Source of the DNA: Actinomycetota bacterium
Lineage (GTDB): Bacteria > Actinomycetota > Actinomycetes > Mycobacteriales > Mycobacteriaceae
Length of the DNA stretch: 64,000 bases
Direction: 5' to 3'
NCBI GenBank assembly: GCA_018268465.1
Contig: JAFDWN010000037.1
Coordinates: 107,241-171,240, forward strand
Of this stretch, positions 1 through 64,000 are shown piece by piece. The notes below the pieces were generated by a model. That model worked only from the letters and a program-made list of their open reading frames with translations, was not told the origin of the DNA and searched no databases. A program made the translations under genes and the position numbers. Position 1 is the stretch's first letter. Each line of letters opens with the position of its first letter.

Positions 1-1902
1 CCGGTGCGCGGCAACGGCAAGATCGTCCAGGAACTGGAATCGTTCTTCCGCGGCGCCGGCTGGAACGTCATCAAGGTGGTGTGGGGCCGCGAGTGGGACG
101 CGCTGCTGCACGCCGACCGCGACGGCGCCCTGGTCAACCTCATGAACTCCACCCCCGACGGGGATTACCAGACCTACAAGGCCAACGACGGCGGCTACGT
201 CCGCGAGCACTTCTTCGGCCGCGACCCGCGCACCAAGGCGCTGGTCGACCCGATGACCGACGAGCAGATCTGGAACCTCAAGCGCGGCGGGCACGACTAC
301 CGCAAGGTGTACGCCGCCTATCGCGCGGCGACCGAGCACAAGGGCCAGCCGACGGTCATCCTCGCCAAGACCATCAAGGGCTACACACTGGGCAAGCACT
401 TCGAAGGCCGCAACGCCGTACACCAGATGAAGAAGCTGGCGCTCGACGACCTCAAGTACTTCCGCGACCGCGAACGCATCCCGGTGACGGACGCGCAGCT
501 GGAGGAGAACCCCTACCTGCCGCCGTACTACCACCCCGGCATGGACGCCCCGGAGATCCGGTACATGCTCGACCGGCGCCGGGCGCTGGGCGGGTTCCTG
601 CCCGAACGGCGCACCAAGGCCAAGGTGCTGACACTGCCGGGTCACGACACCTACAAGGCGCTCAAGAAGGGGTCGGGCAACCAGGAGGTCGCGACCACGA
701 TGGCGACGGTCCGCACGTTCAAAGAACTGTTGCGGGACAAGAACATCGGGCCGCGTATCGTGCCGATCATCCCGGACGAGGCGCGCACCTTCGGTATGGA
801 CTCGTGGTTCCCGAACCTCAAGATCTACAACCGCAACGGTCAGCTCTACACCGCCGTGGACGCCGAGCTGATGCTCGCGTACAAGGAGAGCGAGGTCGGC
901 CAGATCCTGCACGAGGGCATCAACGAGGCGGGATCGACCGCGTCGTTCACCGCCGTCGGCACGTCCTACGCGACGCACAACGAGCCGATGATCCCGATCT
1001 ACATCTTCTATTCGATGTTCGGATTCCAGCGCACGGGTGACAGCTTCTGGGCCGCCGCGGACCAGATGGCACGCGGCTTCGTCCTCGGCGCAACCGCGGG
1101 CCGCACCACGCTGACCGGTGAGGGTCTGCAGCACGCCGACGGTCACTCGCTGCTGCTGGCGGCAACCAATCCTGCTGTCGTCGCCTACGATCCGGCGTTC
1201 GCCTACGAGATCGCCCACATCGTCGAAAGCGGCCTGGAGCGGATGTACGGGGAGAACCCGGAGAACATCTACTTCTACCTGACCATCTACAACGAGCCCT
1301 ACGCCCAGCCCGCCGAACCGGCCGACCTCGACGTCGAGGGTCTGCTGCGGGGCATCTATCGCTACCGCCGGGCTCCGGAGAAGCGCTCCAACGTCGCCCA
1401 GATCCTGGCATCGGGGGTGTCGGTGCCCGCGGCGCTGCGCGCGGCGGACCTGCTCGCCGAGGAGTGGGATGTGGCCGCCGACGTGTGGTCGGTGACCAGC
1501 TGGGGTGAGCTCAATCGCGACGGTGTGGCGATCGAGAAGGAAACGCTGCGCCACCCCGAGCGGTCCGCGGGCACGCCGTACGTCACCAAGGCGCTCGGTG
1601 AGGCCCAAGGTCCGGTGGTGGCGGTGTCGGACTGGATGCGGGCGGTCCCCGAACTCATCCGGCCATGGGTGCCCGGCACCTACATCACACTGGGCACCGA
1701 CGGGTTCGGGTTCTCCGACACCCGCCCGGCGGCGCGGCGGTACTTCAACACCGACGCCGAATCGGTCGTGGTGGGTGTGCTGGAGGGGCTGGCCCGGGAC
1801 GGCAACATCGATCGCTCGGTTGCGATCGAGGCAGCGCGCAAGTACCGCATCGACGACGTGATGGCCGCCGAGGTGTCGTTCAAGGACACCGGCAGCGCCT
1901 GA
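1..1902 (+). CDS. aceE: Pyruvate dehydrogenase E1 component, homodimeric type (3' part)
   Basis: This is the C-terminal 633 codons of AceE, the thiamine-diphosphate E1 subunit that decarboxylates pyruvate and passes the acetyl group to the lipoyl domain of E2. The frame is open from base 1. Since the family runs to about 900 residues, roughly the first third lies outside the window and no real start is present. Recognisable family stretches are [10 protein letters not shown] near residue 377 and [11 protein letters not shown] close to the C-terminus. In M. tuberculosis aceE (Rv2241) also sits directly before mabR and the FAS-II genes. It supplies acetyl-CoA, which suits a neighbour of fatty-acid elongation. 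Stop is TGA at 1900-1902, followed by a large palindrome. Confidence 0.96.
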
Positions 1903-1911
1903 GCCCCACCT

Positions 1912-1989
1912 CTCTCCCCGCCGAGCAGACGCAACGGTCCCCCAGAACCCGGGTTCTGGGGGACCGTTGCGTCTGCTCGGCGGGGAGAG
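1912..1989. repeat. Perfect 39-bp-arm palindrome, probable aceE terminator
   Basis: Arms 1912-1950 and 1951-1989 are exact reverse complements with no spacer, which gives a 78-bp perfect palindrome starting 9 bp after the aceE stop. Each arm carries GAGCAGACGCA near its outer end, a string that also forms the outer arm of the hairpin after accD6. It would fold into a very stable RNA hairpin and may terminate aceE transcription before mabR. No U-tract follows. It could also be a dispersed mycobacterial intergenic repeat. Confidence 0.85.
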
Positions 1990-2025
1990 TCGGGCGGTTT
2001 AGAGGATTCCCCCATCGCGACCGCG

Positions 2026-2031
2026 TAGATT
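2026..2031 (+). promoter_or_regulatory. Candidate -10 box for leaderless mabR mRNA
   Basis: TAGATT fits the mycobacterial TANNNT -10 pattern and ends six bases before the mabR ATG at 2038, so transcription would begin at or next to the start codon. No Shine-Dalgarno sequence with normal spacing is present, which agrees with a leaderless transcript. The call rests on spacing and sequence only. Confidence 0.5.
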
Positions 2032-2037
2032 TTAGGG

Positions 2038-3324
2038 ATGCCCGACAATCGGTTCGTACCGCCGGCGTCGACGCTCGAGGTCCTGCAAAACGTCCCCGAC
2101 TCGGTGCTGCGCCGGCTGCAGCAGTACTCGGGACGGCTGGCCACCCAGGCCGTGCACGCCATGGAGGAGCGGCTGCCGTTCTTCGCCGGGCTGGAGGCGT
2201 CACAGCGGGCCAGCGTGCATCTGGTCGTCCAGACCGCGGTGGTCAACTTCGTGGAGTGGATGCGCGACCCGAAAAGTAACGTCAGCTACACCGCGCAAGC
2301 CTTCGAAGTGGTGCCGCAGGACCTGACCCGGCGTATCGCGCTGCGCCAGACCGTGGAGATGGTGCGCACCACCATGGAGTTCTTCGAGGAAGCCGTGCCG
2401 CTGCTGGCCCGGTCCGACGAGCAGGTCACCGCGCTGACCGCGGGCATCCTGCGCTACAGCCGGGATCTGGCGTTCGCCGCCGCGACGGCCTACGCCGACG
2501 CCGCCGAGGCCCGCGGCGCCTGGGACACCCGTATGGAGGCCAACATCGTCGACGCGGTGGTGCGCGGTGCCGTCGGCCCCGAACTGCAGTCCCAGGCGGC
2601 CGCACTGAACTGGGATGCCACCGCGCCCGCGACGGTGATCGTGGGATTACCCCAACCCGACCGGATCGACCTGGCCAGCGACGACGTCCGCGACGTCGTC
2701 AACCGCAATGACCGCGCCGCGCTGTCGGACGTGCACGGCACCTGGCTGGTGGCGATCGTCTCGGGGCCGCTCTCACCGACCGACCGGTTCCTGGCCGAAC
2801 TGCTCAAGGTGTTCGCCGACGGGCCCGTGGTCGTCGGGCCGACCGCGCCCACCCTGGCCGGGGCCCACCGCAGCGCCACCGAAGCGATCTCGGGTATGAA
2901 CGCCGTCGCCGGCTGGAGCGGGGCGCCGCGGCCCGTGGGAGCCCGGGAATTGCTGCCCGAACGTGCGTTGCTGGGCGACACGAGCGCCGTCGCCGCCCTC
3001 GACGCCGAGGTGATGCGGCCGCTGGCCGACGCGGGTCCGGCCCTCACCGAAACGCTCGACGCCTACCTCGACTCCGGCGGCGCCATCGAGGCGTGCGCCC
3101 GCAAGTTGTTCGTTCATCCAAATACCGTGCGCTACCGGCTCAAACGGATTGCCGACTTCACGGGCCGCGATCCCACCCTGCCCCGTGACGCCTATGTCCT
3201 GAGGGTGGCCACGACAGTGGGCAGGCTCAGCAGGCAGGCGTATCCGTCGAGCACGCCAAACGGCTCCCACATGGGTGTGCCGGCCATCCGATCGGCACCG
3301 CTGCCCGCACCGCGGTCGATGTAA
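2038..3324 (+). CDS. mabR: MabR-like PucR/CdaR-family transcriptional regulator
   Basis: A 428-residue regulator directly upstream of fabD, matching the position of Rv2242/MabR, described as the regulator of the FAS-II mycolate operon. The N-terminal two-thirds has no motif I can name. The C-terminal stretch at about residues 345-400 holds the PucR-type helix-turn-helix, including ACARKLFVHPNTVRYRLKRI. The ATG at 2038 is chosen because a TANNNT box ends six bases upstream. The last ~25 residues (YPSSTPNG onwards) look low in conservation. The operator it should bind lies 42 bp after its stop. Confidence 0.9.
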   Translation: MPDNRFVPPASTLEVLQNVPDSVLRRLQQYSGRLATQAVHAMEERLPFFAGLEASQRASVHLVVQTAVVNFVEWMRDPKSNVSYTAQAFEVVPQDLTRRIALRQTVEMVRTTMEFFEEAVPLLARSDEQVTALTAGILRYSRDLAFAAATAYADAAEARGAWDTRMEANIVDAVVRGAVGPELQSQAAALNWDATAPATVIVGLPQPDRIDLASDDVRDVVNRNDRAALSDVHGTWLVAIVSGPLSPTDRFLAELLKVFADGPVVVGPTAPTLAGAHRSATEAISGMNAVAGWSGAPRPVGARELLPERALLGDTSAVAALDAEVMRPLADAGPALTETLDAYLDSGGAIEACARKLFVHPNTVRYRLKRIADFTGRDPTLPRDAYVLRVATTVGRLSRQAYPSSTPNGSHMGVPAIRSAPLPAPRSM

Positions 3325-3365
3325 CAGGTTGCAGGCGGATATCGATGGTGTCGCATCACATGCGG

Positions 3366-3386
3366 TTTTGTGGGACCCATACAAAA
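3366..3386. promoter_or_regulatory. MabR operator, TTTTGT-N9-ACAAAA
   Basis: TTTTGT at 3366-3371 and ACAAAA at 3381-3386 form a perfect inverted repeat around nine bases. This is the motif reported, as I recall, for MabR binding at the FAS-II promoter. It lies 66 bp before the fabD start. A possible -10 (TATTCT, 3404-3409) follows 17 bp after the right half-site, so bound MabR could touch the -35 region. A lone extra ACAAAA half-site occurs at 3419-3424. Confidence 0.8.
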
Positions 3387-3452
3387 ACATAAGACAAGGT
3401 TCATATTCTCTTACACCGCACAAAACCGGCTTCACAGTGTTTTCTTAATTCC

Positions 3453-4394
3453 GTGCCTCCCGCTTCTGCGTCTCAACAGCCTGCGCTCGGACTGCTCGCG
3501 CCCGGACAAGGTTCCCAAACTCCCGGCATGCTCGCCCCGTGGCTCGAGCTGCCCGGCGCCACGGAACGCGTCGGCCTGTGGTCCAAAGCCAGCGGCCTGG
3601 ACCTGGCCCGGCTCGGAACCACCGCGACGGCCGAGGAGATCACCGACACCGCCATCACCCAGCCGCTGGTCGTCGCGGCGACCCTGCTCGCCCACGACGA
3701 GTTGACCAAGCGCGGTCTGCTCGCCGGTGCGCAGACGATCGTCGCAGGACATTCCGTCGGCGAGATCGCCGCGTACGCCATCGCCGGTGTCATCTCGGCC
3801 GACGACGCGGTCGCGTTGGCCGCCACCCGTGGCGCGGAGATGGCCAAAGCCTGCGCGGCCGAGCCGACCGGCATGGCGGCAATCCTCGGCGGCGACGAAG
3901 CCGAGGTGCTCGCCCGCCTCGACGAGCTGGCCCTGGTGCCCGCCAACCGCAACGCCGCCGGACAGATCGTCGCTGCGGGCCGGATCGACGCCCTGGAGCG
4001 GTTGGCCGACGAACCCCCGGCCAAGGCCCGCGTGCGCCTGCTCGCCACCGCAGGCGCGTTCCACACCGAGTTCATGGCCTCGGCCCTGGAGGCCTACGCG
4101 GCCGCCGCCGCGGCGGTGGCCACGGCCGAGCCCACCGCGACGCTGCTGTCCAACGCCGACGGGCAGCCGGTGACCTCGGCCGCCGACGCGATGGACAAAC
4201 TGGTGGCGCAGCTGACGAGGCCGGTGCGCTGGGATCTGTGCACCCAGACGCTGCGCCAGCACGAAGTCGCCGCGATCGTCGAGTTCCCGCCCGCGGGTAC
4301 CCTCGCCGGCATCGCCAAGCGTGAACTTCGGGGAGTGCCGGGATACGCCGTCAAGACCCCCGCAGACCTGGACGGGCTGAAAGAGCTCTCGTAG
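3453..4394 (+). CDS. fabD: Malonyl-CoA:ACP transacylase FabD
   Basis: FabD moves malonyl from CoA to AcpM, making the extender units for KasA and KasB. The 313-residue protein has the family start LLAPGQGSQ and the nucleophile motif GHSVGE with Ser101. The catalytic His is probably His204 in GAFHTEF, and NRNAAGQIV is also present. Start is GTG at 3453. It gives about a dozen residues before the conserved LGLLAPGQG, more than the M. tuberculosis protein as I recall it, and no strong ribosome binding site is visible, so the N-terminus is the uncertain part. It is the first gene of fabD-acpM-kasA-kasB-accD6, downstream of the MabR operator. Confidence 0.96.
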   Translation: MPPASASQQPALGLLAPGQGSQTPGMLAPWLELPGATERVGLWSKASGLDLARLGTTATAEEITDTAITQPLVVAATLLAHDELTKRGLLAGAQTIVAGHSVGEIAAYAIAGVISADDAVALAATRGAEMAKACAAEPTGMAAILGGDEAEVLARLDELALVPANRNAAGQIVAAGRIDALERLADEPPAKARVRLLATAGAFHTEFMASALEAYAAAAAAVATAEPTATLLSNADGQPVTSAADAMDKLVAQLTRPVRWDLCTQTLRQHEVAAIVEFPPAGTLAGIAKRELRGVPGYAVKTPADLDGLKELS

Positions 4395-4519
4395 GACTGA
4401 TCCCGGCGCGAATGCCGGGCAGTCGTCACAACCGCATAACCGTCAGGACAACCGCACCCAACCCGGAGTGCGGTAACAACCACCAGCCGATCACACACGA
4501 TCAAGAAGAAGGAGCCACC

Positions 4520-4816
4520 GTGCCCGCCACTCAGGAAGAGATCATCTCCGGCCTCGCCGAGATCATCGAAGAGGTCACCGGTATCGAGCCCTCGGAGGTC
4601 ACCCCCGAGAAGTCGTTCGTCGACGACCTGGACATCGACTCGCTGTCGATGGTCGAGATCGCCGTCCAGACCGAGGACAAGTACGGCGTGAAGATCCCCG
4701 ATGAGGACCTCGCCGGTCTGCGCACCGTCGGTGACGTGGTTTCCTACATCCAGAAGCTCGAGGAGGAAAACCCCGAGGCGGCCGCCGCCCTGCGCGAGAA
4801 GTTCGCGGGCGAATGA
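4520..4816 (+). CDS. acpM: Meromycolate extension acyl carrier protein AcpM
   Basis: This acyl carrier protein of FAS-II is 98 residues long, acidic, and has Ser41 in DIDSLSMVE as the phosphopantetheine attachment site. GTG 4520 is chosen because AAGAAGGAG lies at 4505-4513 and the conserved TQEEII begins right after it; an in-frame start at 4412 would add an unrelated N-terminus. The C-terminal tail after [13 protein letters not shown] is short. M. tuberculosis AcpM is about 115 residues with a longer tail. The stop overlaps the kasA start as ATGA, implying translational coupling. Confidence 0.97.
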
Positions 4817-6063
4817 CCAGACCTTCCACTGCCAACGGCGGCTTCCCCGCCGTCGTGGTGACGGCCATCGAGGCCACCACGGCGCTCGCCCCCGACATCG
4901 AGAGCACGTGGAAGGGCCTGCTGGCCGGCGAAAGCGGCATCCGCGTTCTCGAGGACGAGTTCGTCACCAAGTGGGACCTGCCGGTGCGCATCGGCGGTCA
5001 CCTCGTCGAGGACATGGACAGCCAACTCACCCGCATCGAACTGCGCCGCAATTCCTACGTGCAGCGCATGTCACTGGTGCTGGCCCGCCGGCTGTGGGAG
5101 AACTCGGGTAAGCCCGAGGTCGACCCGGATCGGTTCGCGGTCGTTATCGGCACGGGTCTCGGTGGTGGCGAGAAGATCGTCGAGACCTATGACGCGATGA
5201 ACGAAGGCGGGATCCGCAAGGTGTCCCCGCTGGCCGTTCAGATGGTCATGCCGAACGGTGCGGCCGCGGTCGCCGGTCTGGAGCTGGGTGCCCGCGCCGG
5301 GGTCATCACCCCGGTGTCGGCGTGTTCGTCCGGCTCGGAGGCCATCGCCCACGGGTGGCGACAGATCGTCATGGGCGACGCGGACTTCGCCGTCGTCGGT
5401 GGCGTGGAGGGCACCATCGAGGCCTTGCCCATCGCGGCATTCTCGATGATGCGTGCCATGTCGACGCGCAACGACGATCCGGCGGGCGCCTCGCGCCCGT
5501 TCGACAAGGATCGCGACGGCTTCGTGTTCGGCGAGGCCGGGGCGATGATGATCATCGAGACCGAAGAGCATGCCCTGGCCCGTGGCGCCAAGCCGCTGGC
5601 CCGGCTCATGGGTGCCGGGATCACCTCGGACGCGTTCCACATGGTCGCTCCGGCGGAAGACGGCAAGCGGGCCGGTGCCGCAATGAAGCGGGCGATGGAG
5701 ACCGCCGGACTCGATCCGAAGGACATCGACCACGTCAACGCGCACGGCACGGCAACCCCGATCGGTGACACCGCCGAGGCCACGGCCATCCGGGTCGCCG
5801 GGTGCGAGCAGGCCGCGGTGTACGCGCCGAAGTCGGCACTGGGTCATTCCATCGGCGCCGTCGGTGCGCTCGAGTCGGTGCTGACCGTGCTGGCGCTGCG
5901 TGACGGCGTCATCCCGCCGACGCTGAACTACGAGACGCCGGATCCCGAGATCGATCTCGATGTGGTTGCGGGCGAGCCTCGATATGGCGACTACCAGTAC
6001 GCCATCAACAATTCGTTCGGATTCGGTGGACACAATGTCGCCCTGGCGTTCGGGCGGTACTGA
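4813..6063 (+). CDS. kasA: Beta-ketoacyl-ACP synthase KasA
   Basis: KasA performs the condensing step of FAS-II, joining malonyl-AcpM to a growing acyl-AcpM in meromycolate synthesis. At 416 residues it matches the usual length. Cys171 in VSACSSGSE is the acyl-accepting nucleophile. The active-site histidines lie in [11 protein letters not shown] and [10 protein letters not shown], the latter with the conserved Lys. The C-terminal [10 protein letters not shown] loop is intact. ATG 4813 overlaps the acpM stop by four bases. KasA is a target of thiolactomycin-type inhibitors in the family. Confidence 0.97.
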
Positions 6064-6103
6064 GGTAGCCGCGCATGCGTAGAGAGGAACTGTCGGAGTA
6101 GTA

Positions 6104-7357
6104 ATGGCAGGGTTGAGCACGGGGAACGGCTTCCCCAACGTTGTTGTCACGGGCGTTGCCATGACAACTGCCCTGGCATCGGATGCGGACAGCACCTGGA
6201 AGGAACTGCTCGACGGCAAGAGCGGGATCCGTTTGCTCGAGGACCCGTTTGTCGAGGAGTACGACCTGCCCGTCCGCATCGGGGGGCACCTCCGCGAGGA
6301 TTTCGACCACGAACTGACCAGGATCGAACTTCGCCGTCTGTCGTACCTGCAGAAGATGTCGACGGTGTTGAGCCGGCGGGTATGGCAGAACGCCGGTTCG
6401 CCCGAGGTCGATCCCCGCAGGCTGATGGTCTCCATCGGCACGGGGATGGGCTCGAGCGAGGAGCTGCTGTTCGCCTACGAAGCGTTGAAGGCGAAGGGGC
6501 TGCGGGGCGTATCGCCACTGGCGGTGCAGATGTACATGCCCAACGCCGCGGCGGCCGCCGTGGGTTTGGAACGTCAGGCCAGGGCCGGGGTCAGCACCCC
6601 GGTCTCGGCCTGCGCGTCCGGCTCCGAGGGTATCGCCAACGCATGGCGCAACATCGTGCTCGGCGAGGCCGACGTCGCGATCTGCGGCGGTGTCGAGACC
6701 AAGATCGAGGCGGTGCCGATCGCCGGGTTCGCCCAGATGCGCATCGTGCTGTCCACCACCAACGACAACCCCGCCGGTGCGTGCCGCCCGTTCGACAGGG
6801 ACCGCAACGGGTTCGTCTTCGGTGAGGGCGGCGCGCTGCTGGTGATCGAGACCGAGGAGCACGCCAAGGCACGCGGCGCCACGCCGCTGGCGCGCATCAT
6901 GGGAGCCAGCGTCACGTCGGATGGCTACCACATCGTGGCGCCCGACCCCAACGGCGAGCAGGCCGGGTACGCGATGACGCGGGCCATCCAGCTCGCGGGC
7001 CTGCAGCCCGCCGACATCGACCACGTCAACGCCCATGCCACCGGCACGACGGTCGGCGACGTGGCCGAGGGCAAAGCCATCAACAACGCCATGGGCAGCC
7101 ACCGGCCCGCGGTGTACGCACCGAAGTCGGCACTGGGGCATTCGGTGGGCGCGGTGGGCGCGGTCGAGTCCATCCTGACCGTGTTCGCTCTGCGGGATGG
7201 TGTCATTCCGCCGACGCTGAATCTGGAGAACCTCGATCCGGAGATCGATCTGGACGTGGTTGCGAAGGAACCGCGCACCGGCGACTTCCGGTACGCCCTG
7301 AACAACTCGTTCGGATTCGGCGGGCACAACGTCTCCATCGCCTTTGGAAAGTACTGA
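6104..7357 (+). CDS. kasB: Beta-ketoacyl-ACP synthase KasB
   Basis: KasB is the second FAS-II condensing enzyme and is known to extend meromycolates to full length. The 417-residue protein is a clear paralogue of the preceding gene. It has Cys170 in VSACASGSE, the histidine motifs [11 protein letters not shown] and [10 protein letters not shown], and the [10 protein letters not shown] ending. It starts 40 bp after kasA; AGAGGAAC and GGAG occur upstream of the ATG at 6104. The long N-terminal leader sometimes annotated for M. tuberculosis KasB is absent here. The tandem KasA/KasB pair is typical of mycobacteria. Confidence 0.97.
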
Positions 7358-7411
7358 CCGACAGCACCTTTCGATTACGCATGCCGCATCCGGCGGTCAC
7401 AGGAGGTTTGT

Positions 7412-8845
7412 ATGACGATCATGGCCCCGCAGGCCGTCGGTGAATCGCTCGACCCGCGTGACCCGCTGTTGCGGCTGTCCGCGTTCTTCGACGAGGGCAG
7501 CGTCGAATTGCTGCACGAGCGGGACCGCTCGGGCGTCCTCGCCGCCGCGGGCACGGTCAACGGTGTACGCACCATCGCGTTCTGCACCGACGGCACCGTC
7601 ATGGGCGGGGCCATGGGCGTGGAGGGCTGTGCCCACATCGTCAACGCGTACGACACCGCCATCGAGGAGCAGTGCCCGATCGTGGGTATCTGGCATTCCG
7701 GCGGTGCCCGGCTGGCCGAGGGGGTGCGCGCGCTGCACGCCGTCGGCCTGATGTTCGAGGCGATGATCCGCGCGTCGGGCTATGTCCCGCAGATCTCGGT
7801 GGTGGTGGGTTTCGCCGCCGGTGGTGCCGCTTACGGGCCCGCGCTGACCGACGTCGTCGTGATGGCGCCGGAGGGCCGGGTGTTCGTCACCGGTCCCGAC
7901 GTGGTGCGCAGTGTCACCGGCGAGGACGTCGACATGGCCTCGCTCGGTGGCCCGGACACCCACCACAAGAAGTCCGGCGTCTGCCACATCGTGGCCGACG
8001 ATGAACTCGACGCCTACGCGCGCGGTCGCCGGCTGGTCGGATTGTTCTGCCAGCAGGGACATTTCGACCGTGCCAAGGCCGAGGCGGGCGACACCGACAT
8101 CGCCGCCCTGCTGCCGGAGTCGGCGCGCCGGGCCTACGACGTGCATCCCATCGTCGAGGCGCTGCTGGACGATCCCGAGGACGGTGGAGCACCGTTCGAG
8201 GAGTTCCAGGCCAAGTGGGCGCCGTCGATCGTGGTGGGTCTGGGGCGGCTGTCCGGCCGCAGCGTCGGAGTCATCGCCAACAACCCGCTTCGGCTGGGTG
8301 GTTGCCTGAACTCCGAAAGCGCCGAGAAGGCAGCGCGTTTCGTGCGGCTGTGCGACGCGTTCGGCATCCCACTGGTCGTCGTCGTCGACGTCCCCGGCTA
8401 TCTGCCCGGTGTGGACCAGGAATGGGGCGGCGTCGTGCGCCGCGGGGCGAAACTGCTGCACGCGTTCGGCGAGTCCACTGTTCCGCGCGTGACGTTGGTG
8501 ACCCGCAAGATCTACGGCGGGGCCTACATCGCGATGAACGCCCGATCGCTCAACGCCACCAAGGTGTTCGCGTGGCCGGACGCCGAGGTCGCGGTGATGG
8601 GCGCGAAGGCCGCGGTGGGCATCCTGCACAAGAAGAAGCTGGCGGCCACACCCGAACATGAGCGCGAGGCGCTGCACGACGAGCTCGCCGCCGAGCATGA
8701 ACGGATCGCCGGCGGCGTGGACAGCGCCATCGAGATCGGCGTGGTCGACGAGAAGATCGACCCCGCGCACACCCGCAGCAGGCTGACCCAGGCACTGGCC
8801 GAGGCGCCCGCACGCCGCGGCCGCCACAAGAACATTCCGCTCTGA
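7412..8845 (+). CDS. accD6: Acyl-CoA carboxylase carboxyltransferase beta subunit AccD6
   Basis: AccD6 is the carboxyltransferase that, with a biotinylated alpha subunit, makes malonyl-CoA for FAS-I/FAS-II. The 477-residue protein has the two crotonase-like halves of the family, with WHSGGARLAEG near residue 93 and VDVPGYLPGVDQE near residue 329. It begins with GTAT-ATG after a strong AGGAGG at 7401. It is the last gene of the FAS-II operon and is followed by an imperfect hairpin. Biotin is carried by a separate subunit that is not in this window. Confidence 0.96.
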   Translation: MTIMAPQAVGESLDPRDPLLRLSAFFDEGSVELLHERDRSGVLAAAGTVNGVRTIAFCTDGTVMGGAMGVEGCAHIVNAYDTAIEEQCPIVGIWHSGGARLAEGVRALHAVGLMFEAMIRASGYVPQISVVVGFAAGGAAYGPALTDVVVMAPEGRVFVTGPDVVRSVTGEDVDMASLGGPDTHHKKSGVCHIVADDELDAYARGRRLVGLFCQQGHFDRAKAEAGDTDIAALLPESARRAYDVHPIVEALLDDPEDGGAPFEEFQAKWAPSIVVGLGRLSGRSVGVIANNPLRLGGCLNSESAEKAARFVRLCDAFGIPLVVVVDVPGYLPGVDQEWGGVVRRGAKLLHAFGESTVPRVTLVTRKIYGGAYIAMNARSLNATKVFAWPDAEVAVMGAKAAVGILHKKKLAATPEHEREALHDELAAEHERIAGGVDSAIEIGVVDEKIDPAHTRSRLTQALAEAPARRGRHKNIPL

Positions 8846-8856
8846 TCCCTGCGCGA

Positions 8857-8908
8857 GCAGACGCAGAAGCCCCCGCACGCCCAGCGTGTCGGGGCCTTTT
8901 GCGTCTGC
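8857..8908. terminator. Imperfect hairpin after accD6 (GAGCAGACGCA-type)
   Basis: Arms 8857-8878 and 8886-8908 pair with about two mismatches and one bulge around a seven-base loop. The right arm includes CCTTTTGCGTCTGC. The outer arm GAGCAGACGCA (8855-8865) is the string found in the perfect palindrome after aceE. Its place between accD6 and the next gene suggests a terminator of the FAS-II operon, although it lies close to the start of the following exporter gene. Confidence 0.65.
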
Positions 8909-8918
8909 TGGGCATGTC

Positions 8919-9797
8919 GTGGCGGTGAGGTCGGGGCCGCTGGCCGCGCCCGCACTGATGGTGCTCGGTGGGTGCACGATGTACGTCGGCGCATCGTTCG
9001 GCGTGCTGCTGTTCGAGTATTTTCCACCTGCCGGGGTGGCGTGGCTGCGCATCGCCGCCAGCGCGGTGATCATGCTGGCGCTGGTCCGCCCGGGCCGTAC
9101 CGCCTGGCAGAGCAGGCCGATGCTGTTGGCCGGCGTGTTCGGCCTCGTCACGGCGTTGATGAACATCTGTTTCTACGAGGCGATCGCGCGGTTGCCGCTG
9201 GGCACCGCGGTCGCCATCGAATTCCTCGGCCCGATCGCGGTGGTGGCGGCCGAATCCCGTTCGCTGCGGGCGCTGGGGTCGCTGCTTGCGGCCCTGTCGG
9301 GGGTGGTGCTCATCGCCGACGTCCAGTTCGCCGCGCAACCGCTCGGGATCGCGTTTGCGCTGTCGGCGGCGGCGTTTTGGGCCGGTTATGTCGTGCTCGG
9401 CAAAGTGGTTGCACAGCGGGGCAATTCGCTGGAGTCGCTGGCCGTGGGCTGGGCGATCGCCGCGGTGGTGACGGCACCGCTGCTGATCGGGATCGTGCGG
9501 GGGTGGGGTTCGCCCGGCGCGCAGGAGCGCGGGTGGTGGACGGTCGTGGCGATGGTCGGCGCGCTGGCGGTGTTCTCCAGCGTGATCCCCTACGCACTGG
9601 ATCAGGTCATCCTGCGGATGGTCGGCCGGGCGAGATTCGCGCTGCTGCTGGCGCTGCTGCCGGTGTCGGCCGTGCTTGTGGGGTTCGTCGCGCTCGGGCA
9701 GGTACCCAGTCCGCCGGAGCTGGTGGGTATCGCCCTGGTGGTGCTCGCGCTGGTCGTCAGCGACCGCGACAAGGACGCGGCGTCCAACCCGCCATAG
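8919..9797 (+). CDS. EamA/RhtA-family membrane exporter
   Basis: A ten-helix drug/metabolite transporter superfamily protein of about 292 residues, most like the RhtA branch (threonine/homoserine export). Hydrophobic segments fill the protein, and the two EamA repeats are seen as GASFGVLLFEYFPPAGVAWLR and, in the second half, VIPYALDQVILRMVGRARFAL. GTG 8919 is chosen (GTG 8925 is equally possible), because the longer GTG at 8886 starts inside the hairpin arm. It is convergent with the stress-protein gene, with 12 bp between stops. The substrate cannot be read from sequence. Confidence 0.85.
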   Translation: MAVRSGPLAAPALMVLGGCTMYVGASFGVLLFEYFPPAGVAWLRIAASAVIMLALVRPGRTAWQSRPMLLAGVFGLVTALMNICFYEAIARLPLGTAVAIEFLGPIAVVAAESRSLRALGSLLAALSGVVLIADVQFAAQPLGIAFALSAAAFWAGYVVLGKVVAQRGNSLESLAVGWAIAAVVTAPLLIGIVRGWGSPGAQERGWWTVVAMVGALAVFSSVIPYALDQVILRMVGRARFALLLALLPVSAVLVGFVALGQVPSPPELVGIALVVLALVVSDRDKDAASNPP

Positions 9798-9809
9798 CCC
9801 CGGGAAACC

Positions 9810-10697
9810 TCAAGCCGCCTGCCGCCGGGGCAGGATCATCACCGGCACCGGTGTGTTCCGCAGAATCTTCGACGCCGCCGAACCGAGGAAAACCTGCGCA
9901 CTCTGACCGGCCGCACCCGACCCCAGCACCAGCAGATCGCCGGTCTCCCAGGACACGTCGTCGACCGCCTCGCGCCAATCGTGCCCCGCGCCGATGACCA
10001 CCTCCACGTCGGGCAGCGCAATCGCCGCGCGCACGTCGCTGAGCTGTCCGGAGATTTCCTCGACGGTGCGCCGTGTCCACTGTTCGATGACCAGGTTCTC
10101 CGCCGACGACTCGACGGATCCGGCGAACAGCTTCACCGGTCGCACGGCGAACGAGACGATGCGCAGTCGCACCGACCACCGCTTGGCCAGGTCGGCGCTG
10201 GCCGCGATGAGTCCCACCGCGTCGGCTTGGCCACCGTAGGACACCGTGAGCCGGTCGATGGGGGCCGGGTTCGTCGGATACGCGCGCGGGGCGATGGCCA
10301 CCGGTACCGACGCGGTGTGGACCAGGCGATCGGTCACGCTGCCCAGGGCGACGCGGCCGAGCAACCCCGACGACGACGACCCGACGACGACGAGGCCGGC
10401 GTCGATCTCGGTGGCGAGTTCGGTCAAACCAGTTGGCACCGAGTTCGATTGGTGAACGACCGCCCACGTATCGAGGTCGCTCGGCAGCTTCGCGACCGCC
10501 TCCTCGAGGGCTCGTTTGGCGGCGGAACTGATATGACCGAGGTATTCGTCTTCGAGCGGGTCGGCCTTGGGCGGCCAGTGCCGCTCGACGATCGCGGTGG
10601 CAACGATCTTCTCGCCGGTGCAGCGCGCGATCCGGGCCGCCAGGTTCAGCGGTGCGGCGCTCTGACCGCCCCAGCTGAACCCGGCGATGATGGTCAT
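9810..10697 (-). CDS. Tandem universal stress protein (UspA family)
   Basis: A 295-residue cytosolic protein made of two Usp domains. The first is MTIIAGFSWGG to about residue 145 with VVVGSSSSGLLGRVALGSV, and the second ends with LLVLGSGAAGQSAQVFLGSAASK. The G-x2-G-x9-G(S/T) pattern suggests ATP binding in the first domain. The ATG at 10697 overlaps the stop of the upstream permease gene (ATGA), so the two are translationally coupled. An upstream in-frame start would place about 33 Arg-rich residues inside the permease gene and is rejected. It may act as a regulatory partner of the permease. Confidence 0.85.
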   Translation of the reverse strand: MTIIAGFSWGGQSAAPLNLAARIARCTGEKIVATAIVERHWPPKADPLEDEYLGHISSAAKRALEEAVAKLPSDLDTWAVVHQSNSVPTGLTELATEIDAGLVVVGSSSSGLLGRVALGSVTDRLVHTASVPVAIAPRAYPTNPAPIDRLTVSYGGQADAVGLIAASADLAKRWSVRLRIVSFAVRPVKLFAGSVESSAENLVIEQWTRRTVEEISGQLSDVRAAIALPDVEVVIGAGHDWREAVDDVSWETGDLLVLGSGAAGQSAQVFLGSAASKILRNTPVPVMILPRRQAA

Positions 10698-12517
10698 CGC
10701 GCGCCCGACGCGACCCGTGCGGGGTGCGCCACGATATGGGTGACCGGCACGTCGTACTCGGCGCGCGCACGGTCGATGACGTCGAATCGATGCCACACCG
10801 AGTACTCCGGAGGCAGGGTCGCAATGACGATCTGGTCCGGGTCGAAGGATTCGACGGCTGTGGCCAGCGCCCGCAGCGGCCGTTGGTCACCCAGTTCGCC
10901 GTCGGCCTCCAGGCGGTCCGAACGCAGGACGCTCAGGGTGTGGTCCAGACGCTGCTGCGCGGCCGCCTGGGTGGCCTCCCACAGGTCCAGCGGCCCGTGG
11001 GTGGCGGCTGTTCCGGTCTCGATCGCGCTCGCAGGCACGACGACGTGATACTTGGCGTCCTTGTCGGCGCCGATGCGGCGCAGCTCGTCGAGGAGTTCCT
11101 TGGAGTCGACCGTCTCGTTGGCCATGACGAGGACCCGGTGCGGTTTGCCGGTCACGGCCGGTTCCGGCGCCTCGGGCCTGCGGTTGATGAATGCCTTGTT
11201 GGCGAAGAACAGCGCCATCACCACCGCCCAGGCCAACAGGCTCAGCAGTAACTGGGAGCGCAGGGACTCGTCGAGGAACATCTGCACCAGGATCGCCACG
11301 ATGCCCAGCGCGGTCAGGATGGACAGCACGGGGAACAACCACATCTTGACCCGCAACTGAGAGGCGTCGGTGCGGTAGCGCAGCACGATCTGGGAGATGC
11401 AGATCAGCAGATAGACGAACAGGATGATCGCGCCGCTGGAGTTCAGCAGGAACGCGAAAATCGTGTCCGGGGACACCGCGGCGGCGATGACGCAGAGGAA
11501 TCCGACGATCGAGGACGCCAGGATGGCGTTGGCGGGCACGCCGCGGCGGGTCACGTGTACCAGCGCCGCCGGCGCTTCGCGGCGCGCGGCGAGCACGAAC
11601 AGCATGCGCGAGGCGGTGTACATCCCGGAGTTCAGGCAGCTCAGCACCGCGGTGAGGACAACCGCGTTCATCACGTGGTCGGCGTAGGGGATGCCCATCT
11701 TGGTGAACGCGGAGACGAACGGTGACGCGGCCAGGCCCTCGTCGTTCCACGGCACGATCATGACCAGCAACAGGACCGCTCCGACGTAGAACACCAGGAT
11801 GCGCACGATCACCGAGTTCGCCGCCTTGGCGACGGCTTTTTCCGGATTCTCCGATTCCGCCGCGGCGATGGTGGCGATCTCGGCACCGACCATCGAGAAG
11901 ATCACGGTGACGATGCCGACGGTGATCACGCTGAACCCCATCGGCATGAAACCGCCGTGCGAGGTCAGATTGGAGAAGTCCATGGACTTGTTGGGCCACA
12001 GCCCGAGCACGAACAGCGCGCCGAGCCCGATGAACGCGATGATGGCGGCCACCTTGATGCCGGCGAACCAGAACTCGAACTCACCGAAGGACGACACCGA
12101 GAACAGGTTGGTCGCGGTCATCAACACCATGAACACCAGTGCGCACAGCCACAACGGGACCTCGAACCAGTACTGCACGATCTTCGCGCCGGCGATCGCC
12201 TCGAACCCGACGACGATCACCCAGAAGTACCAGTACAGCCAGCCGACCGAGAACCCTGCCCAGTTGCCCATCGCGTTGCGCGCGTAGTCGGCGAACGATC
12301 CCGTCGACGGGTTGGCCACGGCCATCTCGGCGAGCATCCGCATCACCATGATGATGAGCACGCCGGCCATGGCGTAGGTGAGGAATGCGCCTGGGCCCGT
12401 TCCACCGATGACCACACCGGACCCGACGAACAGTCCGGCGCCGATCACGCCGCCGATCGCGATCATTCGCAGCTGACGCTGGGTCAGGGCTTTCTTCAGT
12501 GCCGGTGTCCCGCTCAT
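10694..12517 (-). CDS. APC-family amino-acid permease with C-terminal cytosolic Usp-like domain
   Basis: A 607-residue protein. Residues ~15-455 form the 12-helix amino-acid/polyamine/organocation permease fold, with IGGVIGAGLFVGSG in helix 1 as in GabP/AnsP-type transporters. Residues ~465-607 form a soluble alpha/beta domain starting HRVLVMANETVDSKEL and ending with DPDQIVIATLPPE, which resembles a Usp/nucleotide-binding fold. The start at 12517 has GGAGGT nearby. Translation runs into the tandem Usp gene by a four-base overlap. The amino acid carried is unknown. Permease plus Usp domain plus coupled Usp suggests allosteric control by nucleotide or stress. Confidence 0.88.
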   Translation of the reverse strand: MSGTPALKKALTQRQLRMIAIGGVIGAGLFVGSGVVIGGTGPGAFLTYAMAGVLIIMVMRMLAEMAVANPSTGSFADYARNAMGNWAGFSVGWLYWYFWVIVVGFEAIAGAKIVQYWFEVPLWLCALVFMVLMTATNLFSVSSFGEFEFWFAGIKVAAIIAFIGLGALFVLGLWPNKSMDFSNLTSHGGFMPMGFSVITVGIVTVIFSMVGAEIATIAAAESENPEKAVAKAANSVIVRILVFYVGAVLLLVMIVPWNDEGLAASPFVSAFTKMGIPYADHVMNAVVLTAVLSCLNSGMYTASRMLFVLAARREAPAALVHVTRRGVPANAILASSIVGFLCVIAAAVSPDTIFAFLLNSSGAIILFVYLLICISQIVLRYRTDASQLRVKMWLFPVLSILTALGIVAILVQMFLDESLRSQLLLSLLAWAVVMALFFANKAFINRRPEAPEPAVTGKPHRVLVMANETVDSKELLDELRRIGADKDAKYHVVVPASAIETGTAATHGPLDLWEATQAAAQQRLDHTLSVLRSDRLEADGELGDQRPLRALATAVESFDPDQIVIATLPPEYSVWHRFDVIDRARAEYDVPVTHIVAHPARVASGAR

Positions 12518-12601
12518 TGCGCACCTCCGATTGTCTATTCGGAGATCATGTGCCTATCGCGGCGGTTTTGTCGGCGGTTTCAGCCGAACGTTATCGGACC
12601 C

Positions 12602-13687
12602 CTATTGGGGCAACCGGTACTGCGAATGGCGGACCTGATTTCCCCCGGCGCGTTTCGCCTCGTACATGGCCGCATCGGCGGCTTGCACGAGGTCGTCGAT
12701 GAGTTGTGTGCGGCCGCGCAGCGAACTGCCGAGCGGGGCGCTGGCCGTCCCGATGCTCGCGGTCACCCGCGCAGGCGTATCGGCGATCGCCTGCCGGAGC
12801 AGTTCGGCGCCGCGCACTGGTTCGGGTTCGGCGTGGATGTCGGCGATGACGAACTCTTCGCCCCCGGCGCGGCCGATGACCGCGGAGTGCCGGCAGTTCT
12901 CTTCCAGCGCGGCACCGACGCCGATCAGGGCCTCGTCGCCGGCGGCGTGTCCGAAGGTGTCGTTGAGGTGTTTGAAGTTGTCGAGATCGATCATCGTGAC
13001 GACGAGGAATCTCGCCTCGCCGCGATGGCGCATCATCAGCTCGTACGCCGAGCGGCCGAACGAACGGCGGTTGTGCAGGCCGGTGAGGGGGTCGCGATCG
13101 GATCCCCGTAGATCGGTCCTCAGCGAGTGCACGAGCGACTGAACCCCAAAGGGCACACCGATGTTGACGATCGCCACCGTGATCAGGGCCGCGGCCGCCA
13201 GGGCGACGTCGCCGGTTGACGCGATGAGTCGGACCGCCAGGATCGTCGCGCATACGGCCGCGACTCCGACGATCCCGACCACCTCGTCGAGGGAGTGGAA
13301 GTAGGCGACGAATCCACCCAACACACCGAACGTCACGCAACCCATCAATCCCGAATACGGATTCGACAGGGCGAGGCACGTTCCGGCGATCGACGCGGTC
13401 GCGATCGCCGAGAAGATGAGCGATTGCCCCCGTGTCGGCCAGTGGCTCAGCCACAACAGGGCGCCGGCCACCGCCAGAGCCGACGCGACGACGCACACCA
13501 CGGTCCCCGCCGGGGTGACGGGACCCACCGGACTCCACAGCAGCATGACAGGCTGCGCCGCCAGAGCGATCGTGCTCGCGAAGGTCGCGACGCGCCAAAG
13601 TTTTTGCAGTCCGCGGTCTTTCAGATAGGCGCTGGACCAATCGAACTGATCGCGCCGCTCCTGCGATCGGATACCCCACCGAATCAT
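12602..13687 (-). CDS. Membrane-bound diguanylate cyclase (GGDEF)
   Basis: A 361-residue protein with about six hydrophobic helices in residues 28-195, followed by a GGDEF domain opening with DPLTGLHNRRSF. The active loop reads AGGEEF, a functional form, and the IDLDNFKHLND metal/nucleotide motif is intact. At the inhibitory I-site the sequence is RHSA instead of RxxD, so product inhibition by c-di-GMP may be lost. ATG 13687 is preferred over an upstream start at 13738 because GGGGGAG precedes it and the extra residues look non-coding. A possible -10 (TAGGAT, minus strand) lies near 13766-13771. Confidence 0.87.
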   Translation of the reverse strand: MIRWGIRSQERRDQFDWSSAYLKDRGLQKLWRVATFASTIALAAQPVMLLWSPVGPVTPAGTVVCVVASALAVAGALLWLSHWPTRGQSLIFSAIATASIAGTCLALSNPYSGLMGCVTFGVLGGFVAYFHSLDEVVGIVGVAAVCATILAVRLIASTGDVALAAAALITVAIVNIGVPFGVQSLVHSLRTDLRGSDRDPLTGLHNRRSFGRSAYELMMRHRGEARFLVVTMIDLDNFKHLNDTFGHAAGDEALIGVGAALEENCRHSAVIGRAGGEEFVIADIHAEPEPVRGAELLRQAIADTPARVTASIGTASAPLGSSLRGRTQLIDDLVQAADAAMYEAKRAGGNQVRHSQYRLPQ

Positions 13688-14135
13688 CCGACACTCCCCC
13701 GCTCCCCGGTGAACCGACACGGCCGGAAGCTCCGCCACCCACGGTGCTGTCCTTGTCGCGCGCGCTATCCTATCGGTTGCTATGGGTGGCTGCGCCGCGT
13801 GATTCGCGATGCCCCCCGGATTGCGGTACGGATCACATCCGATGGGACGCCGATCGGCGACAGTACGCCAAATGAGCCCATCACCATCTCGGCTGAGGAC
13901 CGGGTTGACTGAATTAACCTTATCCTCAACCGAATACGCCGACCAGGTATCGGATGGCCGATCGCGACGTCACCTGCGTGCGGTGATCACAGGAGTGTGA
14001 GCGTCTCTCCATATAGTTGCTGAATGCAGGCGCACGGCGATGCGTGCACTTTAGCTGATACCCCGAAGGGCCGGCCGCGGCCGATAGCGTCGCCACGTCA
14101 CCGACCGACGATCCGTCGGGTTCTCGACGGCCACG
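13688..14135. other. Intergenic region without a supported gene
   Basis: These 448 bp lie between the start of the diguanylate cyclase gene and the end of the SDR gene, both on the minus strand. The only open frames are short and have poor codon use. The stretch at 13905-13935 is AT-rich. Apart from a possible minus-strand -10 near 13766-13771 for the cyclase gene, I see no clear hairpin, repeat or RNA gene. Confidence 0.5.
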
Positions 14136-14885
14136 TCACCGCGTGGTGTAGCCCCCGTTGGCAAATATCGTCTGGCCGGTGATCCAGTGTCCCTCGTCGG
14201 CGAGGAACAGAACCAGCGGGGCGATGTCGCCGATCTCGGTGAGACGGTTGCCCATTGCTTGCGACTTGTGGAACGCCACCCGCTCGGGCGTTTCCTGGCC
14301 GTAGAAGAACGGGGTGTCCATGGGTCCGGGCCCCACGTTGTTGACGTTGATACCGCGCGCGGAGAACTCCTTGGCCGCGGCACGCGTGAAGTGTTCGACA
14401 GGGCTCTTGGCGCCCGCGTAGGTGGAGTAGCCGTCGGTGAACGCCGCCAGCAACGACGTCACGATGGTGGTGACCGATCCCCCGTCGGCGAGCCGGCTGC
14501 CGGCTTGCTGGAGGAAGAAGTAGGCGGCCTTGGCGTTGATGTCGAACATCGAATCATATTCGTCCTCAGTGGTTTCCACGATCGGCTTGCGCAGCACCTT
14601 GCCGACGGTGTTCACGGCGATGTCGACGCTGCCGAAAGCGTCGATCGCAGCGTCGAATAGTGCCTCGACGTTGGCGGGTACCGAGAGGTCGCCCTGCACC
14701 TTGATCGCGGTGGCGCCCGCCTTTTCGATCGCCGCGACCGTCTCGTCGGCGGCGGGCTCGGTGGCCGCGCTGTTGTAGTGCACCGCGACGTTGACGCCAC
14801 GTTCGCCGAGCGTGGTACTGATGAGAGCGCCGAGGTTCTTGGCCCCGGCAGCGACGATGGCGGATTTGCCCGCGAGATTGCCCAT
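14136..14885 (-). CDS. Short-chain dehydrogenase/reductase
   Basis: A 249-residue classical SDR with the cofactor loop GAKNLGA near residues 14-20. NTVG replaces the usual NNAG, Ser lies in the IVTSLLA stretch, and the YxxxK pair is in YSTYAGAK. The C-terminus WITGQTIFANGGY is the usual substrate-side ending. Candidate -10 TACCGT (minus strand, 14893-14898) lies seven bases from the ATG, so the mRNA may be leaderless. It is divergent from a LysR regulator that probably controls it. The substrate is unknown. Confidence 0.88.
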   Translation of the reverse strand: MGNLAGKSAIVAAGAKNLGALISTTLGERGVNVAVHYNSAATEPAADETVAAIEKAGATAIKVQGDLSVPANVEALFDAAIDAFGSVDIAVNTVGKVLRKPIVETTEDEYDSMFDINAKAAYFFLQQAGSRLADGGSVTTIVTSLLAAFTDGYSTYAGAKSPVEHFTRAAAKEFSARGINVNNVGPGPMDTPFFYGQETPERVAFHKSQAMGNRLTEIGDIAPLVLFLADEGHWITGQTIFANGGYTTR

Positions 14886-14942
14886 GGCGCCGACGGTAGT
14901 GGGTCAATAGACAAATGAAAAACCCGATTATCTGAGATATTC

Positions 14943-14959
14943 ACAATCAAATATTGTGG
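14943..14959. promoter_or_regulatory. CACAAT-N5-ATTGTG palindrome in SDR/LysR intergenic region
   Basis: CACAAT 14943-14948 and ATTGTG 14954-14959 form a perfect inverted repeat, and the half-sites suit a LysR-type operator. Immediately after it, TATCCT (14962-14967) matches TANNNT and ends five bases before the LysR GTG, so the regulator may be leaderless and autoregulated. Confidence 0.5.
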
Positions 14960-14972
14960 ATATCCTGGGCGG

Positions 14973-15854
14973 GTGTCCCGCGAGTATCCCGACCTGCACC
15001 GCCTGCGCCAGTTCGTCGCCGTCGCCGACGCGGGGAGCTTCACGCAGGCCGCGCAGCGGCTGCATTTGAGCCAGCAGGCGTTGAGCGCTTCGGTGCGGCA
15101 ACTCGAGAAATCCTTGCGCGCTGAGCTTTTCGTTCGTGAAGGTCGGCGGGTGTCACTCACCCGTGCAGGGCGGCTGCTGCTCGGAGAGGGCCGGACACTG
15201 CTCGCGGCGGCACATACCGTCGGGGACAACGTCCGGCGCGCAGCGGCGGGCGACAGTGTGCACTACGTGGTCGGCCATACCCCCGCACTCAGTACCGCCG
15301 AGGTCTACACATTGATGGAACCGGCCGTCGATACGTTCGCCGACGTGTCGATCACACTTCGCCAGATGTTCCCCGACCAGCTCGTCGCCGGGGTGCTCGA
15401 AGGCACCGTTCAGCTGGGTCTGCGCCGCGGCGTGGTGCCGCCGGGCGATCTGGCTGCCGCCGTGGCGGCCTACCACCGGGTCCGGTTGGCGGTGCCCGCC
15501 CGGCATCGCCTCGCCGGCCGCGGGCACGTCGACATCCACGACCTCGCCGGTGAGGTGATCGCCCTGTGGGCCCCGCCCGGGGTCTCCTACTACAGCGACC
15601 TGCTGCTCGGAGCCTGCCGACGGGCCGGCTTCGAGCCCGACTACATCATCAGCCGGGTGCAGGGCGCCACGACGCTCGCGGCGCCGCTGACGACCGGCGC
15701 CGTCGCGTTCGTCACCGAGCCGGCGGGTCCGGCCATGGCCGGGCGCGTCGTGGTCGTCGACCTGGAACCCGAACTGCTCAGCCCGGTTCAGGCGCTGTGG
15801 CAGCGCCATACCGTGTCCGCGGTCCGGGATGCCGTGCTGGCGCCCGCACGCTGA
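14973..15854 (+). CDS. LysR-family transcriptional regulator
   Basis: A 293-residue LTTR. The N-terminal winged helix reads LHRLRQFVAVADAGSFTQAA with the typical LHLSQQALSASVRQLE recognition segment at about residues 24-45. The rest is the periplasmic-binding-like effector domain. The GTG start at 14973 has no ribosome binding site but a TANNNT box ends five bases upstream. It is divergent from the SDR gene, the usual LTTR arrangement with its target, and ends 5 bp before the convergent glpD stop. Confidence 0.9.
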   Translation: MSREYPDLHRLRQFVAVADAGSFTQAAQRLHLSQQALSASVRQLEKSLRAELFVREGRRVSLTRAGRLLLGEGRTLLAAAHTVGDNVRRAAAGDSVHYVVGHTPALSTAEVYTLMEPAVDTFADVSITLRQMFPDQLVAGVLEGTVQLGLRRGVVPPGDLAAAVAAYHRVRLAVPARHRLAGRGHVDIHDLAGEVIALWAPPGVSYYSDLLLGACRRAGFEPDYIISRVQGATTLAAPLTTGAVAFVTEPAGPAMAGRVVVVDLEPELLSPVQALWQRHTVSAVRDAVLAPAR

Positions 15855-15859
15855 ACCGC

Positions 15860-17404
15860 TCAGCCCATCCGCGCAAGGAGTTCGGCGGCCACGTCGGCGG
15901 CGCGGGCGCGGTCCGCGGCGACCAGCCCGATCCGCGTGCGGCGGTCGAGGATGTCCCCTTCGGTCATCGCCCCCTCGTGGGTGATCGCATACTCGAATTC
16001 GGCACGGGTCACGTCGATTCCGTCCGCCACCGGTGCCGTCGGACCGGGGCAGCTCGCGCGGGCGACGACGTTCGGGGCCTCGGCCCCGTATCGGGCCACC
16101 AGTGAGGACGGCAGGTGGACCGGCGACCGCAGGGTGGCCACCGGGTTGGCGGGGGCGCCGACCAAGGGCATGTTGCGGGTCCGGCACGGCGCGGCACTCA
16201 GCCCGCGCACCGATACCGCCCGGTCGAGCACATCCTCTGCCATGTAACGGTATTCGGTGAGTTTGCCGCCGATGACGCTGATGACTCCCGACGGACCCTC
16301 GACGACCGCGTGGTCGCGGGAGACGTCGGCGGTGCGGCCCGCTCCGGTGTCGATCAGCGGACGCAGCCCCGCGTAGGCGCCGATGACGTCGGCGGGTCGC
16401 AGACGCACCGCGAGCGCGGTGTTCACGGTGTCGAGCAGAAACGCGACCTCGCCCGGAGTCGGTTGCGGCACATCGGGTATCGGCCCCGGCGCGTCTTCGT
16501 CGGTCAGTCCGAGATACACCCGGCCGAGTTGCTCGGGCATCGCGAACACGAACCGGTTGCGTTCCCCGGGGATCGGGATGGTCAGCGCCGCCACCGGATT
16601 TCCCAGCGCGGCGGCGTCGAACACCAGGTGGGTGCCGCGGCTGGGCCGCAGCGTGATCGACGGGTCCACCTCACCCGCCCAGACGCCGGTGGCATTGATG
16701 ACGGCTCGTGCGCGGACGCCGAACGACTCGCCGGTGCACTCGTCGGTCAGAGTCGCCGACGTCGCGTCGGCCGCCGAAGCGCTCACCCGGGTGAGGATGC
16801 GCGCGCCGTGCTGGGCCGCGGTGCGCGCGACCGCCACGACCAGCCGGGCGTCGTCGACGAGCTGTCCGTCGTAGGCCAGCAGGGCGCCGTCGAGGCCGTC
16901 GCGACGCACCCCGGGCACCAGTTCGGCCGCCCGCGCGGCGCTGACGCGGCACGATCGGGGCAACACCGACGGGGACGTCCCCGCCAGCCGGCGCAGGCCG
17001 TCGCCCGCCAGGAACCCGACCCGCACCAGCGCGCGCTCGGCGCGGGTCATCGCGGGCAGCAGCGGTACCAATTGCGGCATCGCGTGGACCAGGTGAGGGG
17101 CGTTGCGGCTGATCAGGATTCCGCGTTCGACGGCGCTGCGCCGCGCGATGCCCACGTTGCCGCTGGCCAGATAGCGCAGACCGCCGTGCACGAGCTTCGA
17201 GCTCCACCGACTTGTGCCGAACGCCAGGTCGTGCCGTTCGACCAGGGCGACGGACAGGCCGCGGCTCGCCGCGTCGAGGGCGATGCCCACCCCGGTGATG
17301 CCGCCGCCGACCACCAGGACGTCCAACGGTGCCCCCTCGGACAGCGCCGTCAACTCGGCGGCGCGCCGGGTGGCGTTGAGTGCGGTGGACTGGGCGGTCG
17401 TCAC
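15860..17404 (-). CDS. glpD: Glycerol-3-phosphate dehydrogenase (FAD), GlpD
   Basis: A 514-residue flavoenzyme that oxidises glycerol-3-phosphate to dihydroxyacetone phosphate at the membrane. It has the FAD dinucleotide motif VVGGGITGVGIALDAASRG near residue 30, the family signature SRWSSKLVHGGLRYL, and IGGKLTEYR in the C-terminal part. Start is GTG 17404, which overlaps the TetR stop as GTGA; a longer frame to 17518 lies inside the TetR gene and is rejected. The position matches Rv2249c (glpD1). It is co-transcribed with the TetR regulator, so that regulator probably responds to a lipid or glycerol-derived ligand. Confidence 0.93.
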   Translation of the reverse strand: MTTAQSTALNATRRAAELTALSEGAPLDVLVVGGGITGVGIALDAASRGLSVALVERHDLAFGTSRWSSKLVHGGLRYLASGNVGIARRSAVERGILISRNAPHLVHAMPQLVPLLPAMTRAERALVRVGFLAGDGLRRLAGTSPSVLPRSCRVSAARAAELVPGVRRDGLDGALLAYDGQLVDDARLVVAVARTAAQHGARILTRVSASAADATSATLTDECTGESFGVRARAVINATGVWAGEVDPSITLRPSRGTHLVFDAAALGNPVAALTIPIPGERNRFVFAMPEQLGRVYLGLTDEDAPGPIPDVPQPTPGEVAFLLDTVNTALAVRLRPADVIGAYAGLRPLIDTGAGRTADVSRDHAVVEGPSGVISVIGGKLTEYRYMAEDVLDRAVSVRGLSAAPCRTRNMPLVGAPANPVATLRSPVHLPSSLVARYGAEAPNVVARASCPGPTAPVADGIDVTRAEFEYAITHEGAMTEGDILDRRTRIGLVAADRARAADVAAELLARMG

Positions 17405-17976
17405 GGCTTGAGGTATCCGTTGAGCGAATGGGCGAGTTCGACGGCCAGCGCGTCGGCGTCGAGGATGGGCGCGACCATTTGCGCGGACTGGATGGTCGAC
17501 TGGGTGATGAGCAGACACATCGCGGCGAGCCGGCGTGGATCCCCGGCCCGGACCGTACCTTCGGCCTGCGCAGCGGACAGTTCGCCGGCCACCGCGTCGA
17601 TGAGGATCTGCTGACTGGTGCCCATACGTTCGGCGATGTAGACCATCGCCAGCTCGGGTGCGCGATGCAGCACCGACATGATCACCGCGTCGCCGCGCAG
17701 CCGTTCGGCCACCGCGACGATGCGCGCCACCAGCGCCTCGCGGCCGCCGTCACCGCCGGGCACGTCGCGCAGAGCACCCACAATCCGGTTGGTCAGCAGC
17801 GCCGCGAGGATCGAGCGGGTGTCGGGCCAGCGCCGGTAAACGGTGGGCCGGCTGACGCCGGCACGCCTGGCGATCTCGGCGAACGTCACCCGATCCACGC
17901 CGTAGGCGACGACACAATCAGCGGCGGCGGCAAGCACCCTGGCCTCCACCGTCGTGTCGTTACTGATTGACAACAT
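17401..17976 (-). CDS. TetR-family transcriptional regulator
   Basis: A 191-residue regulator with the TetR helix-turn-helix at residues ~12-55, including TFAEIARRAGVSRPTVYRRW, and a variable ligand domain. It corresponds in position to Rv2250c. It is translationally coupled to glpD and divergent from the AGPS-like gene across only 17 bp, so one binding event could silence both directions. No other start fits upstream. The ligand is unknown; acyl or ether glycerolipid is an inference from its neighbours. Confidence 0.9.
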   Translation of the reverse strand: MLSISNDTTVEARVLAAAADCVVAYGVDRVTFAEIARRAGVSRPTVYRRWPDTRSILAALLTNRIVGALRDVPGGDGGREALVARIVAVAERLRGDAVIMSVLHRAPELAMVYIAERMGTSQQILIDAVAGELSAAQAEGTVRAGDPRRLAAMCLLITQSTIQSAQMVAPILDADALAVELAHSLNGYLKP

Positions 17977-17993
17977 ATGTAATACTGTAACTC
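17977..17993. promoter_or_regulatory. 17-bp divergent control region with overlapping -10 boxes
   Basis: The TetR ATG (17976, minus) and the flavoprotein ATG (17994, plus) are 17 bp apart. TACTGT (plus, 17983-17988) and TACAGT (minus, 17984-17989) both match TANNNT at leaderless spacing and share five bases. An ACATATGT palindrome spans the TetR start at 17973-17980, and GTTAC/GTAAC flank at 17959-17963 and 17987-17991. Both promoters must therefore lie mostly inside the opposing genes. Confidence 0.55.
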
Positions 17994-19616
17994 ATGTCTC
18001 GCACGATGCCCGCAATGAAGTGGAACGCATGGGGCGACCCGGGCGTCACCAGACCGCTGTCCGACGGGATCCGCTCGCTGCTGAAACAGGCTCTCGGCGT
18101 TGACGACTCGCTGCATCCGCCGCTCGAGCGGGATCAGGTGCGGCTGCGCCAGCCGGCGCTGCTGCCCGCGGACCGCGAGGCGTTCGAGGTGATGCTCGGC
18201 GCCGAATACTGCCGGGTCGACGACGACACGCGCCTGCTGCACGCCGGCGGCAAATCCACGCTGGACTTGTTGCGCCGCAGGGATTCCGGGGTGCAGGATG
18301 CACCCGATGCGGTTCTGCTGCCCGGCGACGAGGACGAGGTGGCGCAGATCCTGCGGGTGTGCAGCGACCGTCGCATCGCGGTCGTCCCGTTCGGCGGCGG
18401 CACCAGCGTGGTGGGCGGTCTGGACCCGATCCGCGGTGAGTTCAGCGCCGTCGTCTCGCTGGATCTGCGCAGGCTCGACCAGCTGCACGAACTCGACGAG
18501 GTCTCGAACGAAGCCGAGCTCGGCGCGGGCCTGACGGGGCCGGAGGCCGAGAGATTGCTCGGTGCAAGGGGATTCTCCCTCGGCCACTTCCCGCAGAGCT
18601 TCGAGTTCGCCACCATCGGCGGGTTCGCGGCGACCAGGTCGTCGGGTCAGGACTCCGCGGGCTACGGACGGTTCAACGACATGGTCCGCGGGCTGCGCGC
18701 GGTGACACCGGCCGGGGTACTCGACCTCGGGCGGGCTCCGGAATCGGCGGCCGGACCGGATCTGCGTGAACTGCTGATCGGATCGGAAGGACTGTTCGGC
18801 ATCATCACCCGCGTCCGGGTGCGAGTGCATCCTGTCCCGGCGACCACCCGCTACGAAGCGTGGTCGTTCCCGGATTTCGCGACCGGCGCCGACGCGCTGC
18901 GCGCCGTGGCGCAGACGGGTTCGGGACCGACCGTCATCCGGCTCTCCGACGAAGCCGAGACGGGCGTCAACCTGGCCACCACAGAGACTATCGGCGAACA
19001 GCGGGTCACCGGCGGCTGCCTGGCGATCACGCTGTTCGAAGGCACCGCCGAGCACACGGCCAGCCGGCATGCCGAAACCGCCGCCCTGCTGGCCGCGTCC
19101 GGCGGGACCTCCCTGGGCGAGGGTCCGGCCCGGGCCTGGGAGCACGGCAGGTTCGGCGCGCCGTACCTGCGCGACTCCCTCCTCTCGGCGGGCGCCTTGT
19201 GCGAGACGCTGGAGACCGCTACCACCTGGTCCAACATTCCCGTGTTGAAGGCTGCCGTTACCGACGCCCTGACCGCCTCGCTCGCCGGCGGGGAGGGCGG
19301 CGATCCCGATCTCGGCACACCGGCGCTGGTGATGTGCCACATTTCCCATGTGTACCCCACCGGCGCCTCGCTCTACTTCACCGTGGTCGCGGGACAACGC
19401 GCCAACCCGATAGAGCAGTGGCGCAAGGCCAAAGCCGCCGCCTCCGACGCGATGGTGCGATGCGGTGCCACCATCACCCACCATCACGCGGTCGGCGCCG
19501 ACCACCGTCCGTGGATGCGCGACGAGGTCGGCGACCTCGGCGTGCAGGTGCTGCGCGCGGTCAAGGCGACGCTCGATCCCGCCGGAATCCTCAACCCCGG
19601 CAAGCTCATCCCGTGA
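17994..19616 (+). CDS. FAD-binding oxidase, alkyl-dihydroxyacetonephosphate-synthase (AGPS)-like
   Basis: A 540-residue flavoprotein. The PCMH-type FAD-binding domain at residues ~95-270 has AVVPFGGGTSVVGG. The C-terminal cap carries ITHHHAVGADH near residue 492 and ends TLDPAGILNPGKL, as in AGPS proteins that make the ether bond of ether lipids. It matches Rv2251 in position. The histidine cluster and HxxGxDH pattern support AGPS over plain lactate/glycolate oxidases. It is followed after 31 bp by dagK and divergent from TetR-glpD, whose product DHAP is the AGPS backbone. Ether-lipid synthesis in mycobacteria is inference. Confidence 0.87.
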   Translation: MSRTMPAMKWNAWGDPGVTRPLSDGIRSLLKQALGVDDSLHPPLERDQVRLRQPALLPADREAFEVMLGAEYCRVDDDTRLLHAGGKSTLDLLRRRDSGVQDAPDAVLLPGDEDEVAQILRVCSDRRIAVVPFGGGTSVVGGLDPIRGEFSAVVSLDLRRLDQLHELDEVSNEAELGAGLTGPEAERLLGARGFSLGHFPQSFEFATIGGFAATRSSGQDSAGYGRFNDMVRGLRAVTPAGVLDLGRAPESAAGPDLRELLIGSEGLFGIITRVRVRVHPVPATTRYEAWSFPDFATGADALRAVAQTGSGPTVIRLSDEAETGVNLATTETIGEQRVTGGCLAITLFEGTAEHTASRHAETAALLAASGGTSLGEGPARAWEHGRFGAPYLRDSLLSAGALCETLETATTWSNIPVLKAAVTDALTASLAGGEGGDPDLGTPALVMCHISHVYPTGASLYFTVVAGQRANPIEQWRKAKAAASDAMVRCGATITHHHAVGADHRPWMRDEVGDLGVQVLRAVKATLDPAGILNPGKLIP

Positions 19617-19647
19617 GCACCCGCGAGACGCCGGAGACCGACCGCGC

Positions 19648-20553
19648 ATGAGCCCCATCGGCCGCGTCACGCTGCTCACCAACCCGATGTCCGGGCACGG
19701 AAACGCCCCGCACGCCGCCGAGCGCGCTGTCGCACGGTTCCAGCGACGCGGTGTCGACGTGTGCGAGATCGTCGGTTCGGACGCCGCGCATGCGCGCCGG
19801 CTGGTCGACGAGGCCCTGGCCCGCGGCACCGACGCCCTGGTGGTCGCCGGCGGGGACGGGGTCGTCGCGCTGGCATTGCAGGCCCTGGCGACGGGCGACG
19901 TCCCGCTCGGGATCGTGCCCGCGGGCACCGGCAACGATCACGCCCGCGAATACGGTTTGCCCACAGACGATCCCGAGGCAGCCGCCGATGTGGTCGTCGA
20001 CGGCGTCACCCGAACCGTCGACCTCGGACTGATCACGGGCGCCGACGGCGCGCGCATCTGGTTCGGCACCGTGATGGCGGCCGGATTCGACTCGCTGGTG
20101 AGCGACCGCACCAACCGGATGCGCTGGCCGCACGGGCGGTTCCGGTACAACCTGGCGATGGTCGCCGAACTGTCGCGGCTGCGTCCGCTGCCGTTCCGGC
20201 TGGCGTTCGACGACGGCCCGGAATTCGACGCGGACCTGACGCTGACCGCATTCGGCAACACCCGCAGTTACGGCGGCGGGATGCTGATCTGCCCGGGCGC
20301 CGACCCCACCGACGGACTGCTCGACATCACGATGGTGGGTGCCACATCGCGCACCCGCCTCATCCGGCTGTTCCCGACGGTGTTCAAGGGCACCCACGTC
20401 AACCTCGACCGGGTGCAGACCGCGCGGGCCCGCACGGTGCGCGTCGACTCGCCGGGTATCAACGCCTATGCGGACGGCGATTTCGCCTGTCCCCTCCCTG
20501 TGACGGTATCCGCGGTTCCGCACGCGCTGAAGATCCTGGTGCCGCGCGCCTGA
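19648..20553 (+). CDS. dagK: Diacylglycerol kinase family lipid kinase
   Basis: A 301-residue cytosolic/peripheral lipid kinase. It has the catalytic-domain motifs NPMSGHGNA, VVAGGDGVVALAL (GGDGT variant) and IVPAGTGNDHARE, then the C-terminal beta-sandwich with SYGGGMLICPGA and DGDFACP. It phosphorylates diacylglycerol or a related lipid to phosphatidate. The position matches Rv2252, which is linked to phosphatidylinositol-mannoside synthesis. ATG 19648 is used because an upstream in-frame extension overlaps the preceding gene in a poor reading frame. It forms a unit with the AGPS-like gene. Confidence 0.92.
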   Translation: MSPIGRVTLLTNPMSGHGNAPHAAERAVARFQRRGVDVCEIVGSDAAHARRLVDEALARGTDALVVAGGDGVVALALQALATGDVPLGIVPAGTGNDHAREYGLPTDDPEAAADVVVDGVTRTVDLGLITGADGARIWFGTVMAAGFDSLVSDRTNRMRWPHGRFRYNLAMVAELSRLRPLPFRLAFDDGPEFDADLTLTAFGNTRSYGGGMLICPGADPTDGLLDITMVGATSRTRLIRLFPTVFKGTHVNLDRVQTARARTVRVDSPGINAYADGDFACPLPVTVSAVPHALKILVPRA

Positions 20554-20564
20554 TGCGGTGCGAA

Positions 20565-20600
20565 CGACGCCGCGGTTCAGGTGAACACCACTCGGCGTCG
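20565..20600. terminator. Possible bidirectional terminator hairpin
   Basis: CGACGCCG (20565-20572) and CGGCGTCG (20593-20600) form a perfect 8-bp stem around a 20-base loop. It lies 11 bp after dagK in the convergent gap before the DUF3145 gene. No T-tract follows. Confidence 0.35.
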
Positions 20601-20708
20601 GCAGCCGAAACGTCCAACAGATCTACGGACGCCGCCTCGCGGAGATCGTCCTGGACCGCATGGACTCCGGCGAAGGTCCGGTCGGTGAGAGCTGGCCGAT
20701 GACGACCC

Positions 20709-21221
20709 TCAGCCGACTCCCCTGCTGAGCCAGCTGACTTCGGCGGCGTCTCCGCCGTGGCGGTAGGGCTCCAGCGATTCGTCCCACGCGGTGCCCAGCA
20801 CCGAATCCAGTTCGGCTGCCAGCACGTCGGCACCCGACGCCATCAGGGCACGCAGGCGCATCTCGCCGACCATGACGTCGCCGTTAGCGCTCATCGGCCC
20901 GCTCCACAGACCCAGCTGCGGGGTGTGGCACCAGCGGTGGCCGTCGACACCCGCGCTGGGGTCCTCGGTGACCTCGAACCGCAGGACCGACCACGACCGC
21001 AACGCGTTGGCCAACTGCGCCCCGGTACCCACCGGACCGATCCAGTTGGTGACGGCGCGCAACTGGCCGGGCATGGCAGGTTGCGGGGTCCACTTGAGAT
21101 TCGCCCGCGCCGACAGGGCCGACGACAAGGCCCACTCGACATGCGGGCACACCGCCGCGGGTGAGGCATGGATGTAGACCACGCCCGTCGTCGCGTCGGC
21201 GAACTGGTTCGACGCACGCAT
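20709..21221 (-). CDS. DUF3145 family protein
   Basis: A 170-residue soluble protein starting MRASNQFADATTGVVYIHASP and containing the family-typical region CPHVEWALSSALSA and MPGQLRAVTNWIG. It is conserved in mycobacteria and related actinobacteria with no known function; by synteny it is the Rv2256c homologue. Two adjacent ATGs (21224 and 21221) follow GGAGCAG. The second has better spacing. There is no signal peptide or membrane segment. Confidence 0.8.
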   Translation of the reverse strand: MRASNQFADATTGVVYIHASPAAVCPHVEWALSSALSARANLKWTPQPAMPGQLRAVTNWIGPVGTGAQLANALRSWSVLRFEVTEDPSAGVDGHRWCHTPQLGLWSGPMSANGDVMVGEMRLRALMASGADVLAAELDSVLGTAWDESLEPYRHGGDAAEVSWLSRGVG

Positions 21222-21331
21222 CATCTGCTCCTTTGGCTCCACGAGGGACGTCTTCCCCAACGACCTGGTGAACCCGAGAAGTAACAGTTGTGTCGTGCGT
21301 GTCTATTGTGCCTTGTGGGGCACCTGTTGCG

Positions 21332-22156
21332 CTAGTCTGCGGCGAATTCTCTCAGTACTCCATCAGAGACTGCGGGCCACAACGGCTGCGCCCACTTCCC
21401 GAAGTCGCGGTCGGTCAGAACGACCAGCGCCAGGTCGACGGCGGGATCCACCCATAGAAACGTGCCGGACTGACCGAAATGGCCGTAGGTCCGCGCGGAG
21501 TTGGCCGATCCGGTCCAGTGCGGCGATTTGCTGTCGCGGATCTCAAAGCCCAGGCCCCAGTCGTTGGGCCGCTGCGACCCGTACCCCGGCAGCATCCCGG
21601 CCAGCCCGGGGAACTGGACGCTCGTCGCATCCCGGTGCATCTCCGGGGAGACGAGCATCGGCCGCAACATCTCACCGGCAAACGCGGACAAATCGGCGAC
21701 CGTCGACGTGACACCGAACCCCGCCGCCGCCGGGCCACCGTCCAGCGCGCTGCCTGCCATCCCGAGCGGGTCGAACACCGCCTCGGACAGGTAGGTCCCG
21801 AACGCGATCCCCGATTCCGACTCGATCGCCTCGGCCAGCACCTGGAAGCCGTAGTTGGAGTAGGCCCGTTTGGCACCCACGTCGGCGACGGTGTCGGCCG
21901 ATGCCATCGCCAGACCCGATGCGTGGGCCAGCAGATGGCGGATCGTCGACCCCGGCGGACCGGCCGCGGTGTCCAGGTCGAGCACACCCTCTTCGACGGC
22001 GACCTGCGCGGCGCGCGCGACGAGCAGTTTGGTCACCGACGCCAGGGCGAACCGGCCGGTGACGTCGCCGACGGTGGCGACGATTCCCGACGGGCCGACC
22101 ACCGCCGCCGCGGCCGTGTCGACCGGCCAATCCCGGAGAACTTCGAGTGCAGCCAT
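21332..22156 (-). CDS. Serine hydrolase, beta-lactamase/esterase class C fold
   Basis: A 274-residue protein with the three motifs of the class C beta-lactamase/DD-peptidase fold: SVTK (SxxK nucleophile, about residue 40), YSNYG (YxN, about residue 99) and HFGQSG in place of the KTG/HxG triad near residue 225. No signal peptide is seen, so it probably acts in the cytosol as an esterase or amidase and not as a secreted beta-lactamase. Synteny points to Rv2257c. It ends 110 bp from the start of the DUF3145 gene on the same strand. Confidence 0.85.
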   Translation of the reverse strand: MAALEVLRDWPVDTAAAAVVGPSGIVATVGDVTGRFALASVTKLLVARAAQVAVEEGVLDLDTAAGPPGSTIRHLLAHASGLAMASADTVADVGAKRAYSNYGFQVLAEAIESESGIAFGTYLSEAVFDPLGMAGSALDGGPAAAGFGVTSTVADLSAFAGEMLRPMLVSPEMHRDATSVQFPGLAGMLPGYGSQRPNDWGLGFEIRDSKSPHWTGSANSARTYGHFGQSGTFLWVDPAVDLALVVLTDRDFGKWAQPLWPAVSDGVLREFAAD

Positions 22157-22222
22157 CGCGCTGGAGCCTACTTGCCCGCACCGGCGGGGCGGCTCTCGGC
22201 CGGTGCGGGCGGGTAGCGCCGG

Positions 22223-23305
22223 CTACTTGTGCGCCACGTAGTAGTTGTTGAACGGATCGGTGTCGACCTCACGCACCTGCACCTGCCCGAAGCCGGCCTC
22301 GGCGAGCATCGCGGTCGCCAGCTGCCTGCCCCACATGGCGCCGAGACCCGCCCCGCCCTCGCTCAACGAAACCGTCATGCAGTGCATCGCCGACGCGGTG
22401 TAGAACCATGACGCCCAAGGGATCTCGATATTGTCCTCCAGATTGCTTGACGCTTTGATGTCGACCATCAACAGCACACCGCCCGGCCGCAGCGCGCGGT
22501 GGATGTTGGCGAGCACCCGCGCGGGGTCGGCCTGGTCGTGGATGGCGTCGAACACCGTGATCGCGTCGAACGCCTCCACCACGTCCAGGGCCGCGACATC
22601 CTGGCGGGCGAAACCCGCATTGCCGAGCCCGAGCGCGGCGGCTTCGGCCCGGGCGTCCTCGATCGCCGGACCCGAGAAGTCGTATCCGGTGAACCGGCTG
22701 GCGGGGAAGGCCCGGGCCATCAGATTGATGGCATGTCCACCGCCGCATCCGATGTCGGCGACGTCGATACCCGCCTGCAGGCGCTCGGGCAGCCCGTCGA
22801 CCAGCGGCAGGATGCCGCCGACGAGGGCGGCGTCGAACACACCCCCGCTCACCTCGGCCATGATGGCGTGGAAGCGCGGGAACTCGGTGTACGGCAGCCC
22901 GCCACCCTGCCGGAAGCAGCCGATGATCTTCTGTTCGACCTCCCCGAAGATCGCAATGTTCTGTGCCAGCCTGGCGATGTTCGCGGCACCGCCGGCCCGG
23001 GTCAGCGCGGCGGTGTGCGCGCGGGGCAGTTCGTAGGTCGCCCGCGCGGGGTGATAGTCGATGATGCCGGCGCTGACCAAACCGCCCAGCCACTCCCGCA
23101 CGTAGCGTTCGTCGAGGCCGGCCGCGTCGGCGATCTGCGCACTGGTCGCGGCGGGCAATTCGGCCATCGTGTCGAACAAACCGGTCTGGTGGCCGATGCT
23201 CACCAACAATGCGATCGCCGCGTCGTTGACGATGCCGAGCATGCGGGCACCGAATCGCTCGGCCGGATCACCTGCCGCGGCGGAGGTTTCCTCGATCGTT
23301 GTCAT
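22223..23305 (-). CDS. SAM-dependent methyltransferase with N-terminal winged helix
   Basis: A 360-residue protein. Residues ~25-110 form a dimerisation winged helix ([23 protein letters not shown]) and residues ~170-350 a Rossmann methyltransferase, with [15 protein letters not shown] as SAM motif I and [13 protein letters not shown] downstream. It matches Rv2258c, once called a transcriptional regulator but structurally a methyltransferase. The fold resembles small-molecule O-methyltransferases. ATG 23305 is the natural start. It shares strand with the LuxR-type gene upstream, separated by 87 bp. Confidence 0.87.
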
Positions 23306-23392
23306 GCCGGTGATGCTAGGCCGACGGGCGATGCCGCCACATCGGGCAATTCATGCGTTCGGCGCGCGCGGCCGTGGTGCGAACGATGTAGT

Positions 23393-25033
23393 TCACCGCG
23401 GCGGCGGCAGCAGCTTGTGCTGGAACGCCCAGTTCGCCGCCGCCGTGCGCGACGACACTCCGAGTTTGGTGTAGATGTTCGCCAGATGGCGGCCGACGGT
23501 CTTCTCGCTGATGTGCAGCTGCGCGGCGACCTGCCGGTTGGTGGCGCCACCCGCGATGCCGGTGAGCACCTCGATCTCCCGCCTGGTCAGTCCGCCCGCG
23601 CGGGACAGCCCGCAGATGCCCGCGGGCTCGACGCCGAGCTGCTCGTAGATGGTGTCGGCGGTGGCGGCATCGGCGGCGGCGGTGTCCTCGTCGCCGATGC
23701 CGCGGTGTGCCAACGCCATCCACTCGTACACTTCGGCGGTTTCGTACCGAGCCTCCAGCTGCCGGTACTCGCGCAGCGCGGATTCCAGAGATCGCAGCGC
23801 CTCCTCATGGCGCGCCGACCGGACCAGCACGGCGCCTCGCGCGTGCGCGGCCCACGCCCGGAACCCGGGCGTGCCGAACGCCTGCGCCGCCTGTTCGAGT
23901 TCACGACAGTGGTGCTCGGCCTCGTCGAGGCTGCCGCGGGTCAGTGCGACGTCGACCGCGGCACGCAGCAGCCGCATCCTGTCGATGCCGTCACGGCCCG
24001 CCAGCGCAACCCGCAACCCCGACCACGCGGCCTGCTGGTCGCCGAGGCCGCAGCGCACCAGCGCCTCACCCGGCTGCGGATCCATGCCCAGCGACCTCGC
24101 CCTGGCGAACGCGGCCAGCGCCCCGTTCGAATCCCCGAGCCGCCGGCGAACCTCGCCCAGTTCGTAGAAGCCCTCGGCGGCGGCCCAGCCGTTCACACCG
24201 GCGAGCGCCTCGCTGGTCGCGAGCAGCCGGTCCTCCAGCCGCCGGTAGTCGTCCGATGCGGCCTGCAGTTGGAGGCGGTGCACATCGCACACCCCGCCGT
24301 AGGGCACCGATCCGGACAGATCGCACCATTGCTCCATCGACCGCGTCCAGGCCCGCATCCGCGGCAGATCGCCCAGCTTGTGGCAGTGGTGCAGCACGAT
24401 GCAGTAGATGTCCCCCGCCCATTCGATGGGCACCTGGTCGGCCAGCACCTGCAGCATCGCCTCATCGATGAGGCCGTACGCCTCGGCCATCCGGGCGTCC
24501 AGCATCGCCGCCAGCCCCTCGGCGACCAGGCCGAGCGCGGTGATCGCCGGGACCTCGAGACGCGCCGACAGCGTCCGCAGCGCCGCCACGCGGACACCGG
24601 CGGACTCCCTGTCACGGTCCATCACCGCCGAAATCGCCTCGACGTACGCCAGATAGCCGTGGGGCGGTCCTTCGGCGGCTCCGTCGAGCAGCCTGCGCGC
24701 CCGGTTCATCCATCCGCGGCCGATGTTCAGGTCGCCCCGCGTGAACCACGCAAGGGACAGTTCGACGGCTTTCATCGCCGCGGCGGCCGGGTCGGTGCGG
24801 GCCAGCCGGGTGAACACCAACTCGGCGATCCGCACCGCCTCCTTGGTGTTGCCCAGCCGCCACGCCGCCATCGCCATGGCGTCCAGATCGTCGACGGCCA
24901 GCGGACCGAACTCGCCGGCGCGCACGAATCCGCCGTAGCTGGCCGGCCAATCGCGGGCGCGGTACGCCTCGCGCGCCGCGGCGAGCACGTCGGCCTGTGT
25001 CTCGAAATAGGTGTCCACGATGATCGAGTCCAA
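23393..25033 (-). CDS. LuxR-family regulator with N-terminal TPR-like repeats
   Basis: A 546-residue protein. Residues ~15-465 are helical TPR/MalT-like repeats, and the C-terminal ~65 residues are a LuxR/NarL helix-turn-helix (LTRREIEVLTGIAGGATNRQ, then ISEKTVGRHLANIYTKL). No P-loop or response-receiver domain is visible, so it is not a full LAL regulator. The TTG at 25033 gives the longest form; GTG 25018 is possible. It is divergent from mscR with 41 bp between starts and is not in the syntenic M. tuberculosis locus as I recall it. Confidence 0.85.
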   Translation of the reverse strand: MDSIIVDTYFETQADVLAAAREAYRARDWPASYGGFVRAGEFGPLAVDDLDAMAMAAWRLGNTKEAVRIAELVFTRLARTDPAAAAMKAVELSLAWFTRGDLNIGRGWMNRARRLLDGAAEGPPHGYLAYVEAISAVMDRDRESAGVRVAALRTLSARLEVPAITALGLVAEGLAAMLDARMAEAYGLIDEAMLQVLADQVPIEWAGDIYCIVLHHCHKLGDLPRMRAWTRSMEQWCDLSGSVPYGGVCDVHRLQLQAASDDYRRLEDRLLATSEALAGVNGWAAAEGFYELGEVRRRLGDSNGALAAFARARSLGMDPQPGEALVRCGLGDQQAAWSGLRVALAGRDGIDRMRLLRAAVDVALTRGSLDEAEHHCRELEQAAQAFGTPGFRAWAAHARGAVLVRSARHEEALRSLESALREYRQLEARYETAEVYEWMALAHRGIGDEDTAAADAATADTIYEQLGVEPAGICGLSRAGGLTRREIEVLTGIAGGATNRQVAAQLHISEKTVGRHLANIYTKLGVSSRTAAANWAFQHKLLPPPR

Positions 25034-25062
25034 CGGTACTGCGGGCGGCTTGCCGCGGACGC

Positions 25063-25068
25063 TAGGTT
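25063..25068 (+). promoter_or_regulatory. Candidate -10 box for leaderless mscR mRNA
   Basis: TAGGTT matches TANNNT and ends six bases before the mscR ATG at 25075. No Shine-Dalgarno sequence is present. The box lies in the 41-bp gap shared with the divergent LuxR-type gene. Confidence 0.45.
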
Positions 25069-25074
25069 GTACGC

Positions 25075-26160
25075 ATGAGTCAGACGGTGCGCGGTGTGAT
25101 TTCCCGGAAGAAGGGTGAGCCAGTCGAGGTCACCGATGTGGTGATACCCGATCCGGGTCCTGGTGAGGTGGTCGTCGACATCATCGCCTGCGGGGTGTGC
25201 CACACCGACCTGACCTACCGCGAGGGCGGTATCAACGACGAGTACCCGTTCCTGCTGGGCCACGAGGCCGCGGGCACGGTCGAGTCCGTCGGCGCCGGGG
25301 TCACCAATGTGGCGCCGGGCGATTTCGTGATCCTGAACTGGCGCGCGGTGTGCGGACAGTGCCGGGCCTGTAAGCGCGGACGCCCGTGGTACTGCTTCAA
25401 CACCTTCAACGCCGAGCAGAAGATGACCCTGACCGACGGCACCGAACTCACCCCGGCGCTGGGGGTCGGCGCCTTCGTCGAGAAGACGCTCGTCCACGAG
25501 GGTCAGTGCACCAAGGTCGATCCGGAGGCCGACCCGGCCGTCGCCGGCCTGCTGGGCTGTGGGGTGATGGCGGGGATCGGCGCGGCGATCAACACGGGCG
25601 CGGTCTCCCGCGACGACACCGTCGCGGTGATCGGCTGCGGCGGGGTCGGCGATGCCGCCATCGCCGGCGCGGCGCTGGTCGGCGCCAAGCGCATCATCGC
25701 CGTCGACACCGACAACACGAAACTGAACTGGGCGCGCGGGTTCGGCGCCACCCACACCATCAACGCGCGCGAACTCGACGTGGTCGAGACCATTCAGGAC
25801 CTCACCGACGGCAACGGCGCCGACGTGGTCATCGACGCCGTCGGCCGCCCCGAAACCTGGAAGCAGGCGTTCTACGCCCGCGACCTTGCCGGGACCGTGG
25901 TGCTCGTCGGTGTCCCCACCCCGACCATGACGCTGGAGATGCCGCTCGTCGACTTCTTCTCCCGCGGCGGCTCGCTCAAGTCGTCCTGGTACGGGGATTG
26001 CCTGCCCGAACGCGACTTCCCCACCCTGATCAGCCTGTACCTGCAGGGCCGGCTGCCGCTGGAGAAATTCGTCTCCGAACGCATCGGACTGGACGATATC
26101 GAAGCCGCTTTCCACAAGATGCACGCCGGTGAGGTGCTGCGCTCGGTGGTGATGCTGTGA
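25075..26160 (+). CDS. mscR: S-nitrosomycothiol reductase / mycothiol-dependent formaldehyde dehydrogenase
   Basis: A 361-residue zinc alcohol dehydrogenase of class III type. It oxidises the formaldehyde-mycothiol adduct and reduces S-nitrosomycothiol. Catalytic zinc ligands include Cys42 in GVCHTD and His63 in LLGHEAAG. The structural zinc cysteines are Cys93, Cys96, Cys99 and Cys107. The NAD motif is [10 protein letters not shown]. Synteny matches Rv2259. The next gene overlaps by four bases, as in M. tuberculosis, where an MBL hydrolase follows. The likely leaderless promoter is noted separately. Confidence 0.94.
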
Positions 26161-26783
26161 GTGCCGGAATCCAGCGGCTCGTCACCCACGGCGTCTTCGA
26201 ACTCGACGGGGGCAGCTGGGAAGTCGACAACAACATCTGGGTCGTCGGTGACGACTCCGAGGTCGTCGTATTCGACGCCGCCCATACCGCCGCCCCGATC
26301 ATCGACGCCGTCGGCGGGCGCAACGTCGTCGCCGTGATCTGCACTCACGGCCACAACGACCACGTCACCGTCGCACCCGAACTCGGCCAGGCCCTCGACG
26401 CCCCGGTGCTGCTGCACCCCGGGGACGACGTGCTGTGGCGAATGACCCATCCGGACAAGGACTTCCGTGCCGTGGAGGACGGGCAGACTCTGCGGGCCGG
26501 CGGCGTGGAGCTACGGGCGCTGCACACGCCGGGCCATTCGCCGGGGTCGGTGTGCTGGTATGCACCCGACCTACATGCGGTGTTCTCCGGGGACACCCTC
26601 TTCGAGGGCGGGCCCGGCGCCACCGGCCGGTCGTACTCCGACTTCCCGACCATCCTCGATTCGATCTCCAACCGGCTGGGCAGCCTGCCCGGCGACACCG
26701 TGGTCTACACCGGCCACGGCGACTCCACCACCGTCGGCGACGAGATCGTCCACTACGACGAATGGGTCGCTCGGGGTCACTAG
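26157..26783 (+). CDS. Metallo-beta-lactamase-fold hydrolase in the mscR operon
   Basis: A 208-residue protein with the MBL zinc motif THGHNDH (HxHxDH) near residues 62-68, later HTPGHSPGS and a C-terminal [12 protein letters not shown]. The GTG start overlaps the mscR stop as GTGA. It is homologous in position to Rv2260. By context it probably hydrolyses a mycothiol thioester such as S-formyl- or S-lactoylmycothiol, as glyoxalase-II-type MBL enzymes do for glutathione; this is inference. Confidence 0.88.
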
Positions 26784-27905
26784 GTGGACCGACGCCCGCG
26801 ACGCACGCGGCTGCGGGTGGCACTGAGCGCCGTCGCGGTGACCGTCCTGACCGCCTGCGCGGGGCAGGCGCCTCCCGACGCCTCCCCCACCGATCTGCCC
26901 GCTGAAGCCGCCGGTCGCACCGGCACCTCCGGGACGTCGCTGACCCTCGACGGCAGACCCTGGTGGCCGATCGGCATCAACGCCTACCAGCTGGGCACGC
27001 GATGGGACATCAACGCGGGCTGCGGCGCCCAGGTCGACCTCGACGACTACTTCGGCAGGCTTCCGGAGAACTCGTTGACCCGGGTCAACGTGTACTCCAG
27101 CATGGCGGTCGACAAGGCGACGGGCGCACTGGATTTCCGGGCTCTGGACGCGGTGTTCGACGCGGCCGCCCGGCACCGGCAACTACTGGTCGCCGTCCTC
27201 ACCGGCGGCGAGGGGGCGTGCGAGTCCGGCTACTTCAAGGACCACGACTGGTATGTCCGCGGCTGGCGTACCGCGGTACCCGACGGTGTCCCGATGTCGT
27301 ACGCGAACTGGCTGGACACCGCGGTCAGACGCTGGGGCGCGTCACCGGCGCTGGCCGGGTGGACCGCGGTCGGTGAACCCGAACCGTCCAATTGCACGTC
27401 GCGGGAATGCGATTGGGAGTCCCGGGTGTGCCCGCCGGATTCGGCCGCGGTACTTCGCGAGTTCTTCGACGACGCCGGCGCGCGGATCCGCGCACTGGAT
27501 CCAGACGCGGTCATCTGGACCGGCCGCGCGGGAGGTGGCCAGTGCGGCTCGATGGGCGACGAGTATCAGATGGTCGGCGAATCCCCTGGCGTGGACGTGC
27601 TGGAGTTCCACGCCTACGACGACGGGCTGGCATTGCCGGGCGACTCGTTCAACGGCCTGCAGCGGCGTATCGACCAGGCCCGCGCGGTGAACAAACCCCT
27701 GGTGGTCGCCGAACTCGGGATCACCGCCGGTTCGTGTCTGTCGCTGCCGGCGCGGGCGGCGCAGGTGTCCGATCTGGTCGCCGCCCAGCGTGCGCGCGGA
27801 ACCGCGGGGGTGCTGTTCTGGTCCTTCGTGCCCGACCCGCGCAAAGACCAGTGCACACTCGACATCGGTCCGCGCGATCCGCTGTTCGCGATGGTGGGTC
27901 ACTGA
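26784..27905 (+). CDS. Lipoprotein with glycoside-hydrolase family 5-like fold
   Basis: A 373-residue exported protein. Residues 1-26 form a lipoprotein signal with the lipobox LTAC, and a short Pro/Thr-rich linker follows. The catalytic region has a beta-mannanase/cellulase look, with INAYQLG early, VGEPEPSN around residue 195 as the acid/base Glu, and LVVAELGIT near residue 307 as the nucleophile Glu. Its GTG start directly abuts the MBL stop (TAG-GTG), so it belongs to the mscR transcript. A target in arabinogalactan, lipomannan or alpha-glucan is possible but not shown. Confidence 0.75.
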   Translation: MDRRPRRTRLRVALSAVAVTVLTACAGQAPPDASPTDLPAEAAGRTGTSGTSLTLDGRPWWPIGINAYQLGTRWDINAGCGAQVDLDDYFGRLPENSLTRVNVYSSMAVDKATGALDFRALDAVFDAAARHRQLLVAVLTGGEGACESGYFKDHDWYVRGWRTAVPDGVPMSYANWLDTAVRRWGASPALAGWTAVGEPEPSNCTSRECDWESRVCPPDSAAVLREFFDDAGARIRALDPDAVIWTGRAGGGQCGSMGDEYQMVGESPGVDVLEFHAYDDGLALPGDSFNGLQRRIDQARAVNKPLVVAELGITAGSCLSLPARAAQVSDLVAAQRARGTAGVLFWSFVPDPRKDQCTLDIGPRDPLFAMVGH

Positions 27906-27912
27906 ATACCTG

Positions 27913-27976
27913 CGCCGAATGTGCGGTTGTTCGCGGGCATTCTCGCGGAATGCGTATAGCAACCGTGCTTTCGGCG
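27913..27976. repeat. 64-bp imperfect palindrome, copy A
   Basis: This unit runs from CGCCGAA to TTCGGCG and lies in the convergent gap between the GH5-like and SHOCT genes. Inside the outer 7-bp stem, GTGCGGTTG pairs with CAACCGTGC if G-U pairs are allowed, and a TTCGCG/CGCGGAA hairpin forms the core. Two further units of exactly the same length occur at 37625 and 38603. It may act here as a bidirectional terminator. Confidence 0.8.
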
Positions 27977-27977
27977 G

Positions 27978-28715
27978 TCAGTATCCCTCGAGGATGCGGC
28001 GCTTCTCCGCTTCGAACTCCTCCTCGGTCAGCGCCCCCGAATTCCGCAGCGCGGCCAACGTCTTGAGTTGTTCGAGCCGGATGCCTTGATCGGTCGGGAT
28101 GTAACCCGGTGAGGGCGGCGCCCCGAAGGTGAGCACGTCGGCCGTCGGCGGCGCCTCGGCCACCGGCTCGGCTCGCCTGCCGGCGGATATCGACCAGAAC
28201 ACCGCGCCGAGCAGTCCGAGCACGCTGAGCACGAACAAACCGGCGAACAGCCACACCAGCCAGCCCATCGAAGCGTCGTGACCGAAAGCCAGCCGGGGGT
28301 TGATGTACCCGTTGACGTTGCCGTCGGTGACGATGTCGTAGGCACCGTCCTGGGGTATCTGCGCCACCCACACCCGAACCCGCACGTCACTGTTGACAGT
28401 TGTTGTGCCACCGATACTTTCGGTCAATTCCGGTTCCGGAGCCCCGTCGGGCGGGACGATCGTCAACTGCAGGGGCGGGATGGGAAACCCGCCGCCCGGC
28501 TGGCCGGTGGTGAAGGTGTGGAAGCTGATCGTCACCTCCCCGGCGGGCAGCTGCAGCGTGGACCGCCCGGGGATCGGCACCTCACCGTAGGCGTTGAACT
28601 TGTCCAGGACGAACACGTTCAGCAGCAGCGACACCACGAACCCGGCGATCGACACCACCAGCGTCCCTATCGAGACGACGATGGCGACGCGCGCGGCGAG
28701 TCGTCCGGTGCTCAT
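27978..28715 (-). CDS. Two-helix membrane protein with C-terminal SHOCT domain
   Basis: A 245-residue protein with membrane helices at about residues 8-36 and 150-178. The extracytoplasmic region between them (~37-149) is beta-rich, with GRSTLQLPAGEVTISFHTF. The cytosolic C-terminus carries a SHOCT motif, LEQLKTLAALRNSGALTEEEF. SHOCT motifs often mediate oligomerisation. Function is unknown. It starts at ATG 28715 and is divergent from the LapA gene across 147 bp. Confidence 0.78.
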   Translation of the reverse strand: MSTGRLAARVAIVVSIGTLVVSIAGFVVSLLLNVFVLDKFNAYGEVPIPGRSTLQLPAGEVTISFHTFTTGQPGGGFPIPPLQLTIVPPDGAPEPELTESIGGTTTVNSDVRVRVWVAQIPQDGAYDIVTDGNVNGYINPRLAFGHDASMGWLVWLFAGLFVLSVLGLLGAVFWSISAGRRAEPVAEAPPTADVLTFGAPPSPGYIPTDQGIRLEQLKTLAALRNSGALTEEEFEAEKRRILEGY

Positions 28716-28862
28716 GGGCGAAGTGTGTCACGGGTGGGCACCGACCGCCCGGCCTCTGCCAGACCGCGCCGTGACCGATCCGATGCGTGCTTACCCGGTG
28801 CGACGGCAGCGTGGGGGCTACCGTTTGTAGTCGTCGATCGAGCGTGACCGCAGGAGGTTCCC

Positions 28863-29102
28863 ATGGCCCGCGACGATGTCGCCACACCCCCTGCCGGCGG
28901 GAAGGTTCGGCGGTTCGCGCTGCGCTACTGGGTGGCGCTGATCCTCGCCGCTCTGGCGGCGCTGTTCGTGGCCCAGAACCGTGATCGGGTCGACGTCCAC
29001 GTGCTGTGGGTGACCGTCAACTCGCCGATGTGGTTCATCCTCGTCATCATCTTCCTCGTGGGAATTCTCATCGGCCTGCTGCTGCGCCGGCGACGGAAGT
29101 AG
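28863..29102 (+). CDS. LapA-domain (DUF1049) small membrane protein
   Basis: A 79-residue protein with two hydrophobic helices (about 22-42 and 52-74), the LapA signature VAQNRDRVDVHVLWVTV, and a C-terminal RRRRK anchor. The family is linked to lipopolysaccharide/envelope assembly in Gram-negatives; its role in mycobacteria is unknown. AGGAGG at 28852-28857 fixes the ATG. It is followed after two bases by the methyltransferase gene, which implies one transcript. Confidence 0.85.
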   Translation: MARDDVATPPAGGKVRRFALRYWVALILAALAALFVAQNRDRVDVHVLWVTVNSPMWFILVIIFLVGILIGLLLRRRRK

Positions 29103-29104
29103 TC

Positions 29105-30196
29105 ATGCGCGAGTCCAGTATCGTCGTGCGCCCGCAGCCGGTGGGTAGCGCGTCCTACACCGCGAGTTCACGGCTGCAGGCCGCCGGACTGCGCCCGGCG
29201 ATCGCATTGTTCGAACGCGCCGCGCACGCCGTGGCGCTGCCCTCCGCACCGCAGCAGCCGATCGTCATCGCCGACTACGGCGCGTCCAACGGACACAATT
29301 CACTTCTGCCGATCTGCGCGGCAATCGCCGTGCTGCGCAAGCGAACCCGCAGTGATCATTCGATCCTGGTGACCCACACCGACCTGCCGGACAACGATTT
29401 CACCGCGTTGTTCCGAACGTTGTCCGACGACCCCGATTCCTATCTGCGCGTCGACCCGGCCACCTTCCCCGCGGCCGTCGGACGGTCGTTCTACACCCAG
29501 ATCCTGCCGTCCGGCACCGTCAACCTGGGTTGGTCGTCGTGGGCGGTGCAGTGGTTGAGCCGGGTGCCCGCCGAGATACCCGACCATGTGCAGGTGGCCT
29601 ACAGCGCCGACGAACGCGTGCGGACGGCGTTCGCCAGGCAGGCGGCCCATGACTGGCACGAGTTCGTCGCGTTCCGGGGGCGGGAGCTGTGCCCGGGCGG
29701 TCGCTTGGTGGTCATGACGATGGCCGTCGACGAGACCGGTGAGTTCGGCTACCGTCCGCTGCTGTCGGCGCTGATGGCCGAGCTCACCGAGATGGCGGCC
29801 CAGGGCGCGATCACCGAGGACGAACTGCGCCGGATGCTGATCCCGGCGGTGGCCCGCCGCGCCCAGGACTTCCTGGCGCCGTTCGCTCCCTCCGGGCTGT
29901 TCGAACGACTGGCAGTCGAACATCTCGAAGTGTTCAACGCCGAGGACCGATTCTGGGCGCAGTACCAGAAAGACAAGGACGCCAAGTCTTTCGGCGCCAG
30001 TTGGGCGGCGTTCTTACGCGCGGCGGTATTCCCGTCGCTGGCGAACGCGCTCACCGGGGGCGCCGACGGACCGCGGGTGGCGCCGCTATTCGGCCGGCTG
30101 GAGAGCGGTGTGGCGCAACGGCTGGCCGCCGCACCAGAGGAGACGCAGCTTCCGATGGCCCACGTCGTGCTCGTCAAGCGGCCGAAGGCCCGCTGA
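29105..30196 (+). CDS. SABATH-type SAM-dependent carboxyl methyltransferase-like protein
   Basis: A 363-residue protein resembling the salicylate/jasmonate carboxyl methyltransferase family best known from plants. The SAM motif is IADYGASNGHNSL near residue 62, with the later family features FYTQILPSGTVNLGWSSWAV and VNAED-like FNAEDRFW. It probably methylates the carboxyl of a small acid; the substrate is unknown. ATG 29105 is two bases after the LapA stop. It ends nine bases before the convergent Hsp70-like gene. Confidence 0.8.
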   Translation: MRESSIVVRPQPVGSASYTASSRLQAAGLRPAIALFERAAHAVALPSAPQQPIVIADYGASNGHNSLLPICAAIAVLRKRTRSDHSILVTHTDLPDNDFTALFRTLSDDPDSYLRVDPATFPAAVGRSFYTQILPSGTVNLGWSSWAVQWLSRVPAEIPDHVQVAYSADERVRTAFARQAAHDWHEFVAFRGRELCPGGRLVVMTMAVDETGEFGYRPLLSALMAELTEMAAQGAITEDELRRMLIPAVARRAQDFLAPFAPSGLFERLAVEHLEVFNAEDRFWAQYQKDKDAKSFGASWAAFLRAAVFPSLANALTGGADGPRVAPLFGRLESGVAQRLAAAPEETQLPMAHVVLVKRPKAR

Positions 30197-30205
30197 GCCC
30201 CCGCG

Positions 30206-31951
30206 TCAGGGCCCACCCCCGCCGGGTTGGGGGATGAACGGCGGCAACCCGGGGATCGTCGGGATCGGCGGGATGGTCGGAATCGTCGGAATGAGCGGTG
30301 GCCGAGTCGTCGGCGGGGGTTCGGTCGGCGGCGGCGGCACGACGCTGGTCGGCGGCGGCTCGACGCTGGTCGGCGGGGGTTCGACGCTGGTCGGCGGGGG
30401 TTCGGTCGGCGGCGGCGGCTCGACGGTAGCCGGCGGCGGCGCTTGCGTCTCGGTCTGCGGCGGCGCCTCTCGGGTGACCGTCTGGGTCTGCGGCGGCTGC
30501 GGTGTCTGTGCGGGCGGCGGCTCACCCGTCGTCGGGGGCACCTCGGTGGTCGTGGCCGCGGGTGGCGTGGTCGATGCCGGTGGCGCCGTCCCGCCCTCGC
30601 GGGTGAGGAATAGCAGCCCTCCGACCGCCGCGGCCAGGGCGAGCAGTCCAGCGCCGAGCAGCACCGCCTTGCGGCGATACCACGGAACCACCCCGGCTTC
30701 GCCGTCACCAGCGGACTCCTCCGCGCCGAACATCAGATCGGGGCGCGCGGCGGCCGGGCCGCCGGACCACGCGGTGACGTCGTCGTAGGGGTTCGGCTCC
30801 GGCACGTCGTCGGCCTGCGACCACGCCAGCGCGCCGACGCCGCCCGACGCGGCGGGTGGATCGACCGGCGCGGGGGCCATCATCGTGGCCGGCGCGGGCG
30901 ACATCGCGGTGGTGGCGTCGACGGCCGTGCTCCGTGCCGCTATGAGGCCCGCACCGAGGGCCGCGGTCAGCTCGGGCCTTGCGGTCGTGATCACCGGCAC
31001 CCGCAGGTCTTCGGACAGTGCCGTCGTGAGGAACGGAATACTCGCCCCGCCACCCGACGTCGCCACCGCCGCCAGGTTCTCGGGTCGAATCCCGTTGCGT
31101 TCCAGAGTGTCCCGTAGTGCTGCCCGGAAATCGGCGACCGCGGGACGGATCGCGTCCACCAGTTCGGTCCTGGTCAGCCGCACCTCGCCGCGATGGCCGG
31201 GAAGATCGGCGTACAGCGAGGTCACCGTGGCCGCGGACAACCGCTCCTTGGCGTCCCGGCATTGGGCGCGCAGGCGGCTCAGCGAGCCCAGGGCGGATGT
31301 GCCGCTCAGGTCCACCGCGCCCGCCGCGGACAGGTCGCCGACGACGTGGGTCAGCAATACCCGGTCGACAAGGTCACCGGACAGTTCTCGGTGGCGCAGC
31401 GTCGGGGCGACTGCTCGATATCCGCGGCCCACGTCCAGCAGGGTGACGCTGGTCCCGGACCCGCCGAAGTCGCACACCGCGATCACACCGCGGGCCGGCA
31501 CGCCCGGATCGTGCTGCAGCGCCGTCAGCGCCGCGAAGGCGTCGGAGACCACGACCGGAGTTGCCTGCCCACCGAACTCCCGCAACGCGGCCCGCAGAGC
31601 CTCGACGGCGCCGTCGCGCCAATGCGCCGGATGGGTGACCACCGGCGGCGGGGTCACCCCGCCGGCCGTCACCGCGCCCAGCATCGTCCGCAGCGCCTCT
31701 GCGACCAGCGCCGCGCCGTGGTGCGTGGAGCCGTCGGCGGCCACGATGGGGACCGGATCACCCACCCGGTCGACGAAGTCGGTGACGACGAGTCCGCGCG
31801 CGTCCAGCGCGGGATTCTCGGCGGGCAGCCCGACCTCGGGCGGGCGGTGACCGAACACCGTGATCACCGAGGTGCGCAGCACCGCGGTGCGCCCCGGCAC
31901 GACCGCGGCCAGGTTCGTCGCGCCGACCGACAGCCCGACCCCGTCCGTCAT
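30206..31951 (-). CDS. Hsp70-like ATPase-domain membrane protein with proline-rich exterior tail
   Basis: A 581-residue protein. Residues ~1-345 form an actin/Hsp70 ATPase domain with AVCDFGGSGTSVTLLD and AVATSGGGASIPFL. A cytosolic linker follows, then one helix near residues 440-462 (KAVLLGAGLLALAAAVGGLL). The tail of ~120 residues is Pro/Thr-rich and includes EPPPTSV repeats. No Hsp70 substrate-binding domain is present. It resembles Rv2264c. ATG 31951 is used, though ATG 31972 is in frame. It may be a cytosolic ATPase that signals through the membrane, or a wall-spanning scaffold. Confidence 0.8.
   Translation of the reverse strand: MTDGVGLSVGATNLAAVVPGRTAVLRTSVITVFGHRPPEVGLPAENPALDARGLVVTDFVDRVGDPVPIVAADGSTHHGAALVAEALRTMLGAVTAGGVTPPPVVTHPAHWRDGAVEALRAALREFGGQATPVVVSDAFAALTALQHDPGVPARGVIAVCDFGGSGTSVTLLDVGRGYRAVAPTLRHRELSGDLVDRVLLTHVVGDLSAAGAVDLSGTSALGSLSRLRAQCRDAKERLSAATVTSLYADLPGHRGEVRLTRTELVDAIRPAVADFRAALRDTLERNGIRPENLAAVATSGGGASIPFLTTALSEDLRVPVITTARPELTAALGAGLIAARSTAVDATTAMSPAPATMMAPAPVDPPAASGGVGALAWSQADDVPEPNPYDDVTAWSGGPAAARPDLMFGAEESAGDGEAGVVPWYRRKAVLLGAGLLALAAAVGGLLFLTREGGTAPPASTTPPAATTTEVPPTTGEPPPAQTPQPPQTQTVTREAPPQTETQAPPPATVEPPPPTEPPPTSVEPPPTSVEPPPTSVVPPPPTEPPPTTRPPLIPTIPTIPPIPTIPGLPPFIPQPGGGGP
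30341..30403. repeat. Three 21-bp tandem repeats inside the Hsp70-like gene
   Basis: Units 30341-30361, 30362-30382 and 30383-30403 start GACGCTGGTCGGCGG. The last two are identical and the first differs at two bases. They encode the heptad EPPPTSV on the minus strand. Because the unit length is a multiple of three, slippage would change tail length without frameshift. Confidence 0.85.
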
Positions 31952-32009
31952 GTCATCTGGGTACGACCTCATCGGTTACCAATCTCGCGCGGGACGGCGC
32001 GAATGTTAC

Positions 32010-33083
32010 TCAGCGGATGGTGCCCGCCCCCGCGATCAGCGGCAGATCCAGCGCGGTGACCCACCCCGGCGGCAAGGCGTTGACCGCCGGCACGGCGTTG
32101 AGGGCACGCATCCCGGTGGCCAGGCAGCCCGCCGTCGCCGCGTCACGGCCCGATCGATCGGTGAACCGGAACGCCGTCTCCTGGAAGATGCTCGGGGTGC
32201 CTTCGATGTCGACGCGGTAGACGTCGTTGTCGTTGCCCGAGGGCCAGTCGGGAGCGGCGTCGGCGCCGATCCGGTTGACATGTTCGAGCTGGATTCGCGT
32301 TTCACCCCGGAACACGCCGTTGATCGTGAACCGCACCGCGGCCACGTTGCCCGGCGCGATGACGCCCTTCGCGGTCTTGCGTTCCTCGGGAGTGACCCAC
32401 TTGTCCCACGTCGTGGTGATCTCGTCGAGCGTGATCCCCGCGGCGTGCGCGATCATCGGAACCGTCGCCCCCCACGCCAGGACGAGGATATCGGGCGTCT
32501 CGAACAGCGGCCGGTACTCCGGCGGCTTGCCGATGCCCATCTCGAAGTCATAGTCACCCTCGTAGTTGGTGTAGTCCAGCAGTTCCGAGGCGCGCACCCG
32601 CCGCACCTGCGAGCACAGCCCCATCAACGTCATCGGGAACAGATCGTTGGCGAAGCCCGGGTCGATACCGGTGGTGAAACACGACGCTCCACCACGTGCG
32701 CACGCCTCGGTGACGGGCTCGATCCAGCTGGGCGGGTTGAGATGCATCGACGGCCACACCCACGGTGTCATGGCCGTCGAGCACACGTCGATGCCGGCCC
32801 GCAGGAAGCGGGTGATGAGCGCGATGTTGTCCCCGGCGTGCGCCGCGGTGGGGCCGTAGTGCACCAGCGCGTCGGGACGCAGCGCGATGAGGGCGTCGAC
32901 GTCGTCGGTGGCGGCCAACCCCAGCGGGGCGCCCAGCCCGCAGATTTCGCCGACATCGCGGCCGACCTTGTCCGGGTTGCTCACCCCCACGCCGACCAGG
33001 TCGAAACGCGGATGTCCGACGATCTCGGCGATGACCATCCTGCCGACGAAACCCTTGCCCCAGACCACGATTCGTTTGGACAT
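32010..33083 (-). CDS. NAD(P)H-dependent amine dehydrogenase / dihydrodipicolinate-reductase-like protein
   Basis: A 357-residue Rossmann protein opening with MSKRIVVWGKGFVGRMVI (GxGxxG variant GKGFVG). It resembles the 2,4-diaminopentanoate dehydrogenase/DapB-like group found as several paralogues in mycobacteria. TGIDPGFANDLFP in the middle and a C-terminal substrate domain fit that family. ATG 33083 is chosen because GGAAGGCGG precedes it, and the 17-residue extension upstream is not family-like. The substrate is unknown. Confidence 0.8.
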   Translation of the reverse strand: MSKRIVVWGKGFVGRMVIAEIVGHPRFDLVGVGVSNPDKVGRDVGEICGLGAPLGLAATDDVDALIALRPDALVHYGPTAAHAGDNIALITRFLRAGIDVCSTAMTPWVWPSMHLNPPSWIEPVTEACARGGASCFTTGIDPGFANDLFPMTLMGLCSQVRRVRASELLDYTNYEGDYDFEMGIGKPPEYRPLFETPDILVLAWGATVPMIAHAAGITLDEITTTWDKWVTPEERKTAKGVIAPGNVAAVRFTINGVFRGETRIQLEHVNRIGADAAPDWPSGNDNDVYRVDIEGTPSIFQETAFRFTDRSGRDAATAGCLATGMRALNAVPAVNALPPGWVTALDLPLIAGAGTIR

Positions 33084-33192
33084 ATCCGCCTTCCGCCCGG
33101 CCCCCGCATCAATTCGGCCCTCCGCCAACACCATAGGCGGCGCACCGCGGTGATCCGGGGCGAACGGGGCGACCGGTTCGAACCCGACCTGG

Positions 33193-33741
33193 TCAGCGGT
33201 CGGCGCGGGTGCGGAACGTCATCCGAGACAGCATGCCGTCGCGAAGCGTCACGGTGTGCAGCAGCACGGCCGACACGTGCGCGGCGATCACCGCCACGAG
33301 GCTGAAGGCGAGGATCGTGTGGATGCGCCGCAGCACGCCGTACAGTTCGGCGTCGAACGGCGCGATCCGCGGTAAGTCCACGGCACCGAACACGACGATC
33401 GGATTCCCCGCCGCCGACAGCATCGCCCAGCCCACCAGCGGTTGCGCCAGGAGCAGTGCGTACATGGCCAGCTCCGAGAGCAGGACGACTTTGCGTTCCA
33501 GCGCGCCGACCGTCGACGGCAGCGGAGGCGGGCGCCGGACGAAACGGTCGGCGACCCGGTTGACGATCCGCACCACCACCACCGTCAAGATCAGTACCCC
33601 GAGGGCCTTGTGCACGACGAGCAGGGTGGCGTAGTCGGCCACGGAGTTGACCATGGCAACTCCGACGATCAGCGTGGTGAACACGAGCACCGCGGTCAGC
33701 CAGTGCAGGATCCGGGTCGGTCGCGAATACCGCTCGCTCAC
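33193..33741 (-). CDS. Cytochrome b561-like membrane protein
   Basis: A 182-residue four-helix cytochrome b with SRPTRILHWLTA at the N-terminus and haem-ligand histidine candidates His13, His44, His141 and His155. It should pass electrons from membrane quinol. The GTG start overlaps the stop of the catalase-like gene (GTGA), so the proteins are probably made together, and the cytochrome could feed electrons to the exported haem protein. Confidence 0.85.
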   Translation of the reverse strand: MSERYSRPTRILHWLTAVLVFTTLIVGVAMVNSVADYATLLVVHKALGVLILTVVVVRIVNRVADRFVRRPPPLPSTVGALERKVVLLSELAMYALLLAQPLVGWAMLSAAGNPIVVFGAVDLPRIAPFDAELYGVLRRIHTILAFSLVAVIAAHVSAVLLHTVTLRDGMLSRMTFRTRADR

Positions 33742-34838
33742 GACGTCACCTCCTCGACACGCACGGCGGGCGCTTCGGTGGCGGTCTCCTGGGTGCGCAG
33801 CCGATACGACGCGGCGTACGCGGCCGACCGCGCGCTGAGCAGCGGGTCCTCGGAGGGTTCGATGCCCGTCGGCAGCACCATGGGGTCGAAGTTGATGTCG
33901 CCGGCATTGCCGACACCATCGGTCTCGATTCCGGTCAGGGTGAGGATGCCGGCATCGACGTTCCTGCGGTTGGTCGGCCAGGGCAGCGTCGCGTCCCGGG
34001 TGGGATCCTCGGGCTGCCCCACGATCAGCACCAAACGCCAGCGCAGGGGTCCCGCGTCCAGCTGACGGATCAGGGCGTCGAACAGCGCGTTGCGCGGGTC
34101 GGTGCCGGTGCGTGGCGGCAGGGCACGTTGTAGCGGCTCGAACCACCACCGCACCGGTGTCCGCACCCCCGATGCGGATACCGCGTAGAAGGCGATCAGA
34201 CCCCCGAACCTGCTGTCGGCGAACCCCGGGCTCGGCGGCTTCGCCTTGATGAGGGCCATGGCCTTCGCGGTCTCGGGATGCGCGGCGAGAAACCGTGCCA
34301 TCTCCGCCGGATCGGGTTTTCCGGTGGCCGGGTCGGCCTCGGAGGCCAGCAGCCGGTCGTAGAAGCCCTGCGGCGAGTTGTCCGGGAAGACAGGGAGATT
34401 CAACATCGCCGTCCGCCACTGGCCGTCGCCGGGGAAGCCGAGCGCCAGCCCCAGCCCGCGTGCCGTCGCCGGCGCGTCGGCGACACCGGGATTGCCGCCC
34501 GACAGTGAGAAACGCCCGAGGACGGGTGTGCGGCCGACCTCGAAGACCGCGGCCTTCGACAGTGCACGCCCCTCGCCGCTGCCGTCGAAGTAGCCCGACA
34601 CCGCGACGCCCTTGGCATGGTTCCTCCGAAAGCCCGGATGCAGGCCGTTCACGCGCGCGAAGCCGTCCATGAAGGTTTGCGGTGTCAACCTGGCCGGACC
34701 GATCAGGTTGGCCGCCGCCAGCAGCGCTCCGGCATCGAGCGCGAGGAAGCCGCCGACGGCGGCCGCCCCGAGCAACAGCCTGCGCCGGTTGATTATGGGC
34801 CCGCCCCGATCGCCGACGTGCCGTCCCTGTGAAGTCAT
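33738..34838 (-). CDS. Exported catalase-family haem peroxidase, probable Tat substrate
   Basis: A protein of about 366 residues in the small catalase-like (SrpA-type) family. A twin-arginine-like leader (NRRRLLLGAAAVGGFLALDAG) precedes the domain. Catalase core marks include GFRRNHAKGVAVSGYFDGSGEG with the distal His. The segment DPTRDATLPWP resembles the family stretch near the proximal side. ATG 34838 is used; GGAGG touches it with almost no spacing, and an in-frame TTG at 34859 is an alternative. Coupling to cytochrome b561 suggests quinol-driven peroxidase activity outside the membrane. Confidence 0.82.
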   Translation of the reverse strand: MTSQGRHVGDRGGPIINRRRLLLGAAAVGGFLALDAGALLAAANLIGPARLTPQTFMDGFARVNGLHPGFRRNHAKGVAVSGYFDGSGEGRALSKAAVFEVGRTPVLGRFSLSGGNPGVADAPATARGLGLALGFPGDGQWRTAMLNLPVFPDNSPQGFYDRLLASEADPATGKPDPAEMARFLAAHPETAKAMALIKAKPPSPGFADSRFGGLIAFYAVSASGVRTPVRWWFEPLQRALPPRTGTDPRNALFDALIRQLDAGPLRWRLVLIVGQPEDPTRDATLPWPTNRRNVDAGILTLTGIETDGVGNAGDINFDPMVLPTGIEPSEDPLLSARSAAYAASYRLRTQETATEAPAVRVEEVTS

Positions 34839-34935
34839 CCTCCGAGATGACGTCTGCAAGGGCGGTGATAGTTCACGATCGGCCTGGTATCGAGAGTGAT
34901 CTGAATCACATCACCATAGACCCTACCGCGCAGCA

Positions 34936-36021
34936 CTACAGGTTCACCGCATCCTGCGGCGGGACCGTTTTGGTGGTATCCCGCAGGGCGCCCTTGAATT
35001 GCATTGCCCGATAAGGCCATCCGGTCGCCGTCCGCCATTGGGACACCACCAGGCCGACGCCGCCCGCCACGCCGAAGCGCGACCCCGGCAGCACATATCC
35101 CCCGTAGAGTTGGGCAACCCGGTTCCCGGCGTGATCCTCCCCCTGCCAGTCCGTTCCGACGACCGGGGTCTGCACCGGGGTGGTGTGCAGGTTGGCCACG
35201 GGTGACGCGACGACGCGATAGCCAAGCGCATAGCGCGACGACAGAAACCCGCCGAGGATCCACTTGCCCCGAGCAATCCGGCGCAGCGACAGCTCACCCC
35301 ATGTCTCACCGGCGGGGGTGATGGGTGTGGGCGTGGCACCCCACGACCAGCGCCCGTCGGCGAAACCCCAGCACCGGTAGAGGTTCCGGTCACCGATGAA
35401 GCGTGGACGGACGCGCCGCAGGATGATCCCCTTGTCGCGCTGGAACCCCGTCGACACCACGTACACCCACCCGTCGCCGGGGTCGTAATCCCACGACCAG
35501 CACTGGGCGTAGCCGCCGTGCAGATCGCCGGGGAATTTCGCATCCTCACCCAGATGCGTCCAGGAGACTCCGCTGTCCCCGGACCGCCAAATCTCGGTCC
35601 AGATGACGTTGCCGAGCCCGCGGTTGACGATCGCGTGCAGGTAGAGCGATCCGCCCACGCGCAGCAGATCCGACGGGATCACGGTGCTGATGCCGCCGCG
35701 GGTCCAGCCGGTGGACGCGTCGTCGTGGATGTAGTGCCACAGCTGGCGGGCATAGCCGGGATCGCCGCCGCCGGCGCGGTCGTAGGTGATCTCGTGAGCG
35801 GCGTCTCCGGAGCCGATCAGCAGGATCGGCGAACGCCAGTCCCCTTCGCCGACCCTGCGACCGGAGAAGGTGTCGCCGAACACCGAGACCAGCGCGCCGT
35901 TGGGCGCGATGACCGAGGCCCCCAGGTCGGTGCAGGTCGCGCCGAAGCGTTCGGTGATCCCGGGCCCCGTCAGGTCGGCGACTTTGCCATTGCGCAGTGG
36001 CGCCCTCGCGGGTGGGGCCAT
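34936..36021 (-). CDS. DUF4185 protein 1 (GH183-like)
   Basis: A 361-residue protein of the DUF4185 family: DLTGPGITERF at the start, CTDLGASV, VSVFGDTFSG and DWRSPILL follow, then beta-propeller-like repeats such as GVSWTHLG and GDLHGGYAQCW. As I recall, this family includes endo-D-arabinanases (GH183) acting on mycobacterial arabinan. No signal peptide is visible from ATG 36021, which is odd for a wall enzyme; an alternative upstream frame is discussed in the findings. It lies 125 bp from the second DUF4185 gene. Confidence 0.82.
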   Translation of the reverse strand: MAPPARAPLRNGKVADLTGPGITERFGATCTDLGASVIAPNGALVSVFGDTFSGRRVGEGDWRSPILLIGSGDAAHEITYDRAGGGDPGYARQLWHYIHDDASTGWTRGGISTVIPSDLLRVGGSLYLHAIVNRGLGNVIWTEIWRSGDSGVSWTHLGEDAKFPGDLHGGYAQCWSWDYDPGDGWVYVVSTGFQRDKGIILRRVRPRFIGDRNLYRCWGFADGRWSWGATPTPITPAGETWGELSLRRIARGKWILGGFLSSRYALGYRVVASPVANLHTTPVQTPVVGTDWQGEDHAGNRVAQLYGGYVLPGSRFGVAGGVGLVVSQWRTATGWPYRAMQFKGALRDTTKTVPPQDAVNL

Positions 36022-36146
36022 CGGGTCGACTACCTGCCGAGTCTGCTCAACGCCGCCGCGGCGAACGGACCGCCGCTGCGGGTGCCGATGGCCGTCACGG
36101 TGGCCGTCCCTTCGCCGGCGGGTCGATACCCCAGACTATGTCGGGG

Positions 36147-37481
36147 TCAGCCCGTTGTGTTCGACAGCGTCGTGCGTAGCAGCATGACGCTGTAGTTCGA
36201 CCACAGCGACAGGGTGAAGTACAGGTCCTGACCCTTCGACCACGGATGGATGTACGGCGCGTAGATGCCGCCGGGGATGTCGGTGGTCTTGACGATGGTG
36301 GCGGCCTTGCTCCACGGCCCCTCGGGTTTGTCCGCCGTGCGCAGCACCACGTCGTTGAGGGTGTTGGTGTAGAGCATGACGAATTTCTTCAGGTAGTCGT
36401 TCCAGGCCACCGACATCTCGCTGCCGGGCGCCCACACCACCTGGACCGCCAGGAACGGTAGGCCCTTGATCCAGCCCAACGGCGTGTAGTACTCGTAGGC
36501 GGATTTGTCGGCCACGGAGTTCTCGGCGACGCGGTAGAGGAACGGCATGCCGCCGCGGCCCGCGCCGGTGCCGTAGGCGTAGACGTAGCCGCCGGAGCGC
36601 AGGTATGCGGCCATCTGGAAATTCTGGTCGCCCCAGACGAATTGGACGCCGGGCACGGTGTTGAACCAGCTCGGCCGGATGCTCGATTGCGGCACCGTCC
36701 AGGTTTCTCCGTTGTCGTCGGAGACCGCGACGGCGGAGAAGTTCGTCGACCACTGCCCGGGGTTGCCCCATTGGCTCACCGACATGAAGTTGACGTATTG
36801 CCTTGTGCCGACGGAGATCCCGGCCGTGGGGATCACGGTGACCTCGGTGGCCGCCAGGCCCAGGCTGCTGATCACCTGACGGGAGAAGTTGGTCCGGCTC
36901 GCCGAGATGACCGGGGACCCCGCATAGCGGTCGTTGAACCGCGTCGGCGGAATCGTCATCCCGTCGGACAGGTCGGTGTCGGCGCTGCGGAACAACGTGT
37001 TGTTGCGCCACTGCTGGTCGGGGGTGCTGCAGTCGCCGAAGGTGTCGCCGAAGGCGATCAGCACCTGTTTGTTCGCGCCGGTCTGGCCGTTGTCCCACAT
37101 GATGCCCAGGTCGGCGCCGGAGATGGTGAACCGCTGATAGGAGTCCGTGTTGGGTCCGGTCAGCCAGTCGACCACTGTGGCGGTCGCCGCCGACGGTGCG
37201 GCCGCGGCCCTGGCGGCGGTGTTGGGCGCCACGGCGGTGTCGGCCGCCTGTTCGGGCGTGCTGGTCACCCCGGCCAGGATCGCCGGCTTGCGCCCGATCG
37301 GCAGGTGCAGCACCGAGATGATCTGCGACAGCGACGGCGTCGCCGATCGCGAGGATGCGCTGGCGGTGGGCACCGAACACGGATCGGCGGCCGCCGGTGG
37401 CGCGGCGACGAGAGGGACGACGAGGGCGACCGCCGCCGCCGACGCAATCGACATCGTGGCGAGTCGCCGGGGGCCGGGCAT
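36147..37481 (-). CDS. Secreted DUF4185 protein 2 (GH183-like)
   Basis: A 444-residue protein with a Sec-type signal peptide (residues ~1-33, cleavage near PPAAADP), a low-complexity Ala-rich linker to ~100, and a DUF4185 domain. Domain marks are WLTGPNTDSYQRF, ADLGIMWDNG, IAFGDTFGDC, RNNTLFRSADTDLSDGM and the C-terminal YAPYIHPWSKGQDLYF. It is most like the third DUF4185 protein near 48 kb. It probably acts in the cell wall, perhaps on D-arabinan. It is divergent from the DUF559 gene across 260 bp that contain repeat copy B. Confidence 0.85.
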   Translation of the reverse strand: MPGPRRLATMSIASAAAVALVVPLVAAPPAAADPCSVPTASASSRSATPSLSQIISVLHLPIGRKPAILAGVTSTPEQAADTAVAPNTAARAAAAPSAATATVVDWLTGPNTDSYQRFTISGADLGIMWDNGQTGANKQVLIAFGDTFGDCSTPDQQWRNNTLFRSADTDLSDGMTIPPTRFNDRYAGSPVISASRTNFSRQVISSLGLAATEVTVIPTAGISVGTRQYVNFMSVSQWGNPGQWSTNFSAVAVSDDNGETWTVPQSSIRPSWFNTVPGVQFVWGDQNFQMAAYLRSGGYVYAYGTGAGRGGMPFLYRVAENSVADKSAYEYYTPLGWIKGLPFLAVQVVWAPGSEMSVAWNDYLKKFVMLYTNTLNDVVLRTADKPEGPWSKAATIVKTTDIPGGIYAPYIHPWSKGQDLYFTLSLWSNYSVMLLRTTLSNTTG

Positions 37482-37624
37482 GTCACACCTTTCGCAGGGC
37501 GCTTCGGGCGACTCGTCAGCGGATGAGCCAGAAGCGGGAACGATGTGACTCTAGTGACTGAAGTGATTGCTGCGCCAAATGAGGAGGGCAACCGGAATGG
37601 TTCCGTTACCGTGTCGAGACTCGC

Positions 37625-37688
37625 CGCCGCCGACTGCACGGTTGTTTGCGGGCTCTCTCGCGAAACGCGTACACCTTCCGTACGGTCG
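37625..37688. repeat. 64-bp imperfect palindrome, copy B
   Basis: This copy runs from CGCCGA to TCGGCG. It shares CGGTTGTT, GCGGGC, CTCGCG and GCGTA at the same offsets as copy A, with about 49 of 64 positions identical and no gaps. The paired arms CTGCACGG and CCGTACGG differ from copy A but still pair with one mismatch. It lies 54 bp upstream of the preferred DUF559 start; an apparent start at 37646 lies inside the repeat. Confidence 0.8.
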
Positions 37689-37741
37689 GCGAGGAAAAAT
37701 TGGTGCGGTCGAGGCACTCCCGGCCCGGTGACGATCGAGGA

Positions 37742-38596
37742 GTGCGCATCGTCGTCGCCACCGAAGTGCTCGCCAGCGGGGCCCTCACCCGCCGCGACCT
37801 CACCCGGCGGTACACCAAGGTGTATCGCAACGTCTACGTCCGCAACGATGCGGAAGTGACCGCGCTGGACCGGGTGCATGCCGCATGGCTGTGGTCGGGA
37901 CGGCAGGCGACGATGGTCGGGCACTCCGCGGCGCTGTTGCTCGGCAGCAAGTGGATCCCGGCCGACACACCCGTCGAACTGGTGCACCGCCGCCGCCCGG
38001 GCGCCAGGGGAATCCTGGTGCGTAGCGACCGGATCGCCGACGACGAGGTGTGCGTCCAGCGTCGGATCCGGTGCACCACGACGGCGCGCACGGCCTACGA
38101 CCTCGGCAGGCGGCTGGACGGGGAGGAAGGCGTGATCCGCATCGACGCACTGCTGAACTCGACGCGGGTCGGCATCGACGAGATCGCCTCTCTCGCGACG
38201 CGTTACCCGGGCGCCAGGGGAATCCGGCAGCTGCGCAGCACCCTGAGCCTGGTCGACGGCGGCGCCGAATCCCCGCAGGAAAGCAGGCTGCGGCTGCTGC
38301 TCATCCGATCCGGGCTGCCGCGACCCACCGTCCAGATACCGGTACGCGACGCGACCGGACGCGTGGTGCGCCGACTCGACATGGGCTGGCCCCGGTGGCT
38401 GGTCGCCGTGGAGTACGACGGTGCACACCACTGGACGGACCCGGTGCGGCATTCCGCGGATATCGAGCGCCTGGAGTTCCTCGCGTCGCTGGGCTGGACG
38501 ATCGTGCGGGTCAGCGCCACCCAGCTGCGCAGCCAGCCCCGCGCCGTCGTCGACCGGACGCGGAACGCGTTGCGGCGGGCTGGCTTTCCCGGGTGA
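37742..38596 (+). CDS. DUF559 (endonuclease-like) protein
   Basis: A 284-residue protein. The N-terminus RIVVATEVLASGALTRRDL resembles a winged AbiEi-like antitoxin/regulator region. The C-terminus holds a DUF559 PD-(D/E)xK-like fold with LDMGWPRWLVAVEYDGAHHW and GWTIVRVSATQL. Such proteins occur in many mycobacterial copies and resemble very-short-patch-repair nucleases, but no activity is known to me. GTG 37742 is preferred; starting at 37646 would add residues encoded by repeat copy B. Its stop is seven bases before repeat copy C. Confidence 0.82.
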   Translation: MRIVVATEVLASGALTRRDLTRRYTKVYRNVYVRNDAEVTALDRVHAAWLWSGRQATMVGHSAALLLGSKWIPADTPVELVHRRRPGARGILVRSDRIADDEVCVQRRIRCTTTARTAYDLGRRLDGEEGVIRIDALLNSTRVGIDEIASLATRYPGARGIRQLRSTLSLVDGGAESPQESRLRLLLIRSGLPRPTVQIPVRDATGRVVRRLDMGWPRWLVAVEYDGAHHWTDPVRHSADIERLEFLASLGWTIVRVSATQLRSQPRAVVDRTRNALRRAGFPG

Positions 38597-38602
38597 TACG
38601 CC

Positions 38603-38666
38603 CGCCGAAAGTACGGCTGTTCACGGGCTCACTCGGGAGACGTGTGCGGCAACGGTGCACTCGGCG
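38603..38666. repeat. 64-bp imperfect palindrome, copy C
   Basis: Bounded by CGCCGAA (38603-38609) and TCGGCG (38661-38666), it aligns without gaps to copy A at about 46 of 64 positions. It lies in the convergent gap after DUF559 and overlaps the last ~46 bases of the mmpL coding region, so the final ~15 residues of that transporter are encoded by the repeat. Confidence 0.8.
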
Positions 38667-40855
38667 CGGCGGCCGACAGCACGCCAGGGCTGCGGGGCCC
38701 ACCAGTTCAGGCGGCCGAGCACCTTCATCGAGGCGGGCAGCAGCACCATCCGCACCAGCGTCGCGTCGACCAGCACCGCCAGCGTCACCCCGACGCCGAA
38801 CATCCGCATGATCGACACGTGCGCGGCGATCAGCGCCGAGAAGGTGACCGCCATCAGCACTGCCGCGGCGGTGACGACCCGCCCGGTGTGGGCGAGTCCG
38901 AGGGCCACACTGTTCTCGTTGTCGGCGCGGGTCTGCCCGGAGGCCAACCAGAATTCGCGGATCCGCGAAATGAGGAAGACCTCGTAGTCCATCGACAACC
39001 CGAACACCAGACAGAACAACAACACCGGAACGCTCGCGACGACCGTGCCCGTGGGTGTGGTGCCGAATGCGCCCAGGTGGCCGTCCTGGAACACCCACAC
39101 CAGCGCACCGAATGCGGCGGTCAGCGATAAGACGTTGAGCAGCAGCGCTTTCAGTGGCAGGACCAGGCTGCCCGAAAGCACGAACAGCAAGACGAAGCTG
39201 ACCGCGCCGATGATCGCGAGCACGTAGGGCAGCCGTGACGTCACCGCGTCGGCGCTGTCGCGGTTGATCTGCGCCCACCCCGTCATCAGCGCCTGGCTGC
39301 CGTCGGGTACCGGCACGGCGTGGATGTCGTCGAGTTGCCGCTCCGATTCGGGCGTGTAGAGCGGCGCGGTGGAGTTGACCGTCAGGAATGCGCTGCCGTT
39401 CGACAGACCCGTTGCCGACGAGGGCGGTCCCGCCGGAGCACCACCGACGAATGCGCCAGCAGGCGAGGAGACCGCCGAAACACCCGGGACCCGGGACAGA
39501 TCCGCGGCGTAGCGGGTGAGATCGGCCGCCGACACGCCGGTGACGTCGGGCAGGACGACGGTCACGTCGGTCAGGGTGTTGACGGCGAAGCCCTCGCGCA
39601 GTTCGTCGCCGACCTGCCGCGCGCTGGCCGAGGCGGGCAGCAACCGGTCGTCGGGGTAACCGAATGCGACGCCCAGGAACGGCGCACCCGCGACCAGCAG
39701 CAGCGCGACGACCGCCAAGCCGATCGGAATTGCCCGCCGCATCACCGTTTTCGACCATCGGTACCAGAACGTCGCCTCCGCGGGCAGCGGTAGCGGTGCC
39801 GGGCGTCCGCGAAGGCGACGCACGGCCGCCCGCACATCCCAGCTGTCGAGCCGCGGTCCGAGCAGGACGATCACCGCCGGTGTCACCAGCATGGAGGCGG
39901 CCGCCGCGAACACCACGACGGCAACCCCGGCGTAGGCGAACGACCTGAGGAAGTTCATCGGGAACAACGCCAGCGCGATCATCGACAGCGACACCGTCGT
40001 CGCCGAGAACAGCACGGTCCGCCCGGCGGTGCCCATGGTGCGCGCCAGCGCATCGTCCTTTCCGGCGCCGGCGGCGAGTTCGTCGCGGAAACGGCTCACG
40101 ATCAAAAGCGTGTAGTCGATGGCCAGCGCCAGCCCCAGGGCAAGACTGAGATTCAGCGCGAACACCGACACCTCGGTGACGTAGGTCAGGACGCGCAAGG
40201 CGGCCATCGAGCCGACGACCGCGAAGACCCCGACGGTCAGGGGCAGCGCGGCGGCGAGCAGCCCGCCGAACACCCAGACCAGCACGGCGAAACTCACCGG
40301 TACCGCGATCGCCTCCATCACCAGCAGGTCTTTTTTGGTCTGGTCGACGATCTGGAGGTATCCCATGACATCACCGCCGGCCCGCACCGTCACCCCGTCC
40401 GGATGTGGCAGCAGCTCACTGAGCTCCCTGGCGTGCGACTGCGCGGCGGATTCCCCGCCGGATACCCCGGCGACGATCAGCCCGGTGTTCCCGTTCCTGC
40501 TGACGAGTGCGTGCGCGGCCGCCGGCGGCGCCGTCCAGGCCGACTGCACCGCGGTCACGTAGGGCAGGCGGGTCAGCGTCGCGACGATGTCGGCGGCTGC
40601 CGCCCGCGCGGCCGCGCTGTGGACGCCGTCGTCACCGGTGACGGCGATGACGACGTGCATATCGCCCTGGCCGTGCGTCGTCGCGAGCAGGTGGGAAGCA
40701 CGCCAGGACTCCGACGTGGGGTCACGAAACCCGCCGTTGGACAGATCGCCGACGACCGGCGCCCCGAACACGGCCGCGGCCGTGAGCACCAGCAGCGCGA
40801 CGGCGATGATCCGCCGGGGTGCCGTGATCGCGAGGCGGGCGACTGCCTGCAGCAT
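38621..40855 (-). CDS. MMPL-family RND transporter
   Basis: A 744-residue membrane protein with the MMPL two-repeat plan: helix 1 (RRIIAVALLVLTAAAVFG), an exterior loop to ~165, five or six helices at ~180-360 including LALAIDYTLLIVSRFRDEL, a second loop, and a second bundle with FGLSMDYEVFLISRIREF. The IDY and MDY motifs mark the proton path. The ~740-residue length is closer to YdfJ/ActII-3-type exporters than to the ~950-residue lipid-specific MmpLs. The last residues (AECTVAAHVSRVSP) come from repeat copy C. Confidence 0.88.
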   Translation of the reverse strand: MLQAVARLAITAPRRIIAVALLVLTAAAVFGAPVVGDLSNGGFRDPTSESWRASHLLATTHGQGDMHVVIAVTGDDGVHSAAARAAAADIVATLTRLPYVTAVQSAWTAPPAAAHALVSRNGNTGLIVAGVSGGESAAQSHARELSELLPHPDGVTVRAGGDVMGYLQIVDQTKKDLLVMEAIAVPVSFAVLVWVFGGLLAAALPLTVGVFAVVGSMAALRVLTYVTEVSVFALNLSLALGLALAIDYTLLIVSRFRDELAAGAGKDDALARTMGTAGRTVLFSATTVSLSMIALALFPMNFLRSFAYAGVAVVVFAAAASMLVTPAVIVLLGPRLDSWDVRAAVRRLRGRPAPLPLPAEATFWYRWSKTVMRRAIPIGLAVVALLLVAGAPFLGVAFGYPDDRLLPASASARQVGDELREGFAVNTLTDVTVVLPDVTGVSAADLTRYAADLSRVPGVSAVSSPAGAFVGGAPAGPPSSATGLSNGSAFLTVNSTAPLYTPESERQLDDIHAVPVPDGSQALMTGWAQINRDSADAVTSRLPYVLAIIGAVSFVLLFVLSGSLVLPLKALLLNVLSLTAAFGALVWVFQDGHLGAFGTTPTGTVVASVPVLLFCLVFGLSMDYEVFLISRIREFWLASGQTRADNENSVALGLAHTGRVVTAAAVLMAVTFSALIAAHVSIMRMFGVGVTLAVLVDATLVRMVLLPASMKVLGRLNWWAPQPWRAVGRRAECTVAAHVSRVSP

Positions 40856-40892
40856 GTAAGCAACGTAGGAATCGCCGCGCGGCGCGTCACGC

Positions 40893-40904
40893 GTAGTCGA
40901 CTAC
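40893..40904. promoter_or_regulatory. GTAGTCGACTAC palindrome upstream of mmpL
   Basis: A perfect 12-bp palindrome in the short gap between the mmpL start (40855) and the DUF1918 stop (40906). A second GC-only palindrome lies at 40873-40884. It could be an operator for a TetR-like repressor of the transporter; no regulator gene is adjacent. Confidence 0.35.
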
Positions 40905-40905
40905 C

Positions 40906-41142
40906 TCAGTGTGGCGCCCGGTGCCGCTGAGCCCGCTCCTCGGCGGCCTGCTGTTCCTGGGCCGTGACGACGATGGCGTCCGGCCCCGGATACACCGTGG
41001 AGTCGTGTTCGTCGCCGAGCCAGTGCACGACATAGGGCGGGGAACCGTCCTGGGTGCGCACCTCGGTGATCAGGCCGCGCACGTCGGCGTGGTCGACCGT
41101 CGTCCCCTTGATCACCAGCCAGTCTCCCACCTTGGCCTTCAT
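40906..41142 (-). CDS. DUF1918 small protein
   Basis: A 78-residue soluble protein starting MKAKVGDWLVIKG and containing HWLGDEHDSTVYPGPDA, typical of DUF1918, an SH3-like small domain common in actinobacteria. AAGGAGTC precedes the ATG at 41142, so longer frames are rejected. Function is unknown. Confidence 0.9.
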   Translation of the reverse strand: MKAKVGDWLVIKGTTVDHADVRGLITEVRTQDGSPPYVVHWLGDEHDSTVYPGPDAIVVTAQEQQAAEERAQRHRAPH

Positions 41143-41354
41143 CACCGACTCCTTCCACTCGCCTCCTCCCATGGTGCGCGCATCGGGTCGCCCAGGGAAT
41201 AGGCGCTCGGTGCGGACCCCTGACCGGCGTCGTGGCCACCCACAGTTCACGTGGCCGACTTCAACCAAACGCATCGCGTAACACGCGGGTGCCATACTTG
41301 CCCGTCTTGTCGGAGGTCGGCCCGGCCCGGGTAACAGTGATGAGGAGTGTTCAA

Positions 41355-43883
<2,529 letters not shown>

Positions 43884-43890
43884 GGCGGAC

Positions 43891-44142
43891 TCAGCCGGGC
43901 AGCCCCTGCTCTTCGGCGGGCAGGGGCGCCGGCCCCTTGATATCGGGAACCGCTTGGGGCAGTTCGGCCTTGGTCGGGCCCGCCGACTTGGTGATGGTCA
44001 CCCCGGTGCTCATATCGGAACTCAACACCGAGCCGCCGGCCCGGTCCTGCCCTACTGCCACACCCACCGCGGCCAGCGCCACGAATGCGCTGCCGGCGAT
44101 CACAGCGAGCAATCGAGCCTTGTTCGTCGTCTCCCTGGTCAC
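43891..44142 (-). CDS. Small secreted or single-helix membrane protein
   Basis: An 83-residue protein with one hydrophobic segment (ARLLAVIAGSAFVALAAVGVAV, in part residues 9-30) followed by a polar, Pro-rich exterior part. GTG 44142 is fixed by AAAGGA. It is divergent from the antigen-85-like gene across about 200 bp. No family is recognised. It may stay anchored, since no clear cleavage site follows the helix. Confidence 0.7.
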   Translation of the reverse strand: MTRETTNKARLLAVIAGSAFVALAAVGVAVGQDRAGGSVLSSDMSTGVTITKSAGPTKAELPQAVPDIKGPAPLPAEEQGLPG

Positions 44143-44262
44143 GTTGAACCGTTCCTTTCGGTAACTACCTACTTTTGGTCTAGCGAAACGCAGAGCCCAC
44201 GTATTCCGGCTGCGCAGAATTTCTTTCGCCGGCCAGGTCACAGTCCGCCACGCAGTTGATAA

Positions 44263-45414
<1,152 letters not shown>

Positions 45415-45463
45415 CACCAGACGCGCCGAGCCCGCCACAAACACGACAGCCCATGTAGCACAA

Positions 45464-45502
45464 GAACTTCCCGCGGGGGCGGGTTGCCCACGCGGGAAGT
45501 TC
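45464..45502. terminator. Bidirectional terminator hairpin
   Basis: GAACTTCCCGCG (45464-45475) and CGCGGGAAGTTC (45491-45502) form a perfect 12-bp stem around a 15-base loop. It lies between the convergent antigen-85-like gene and the gene ending at 45513. It has no T-tract, as is common in mycobacteria. Confidence 0.75.
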
Positions 45503-45512
45503 GGTTGGGGTC

Positions 45513-46163
45513 TCAGACCGACAGCAGCCGTTCGAAGAACGCCCGGTAGCGTTTGAGCGCGATACGAAGATCCTCGGTGGACGCTTCCTCGCCGCGCGCC
45601 CACTGCTCCTCCAATCGCGAGCGCGCGTGGGTGAAGTTGTCCGTCAGCTGATCGACCACGGCCGAAACGAGCGCATCGGCCTTTTGTACGCATTCCCTGG
45701 GGTCGTCGACGAACGCGGCTTGCACGTCGTCCCAGCGGGAGCGCAGCCCGGGTAGGTCGCGGTCGTCGAAGAGGGCGGTGTCGGTGGATGTTTCGGCGCC
45801 GGACGCCGACGGGCGCACGCCCCCGTTCGGAATGTCAGAACGCAGGGAGTGGTCCCCGCCCCTCCCCTCTGCGGGGTCGGTGTCGTAGGCCCCGGGGTCG
45901 CGCTGACCCCCAGACCGGTCGCGAGTTTCGTACACACCGGGCGCCTGCGGATCAGGCTGCCGGGTCGACGGGTCGTAGGACTGGGCCACTGACGGATCGT
46001 CCTGCCCGACGGGGTAGGGCTCCTCGGGTCTGGCCTCACGTGTCGCGGCCGCGCCGCGGGGGTCGTCCGGATACGGGGCGTCCGGGTAGGCCGCGTCGGA
46101 CCTGTCGGTTCGGGTGGCGTCGGCGGGACGGTCGGGTTGGATCTGCGGACCGGATGTGGTCAT
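45513..46163 (-). CDS. Helical-domain protein with disordered acidic N-terminus (paralogue 2)
   Basis: A 216-residue protein. Residues 1-~135 are disordered and rich in Asp, Pro, Arg and Gly (for example YPDAPYPDDP). Residues ~135-216 form a helical domain with RSRWDDVQAAFVDDPRECV and RYRAFFERLLSV. That domain matches the C-terminal domain of the gene just upstream. The ATG overlaps that gene's stop (ATGA). There is no signal peptide. Function is unknown; the pair is probably co-translated and may hetero-oligomerise. Confidence 0.78.
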   Translation of the reverse strand: MTTSGPQIQPDRPADATRTDRSDAAYPDAPYPDDPRGAAATREARPEEPYPVGQDDPSVAQSYDPSTRQPDPQAPGVYETRDRSGGQRDPGAYDTDPAEGRGGDHSLRSDIPNGGVRPSASGAETSTDTALFDDRDLPGLRSRWDDVQAAFVDDPRECVQKADALVSAVVDQLTDNFTHARSRLEEQWARGEEASTEDLRIALKRYRAFFERLLSV

Positions 46164-46729
46164 GCTCGTGCCTCCTTGTGGGTGTCGTTGTCGGTTTCGA
46201 GCAACTTCTCGAACAGCGCGCGGTAGTGCACGAGGGCTTCGCGCTGGACCTCCGTGCCCACATCCCCGCTCTGCTGCGACAAGTAGATGGCGTGCGCGGC
46301 CCGGTAGTCCTGGACCACCGACGGATGGTCGACCGAGATATCGGCGGCGCGTTGCTCGAAATCGTCGATGGGATAACCGCGTTCGCGCATCACCTGGGTG
46401 ACGAGGCGGTCTGCGTCACCCACTGCGCTGGCCGGACTGTCGACGAACGCGGTCTGCACCATGCGCCAGTGCTGGGCATAGTTGGCGTGCGCCGCGGCCG
46501 ACAGGGGCACGATATCGAGCTTCTTTCTGTTGCGTTCGCGGGCGGCGAGTTCGCTTTCGGCCGCCTGCTGGTCACCCATCACGCCGACCGTGCGGTCGTA
46601 CTCGGGCCCGAAATGTTCTTTCAGCCGTTCACTTCTCTTGCGTGTGCCCGCCGCACGTGCCGCGAGGGCGATCGCCACCACGGCGACCACGGCCAGCGCT
46701 GCGATCAGAATCCAACCCCAGTCAGGCAT
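46160..46729 (-). CDS. Membrane-anchored helical-domain protein (paralogue 1)
   Basis: A 189-residue protein with an N-terminal membrane helix (WGWILIAALAVVAVVAIALA), a basic stop-transfer segment and a cytosolic helical domain with HWRMVQTAFVDSPASAV and HYRALFEKLLET. The same W-x-x-VQ-x-AFVD and YRA-FE-LL pattern occurs in the overlapping downstream gene. AAGGAGG fixes the ATG at 46729. Function is unknown. Confidence 0.8.
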   Translation of the reverse strand: MPDWGWILIAALAVVAVVAIALAARAAGTRKRSERLKEHFGPEYDRTVGVMGDQQAAESELAARERNRKKLDIVPLSAAAHANYAQHWRMVQTAFVDSPASAVGDADRLVTQVMRERGYPIDDFEQRAADISVDHPSVVQDYRAAHAIYLSQQSGDVGTEVQREALVHYRALFEKLLETDNDTHKEARA

Positions 46730-46991
46730 TGTGAGGACCTCCTTGTCCGCCCTCTGGAGTACCCACGCCCGCACGCGGGAAACTCATCCCCCGATCGCGG
46801 TGGCGGAGGGGACCGGGCCGCGCTTTCCCGGCGGGCCACCGGCCATCCCGCGTGGTGCGGTCGCGCCGTTCGATGGTCAGCAAAGAGTCACCGCGCACCC
46901 GTGTGTCGGTGTCACGCGAACACGTTTGCTGCGGATATGTTCGTTGCTCACAGGGTTCTGTCAGGTTCGGGCCGCGGCGAAAAGAGCACGC

Positions 46992-49253
46992 ATGGGAATG
47001 TCATTGCACGTGGGGCGGATCGGTGCGCTGGCGGTCGCACTGGGGATCGGCGCGGCGGTGGCGACCGGCGGACACGGCGTCGCCTGGGCCGACACCTCGT
47101 CGTCGGACACCGCGGCATCCGGAGAGACGCCCGCAAAGGACTCCCCCGCCACCTCGTCGGGCCCGTCGGGTCAGGCGCCGACATCCACCGTGGGCGGCAC
47201 GGGCGCCGGGCAGGTGAGCGCCGGCGGCGCGACGAGGTCCGCGGGCAGCCCCGCCGCGCCGGGTGTGAAGAAACCGAAGCGCTGGCCCGGGCCGGGCGTG
47301 GCCATCAGCTCCGGTGGCGCCCTGACCAGTTCGAGGGTCACCGGCGCGGGTCCCGACCGCAAACCCCGCATCGGCGTGCGCAAACCGGCCGGCACCGGCT
47401 CGGCACCCACGCCCGACACCGATCCGAAACCCCAGCCGGAACCCGACACCACGACCCGCGACGAGACCGCACCGACACCCGAACCGGACACCACGCGGGC
47501 CGCCCCCGTTGCGGTGGCTCCGAAACCGGCGCGTACGGGCACCCGTGCGCCCGCCCCCGAGTGGCGGCCGAAGGTGACGGCGGCCGAACCGGCCCCGGTG
47601 CGCGCGACCACGGTCGTCGGGGCGATAAAGGACGCGGTCGACCGCGCCGGAGACGTCGCGCGCCGAGTCGTCGACGCTCCGGCATCCGCGCCCGCCACGT
47701 TCACCCCGCCGCCGGCGACGGACATCGCGCCGATCTCGAAGACCCCGTCGGCCACCACCCCGCTCGTCGCGCAGACCATTCCCGATCCGCCCGCCGCCCA
47801 GCCGACCACCAGGACGGTCGTCACGGGTCTACTCGCCGCGGTCGGCATCGCGCCCCTGGCCACCGGCACGCCGCTGACGCCGGCTCAACCCCCCGCCGCG
47901 TGGGCTCTGCTGGCCTGGGCACGGCGGGAGTTCGAACGCGGGTTCGGCCGCTCCGGCACACCGGTGACATCGGTGGCGACCACTGTCCCCGTTGCCACCG
48001 CCATGGCCACCGAAGCCGTGCCCACCGCGGCGGTCGCCGCCGCGCCAGCCGTCGGCACCACCCGCTCTCTCGGCTGGATCACCGGACCGGGCATCACCGG
48101 CGGGTTCAACATCGGGGGCACCGACCTCGGCATCATGTGGGACGACGGCAACGGCAACATCCTCACCATCTTCGGCGACACCTTCCGCGAACCCGCCATG
48201 GTCAACGACTGGCGGTCCAATGTGCTGCTGCGCAGCAGCACCCGGGATCTGTCCAACGGCATGACCTTCGACGCCGCGGTGGTCGGATCGGGCGTCTGGT
48301 CGGCGCAGGGCCCGGCCGTCCAGGTCATCAAGGATCCCGGGTTCCTGGGCTTGTTCGGGTCGACCACGACCATCATCCCGACGGCCGGCATTTCGGTCAC
48401 CGACGCCCAGGGCAACACCACCCAGTACGTGAACTTCATGTCGGTGCGGACCTGGGACAGCCCGGGGCGCTGGACCACCAACTACTCGGCCATCGCCTAC
48501 TCCACCGACGGTGGGCAGACCTGGCAGGTCGACCCCGGTACGGTGCGTTCCTCGGGATGGCTGCGGGCCAGTTCGTCCTACCAGCCCGGTAACCAGAACT
48601 TCCAGCAGGGCGCCTACACCTACGGCGATCCCGACGACGCGAATTCCTATAACGCGCAGGGTGTTCCGTATATCTACTCCTACGGCACACCCTCCGGGCG
48701 CGGCGGCTCGGCGTACCTGTCGCGGGTGCCCGAGGACCGGATCCTGCAGCAGGGTGAGTACGAATACTGGAACGGTTCGACGTGGGTGAAGGGCGACCCG
48801 TCGGCGGCCGTGCCGGTGATCGGCGCGACCGACCAGTCCGCGCCGCTGCCCGGCGTCTTCGGCTGGATCCAGAAGATCGTCACCGACTTCCTCGGCGGGA
48901 TCGTGGTCGGCGGGCTGACCGGCGGCAACGTCAGCGAGATGTCCGTTCAGTACAACCAGTACCTGGACCAGTACGTGGTGCTCTACACCGACGGCAGCAA
49001 CAACGTCGTGATGCGCACCGCGGACTCTCCGCAGGGCGAGTGGTCCGAGCCGACCACCCTGGCCACCTCGGCGCAGTACCCGGGGCTGTACGCCCCGATG
49101 ATCCATCCGTGGTCGGGGACGGCCAACGCCGGCGAGGGCAACGAGCAGTACCTGTACTGGAATCTGTCGCAGTGGACGCCGTACTACAACGTGAGGTTCA
49201 TGGAGACCGACCTGGAACCCACCCGCCAGCAGCAGAACGTCGTCCTGGTGTAG
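46992..49253 (+). CDS. Large secreted DUF4185 protein 3 (GH183-like)
   Basis: A 753-residue exported protein. The leader HVGRIGALAVALGIGAAVAT ending near VAWADT is of a type shared by several large secreted mycobacterial proteins. A Pro/Thr/Ala-rich linker fills residues ~35-345. The DUF4185 domain follows: LGWITGPGITGGFNIGGTDL, IMWDDGNGN, TIFGDTFREP and the C-terminal YAPMIHPWSG. AAAGAG precedes ATG 46992; ATG 46998 is an option. The linker should span the wall. Arabinan hydrolysis is likely by family, not proven. Confidence 0.86.
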   Translation: MGMSLHVGRIGALAVALGIGAAVATGGHGVAWADTSSSDTAASGETPAKDSPATSSGPSGQAPTSTVGGTGAGQVSAGGATRSAGSPAAPGVKKPKRWPGPGVAISSGGALTSSRVTGAGPDRKPRIGVRKPAGTGSAPTPDTDPKPQPEPDTTTRDETAPTPEPDTTRAAPVAVAPKPARTGTRAPAPEWRPKVTAAEPAPVRATTVVGAIKDAVDRAGDVARRVVDAPASAPATFTPPPATDIAPISKTPSATTPLVAQTIPDPPAAQPTTRTVVTGLLAAVGIAPLATGTPLTPAQPPAAWALLAWARREFERGFGRSGTPVTSVATTVPVATAMATEAVPTAAVAAAPAVGTTRSLGWITGPGITGGFNIGGTDLGIMWDDGNGNILTIFGDTFREPAMVNDWRSNVLLRSSTRDLSNGMTFDAAVVGSGVWSAQGPAVQVIKDPGFLGLFGSTTTIIPTAGISVTDAQGNTTQYVNFMSVRTWDSPGRWTTNYSAIAYSTDGGQTWQVDPGTVRSSGWLRASSSYQPGNQNFQQGAYTYGDPDDANSYNAQGVPYIYSYGTPSGRGGSAYLSRVPEDRILQQGEYEYWNGSTWVKGDPSAAVPVIGATDQSAPLPGVFGWIQKIVTDFLGGIVVGGLTGGNVSEMSVQYNQYLDQYVVLYTDGSNNVVMRTADSPQGEWSEPTTLATSAQYPGLYAPMIHPWSGTANAGEGNEQYLYWNLSQWTPYYNVRFMETDLEPTRQQQNVVLV

Positions 49254-49346
49254 CGCACCCGGCGTATCCGCGCCCCCGATCGGTGTAACCCCGGTGCCTA
49301 TCTCTGGATGAGGCGCCGAACCGGTCGACGCCGGAAAGGCGCTCCG

Positions 49347-49844
49347 ATGCTCCAGCGTGAATTGTCACTGACCCAACTGACCGCCACCCGCGCGTCCGGC
49401 GCGGTCGTGCTCATCCGCCTCTACGTGGGGCTCATCTTCGCCGGCGAAGGCGTGCTCAAATTCCTGCGGCCCGATTCCCTGGGCACGGGCCGGTTCGAGA
49501 AAGCCGGCATCCCCGCCGGCGCGTTCTTCGCCAACCTCGACGCCGTCTTCGAAATCGGTTGCGGCGTACTCATTCTGGTGGGTCTGATCACCAGGCTCGC
49601 GGCCGTGCCGATGATCGTCGACATGCTGGGCGCCCTGTTCATCACCAAGGTGCCGATCCTTTGGGGTGCCGCCCCGCTCTACCCCAAGGAGCAGGGCTTC
49701 TGGGACTTCTTCCACGAGGGGCGCCTGGAGGTGGCGATGCTCTGCGGCTCGGTGTTCCTGCTCATCGTCGGCGCGGGCACGCTGTCCCTCGACGCGCGGC
49801 GGGGTACCGACGAACGGGCGGCCGCGAGAGCGGGCGTCCGCTGA
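49347..49844 (+). CDS. DoxX-family membrane protein
   Basis: A 165-residue four-helix protein with the DoxX marks LIRLYVGLIFAGEGVLKF and IPAGAFFANLDAVFEIGCGV. The family is tied to redox and thiol homeostasis and to quinone-linked membrane complexes. ATG 49347 follows GGAAAGGCG. It lies 94 bp after the secreted DUF4185 gene and about 150 bp before the ECF sigma factor, possibly within reach of its redox circuit. Confidence 0.85.
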   Translation: MLQRELSLTQLTATRASGAVVLIRLYVGLIFAGEGVLKFLRPDSLGTGRFEKAGIPAGAFFANLDAVFEIGCGVLILVGLITRLAAVPMIVDMLGALFITKVPILWGAAPLYPKEQGFWDFFHEGRLEVAMLCGSVFLLIVGAGTLSLDARRGTDERAAARAGVR

Positions 49845-49994
49845 CCATCCGGTCACAGCATCCAGACGCCGGATACACAGCGATCTCCAAGGCCGAAAGA
49901 GTGACGGTGGCGGGTGATTCCGAGCAACAATGAGGCGCGCCGTGCCCGATCCGGGCGGGCGGACGTGCTGCGGTCTGGGAGAGGGCTGCAATCG

Positions 49995-50489
49995 GTGACG
50001 GATGCGGCGTATCCGGATTGGGATGCGGTGTACCGCGACAACGTCACCTGGGTATACCGGCTGATGTACGGCAAGGTCGGAAACCAGCCCGACGCCGAGG
50101 ATCTGACCGCCGAGGTGTTCATGACGGCGTTACGTCCGCTGCGGGTGTCGGCCACCGTCCCCGAGGTACGCCGCTACCTGCGGATGACGGCGCGTACAGT
50201 GCTGGCGGCCTACTGGGCGGACCGGATGGGCCGTGAGGTGACCACGATCGAGGACGACGTTCCCGAGCCGGATCGGCCGGGGACTCCCGCCGATCCCCCG
50301 GACATGGTGGGACCGTTGTTGGCGAGTCTGCCGGACAACTACCGGCGGATCCTGGAACTGCGCTTCCTGCAGGCGTTCTCGATCCGGGAGGCGGCCAGCC
50401 AGATGGGCGTGAGTGTCGCCAATGCGAAGGTGTTGCAGTACCGTGCGCTGCGGATGGCGGCACGGACGGGTGAGGAGTGGTCACGGTGA
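49995..50489 (+). CDS. ECF-type RNA polymerase sigma factor
   Basis: A 164-residue sigma-70 family protein. Region 2 covers WDAVYRDNVTWVYRLMYGKV and DAEDLTAEVFM. Region 4 covers LPDNYRRILELRFLQAFSI and ASQMGVSVANAKVLQYRAL. GTG 49995 is preferred (GAGAGGG upstream) over an in-frame start at 49914. Its stop overlaps the Rieske protein start by four bases, the position usually taken by an anti-sigma gene. Confidence 0.88.
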   Translation: MTDAAYPDWDAVYRDNVTWVYRLMYGKVGNQPDAEDLTAEVFMTALRPLRVSATVPEVRRYLRMTARTVLAAYWADRMGREVTTIEDDVPEPDRPGTPADPPDMVGPLLASLPDNYRRILELRFLQAFSIREAASQMGVSVANAKVLQYRALRMAARTGEEWSR

Positions 50490-51190
50490 ACAAGCCGATC
50501 GTGCCCCGCTTCGTCGAAGGTCTGCTCAAGGGCCGCCCGACCGAACGTGCGCGGCCGGACGACGCCGACGCCCGGGACATGAAGACCGCCATCGAACTGC
50601 GCGCCGCCCGGTTGGGCAGCGACGCGCCGCGTGAAGAGTTCGTCACCGGCCTGCATCGGCGGCTGGCGAATGCGATGGCCGACGCACCGGCGCCGACCTC
50701 CGGACGCGGCCCGATGGGCACCCGCCGGCAGGTGGTGATCGGGACGGGCCTGGCCGCGGCGTCGGCTGCCGCCGGACTCGTCGTCGGCCGTGCCCTGCCG
50801 GGCGATACCCCGAAGGAGACCACCCCTGCCGCGCCGCCGGCACAGGGCGAGCTCCAGCCCAACGACGGTGTGTGGCAGGCCGTCGGCGCCGGCGCCGACC
50901 TGACCGACGGGCAGGCCATGGCGTTCGATCTCGGTTCGGTGCGGGGGTTCGTGCACCGCAACGGCCCGCAGCTGCGGGCGGTGTCGGGCAGCTGCACCCA
51001 CCAGGGGTGCGCACTGTGGCTGGATGCCGCCGCGGCGCGGTTGCGGTGCCCGTGTCATACGACGTCGTTCTCGCTGGACGGTGTGACACTGACCCACCAA
51101 CTGCCGATCGCCCCGGCCCCGCTACCGACGCTGCAGGTCCGCGAGACCGACGGACGGATCGAGGTCTTCGCGCCGACCGAGCCCGCGTGA
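50486..51190 (+). CDS. Membrane-anchored Rieske [2Fe-2S] protein coupled to the ECF sigma factor
   Basis: A 234-residue protein in three parts. Residues 1-~75 form a cytosolic charged helical region, including REEFVTGLHRRLANAM. A twin-arginine motif (Arg80-Arg81, GTRRQVVIGTGLAAAS) and one helix at ~84-101 follow. The exterior Rieske domain has CTHQGC and CPCHTTSF as cluster ligands. GTG 50486 has GAGGAG eight bases upstream and overlaps the sigma stop (GTGA). The layout suggests a redox-sensing anti-sigma factor, with the N-terminal part holding sigma. That role is inference; no zinc anti-sigma HxxxCxxC motif is present. Confidence 0.85.
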   Translation: MNKPIVPRFVEGLLKGRPTERARPDDADARDMKTAIELRAARLGSDAPREEFVTGLHRRLANAMADAPAPTSGRGPMGTRRQVVIGTGLAAASAAAGLVVGRALPGDTPKETTPAAPPAQGELQPNDGVWQAVGAGADLTDGQAMAFDLGSVRGFVHRNGPQLRAVSGSCTHQGCALWLDAAAARLRCPCHTTSFSLDGVTLTHQLPIAPAPLPTLQVRETDGRIEVFAPTEPA

Positions 51191-51212
51191 CACGGCGTCC
51201 CTCGGATTCCGG

Positions 51213-52829
51213 TCAGCCGGATGCGTACTCCAGCACCCGTTCGGAGGAATCGACACGGCCGTTGCTGATGATCGTGAGCCGGTCGGGCCGCACCTCGTAG
51301 CGGGTGCCGTCGGCGGTGTTGACCACGTCGAAGCCGCCCCCGGAGCGCACCGCGTCGGCCAGTTCGATGCTGGCGCCGTCGCGGAGCCGTTCACCCCGGT
51401 AGTAGTAGCTTCCGGGCGACGTCTCGCAGACCACGGCCAGTGACTGTGCCGTGCGCACCATCGCCGCGGGCGTGGTGCCCGCGTCGCAGCGGGCGGAATG
51501 ACCGACGAATCCTTGTGCGTCGGCTCCCGCCATGTCGGGCCGGGCGGTCGCCGACGTGGAGGTGGTGGTCGAGGGCGTGGTGGTCGTGGTGGACGGAGTC
51601 GTCGTCGCGGTCGTGGTCTGGGTGGTGGTGGTGGTGGTCGTCGTCGGGGCGGTGGTCGTGGTGTCGAACTCCGGCTCGGTGACCGAGGTGGTGACCGGCG
51701 CCGCACGCGGTGCCTGCTGCGATCCGCCGGTATCCCCGCTGATGAGGATCGCGCCCAGCAGCGCGGCGATACCGAACAGCACCACCGTGACGGCACCGAG
51801 CACCACCTGGGTACGGCCGAAGCGCGCACGCCTGACCGGTACCTGCGGCGGGGGCGGCGGTGGCGCCGGCAGCGCCTGCGGATAGGGCGTGAATCCGGTC
51901 GCGGCCGGATTCGGGTACAGCGCCGAGAATTGCCGGGTGGCCGGCGGCGCGGCGGCCGCAGGCGGCGGGGAGCTCGCCGCGGGCACCTCCGGTGCCGAGG
52001 CGGCCGCGGTAGCTGCCCGGGCCAGCTCACCGGCAGTGGCGTAGCGCACCGACGGGTTCTTGGCCATCCCCCTGGCGACGACGTCGTCGAAGGCACGACC
52101 GACACCGTGGCGCGCCGCGGAGGGCCGCGGAGGCGGCGCGAACATATGCGCGCTCATCATCTGGCGCACGTCACCGTTGTCGAACGGCGGCCGGCCGGTC
52201 AGGGACTCATAGAGCAGGCAGGCCAGTGAGTACACGTCGGCCTGCGGGCCCACCGGTTCGCCGCCGAATCGTTCCGGCGCCATGTAGGCACAGGAACCGA
52301 TGACCAGCCCGGTCATCGTGACACTCGCGTCACCGCCGGCATGGGCGATGCCGAAATCGACGAGATAGGCGAAGTCGTCGGGGGTGAGCAGCACGTTCTC
52401 CGGTTTGATGTCGCGGTGGACCAGCCCGTCGGCGTGGGCGGCGTCCAGCGCGGACGCGACCTGCGCGATGATCGACACCGCGCGCCGGGGTTGGAGTCCG
52501 CCCTGTGCGCGCAGCACGTCGTGCAGACTGGCCCCCTCGACCAGACGCATGTCGATGTAGAGCACGCCGTCGATGTCACCGAAGTCGTGGACGGGGATGA
52601 CGTGCGGCTCCTGCAGACGTGCGGCCACCCGGGATTCGCGCCGGAACCGTTCCTGGAAATTGGGGTCCGCCGCCAGTTCTGCCCGCAGCAGTTTCACCGC
52701 GACCATGCGGTCCCTGACCGTGTCGTAGGCGCGGTACACCTCACCCATCCCGCCCATGCCGATCAGCGACCGCAGCTCGTACGGCCCGAAGCGGGTACCG
52801 AGACGTGAGCCACGGTACGGGGAGGACAT
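51213..52829 (-). CDS. PknB-type Ser/Thr protein kinase with Thr-rich linker and exterior domain
   Basis: A 538-residue transmembrane kinase. The cytosolic kinase domain (~15-275) has the glycine loop IGMGGMGEVY, Lys46, HRD at 138-140 and DFG at 158-160. A Pro/Ala juxtamembrane region leads to one helix near residue 370 (VVLGAVTVVLFGIAALLG). A Thr-rich linker and a ~105-residue exterior domain with two Cys follow. ATG 52829 follows AAGGGATC; the longer frame is rejected. It is convergent with the Rieske gene, 22 bp apart. No PASTA repeats are present. Confidence 0.92.
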   Translation of the reverse strand: MSSPYRGSRLGTRFGPYELRSLIGMGGMGEVYRAYDTVRDRMVAVKLLRAELAADPNFQERFRRESRVAARLQEPHVIPVHDFGDIDGVLYIDMRLVEGASLHDVLRAQGGLQPRRAVSIIAQVASALDAAHADGLVHRDIKPENVLLTPDDFAYLVDFGIAHAGGDASVTMTGLVIGSCAYMAPERFGGEPVGPQADVYSLACLLYESLTGRPPFDNGDVRQMMSAHMFAPPPRPSAARHGVGRAFDDVVARGMAKNPSVRYATAGELARAATAAASAPEVPAASSPPPAAAAPPATRQFSALYPNPAATGFTPYPQALPAPPPPPPQVPVRRARFGRTQVVLGAVTVVLFGIAALLGAILISGDTGGSQQAPRAAPVTTSVTEPEFDTTTTAPTTTTTTTTQTTTATTTPSTTTTTPSTTTSTSATARPDMAGADAQGFVGHSARCDAGTTPAAMVRTAQSLAVVCETSPGSYYYRGERLRDGASIELADAVRSGGGFDVVNTADGTRYEVRPDRLTIISNGRVDSSERVLEYASG

Positions 52830-53223
52830 CGTGGTGATCCCTTCGATCCGGCTGTGTGATTCGTGTCGTTCGCCGGCCCCGGCGCATCGGCGGACACCGG
52901 TCTGCCCGGTCCGGACCCCCACTGACCGCGTCGGCGAGGCAGCGGAACCTCGTGCGTTCGGTGCTCCACCCTAGCGACTCCGGGGCGCCGTTTCCGACCA
53001 TGCGCCGCCCGATCCGGGCCCGCGACATTGCTGCGTGCGGACCGGCGTGGGCGCCTCGATACCGAACAGGTCGGCACGGTGTTTGCCGTACGCTCACCGC
53101 GGTGTGATACACCCGCTGGTGGCGACCCGGAATGACGCCGGGCGGTCGCGGGCAGCCAGTAACCTACCGGTACACCACGATGAGGACTCTCGATGCGCCT
53201 GAGATCTCGGACACCATTGACGC
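52830..53223. promoter_or_regulatory. Divergent intergenic region, kinase/phosphofructokinase
   Basis: These 394 bp separate the kinase start (minus) from the phosphofructokinase start (plus) and must hold both promoters. I see no well-placed TANNNT box or Shine-Dalgarno site for the GTG at 53224, no strong palindrome and no supported gene. Confidence 0.4.
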
Positions 53224-55467
53224 GTGAATACGGACCGGGCCGCCGCCGTGGCTAGGGCAGGCGCCGCGCCCGCCAGCATCGGGGTCCTCACCAGCGGGGG
53301 CGACGCCCCGGGGATGAACGCGGCCGTCCGCGCCGTCATCCGCACCGGGCTGCATCACGGCATCGACGTGTACGCCGTCCACGAGGGGTACCAGGGCCTG
53401 GTCAAAGGCGGCGAGCTGATCCAGCGGATGGAAGCCGAGGACGCCGACGGCATCCTGCACCGGGGCGGCACGGCGATCGGCACCGCCCGGTCCCAGCAGT
53501 TCAGGACCCGCGAGGGCCGCCTGGCGGCCGCGAGGAACATGCTCGAACGGGGTATCGACGCGCTGGTCGTGATCGGCGGAGACGGCAGCCTCACCGGCGC
53601 CGACCTGTTCCGGCAGGAATGGCCGGACCTGCTCACCGAACTGGTCGACGCCGGCGAGGTTTCCGCGCCGGTCGCCGCGGATCATCCGTTTCTGCGCCTG
53701 GTCGGACTGGTCGGATCCATCGACAACGACATGTCGGGTACCGATATGACGATCGGCGCCGATACCGCACTGCACCGCATCGTCGACGCGATGGACGCAT
53801 TGCGCAGCACCGCCTCCAGCCACCAGCGCACGTTCGTCGTCGAGGTGATGGGCCGGCACTGCGGTTACCTGGCGCTGATGGCGTCTCTTGCCACAGCGGC
53901 GAACTGGCTGATGATCCCCGAGCAGCCGCCCGAGGCGGATTGGGCGCAGCGGTTGTGCAAAGCCGTCGAGGAGGGTCGCACGATCGGGCGGCGGCAGAGT
54001 GTGATCATCGTCGCCGAGGGCGCGCGGGACCGCGACGGCAACGCGATCACCGCCGCGCATATCAAGTCGCTGCTGGAGCAGGAACTCGGCGAGGACACCA
54101 GGATCACCATCCTGGGTCATGTCCAGCGCGGCGGTGCGCCGAGCGCCTTCGACCGGGTGCTGGCCACCCTGCTGGCCCATGCCGCCGTGGAGCGGCTGCT
54201 CACCGACGAACGCGATGCACCGGCGCAGCTCGTCGGCATGGGTGGCAACCGGGTGGTGTATTCACCGCTGATGGACTGTGTGGCGCAGACAAAGGCAGTT
54301 GCCGAACGGATTAAGGCGCAGGACTTCGAAGGCGCGATGTTGTTGCGCGGCGGCAGTTTCCGCGACTCCTATCAGATCCTGCGGACCATGCAGCAGGCCG
54401 CGCCGCGGCCCACCCCCGCGGGCAGGCGGCGTTTCCGGCTCGCGGTGGTGCACGGCGGCGGGCCGGCCCCGGGAATGAATAACGCGGTGCGCACCGCCGT
54501 GCGGCTCGGCCTGGACCGCGGCTACACGGTGCTGGCCGTCAAGAACGGGTTCCGCGGGCTGCGCGACGGCGACATCCACGAACTGGGCTGGATGGACGTG
54601 AGCGGGTGGGTGTCCGACGGTGGCGCCGAGATCGGCACCAACCGGTACGTCCCGCGCGGGGACGCCGTCGCACAGATCGCCAAACAGGTTGCCGCCCATC
54701 GCATCAACGGACTGCTGATGGCCGGCGGGTGGGCCGGATACCAGGCCGCGCACGAACTGCACCGGCACCGGCAGCGCCATGCGGCGCTGGATATCCCGAT
54801 CGTCTGCCTGCCGATGACCATCAACAACGACGTGCCGGGAACCGAATTGAGCATCGGCGCCGACACCGCGCTGAACAGCATCGTGTCCGACGTGGACAAG
54901 ATCCGGCAGTCCGCGGTCGCCTCGCGGCGGGTGTTCGTGGTCGAGGTGATGGGCCGGGACTGCGGCTATCTGGCGCTGCTGAGCGGGTTGGCCACCGGCG
55001 CGGAGCGCGTCTACCTTCCGGAGGAGGGTATTACGCTCGACGATCTGACCGCCGATGTGCACGGCCTCTCCGACGGCTTCCGATCGGGTAAACGACTCGG
55101 CCTGATCATCCGCAGCGAGAATGCCGACCCGGTCTACACCACGGGTTTCATCACCTCGCTGTTCGAGAAGGAGGGTGGCGACCTGTTCGACGCCCGCCAG
55201 GCCATCCTCGGGCACATCCAGGAGGGTGGCGATCCCTCGGCGTTCGACCGGATACAGGCGACCCGGCTGACGGCCCGCTGTATCGAATTCCTGTCCGAGC
55301 AGCTCGAATCCGGCGGACGAGCCAGCGCCATGATCGGATTCCAGTCAGGTCGGCTGCAATTCACCGATCTCACCTCCTACCCGCAACTCATCGAGCAGGA
55401 TGTGCAACGCCCGCTGGAACAGCGGTGGATGGAACGCCGCCGCCTGGCCGAGATCATGCGGGGGTAA
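53224..55467 (+). CDS. Double-domain (eukaryote-like) 6-phosphofructokinase
   Basis: A 747-residue protein with two complete PfkA domains in tandem, like the fused eukaryotic enzyme and unlike the ~340-residue bacterial one. The N-half (~18-395) keeps the ATP motif IGGDGS (118-122), catalytic Asp167 in GSIDNDMSGTD and MGRHCGY. The C-half (~405-747) has GGWAG in place of GGDGS and TINNDVPGTE, with Asn replacing the catalytic Asp, and so looks like an allosteric copy. The GTG start lacks a clear ribosome binding site. An ATP- or PPi-dependent role should be tested. Confidence 0.88.
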   Translation: MNTDRAAAVARAGAAPASIGVLTSGGDAPGMNAAVRAVIRTGLHHGIDVYAVHEGYQGLVKGGELIQRMEAEDADGILHRGGTAIGTARSQQFRTREGRLAAARNMLERGIDALVVIGGDGSLTGADLFRQEWPDLLTELVDAGEVSAPVAADHPFLRLVGLVGSIDNDMSGTDMTIGADTALHRIVDAMDALRSTASSHQRTFVVEVMGRHCGYLALMASLATAANWLMIPEQPPEADWAQRLCKAVEEGRTIGRRQSVIIVAEGARDRDGNAITAAHIKSLLEQELGEDTRITILGHVQRGGAPSAFDRVLATLLAHAAVERLLTDERDAPAQLVGMGGNRVVYSPLMDCVAQTKAVAERIKAQDFEGAMLLRGGSFRDSYQILRTMQQAAPRPTPAGRRRFRLAVVHGGGPAPGMNNAVRTAVRLGLDRGYTVLAVKNGFRGLRDGDIHELGWMDVSGWVSDGGAEIGTNRYVPRGDAVAQIAKQVAAHRINGLLMAGGWAGYQAAHELHRHRQRHAALDIPIVCLPMTINNDVPGTELSIGADTALNSIVSDVDKIRQSAVASRRVFVVEVMGRDCGYLALLSGLATGAERVYLPEEGITLDDLTADVHGLSDGFRSGKRLGLIIRSENADPVYTTGFITSLFEKEGGDLFDARQAILGHIQEGGDPSAFDRIQATRLTARCIEFLSEQLESGGRASAMIGFQSGRLQFTDLTSYPQLIEQDVQRPLEQRWMERRRLAEIMRG

Positions 55468-55475
55468 CCGACCTC

Positions 55476-56558
55476 TCAGCGTCCGGCGCCGTCGGCGAAC
55501 CCGGCCAGCGCGGCGCCGACGAGCCGGCCCAGGGTCGGCAGGTGATAGCCGCCCTCCTGCACCACCACCGTGGGCAGCCCCAATGCGCCCAGCAGGGCGC
55601 CGGCCCGGCGATAGCCCTCCACGGTCACCTGCAGCGGGCTTTCGGGGTCGTCGGCGGCGGCGTCCACCCCGAGGCCGACTACCAGCGCGGCGGCGCCGCG
55701 GTCGACGACGGCTTGCGCGGCCCGTTCGACGGCCGCCAGCCACCCCACGTCACCGGTTCCGGGCGCCAGCGCCACGTTGAGGTTCGCCTCCGACCCGAGC
55801 CCGCGCCCGGTCTCGTCGGGGAATCCGACATAGTGCGGAAACCAGCCGGCGCCGGGGTCGACGTGCACCGATGCGGTGAAGACGTCGGGGCGATCGTAGA
55901 AGATCGCCTGGGTGCCGTTGCCGTGGTGGGCGTCGACATCGACGACCGCGACCTCGGCGAAGCCGCCGTCGCGCAGCGCCTGCGCGGCGACGGCGGCGTT
56001 GTTGAGGTAGCACGAGCCGCCGTAGGCCGACCGCGTCGCGTGGTGACCCGGCGGGCGGGTCAGCGCGTAGGCCGCGGGCCGGCCCGACGTCACGACCTCG
56101 GCCGCGGTGCGGGCCACCCGGGTGGCGGCGCGGATGGCGCCCCAGCTACCCGGCCCGACCAGTGTCATCGTGTCGTAGCAGTACAGGCCCGCCTTGGCGT
56201 GCAGCGCCGCCGGCATCCGGCGCGGAAGCCCTTGGCACAGTTCGGGACTGGGGAACAAGTAGGGCACGACCCGGTGTGCGCCCTGGTCCGGGTAGCCGCC
56301 AGCGACCCAGCGGTCCCACACCCCGGCCAGGTGGTCGAGGAGTTCGGGTGAGTGCACGCAGGTGAGCCAGTTGTCGTCGTATTCGCGGGCGGGCACGATC
56401 TGGTAGTCCAGCGATCGCAGCGCCGACTCGATGACCGTGACCCGTTCGGCGACCTCGGCTGCCGCGGTGGGGACCCCGATCCAGATCTCCGACGCGGGGT
56501 CGTGATCCCGGCACCGTGGGTCGACGATCACGGGAATACCGGGAACACTCCGGGCCAC
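55476..56558 (-). CDS. Histone-deacetylase-like amidohydrolase (AcuC/polyamine deacetylase family)
   Basis: A 360-residue zinc deacetylase of the arginase-deacetylase fold: RPPGHHA (charge-relay His pair), DVDAHHGNGTQ (zinc Asp/His), VGLGVDAAADDP (zinc Asp, GVDA in place of GFDA) and QEGGY. GTG 56558 gives a compact N-terminus (PVIVDPRCRDHDP); a longer frame overlaps the divergent P1 peptidase gene and is rejected. Likely substrates are acetylated small amines, polyamines or lysines. It is divergent from the P1 peptidase across 25 bp and convergent with the phosphofructokinase, 8 bp apart. Confidence 0.87.
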   Translation of the reverse strand: MARSVPGIPVIVDPRCRDHDPASEIWIGVPTAAAEVAERVTVIESALRSLDYQIVPAREYDDNWLTCVHSPELLDHLAGVWDRWVAGGYPDQGAHRVVPYLFPSPELCQGLPRRMPAALHAKAGLYCYDTMTLVGPGSWGAIRAATRVARTAAEVVTSGRPAAYALTRPPGHHATRSAYGGSCYLNNAAVAAQALRDGGFAEVAVVDVDAHHGNGTQAIFYDRPDVFTASVHVDPGAGWFPHYVGFPDETGRGLGSEANLNVALAPGTGDVGWLAAVERAAQAVVDRGAAALVVGLGVDAAADDPESPLQVTVEGYRRAGALLGALGLPTVVVQEGGYHLPTLGRLVGAALAGFADGAGR

Positions 56559-56583
56559 CCGGGCAGCATGGCACGATGCGCGG

Positions 56584-57663
56584 ATGAGCGGAAGGACCCG
56601 GCTGGCCGACTGGTCGGTTACCGTCGGGGCGTTGCCGCGCGGCGCCACCAACTCCGTGTTGGACGTGCCGGGTGTCGGGCTCGGGCATGCGACGGTGCTC
56701 GCCGACGACGCCGAACCGCCGGTGGGCGCGGGCATCGCACGCACCGGCGTCACCGTTCTCGACCCCGGCGGTGACGTGTGGGCCGCTCCCGTCCCCGCCG
56801 GGGTGTCGGTGCTCAACGGGGCGGGCGAGCTGACCGGCCGCTCCCAGGTCGAAGAGTGGGGTGTGGTCGAGAGTCCGGTTTTTCTCACCTCGACCATGCA
56901 GGTCGGCCGGGTTTACGACGCGGCGTGCCGTCTGCTGATCGCCGAGCAGCCGCGGATCGGGATCGACGACGTCGTCATCCCGATCGTCGGCGAATGCGAC
57001 GATTCGTGGCTGACCGACGCCCGCACCATGCACGTGCAGTACGCCGACGTGGCGGCCGCACTGGCCGGCGCCAGGCGCTCGGCCGGCGGGGACGGGCCGA
57101 TGCTCGGTGCGGTCGGCGCCGGCACCGGGATGTGCTGTTACGGATGGAAGGGCGGAGTCGGGTCGTCCTCGCGGGTGCTTCCCGACGGTCACGTCGTCGC
57201 GACACTGGTGCTCGCCAATTTCGGGTGGTGGGACCGGCTGACGATTGCCGGGGTGGCGGTGGGCCGCGCATTGGGCCCGCCGCTGCACATCGTCCCGCCC
57301 CCTGCCGGATCATGTATCGGTGTGGTGATCACCGACGCGCCGATCGACGCCGCTGGCTGCGCCCGGCTGGCCACCAGGATGGGCCTGGGACTGGCGCGCA
57401 CCGGCTCGACGGCCCATCATGCCTCCGGTGAGTTATTTCTGGGCCTGGCAACGGGTTTGCGCGCGGACCGCTCGGCGCCGGCCGTGTCGGGGGCGGTACT
57501 GTCCGGGACCGGCCTCGACCCCTATTTCGAAGCCACCGTCGATGCCACCGAGGAGGCGGTGATCGATGCGTTGCTGGCCGCGACCACCACCACCGGGGTC
57601 GGCGGCCGGACGGTCGAAGCGCTGCCCCTCGACCGGGTGCGGGCGCTGCTGAGGGTGCCGTGA
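56584..57663 (+). CDS. P1-family peptidase (DmpA-like aminopeptidase)
   Basis: A 359-residue Ntn-like hydrolase of the DmpA/BapA family, which self-cleaves to expose an N-terminal Ser and removes N-terminal residues from peptides or amides. LTDARTMHVQYAD, the probable cleavage site GGVGSSSR near residue 200 and the downstream VLANFG fit the family. ATG 56584 is used. The stop overlaps the next gene (GTGA). It is co-transcribed with a CocE/NonD hydrolase, which suggests turnover of peptide- or amide-type substrates. Confidence 0.87.
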   Translation: MSGRTRLADWSVTVGALPRGATNSVLDVPGVGLGHATVLADDAEPPVGAGIARTGVTVLDPGGDVWAAPVPAGVSVLNGAGELTGRSQVEEWGVVESPVFLTSTMQVGRVYDAACRLLIAEQPRIGIDDVVIPIVGECDDSWLTDARTMHVQYADVAAALAGARRSAGGDGPMLGAVGAGTGMCCYGWKGGVGSSSRVLPDGHVVATLVLANFGWWDRLTIAGVAVGRALGPPLHIVPPPAGSCIGVVITDAPIDAAGCARLATRMGLGLARTGSTAHHASGELFLGLATGLRADRSAPAVSGAVLSGTGLDPYFEATVDATEEAVIDALLAATTTTGVGGRTVEALPLDRVRALLRVP

Positions 57664-59606
57664 CGGGCGTGAGCCGCCGCGAATGGATCCCGATGGCCGA
57701 CGGCGCCCGGCTCGCGGTGACGCTGTACCTGCCGGAGGGCGGCCCGCAGCCGTGCATCCTGGAGGCGCTGCCGTACCGCAAGGACGACCTGACGGCCTCG
57801 TACCGCCCCGAATACGTCCGGCTGTCCCAGGAGTTCGGCTATGCGGTGGCACGGTTGGATGTCCGCGGCACCGGCAGCAGCGGTGGGCGGGCCACCGACG
57901 AGTACCCGGTCTCCGAGCAACGGGATCTGGCCGAGGTGATTGCGTGGCTCGCCGCGCAGGACTGGTGCGACGGCAACGTCGGCATGTACGGCACGTCCTA
58001 CAGCGGTTTCAACTCGCTGCATATGGCCGCCGAACGCGTTGCGGCGCTCAAGGCCGTGATCGCAATCTACGCCACCGACGACCGCTTCACCGACGACGTG
58101 CACCTCAGCGGCGGCTCACGGCGATGGCTGGACCTCGTCGACTACTGCCACTACATGACGCCGATGAATGCGCTGCCGCCGGTACCCGCACTGTGGGGCG
58201 AGGGTTGGCGCGACGAGTGGGCGGCGCGGATCGCCGAACACGAACCGTGGCTGTGGCACTGGCTCGGCCACACCCGCCGCGACGAATACTGGGCACACGG
58301 CTCGATCCGGCCGTCCTACGACGACATCGAGTGTCCGGTACTGATCGTGGCCGGTTGGGCGGACGGCTACCGCAACAACTCGTTTCGCACCGTGGCGGCG
58401 TTGCGCGCCGCCGGGCGCCACGCCGAATTGCTGGCCGGGCCGTGGCCGCATGCGGCCACCTCGTCGTGCCTGCCCGGGCCGCGTATCGACCTGGTCCCGG
58501 AGATGGTGGCGTGGTGGGACCGGTGGCTGCGCGGACGCGCGCCGGCGGCCGAACCGCCGACGGCACGCTGGTATACGCGCGCCTCCCACCGTCCCGCCCC
58601 CGACCTCGACCACGTGCCCGGCGTGTGGCGGGCCGACGACTGGCCGACCACGCGAAGCGCCGAGCAAACCTGGGCGTTGGCACCGAGACCGCCGTACGAC
58701 GTGGTCGCCGACATCGGGCTCACCGCCTGGCTGTCGTGCAGCGGGCATCTGCCATGGGGCCAGCCCGACGACCAGCGGGTCGACGACGCCCGGTCGGTGA
58801 CATGGGACTGGCCGCTGCCCGACGGTCTGGAGATCGTGGGGTATCCGTCTGTGCGGCTGAGCATCTCGTCATCCGCACCGGTTGCCGCCGTTGCGCTGCG
58901 GGTGTGCGACGTGGCGCCGGACGGCACGTCGACGCTGGTGTGCCGCGGTTTCCTCAATCTCACCCGCCGCTCCGGAATGGCAACGGCCGCACCGCTGGTC
59001 GCGGGCGAGGTGTACGACGTGGACATCGTCCTCGACGCCACCGCGTGGCGGTGGACACCCGGACATGTTTTGCGGCTGGCGCTCGCCGGGGCGGACTGGC
59101 CCAACGTCATCGCGCCGCCGGCCCCGCCGACCCTGACCGTCCACGGCGGCGATCTGCGCCTACCCGTCTATGATCCGGCGACAAATCCTTATCCCCCACC
59201 GGTTTTCGCACCCGGAGACGAGACGGCGGCCGAGGATCCGGCCGTCACGTGGCGGATCACCCGCGATGTGTTGGCACGGGTTACCGGCGCGTACGTCGAA
59301 CACGGCGGCGAACCCTACGACACGCCGTTCGGATGGGCACACGAGCGCTACGTCGGCGAGGTGAGCGTGCAAACCCGGACATTCGGGCAGACGGCGCGCT
59401 CCGACGTCACGTTCACCGTCCACTACGACGACGACGGGTCGGGCGCGCCGGTGGACTGTTCCGTCTCCTCGGTCATGCAGATCGACGCCGACGGAACCGA
59501 TCTCGACGTGGCGATCCGGATGACCTGCACCGAGGCGGGCCCGTCCGGTGACCGTGTCGCCGGCGAGCGGTCCTGGCGGCGCCGGTTCCCCCGCGACCTC
59601 GCGTGA
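57660..59606 (+). CDS. CocE/NonD-family hydrolase (peptidase S15 type)
   Basis: A 648-residue alpha/beta hydrolase with the CocE layout. The N-terminal catalytic domain starts REWIPMADGARLAVTLYLP, has RLDVRGTGSSGG and the nucleophile elbow MYGTSYSGF (Ser about residue 118), followed by a cap domain. The C-terminal jelly roll includes YPSVRLSISSSAPVAAVALRV. The GTG start overlaps the P1 peptidase stop. Possible activities are ester, amide or X-Pro dipeptidyl hydrolysis. It has no signal peptide and is convergent with the methyltransferase gene. Confidence 0.88.
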   Translation: MTGVSRREWIPMADGARLAVTLYLPEGGPQPCILEALPYRKDDLTASYRPEYVRLSQEFGYAVARLDVRGTGSSGGRATDEYPVSEQRDLAEVIAWLAAQDWCDGNVGMYGTSYSGFNSLHMAAERVAALKAVIAIYATDDRFTDDVHLSGGSRRWLDLVDYCHYMTPMNALPPVPALWGEGWRDEWAARIAEHEPWLWHWLGHTRRDEYWAHGSIRPSYDDIECPVLIVAGWADGYRNNSFRTVAALRAAGRHAELLAGPWPHAATSSCLPGPRIDLVPEMVAWWDRWLRGRAPAAEPPTARWYTRASHRPAPDLDHVPGVWRADDWPTTRSAEQTWALAPRPPYDVVADIGLTAWLSCSGHLPWGQPDDQRVDDARSVTWDWPLPDGLEIVGYPSVRLSISSSAPVAAVALRVCDVAPDGTSTLVCRGFLNLTRRSGMATAAPLVAGEVYDVDIVLDATAWRWTPGHVLRLALAGADWPNVIAPPAPPTLTVHGGDLRLPVYDPATNPYPPPVFAPGDETAAEDPAVTWRITRDVLARVTGAYVEHGGEPYDTPFGWAHERYVGEVSVQTRTFGQTARSDVTFTVHYDDDGSGAPVDCSVSSVMQIDADGTDLDVAIRMTCTEAGPSGDRVAGERSWRRRFPRDLA

Positions 59607-59618
59607 CCTCCACCAGCG

Positions 59619-60452
59619 TCAGCGAGTTGACTTGCGCGCCTGCAGCGTATAGCTCAGCGGCACCCGCTCGGGCCGCTCCCGCAGATGCCACTCCTCGTGC
59701 TCGTCGCGGACCAGATGACCAGGCAGCCCCTCCGAGGGCATGCTGCGGTGCTCCTCGAACGCGATAAGCTCCATACCTTCCTGGAGTAGCCCGCCGATGA
59801 TCTCGCCCAACCCGTGATTCCATACGTGCATCGTGGTGTGCGCGAACGCCACATCGGTCTCGACATAGGTGCCGTCGTCCGAGAACTCATCGGGTTCGGG
59901 CGTCTCGAAGTGCGGGTATCGGACAACCAGCAGATCGCTGCGCTCGTCGTCCAGGCTCCACAGCATCGGGTGGAACTCCCGGATGAACAGCCGTCCGCCC
60001 GGGCGCAGCAGGCCGGCGACGGTTCGCGCCCAGCGCCGGGCATCCGGCAGCCAGCACAATGCGCCGACGCCGGTGTACACCAGGTCGAAGCCGCCCGCGC
60101 CGAGGACGGACACCGCGTCGTAGACGTCGGCGTGGACGAAGTCCACATCCGCACCGGACTGCGCTGCTATCCTCCGTGCCTCGTCGAGGGCCGCGGACGA
60201 GAAGTCGAGCCCGGTCATCCGGGCGCCGAGACGGGCGAGCGACACGGTGTCCGTGCCGATGTGGCACTGCAGGTGCACGCCGCGCAGCCCGGCGACATTC
60301 CCCAGCCGTGGCACGTCGAATCGCACCACGTAGCTCAGGAATTCCGGGTCCTGCGCAAACTCCGCGACGTGGTAGTCCGGTGAGGCCGCGTGGGCGGGTG
60401 CGCGCTCGTCCCATTGCAACCGGTTGACCTCCGCGGAATCCACGGTGCTCAC
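59619..60452 (-). CDS. Class I SAM-dependent methyltransferase
   Basis: A 277-residue methyltransferase. The SAM-binding region is LQCHIGTDTVSLARLGARMT near residue 62, with GLDFSSAALDEARR and LLRPGGRLFIREFHPML after it. GTG 60452 overlaps the upstream flavoprotein stop by four bases, so it is the last gene of the ABC/Rieske/oxidase operon. It may methylate an operon intermediate or product; the acceptor is unknown. Confidence 0.87.
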   Translation of the reverse strand: MSTVDSAEVNRLQWDERAPAHAASPDYHVAEFAQDPEFLSYVVRFDVPRLGNVAGLRGVHLQCHIGTDTVSLARLGARMTGLDFSSAALDEARRIAAQSGADVDFVHADVYDAVSVLGAGGFDLVYTGVGALCWLPDARRWARTVAGLLRPGGRLFIREFHPMLWSLDDERSDLLVVRYPHFETPEPDEFSDDGTYVETDVAFAHTTMHVWNHGLGEIIGGLLQEGMELIAFEEHRSMPSEGLPGHLVRDEHEEWHLRERPERVPLSYTLQARKSTR

Positions 60453-61609
60453 ACCATCCAGTTTCCGACATAGGAGGGATCGGTGAGGCCGGGGCGATCG
60501 AGGCGGAACGCCGAGAGGTCATACCGGCTTTCGCCCTCGACAGCCATGTCCGTGAGCAGGCCTCCGAATGCGGCGGCGAATTTGAAGCCGTGCGCCGCAC
60601 CGAGACCGACGGTGGCGCCCGGATGGCCGGGGACCCGGTCGGCGACGAAGTCGCGGTCCGGTGTCAAGGTGTACAGGCAGCGTTTGGAGCGCACCGGTGT
60701 GCCCGAGCCGGGAATCACCGCGCGCAGAAACGACGAAAGCCGTTCGCGCATCACGTCATCGGGCTGGCCGCTGCGCTCGTCGGCGGTGACGGTGGGCCCG
60801 CCGCAGTCCTGCGCTGCTTTGACGGTCGCCTCACCATAGGTCGGGAAGCCGTAGTAGGACGGCTCGTCCATCCAGATCCAGACGGGGAAGGCCTCGGGTG
60901 CGAACAGTTCGGGTCGGGGCGGCGCGAAGTAGGTGACCTGTTCTTCGGTGACGGTCAGGGGGATATCGACGCCGAGCGGGGCGAGCAACCCGGCGGTCCA
61001 CGCGTCGGCGGTGACGACCACCCGGCCAACGCTGAACACACCGGCCGGCGTGACCAGGTCGGCGCCGTCGGCGCGGGGCGTGATCGCCTGTACGGGTGTG
61101 TTGTCGCACAGGGTCGCGCCCAGTTCCCGCGCCCGCCGCGTCATCGCGGCCGTCCCACGGGCGGCGGGCACGATACCGGTACGCGCCTGGTGCAAGGCGA
61201 CCGTGCCGTCCGGCAGCGTGAACGCCGGCCACCGCTGCCGGACCGCATCGGCGTCAAGCACGTCGTAGGCGACACCCCGGGCGTCCATCGAGCCGGTGTA
61301 GTCCTCGATCGCAATCTGGGCGCCGGCCGGGAACAGGTCGAGTCCGCCCGTCACCGTCACGAACCGCTCACCGGTCTCGTCCTCCAGGCGTGACCACGCG
61401 TCGTAGGCGGCGAACGTCAGGTCGACATACGCCGGCGTGTGGTAGCTGTGCCGGATGATCCGCGAGGTGTCATGCGAGGCGCCACGATCGTGGCCGAATT
61501 CGAACGCTTCCAAACCCACCACCCGCAGGCCGCGGCCGGCGGCGTGCCATGCGGTCGACGCGCCGAGGGCACCGAGGCCGACGACGGCCAGGTCGTAGAT
61601 CTCAGCCAC
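60449..61609 (-). CDS. Monomeric sarcosine-oxidase-like FAD enzyme
   Basis: A 387-residue flavoprotein of the MSOX/N-methyltryptophan oxidase type. It has the FAD motif VVGLGALGASTAWHAAGRG at the N-terminus, RGASHDTSRIIRHSY, and the Cys that usually carries covalent FAD, here in KRCLYTLTPD. It oxidises an N-methyl or secondary amine with oxygen, yielding formaldehyde and peroxide. GTG 61609 overlaps the Rieske oxygenase stop by eight bases. Next to a quaternary-amine-type oxygenase it probably does a second demethylation. Confidence 0.88.
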   Translation of the reverse strand: MAEIYDLAVVGLGALGASTAWHAAGRGLRVVGLEAFEFGHDRGASHDTSRIIRHSYHTPAYVDLTFAAYDAWSRLEDETGERFVTVTGGLDLFPAGAQIAIEDYTGSMDARGVAYDVLDADAVRQRWPAFTLPDGTVALHQARTGIVPAARGTAAMTRRARELGATLCDNTPVQAITPRADGADLVTPAGVFSVGRVVVTADAWTAGLLAPLGVDIPLTVTEEQVTYFAPPRPELFAPEAFPVWIWMDEPSYYGFPTYGEATVKAAQDCGGPTVTADERSGQPDDVMRERLSSFLRAVIPGSGTPVRSKRCLYTLTPDRDFVADRVPGHPGATVGLGAAHGFKFAAAFGGLLTDMAVEGESRYDLSAFRLDRPGLTDPSYVGNWMV

Positions 61610-62786
61610 GGGTATCCGTCCCGCTGCGGTCGAGGCGGGGAAGCAGCCAGCGGCGGATATCCAGGGACGCATCCTCCATCGGGGCGAACCAGCCCTGTGA
61701 ATAGTGCCGCGACGTCATCCCGCGCTGCACCGACTCGCAGATCGCCCAGTCCTGGCGGTTGACCAGATCCCAGAGGTCGCCGGCGTCGCTGGGGTCGAAA
61801 CCCGGTTTGGCGGCCTCCTCGGGGGCGAACAGCAGATCGCACCGCACCTCGGTGCGGTCGACGGCGGCTGGGCGCAGCACGAAGGCGGCGACATGTTCGG
61901 CCGACAGTGACAAGAACAGGTTCGGGTAGGCCAGTTCGCCTTTGTGCCTGACCTTTTCGGCGTCGTCCAGATCCGGGAACGGGGCGCGGTCGGTGGTGCC
62001 CGACAGCGTGAAGGTCCAGGCGCCCTCACGGTGCGGGATGCCGTCGTCCCACTCCAGTCCCGCGCCGCCACCGGCGAAGGCAGGCACCAGCCGGGACAGT
62101 TCCGGGTGCACCGGCCCGCAGTGGTAGCACTCGTTGTAGTTCTCGGCGATCACCTTCCAGTTCGCCTTGACCGAGTAGTCCAGACGCAGACCGACCACGA
62201 GGGTGTCCAGTGGGTAACGCCGCACCCGGGCGGGCAGCGGCGACAACTCCTCGGCGACCGGCGGCGCCGCCAGATCCTCGGTGAGCCAGAGGAATCCGCC
62301 CCACACGTCGGCGCGCAGCGCCTTCAGGCCGAAGGCCGAGGCGTCGAATTCGACGTCCTCGGTGTGCGGGGCGTGCAGCAGCCGGCCGTCCAGTCCGTAG
62401 GTCCACGAGTGATACGGGCAGCGCAGCGACTTCGCCTCGCAGGGTTCGGGCGCCGCGCCCGGTTCGACGGGCACGACCTGGGCACCCCGATGCCGGCACA
62501 CATTCGCGACGGCGTGCAGCGCCCCTGCCGCGTCGGCGGTGACGATGATCGACTCGCCGCCGAAGTCCACGACGGCGCGGCGATGGTGCAGCGTCCGGCC
62601 GGACGCCGCCAGACCGAGATCGTCGAGGCGGCCGATGCAGGTCCACTCGCGACGCAGCATGGCCGCCTCACGCTCGAACGATGCCGCCTCGACGTAGTGA
62701 TGCCGATCGAGGGCCGGCTGCAGAGCCCCCGCAGAGCTGTCCGACACAGCCGACCTCCCGTGCTGATCTCCGTGGTCGTCCGTCAT
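61602..62786 (-). CDS. Rieske non-haem iron oxygenase alpha subunit, quaternary-amine-type
   Basis: A 394-residue oxygenase. The Rieske ligands are CRHRG and CPYHSWTYG, at about residues 93 and 123. The mononuclear iron site includes ENYNECYHCGPVHPEL, the NECYHC signature typical of GbcA, Stc2 and carnitine oxygenases rather than aromatic dioxygenases. It would demethylate or cleave a quaternary ammonium compound, needing a reductase that is not in the window. ATG 62786 overlaps the ABC ATPase stop (ATGA). Confidence 0.88.
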   Translation of the reverse strand: MTDDHGDQHGRSAVSDSSAGALQPALDRHHYVEAASFEREAAMLRREWTCIGRLDDLGLAASGRTLHHRRAVVDFGGESIIVTADAAGALHAVANVCRHRGAQVVPVEPGAAPEPCEAKSLRCPYHSWTYGLDGRLLHAPHTEDVEFDASAFGLKALRADVWGGFLWLTEDLAAPPVAEELSPLPARVRRYPLDTLVVGLRLDYSVKANWKVIAENYNECYHCGPVHPELSRLVPAFAGGGAGLEWDDGIPHREGAWTFTLSGTTDRAPFPDLDDAEKVRHKGELAYPNLFLSLSAEHVAAFVLRPAAVDRTEVRCDLLFAPEEAAKPGFDPSDAGDLWDLVNRQDWAICESVQRGMTSRHYSQGWFAPMEDASLDIRRWLLPRLDRSGTDTRG

Positions 62787-63793
62787 GGGTTCGCGTTCGC
62801 CGCGACGAGATGACAGGCGCTGGCATGGTGGTCCCCGCGCCCGTCGGCACCGAGGATGGGCAGATCGACGGTGCGGCAACGCACCTCGACTCCAGCCGCG
62901 GCGGCCGTCCCGTCCGCCAGAGCCGGGCAGCGGGTGTGGAATCGGCAGCCCGGCGGAACCCGGGTGGGGTCGGGCGTCTCGCCGGTGAGGACGATCCGTT
63001 CGTGGCGGCCCATCTCCGGCACGACCGAGAGCAGCGCCGCGGTGTACGGGTGTTCGGGGGCGGACAGGATCTTCTCGGTGGGGCCGACCTCGATGATGCG
63101 ACCGAGGTACATCACCGCCACCCGGTCGGCGATATTCCACGCCAGGCCGAGGTCGTGGGTGACCACCAGCAGCGTCAGGTCGAGTTCGGTGCGCAGGCGC
63201 AGCAGCAGCGCCAGGATCTCACCCCGCACCGATGCGTCGAGACTGGACACGGGTTCGTCCGCGACGATGATCTGCGGATCCAGCACGAGCGCGCCCGCGA
63301 TGACCACCCGCTGACGCTGGCCGCCGGACAGTTCGTGCGGATACCGCAGGTAGAAGCGTTCGGGTGGGCGCAATCCCGCCCGCGAAAGGGCATCGGCCAC
63401 CTTGGCTTCCTCGCCATCGTGCAGGCCGTGCACCCGCAGACCCTCGGCGACCGCCTCATAGACGGTGTGGCGGGGATTGAGCGCCCCCGACGGATCCTGC
63501 AGGATCAGCTGGACCCGGCGCCGGTAGGCCTTCAGATCGCGGGCACGGTAGGACAACGGTTCGCCCCCGACGTACACACCGCCGGCTCCCGGTTTCTGCA
63601 GGCCCAGTATCGTTCGGGCCAATGTCGTCTTGCCGCAGCCGCTTTCGCCGACAAGGGCGAGAATCTCCCCGTGCCGCACCGCGAGGTCGACGCCGTCGAC
63701 GGCATGCGCCACACCCCCGCCGCGGATCGGGAAACCGACTGTCAGGCCCCGTGTTTCGACCGCCGGCTGGCCGGATTCCCGCGTCGCCGTCAC
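62783..63793 (-). CDS. Peptide/nickel-type ABC transporter ATPase (OppF/DppF-like)
   Basis: A 336-residue ATPase with Walker [11 protein letters not shown]-loop [12 protein letters not shown], signature LSGGQRQRV, Walker [16 protein letters not shown] and H-loop VVTHDLG. The C-terminal oligopeptide extension has [14 protein letters not shown] 63793 overlaps the preceding ATPase stop. It powers an Opp/Dpp-type importer whose permease and binding-protein genes are presumably beyond 64 kb. The context suggests the substrate feeds the Rieske oxygenase. Confidence 0.92.
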
Positions 63794-64000
63794 ACGCCCA
63801 CCTCCAGCGCGCGATGGCACGCGGCCCCGCGCGCACCATGGGCGAGCAGTGACGGCTCCTCGGTCGAGCACCTGTCGTTGGCCATCGGGCAGCGGGGATG
63901 GAACGGGCAACCCGACGGCAGGTCGCCGGGAAACGGCGGATCCCCGGGCAGCCCGGCCGGCGCATAGCGGAACGTGGCGTCGCCGATGCGGGGAAAGGCG
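63790..64000 (-). CDS. Peptide-type ABC transporter ATPase (OppD/DppD-like), C-terminal end only
   Basis: The last 69 residues of a second ABC ATPase. The window edge cuts the rest. The C-terminal oligopeptide/dipeptide motif [15 protein letters not shown] identifies the OppD/DppD group. Its TGA (63792-63790) overlaps the next GTG by four bases. No start is present. Confidence 0.85.

Follow-up and report, generated by a model that had tools for sequence, protein, structure and literature searches.

Palindromes of about 64 bp at mycobacterial gene ends and the AbiEi-like DUF559 nuclease genes they bracket: a possible mobile family

The window, by which we mean the whole stretch of 64,000 nucleotides analysed here, holds three copies (A, B and C) of an imperfect palindrome of 64 bp (Table 1). 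Copy A is solitary and occupies the junction of two convergent genes, lying 7 bp past one stop codon and 1 bp short of the other. Copies B and C belong to a unit, B–nuclease–C, whose central gene was absent from the earlier, sequence-only reading of this DNA. B lies between divergent genes, 50 bp ahead of the start of the nuclease gene; C lies 6 bp past a stop codon and overlaps the convergent MMPL ORF at its end. That reading had located all copies at or beyond gene ends, which is true of A and C but not of B, and its coordinates likewise hold for A and C while placing B 3 bp out of register. Once B is shifted, all three copies begin with CGCCGA and end with TCGGCG, as had been described. The shift also changes the folding z-score of B from -0.1 to -3.3 (A, -5.1; C, -2.6). 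Ungapped identities of 46–49 of 64 positions had been given; A–B (49) and A–C (46) agree with this range, and B–C (45) falls slightly below it.

Table 1. Palindromes and genes considered in this work, with positions in the window
Feature	Position	Strand	Remarks
Gene without Pfam match	26784..27905	+	ends 7 bp ahead of copy A
Palindrome copy A, solitary	27913..27976	+	flanked by stop codons of convergent genes
SHOCT-domain gene	27978..28715	-	convergent; stop 1 bp past copy A; Pfam
DUF4185 gene	36147..37481	-	divergent from nuclease gene, on far side of copy B; Pfam
Palindrome copy B, upstream member of nuclease unit	37628..37691	+	start moved 3 bp from earlier 37625
AbiEi-like + REase_MTES_1575/DUF559 nuclease gene	37742..38596	+	284 aa, GTG start; Pfam, PADLOC, 34-sequence alignment
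Palindrome copy C, downstream member of nuclease unit	38603..38666	+	runs over 3′ end of convergent MMPL ORF
MMPL-family gene	38621..40855	-	convergent, extending into copy C; Pfam

Do these three copies represent a family? Within the window, CGGNTGTTNNCGGGCNNNCTCGNG was matched without mismatch by copies A, B and C only, and with up to three mismatches by five sites (1.3 expected). A covariance model built from the three copies scored them at 87.9, 83.8 and 81.2 bits, their own reverse strands at 29–34 bits, and the next site in the window at 16.2. Rfam families at their gathering scores matched nothing in the window, and a known Rfam RNA was rejected on this basis. In the source genome, the three-copy model found 11 further places at E <= 1e-4; a refined model had all 17 of the places that it matched at E <= 2.1e-7 among its own building copies. 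Across the genus, where the best 17 hairpin candidates and the best eight protein candidates were scored per genome, the refined model matched at E <= 0.001 in 244 of 297 sampled genomes. Some of these matches are both strands of a single place, and where a genome has just one to three weak matches, these may be look-alike hairpins only. Among 43 copies, 18 of 23 stem pairs were altered on both sides (100 such cells), a level reached in none of 500 shuffles. In the inner stem R1, 61.7% of cells were paired, compared with 68.3% for a CGGG/CTCG alternative. The family thus extends beyond the window, as the proposed model search was meant to establish, and the suspected selection on arm pairing is supported; chance-level matches only, a lack of covariation and an unconserved length, which had been named as refuting the idea, were not what we found. 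A chance origin is ruled out by the genome-wide family and the covariation.

The copies are strongly biased to gene ends, a point that the sequence-only reading had put forward for checking. Of 75 hairpins picked by model score, copies next to nuclease genes included, 64 lay within -30 to 20 bp of a called stop codon (random placement, 74 of 1500); the calls came from our own codon-based caller, which missed many DUF559 genes. Solitary palindromes often lie where genes converge. This placement and the covarying stems would suit vertically inherited, bidirectional, U-less intrinsic terminators (TRIT-like), selected at 3′ ends, with the nuclease gene merely terminator-flanked. Also in keeping with such a role, in all 13 mycobacterial loci listed the 3′ slot of the aceA-like gene is occupied, as judged by eye, by a hairpin of one of three unrelated types, and four orthologous copies in this slot are 94% identical between genomes. 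However, no U-tract extends beyond the hairpin: the mean T content of the 12 bases past each side was 19% and 18% (104 copies). A canonical intrinsic terminator is rejected for this reason and terminator activity is no more than putative, but the 3′-end position put forward earlier is confirmed. The divergent junction occupied by copy B and several observations below also speak against terminators, and we consider this explanation unlikely.

Junctions compared between relatives bear on a third property, the presence or absence of whole units. At the site A junction, five relatives have stop codons 4–13 bp apart and no hairpin. In genome G312, a solitary copy with unrelated flanks is identical at 63 of 64 bases to the copy that flanks the genome's own nuclease gene; G307, about 90% identical at this junction, has an empty site with overlapping stop codons. 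G086 has a different hairpin there (45/64), so the history of this junction is not simple. A YTAG repeat at the G086 junction could be read as a duplication, but stop codons occur there anyway. In five named mycobacterial loci, the CMAS (umaA-like) and PPK2 genes stand tail to tail with a gap of -11 to 15 bp, and others hold the unit in that place. Empty sites in close relatives had been suggested as a check, and they exist at site A and in G307. A search for an empty counterpart of the B/C site by way of the MMPL gene covered 29 homologs (61–68% protein identity) and returned no hairpin and none of the window's other neighbours. The companion check, for target-site duplications, came out negative: none of 104 copies had one of at least 3 bp at the exact boundary, and a longest-common-word test gave p 0.73. 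A classical MITE is rejected accordingly. Nor was there a tag at the palindrome edges: over the 20 positions next to each side of 104 copies, the commonest base never exceeded 43%. Across the ten genomes examined, copies were seldom nearly identical within a genome, indicating that palindrome activity is low or old.

The protein encoded between B and C combines an AbiEi-like N-terminal region with a REase_MTES_1575/DUF559 domain (Pfam; PADLOC AbiEi, 9.8e-10). Among 34 homologs, Pfam detected MTES_1575 in all and DUF559 in 32, the only other matches being AbiEi_1 (2) and IclR_C (1); E176, E180, D213, D226, H230 and D240 are invariant. The family had matches in 295 of 297 genomes of the genus, reaching at least eight per genome. 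A structure prediction from a two-row alignment was poor (pLDDT 43), and a sequence search of the PDB gave no matches. No AbiEii partner gene lies beside the window nuclease, its neighbours being the DUF4185 and MMPL genes. Relatives were absent from viral contigs (17 pattern matches, none confirmed) and from phage records, and the six plasmid matches were each below 40% identity; a phage- or plasmid-borne unit is rejected on these grounds.

Is the arrangement B–nuclease–C peculiar to the window? We read by hand the flank matches of the 30 best homologs of the window nuclease, selected on protein alone. Hairpins stood on both sides in 24 of the 30 loci and on at least one side in 29, or in 21 and 26 of 27, respectively, when G000, G011 and G014, whose flanking copies had been used in the model, were left out; the flanks of one locus (L242) had no model match. 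Fifty of the 53 hairpins share the orientation of the nuclease gene, and 28 of the 30 loci sit in convergent gene pairs. The loci comprise 13 neighbour combinations, or about nine regions once shared neighbours are merged; since 17 lie in a single region (fadB2/umaA/PPK2), the 30 are not independent cases.

Upstream and downstream flanks resembled each other more within loci than between them (27.8 vs. 11.9; 0 of 10000 permutations). With 40 further loci, picked from the homolog list before their flanks were seen and not a random sample, a flank match above 15 was found at 48 of 70 nuclease loci, compared with 7 of 221 control genes taken from loci around hairpins and from the window. Those seven are three views of the same nuclease gene and four fadB2-like genes beside hairpins; the control genes being negative, bracketing as a general gene trait is rejected. 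The other 22 nuclease loci had no matched flanks, and in the window copy C ranks only ninth among 70 as a match to copy B. The matched palindromes are often lineage-specific, nuclease lineage and palindrome type go together, and palindrome similarity follows protein similarity (Mantel rho 0.45; 0 of 2000). A second palindrome type, sought with up to two mismatches in 148 genomes, occurred only in G081, G138 and G123, where it flanks a nuclease gene on both sides (a shortened gene in G123) and has three solitary copies. Paired copies in G123 do not mark two insertions; they come from one locus represented twice through an inverted duplication of a contig. Where a genome had a close nuclease match, the median was 13 hairpin matches among the best 17 scored (n=72), versus 2 in the other genomes (n=225; p 4e-24), although some genomes have many hairpin matches despite lacking a close nuclease match (at least 17 each in G055 and G097). 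Terminators would leave unexplained the matched, lineage-specific palindromes around one gene family in several regions, their absence at the other 214 control genes, the hairpin-free junctions and the 63/64 copy.

Two other explanations focus on the bracketed gene. It could be passive cargo, moved between abundant hairpins by gene-cassette or repeat recombination. The flanking hairpins are indeed direct repeats, and the unit occurs in both orientations in one slot, inverted in three genomes. Varied cargo would then be expected, yet the only other bracketed gene among the 221 controls is fadB2-like and next to hairpins; the tail-to-tail CMAS/PPK2 and site A junctions offer no resident hairpin for recombination, and solitary copies, too, vary between relatives. 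We deem passive cargo improbable. Least probable of all, in our estimation, are operators to which the AbiEi-like protein binds, with autoregulation through the upstream copy and other binding sites in the solitary copies. The AbiEi similarity of the N-terminal region, the recurring loop sequence and the correlated palindrome and protein similarities are compatible with operators. Operators should lie at promoters, however; most copies are found at 3′ ends, many of them where two genes converge, a second copy sits behind the stop codon within the unit, and junctions differ by an entire hairpin unit.

Of the three options in the sequence-only reading, a MITE-like mobile palindrome is the best supported, by the empty sites, the 63/64 copy and the bracketing of the nuclease in several regions. 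The 64-bp units are probably a REP-like mobile palindrome family in which a DUF559-type nuclease takes the place of the RAYT transposase. Two accounts of REP/RAYT systems describe short, dispersed, intergenic imperfect palindromes and an enzyme gene bracketed by its cognate palindromes, enzyme and palindrome co-evolving (PMC8266576, PMC3733652). Both features recur here: short palindromes dispersed in extragenic DNA, and an enzyme gene with cognate flanking palindromes and correlated divergence. The differences lie in the enzyme (AbiEi-like + REase_MTES_1575/DUF559 rather than an IS200/IS605-like HuH/Y1 transposase), in the unit (about 64 bp vs. 20–40 in REP), whose own ends are paired and which has no visible GTAG or CGTC tag, and in the mycobacterial host range.

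Repeated hairpins have precedents in mycobacteria. TRIT terminators of M. tuberculosis reportedly lie at gene ends (Gardner 2011, RNIE). The Myt-1 stem-loop family has 72-nt units and 75 members (PMC2267715). Our palindromes may differ in their nuclease link and their empty sites, neither of which we found in the Myt-1 account. MITEs are also short palindromic units tied to a possibly mobile gene, with empty sites in relatives; here, a target-site duplication is missing (104 copies), the unit is a single hairpin and no known transposase serves as its partner. Imperfect palindromes beside gene 3′ ends also form integron attC sites, from which ours differ in their many solitary copies and single cargo family. 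The AbiE toxin–antitoxin system shares the AbiEi-like region, which is here fused to a nuclease domain and, in the window, has no AbiEii gene next to it. Open-licence literature on palindromes and DUF559, judged by title and abstract start, contained no description of a palindrome–nuclease system, and the sequence comparisons suggest that the pairing is an undescribed kind of mobile DNA.

How might such a family spread? Solitary palindromes would insert as discrete units of about 64 bp right behind stop codons, often at convergent genes; the difference between junctions with and without a palindrome would then reflect gain, not loss. We infer mobilisation by the stand-alone AbiEi-like + REase_MTES_1575/DUF559 gene, which its direct-orientation cognate palindromes appear to tie to the family. 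The nuclease may recognise the folded or cruciform palindrome and cut or nick it, and repair or replication would copy the palindrome to a new 3′–3′ junction, where the hairpin could be tolerated or be useful as a two-way 3′-end hairpin. Since PD-(D/E)XK-type nucleases are not known to join strands, the mechanism would require a helper or a repair step. More tentatively, and with slightly less than even confidence, we propose a new class of mobile element in which palindromes of about 64 bp are copied to new gene ends by a stand-alone AbiEi-DUF559 nuclease whose gene lineages keep with a cognate palindrome on either side. Such an element would be an analogue of REP/RAYT that arose separately, from a restriction-type nuclease; it would comprise many co-diverged nuclease/palindrome pairs across mycobacteria and would supply mycobacterial genomes with ready-made 3′-end hairpins.

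If this is true, unrelated enzymes came to mobilise palindromes on two or more occasions in evolution, and purified enzyme together with short DNA hairpins would allow a direct test of how repeat hairpins spread. A very common mycobacterial nuclease gene family would acquire a role. Mycobacteria are often called poor in canonical terminators; the proposed element would explain how they gain and exchange 3′-end hairpins.

All three 64-bp palindromes claimed in the sequence-only reading exist. Copies A and C were correctly placed, and the start of copy B was 3 bp out. Pairwise identity, put there at 46–49 of 64 positions, was measured as 49, 46 and 45. When the window was searched with a covariance model of A, B and C (the three-copy model), these copies scored 81–88 bits, their own reverse strands 29–34 bits, and the next-best site 16 bits. 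Fold z-scores against shuffles were −5.1 for A, −3.3 for B (in the right register) and −2.6 for C. Rfam yielded zero matches within the window. Hairpin C contains the terminus of the MMPL ORF and thus appears to supply its stop codon; among MMPL homologs, the alignment stops at residue 721–730 of 744 in 25 of 29.

Palindromes and neighboring features in the window
Feature	Position	Strand	Remark
Copy A	27913-27976		As in the sequence-only reading
Copy B	37628-37691		Only register with CGCCGA...TCGGCG; 3 bp past the start first given
Copy C	38603-38666		As in the sequence-only reading
MMPL ORF terminus	38621-38666		Within hairpin C
Nuclease gene	37742-38596	+	284-aa product
DUF4185 gene	34936-36021	-	Neighbors the next
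DUF4185 gene	36147-37481	-	Neighbors the previous

The sequence-only reading had suggested a model search for further copies, and these were found both in the genus and in the genome containing the window, which has 6.9 Mb in 72 contigs. The three-copy model located 11 more places in that genome at E ≤ 1e-4; a refined model of 43 sequences located 17 at E ≤ 2.1e-7, all 17 of which had gone into the model. In the genus sample, 244 of 297 genomes had a match at E ≤ 0.001, with the best 17 candidates per genome scored and weak single matches being insecure. In the order sample, 54 of 298 genomes matched: one genome of the same family but outside the genus (G518) had at least 17 matches, and the others outside the genus had one to four (best 4.9e-7). 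Sixteen genomes from other families had zero matches with the first model. Among loci that carry names, those closest to the query are from Mycolicibacterium/Mycobacterium.

An alignment of 43 copies bore out the hint of selection on pairing. In its long stem, made up of 20 outer and 3 inner pairs, 82.1% of cells were paired vs. 73.0% in shuffles, and sliding the partner by 1–3 columns left at most 43.6% paired. Eighteen of the 23 stem pairs had changed on both sides; the 100 double-change cells (shuffle mean 35.8) were reached by 0 of 500 shuffles, a covariation that would be the same for an RNA or a DNA hairpin. The inner stem has two alternative pairings (68.3% and 61.7% of cells paired). 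Outer stems are exchanged wholesale among copies, and loop parts (ACTCG....GCGTAC) recur. Tandem hairpin runs with 93–95 bp spacing and identical neighbors occur in G004 (L189) and G278 (L190). Short GC-rich palindromes of the GTGCGGCTGGCCGCAC type, weakly matching the first model, were seen at L035, L036 and L037 and are possibly another repeat family.

Copies spaced by ~960 bp are frequent in other genomes, and the B–C spacing is alike. The B–C interval holds a gene whose product matches REase_MTES_1575 (35.3 bits, under its cut-off of 38.2) and DUF559 (24.3 bits, over its cut-off of 20.6) in its C-terminal part, with AbiEi-like similarity in its N-terminal part. All 34 aligned homologs share residues E176, E180, D213, D226, H230 and D240, a conservation that an active PD-(D/E)XK-like site would presumably show; the structure model was too poor to back this assignment. 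To avoid circularity, the 297 genus genomes were searched by protein alone, and the 30 best loci were then inspected for hairpins. A hairpin was present on both sides in 24 and on at least one side in 29, L242 having zero model hairpins. Leaving out the three loci whose nuclease-flanking copies fed the model (G000, G011 and G014), the counts were 21 and 26 of 27. Hairpin orientation equaled gene orientation for 50 of 53 hairpins at the 30 loci. All 72 genomes with a close nuclease match (E about 1e-93 or better) had hairpin matches (median 13), vs. a median of 2 in the other 225 (best 17 candidates scored in each; Mann-Whitney p 4e-24, ignoring kinship of the genomes). Some genomes have many hairpin matches without a close nuclease match.

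Are the two palindromes around a nuclease gene matched to one another? The two flanks of each of 70 nuclease loci (the 30 best plus 40 hand-picked from the protein-search list, identity down to 48%) were aligned to each other. The mean score was 27.8 within loci vs. 11.9 between loci, a value reached by 0 of 10000 permutations. The locus's own downstream flank was the top match to its upstream flank in 29 of 70 cases and among the top three in 41. Shuffled flanks scored at most 15, a level exceeded at 48 of the 70 loci (25/31 at ≥58% protein identity, 7/17 at 54–58% and 16/22 below 54%) and by 7 of 221 control genes drawn from the window and from loci around hairpins. Three of these exceptions were the same nuclease gene at three loci, and four were fadB2-like (3HCDH) genes adjoining hairpins. 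For the window's nuclease gene, the within-locus score was 28, with the downstream copy ranking 9th of 70 as a match. The palindrome type varies by lineage; L225, L250, L261, L271 and L289, for instance, are each bracketed by a type of their own. When one flank was compared with the opposite flank of other loci, similarity increased with that of the proteins (rho 0.45, reached by 0 of 2000 permutations) and dropped back in the nine locus pairs above 90% protein identity.

A second palindrome family, the CACGCTCCAGGTACGGAAAA type, was searched for in 148 genomes with up to 3 mismatches allowed, and 17 matched. Because a reversed control pattern also matched many genomes at this level, the 3-mismatch matches carry no weight; only G081, G138 and G123 matched at up to 2. 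The nuclease gene has a copy on either side in G081 (L290) and in G138 (L289), and these genomes also have one and two solitary copies elsewhere, respectively. In G123, two copies surround a shortened nuclease gene that matches at its two ends only; its two pairs are a single locus within an inverted contig duplication. This ~4-kb stretch (L305 and L306), 100% identical and inverted near both ends of contig 34, is probably an assembly effect.

The nuclease unit is found at differing locations. The 30 loci represent 13 neighbor combinations, or 9 regions once shared neighbors are merged, and in 28 the unit lies within a convergent pair. One region, with isocitrate lyase, 3HCDH (fadB2-like), CMAS (umaA-like) and PPK2 genes, holds 17 of the 30. 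The unit sits between the PPK2 and CMAS genes in L245 and L252, and the nuclease gene is inverted in the same fadB2–PPK2 slot in L246, L250 and L251. Among eight named mycobacterial loci inspected at the CMAS/PPK2 region, five have these genes tail to tail with gaps of −11, −4, 2, 3 and 15 bp, which therefore cannot fit a hairpin. Of the others, L074 (M. peregrinum) has a hairpin and a degenerate nuclease gene, L076 has the nuclease gene (the CMAS gene was not found there), and L082 has a different 565-bp stretch.

The positional bias toward gene ends was evident in 75 copies with genes called by our own caller: in 64, a called stop lay between −30 and +20 bp from the hairpin edge, most commonly at 6 bp, vs. 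74 of 1500 random positions in the same loci. Thirty-two copies were convergent, 30 tandem and 7 divergent intergenic; five had one side unknown, and one lay within a called gene. Convergent pairs make up 10 of the window's 49 pairs of adjacent genes. Past the hairpin, T makes up 19% of bases on one strand and 18% on the other (104 copies); thus, a U-tract is absent. Target-site duplications, another proposed check, were sought at the hairpin boundaries of these 104 copies, and none was found. A strong hairpin lies 3′ of the isocitrate lyase gene, ~140 bp before position 5001, in all 13 mycobacterial loci inspected (L073–L101). By eye, ten are of the GGCCCCGCCC type (L073 and L074 being diverged members), two of the GAGCAGACGCAAA type (L082 and L101), which may be another repeat family, and one of the 64-bp family. 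This occupation of one slot by unrelated hairpins is consistent with hairpins, once inserted, serving a 3′-end role.

Empty sites, also suggested as a check, do occur in relatives. At the convergent junction holding copy A, the window's gap is 72 bp (7 + 64 + 1). Both neighbors are kept in 14 loci, five of which are hairpin-free (stops 4, 9, 12, 12 and 13 bp apart; protein identity 52–63%). The gap in the other nine (L343–L348, L352, L354 and L356) holds a ~1.4-kb stretch, gene-like in appearance; the junction thus took more than one insertion. In G312, a solitary copy matches the one preceding its nuclease gene at 63 of 64 positions, with unrelated flanks. The junction of this solitary copy carries a different hairpin (45/64) in G086, whose overall identity is 88%, and is hairpin-free with two overlapping stop codons in G307 (90–91%); the alternatives are two hits at the site and the replacement or loss of the hairpin. 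Judged by copy identity, hairpin movement is rare, because within-genome means are 69–84% (compared copies, ten genomes; the exception, G278, has tandem repeats at 93%) vs. 94% for four orthologous copies in the aceA slot.

Known mycobacterial repeats include the TRIT terminators of M. tuberculosis, which are associated with RNIE and described at gene ends. PMC3526491 cites and uses RNIE. The Myt-1 family of the same species is structured and has 75 members of 72 nt (PMC2267715). RAYT genes are flanked by REPs, and REPs and TnpA-REP co-evolve (PMC8266576, PMC3733652); the term mycobacteri- is absent from the main text of PMC3733652. The present family is like REP/RAYT in that two cognate palindromes enclose the enzyme gene and others stand alone. 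The differences are that the enzyme has no HuH/Y1 match (34 homologs) and that the GTAG/CGTC tag is missing. We can only guess that the nuclease would copy the hairpin to a new site via cut-and-repair or replication-linked copying. The simplest account of an enzyme gene between cognate palindromes, accompanied by solitary palindromes, is a REP-like system.
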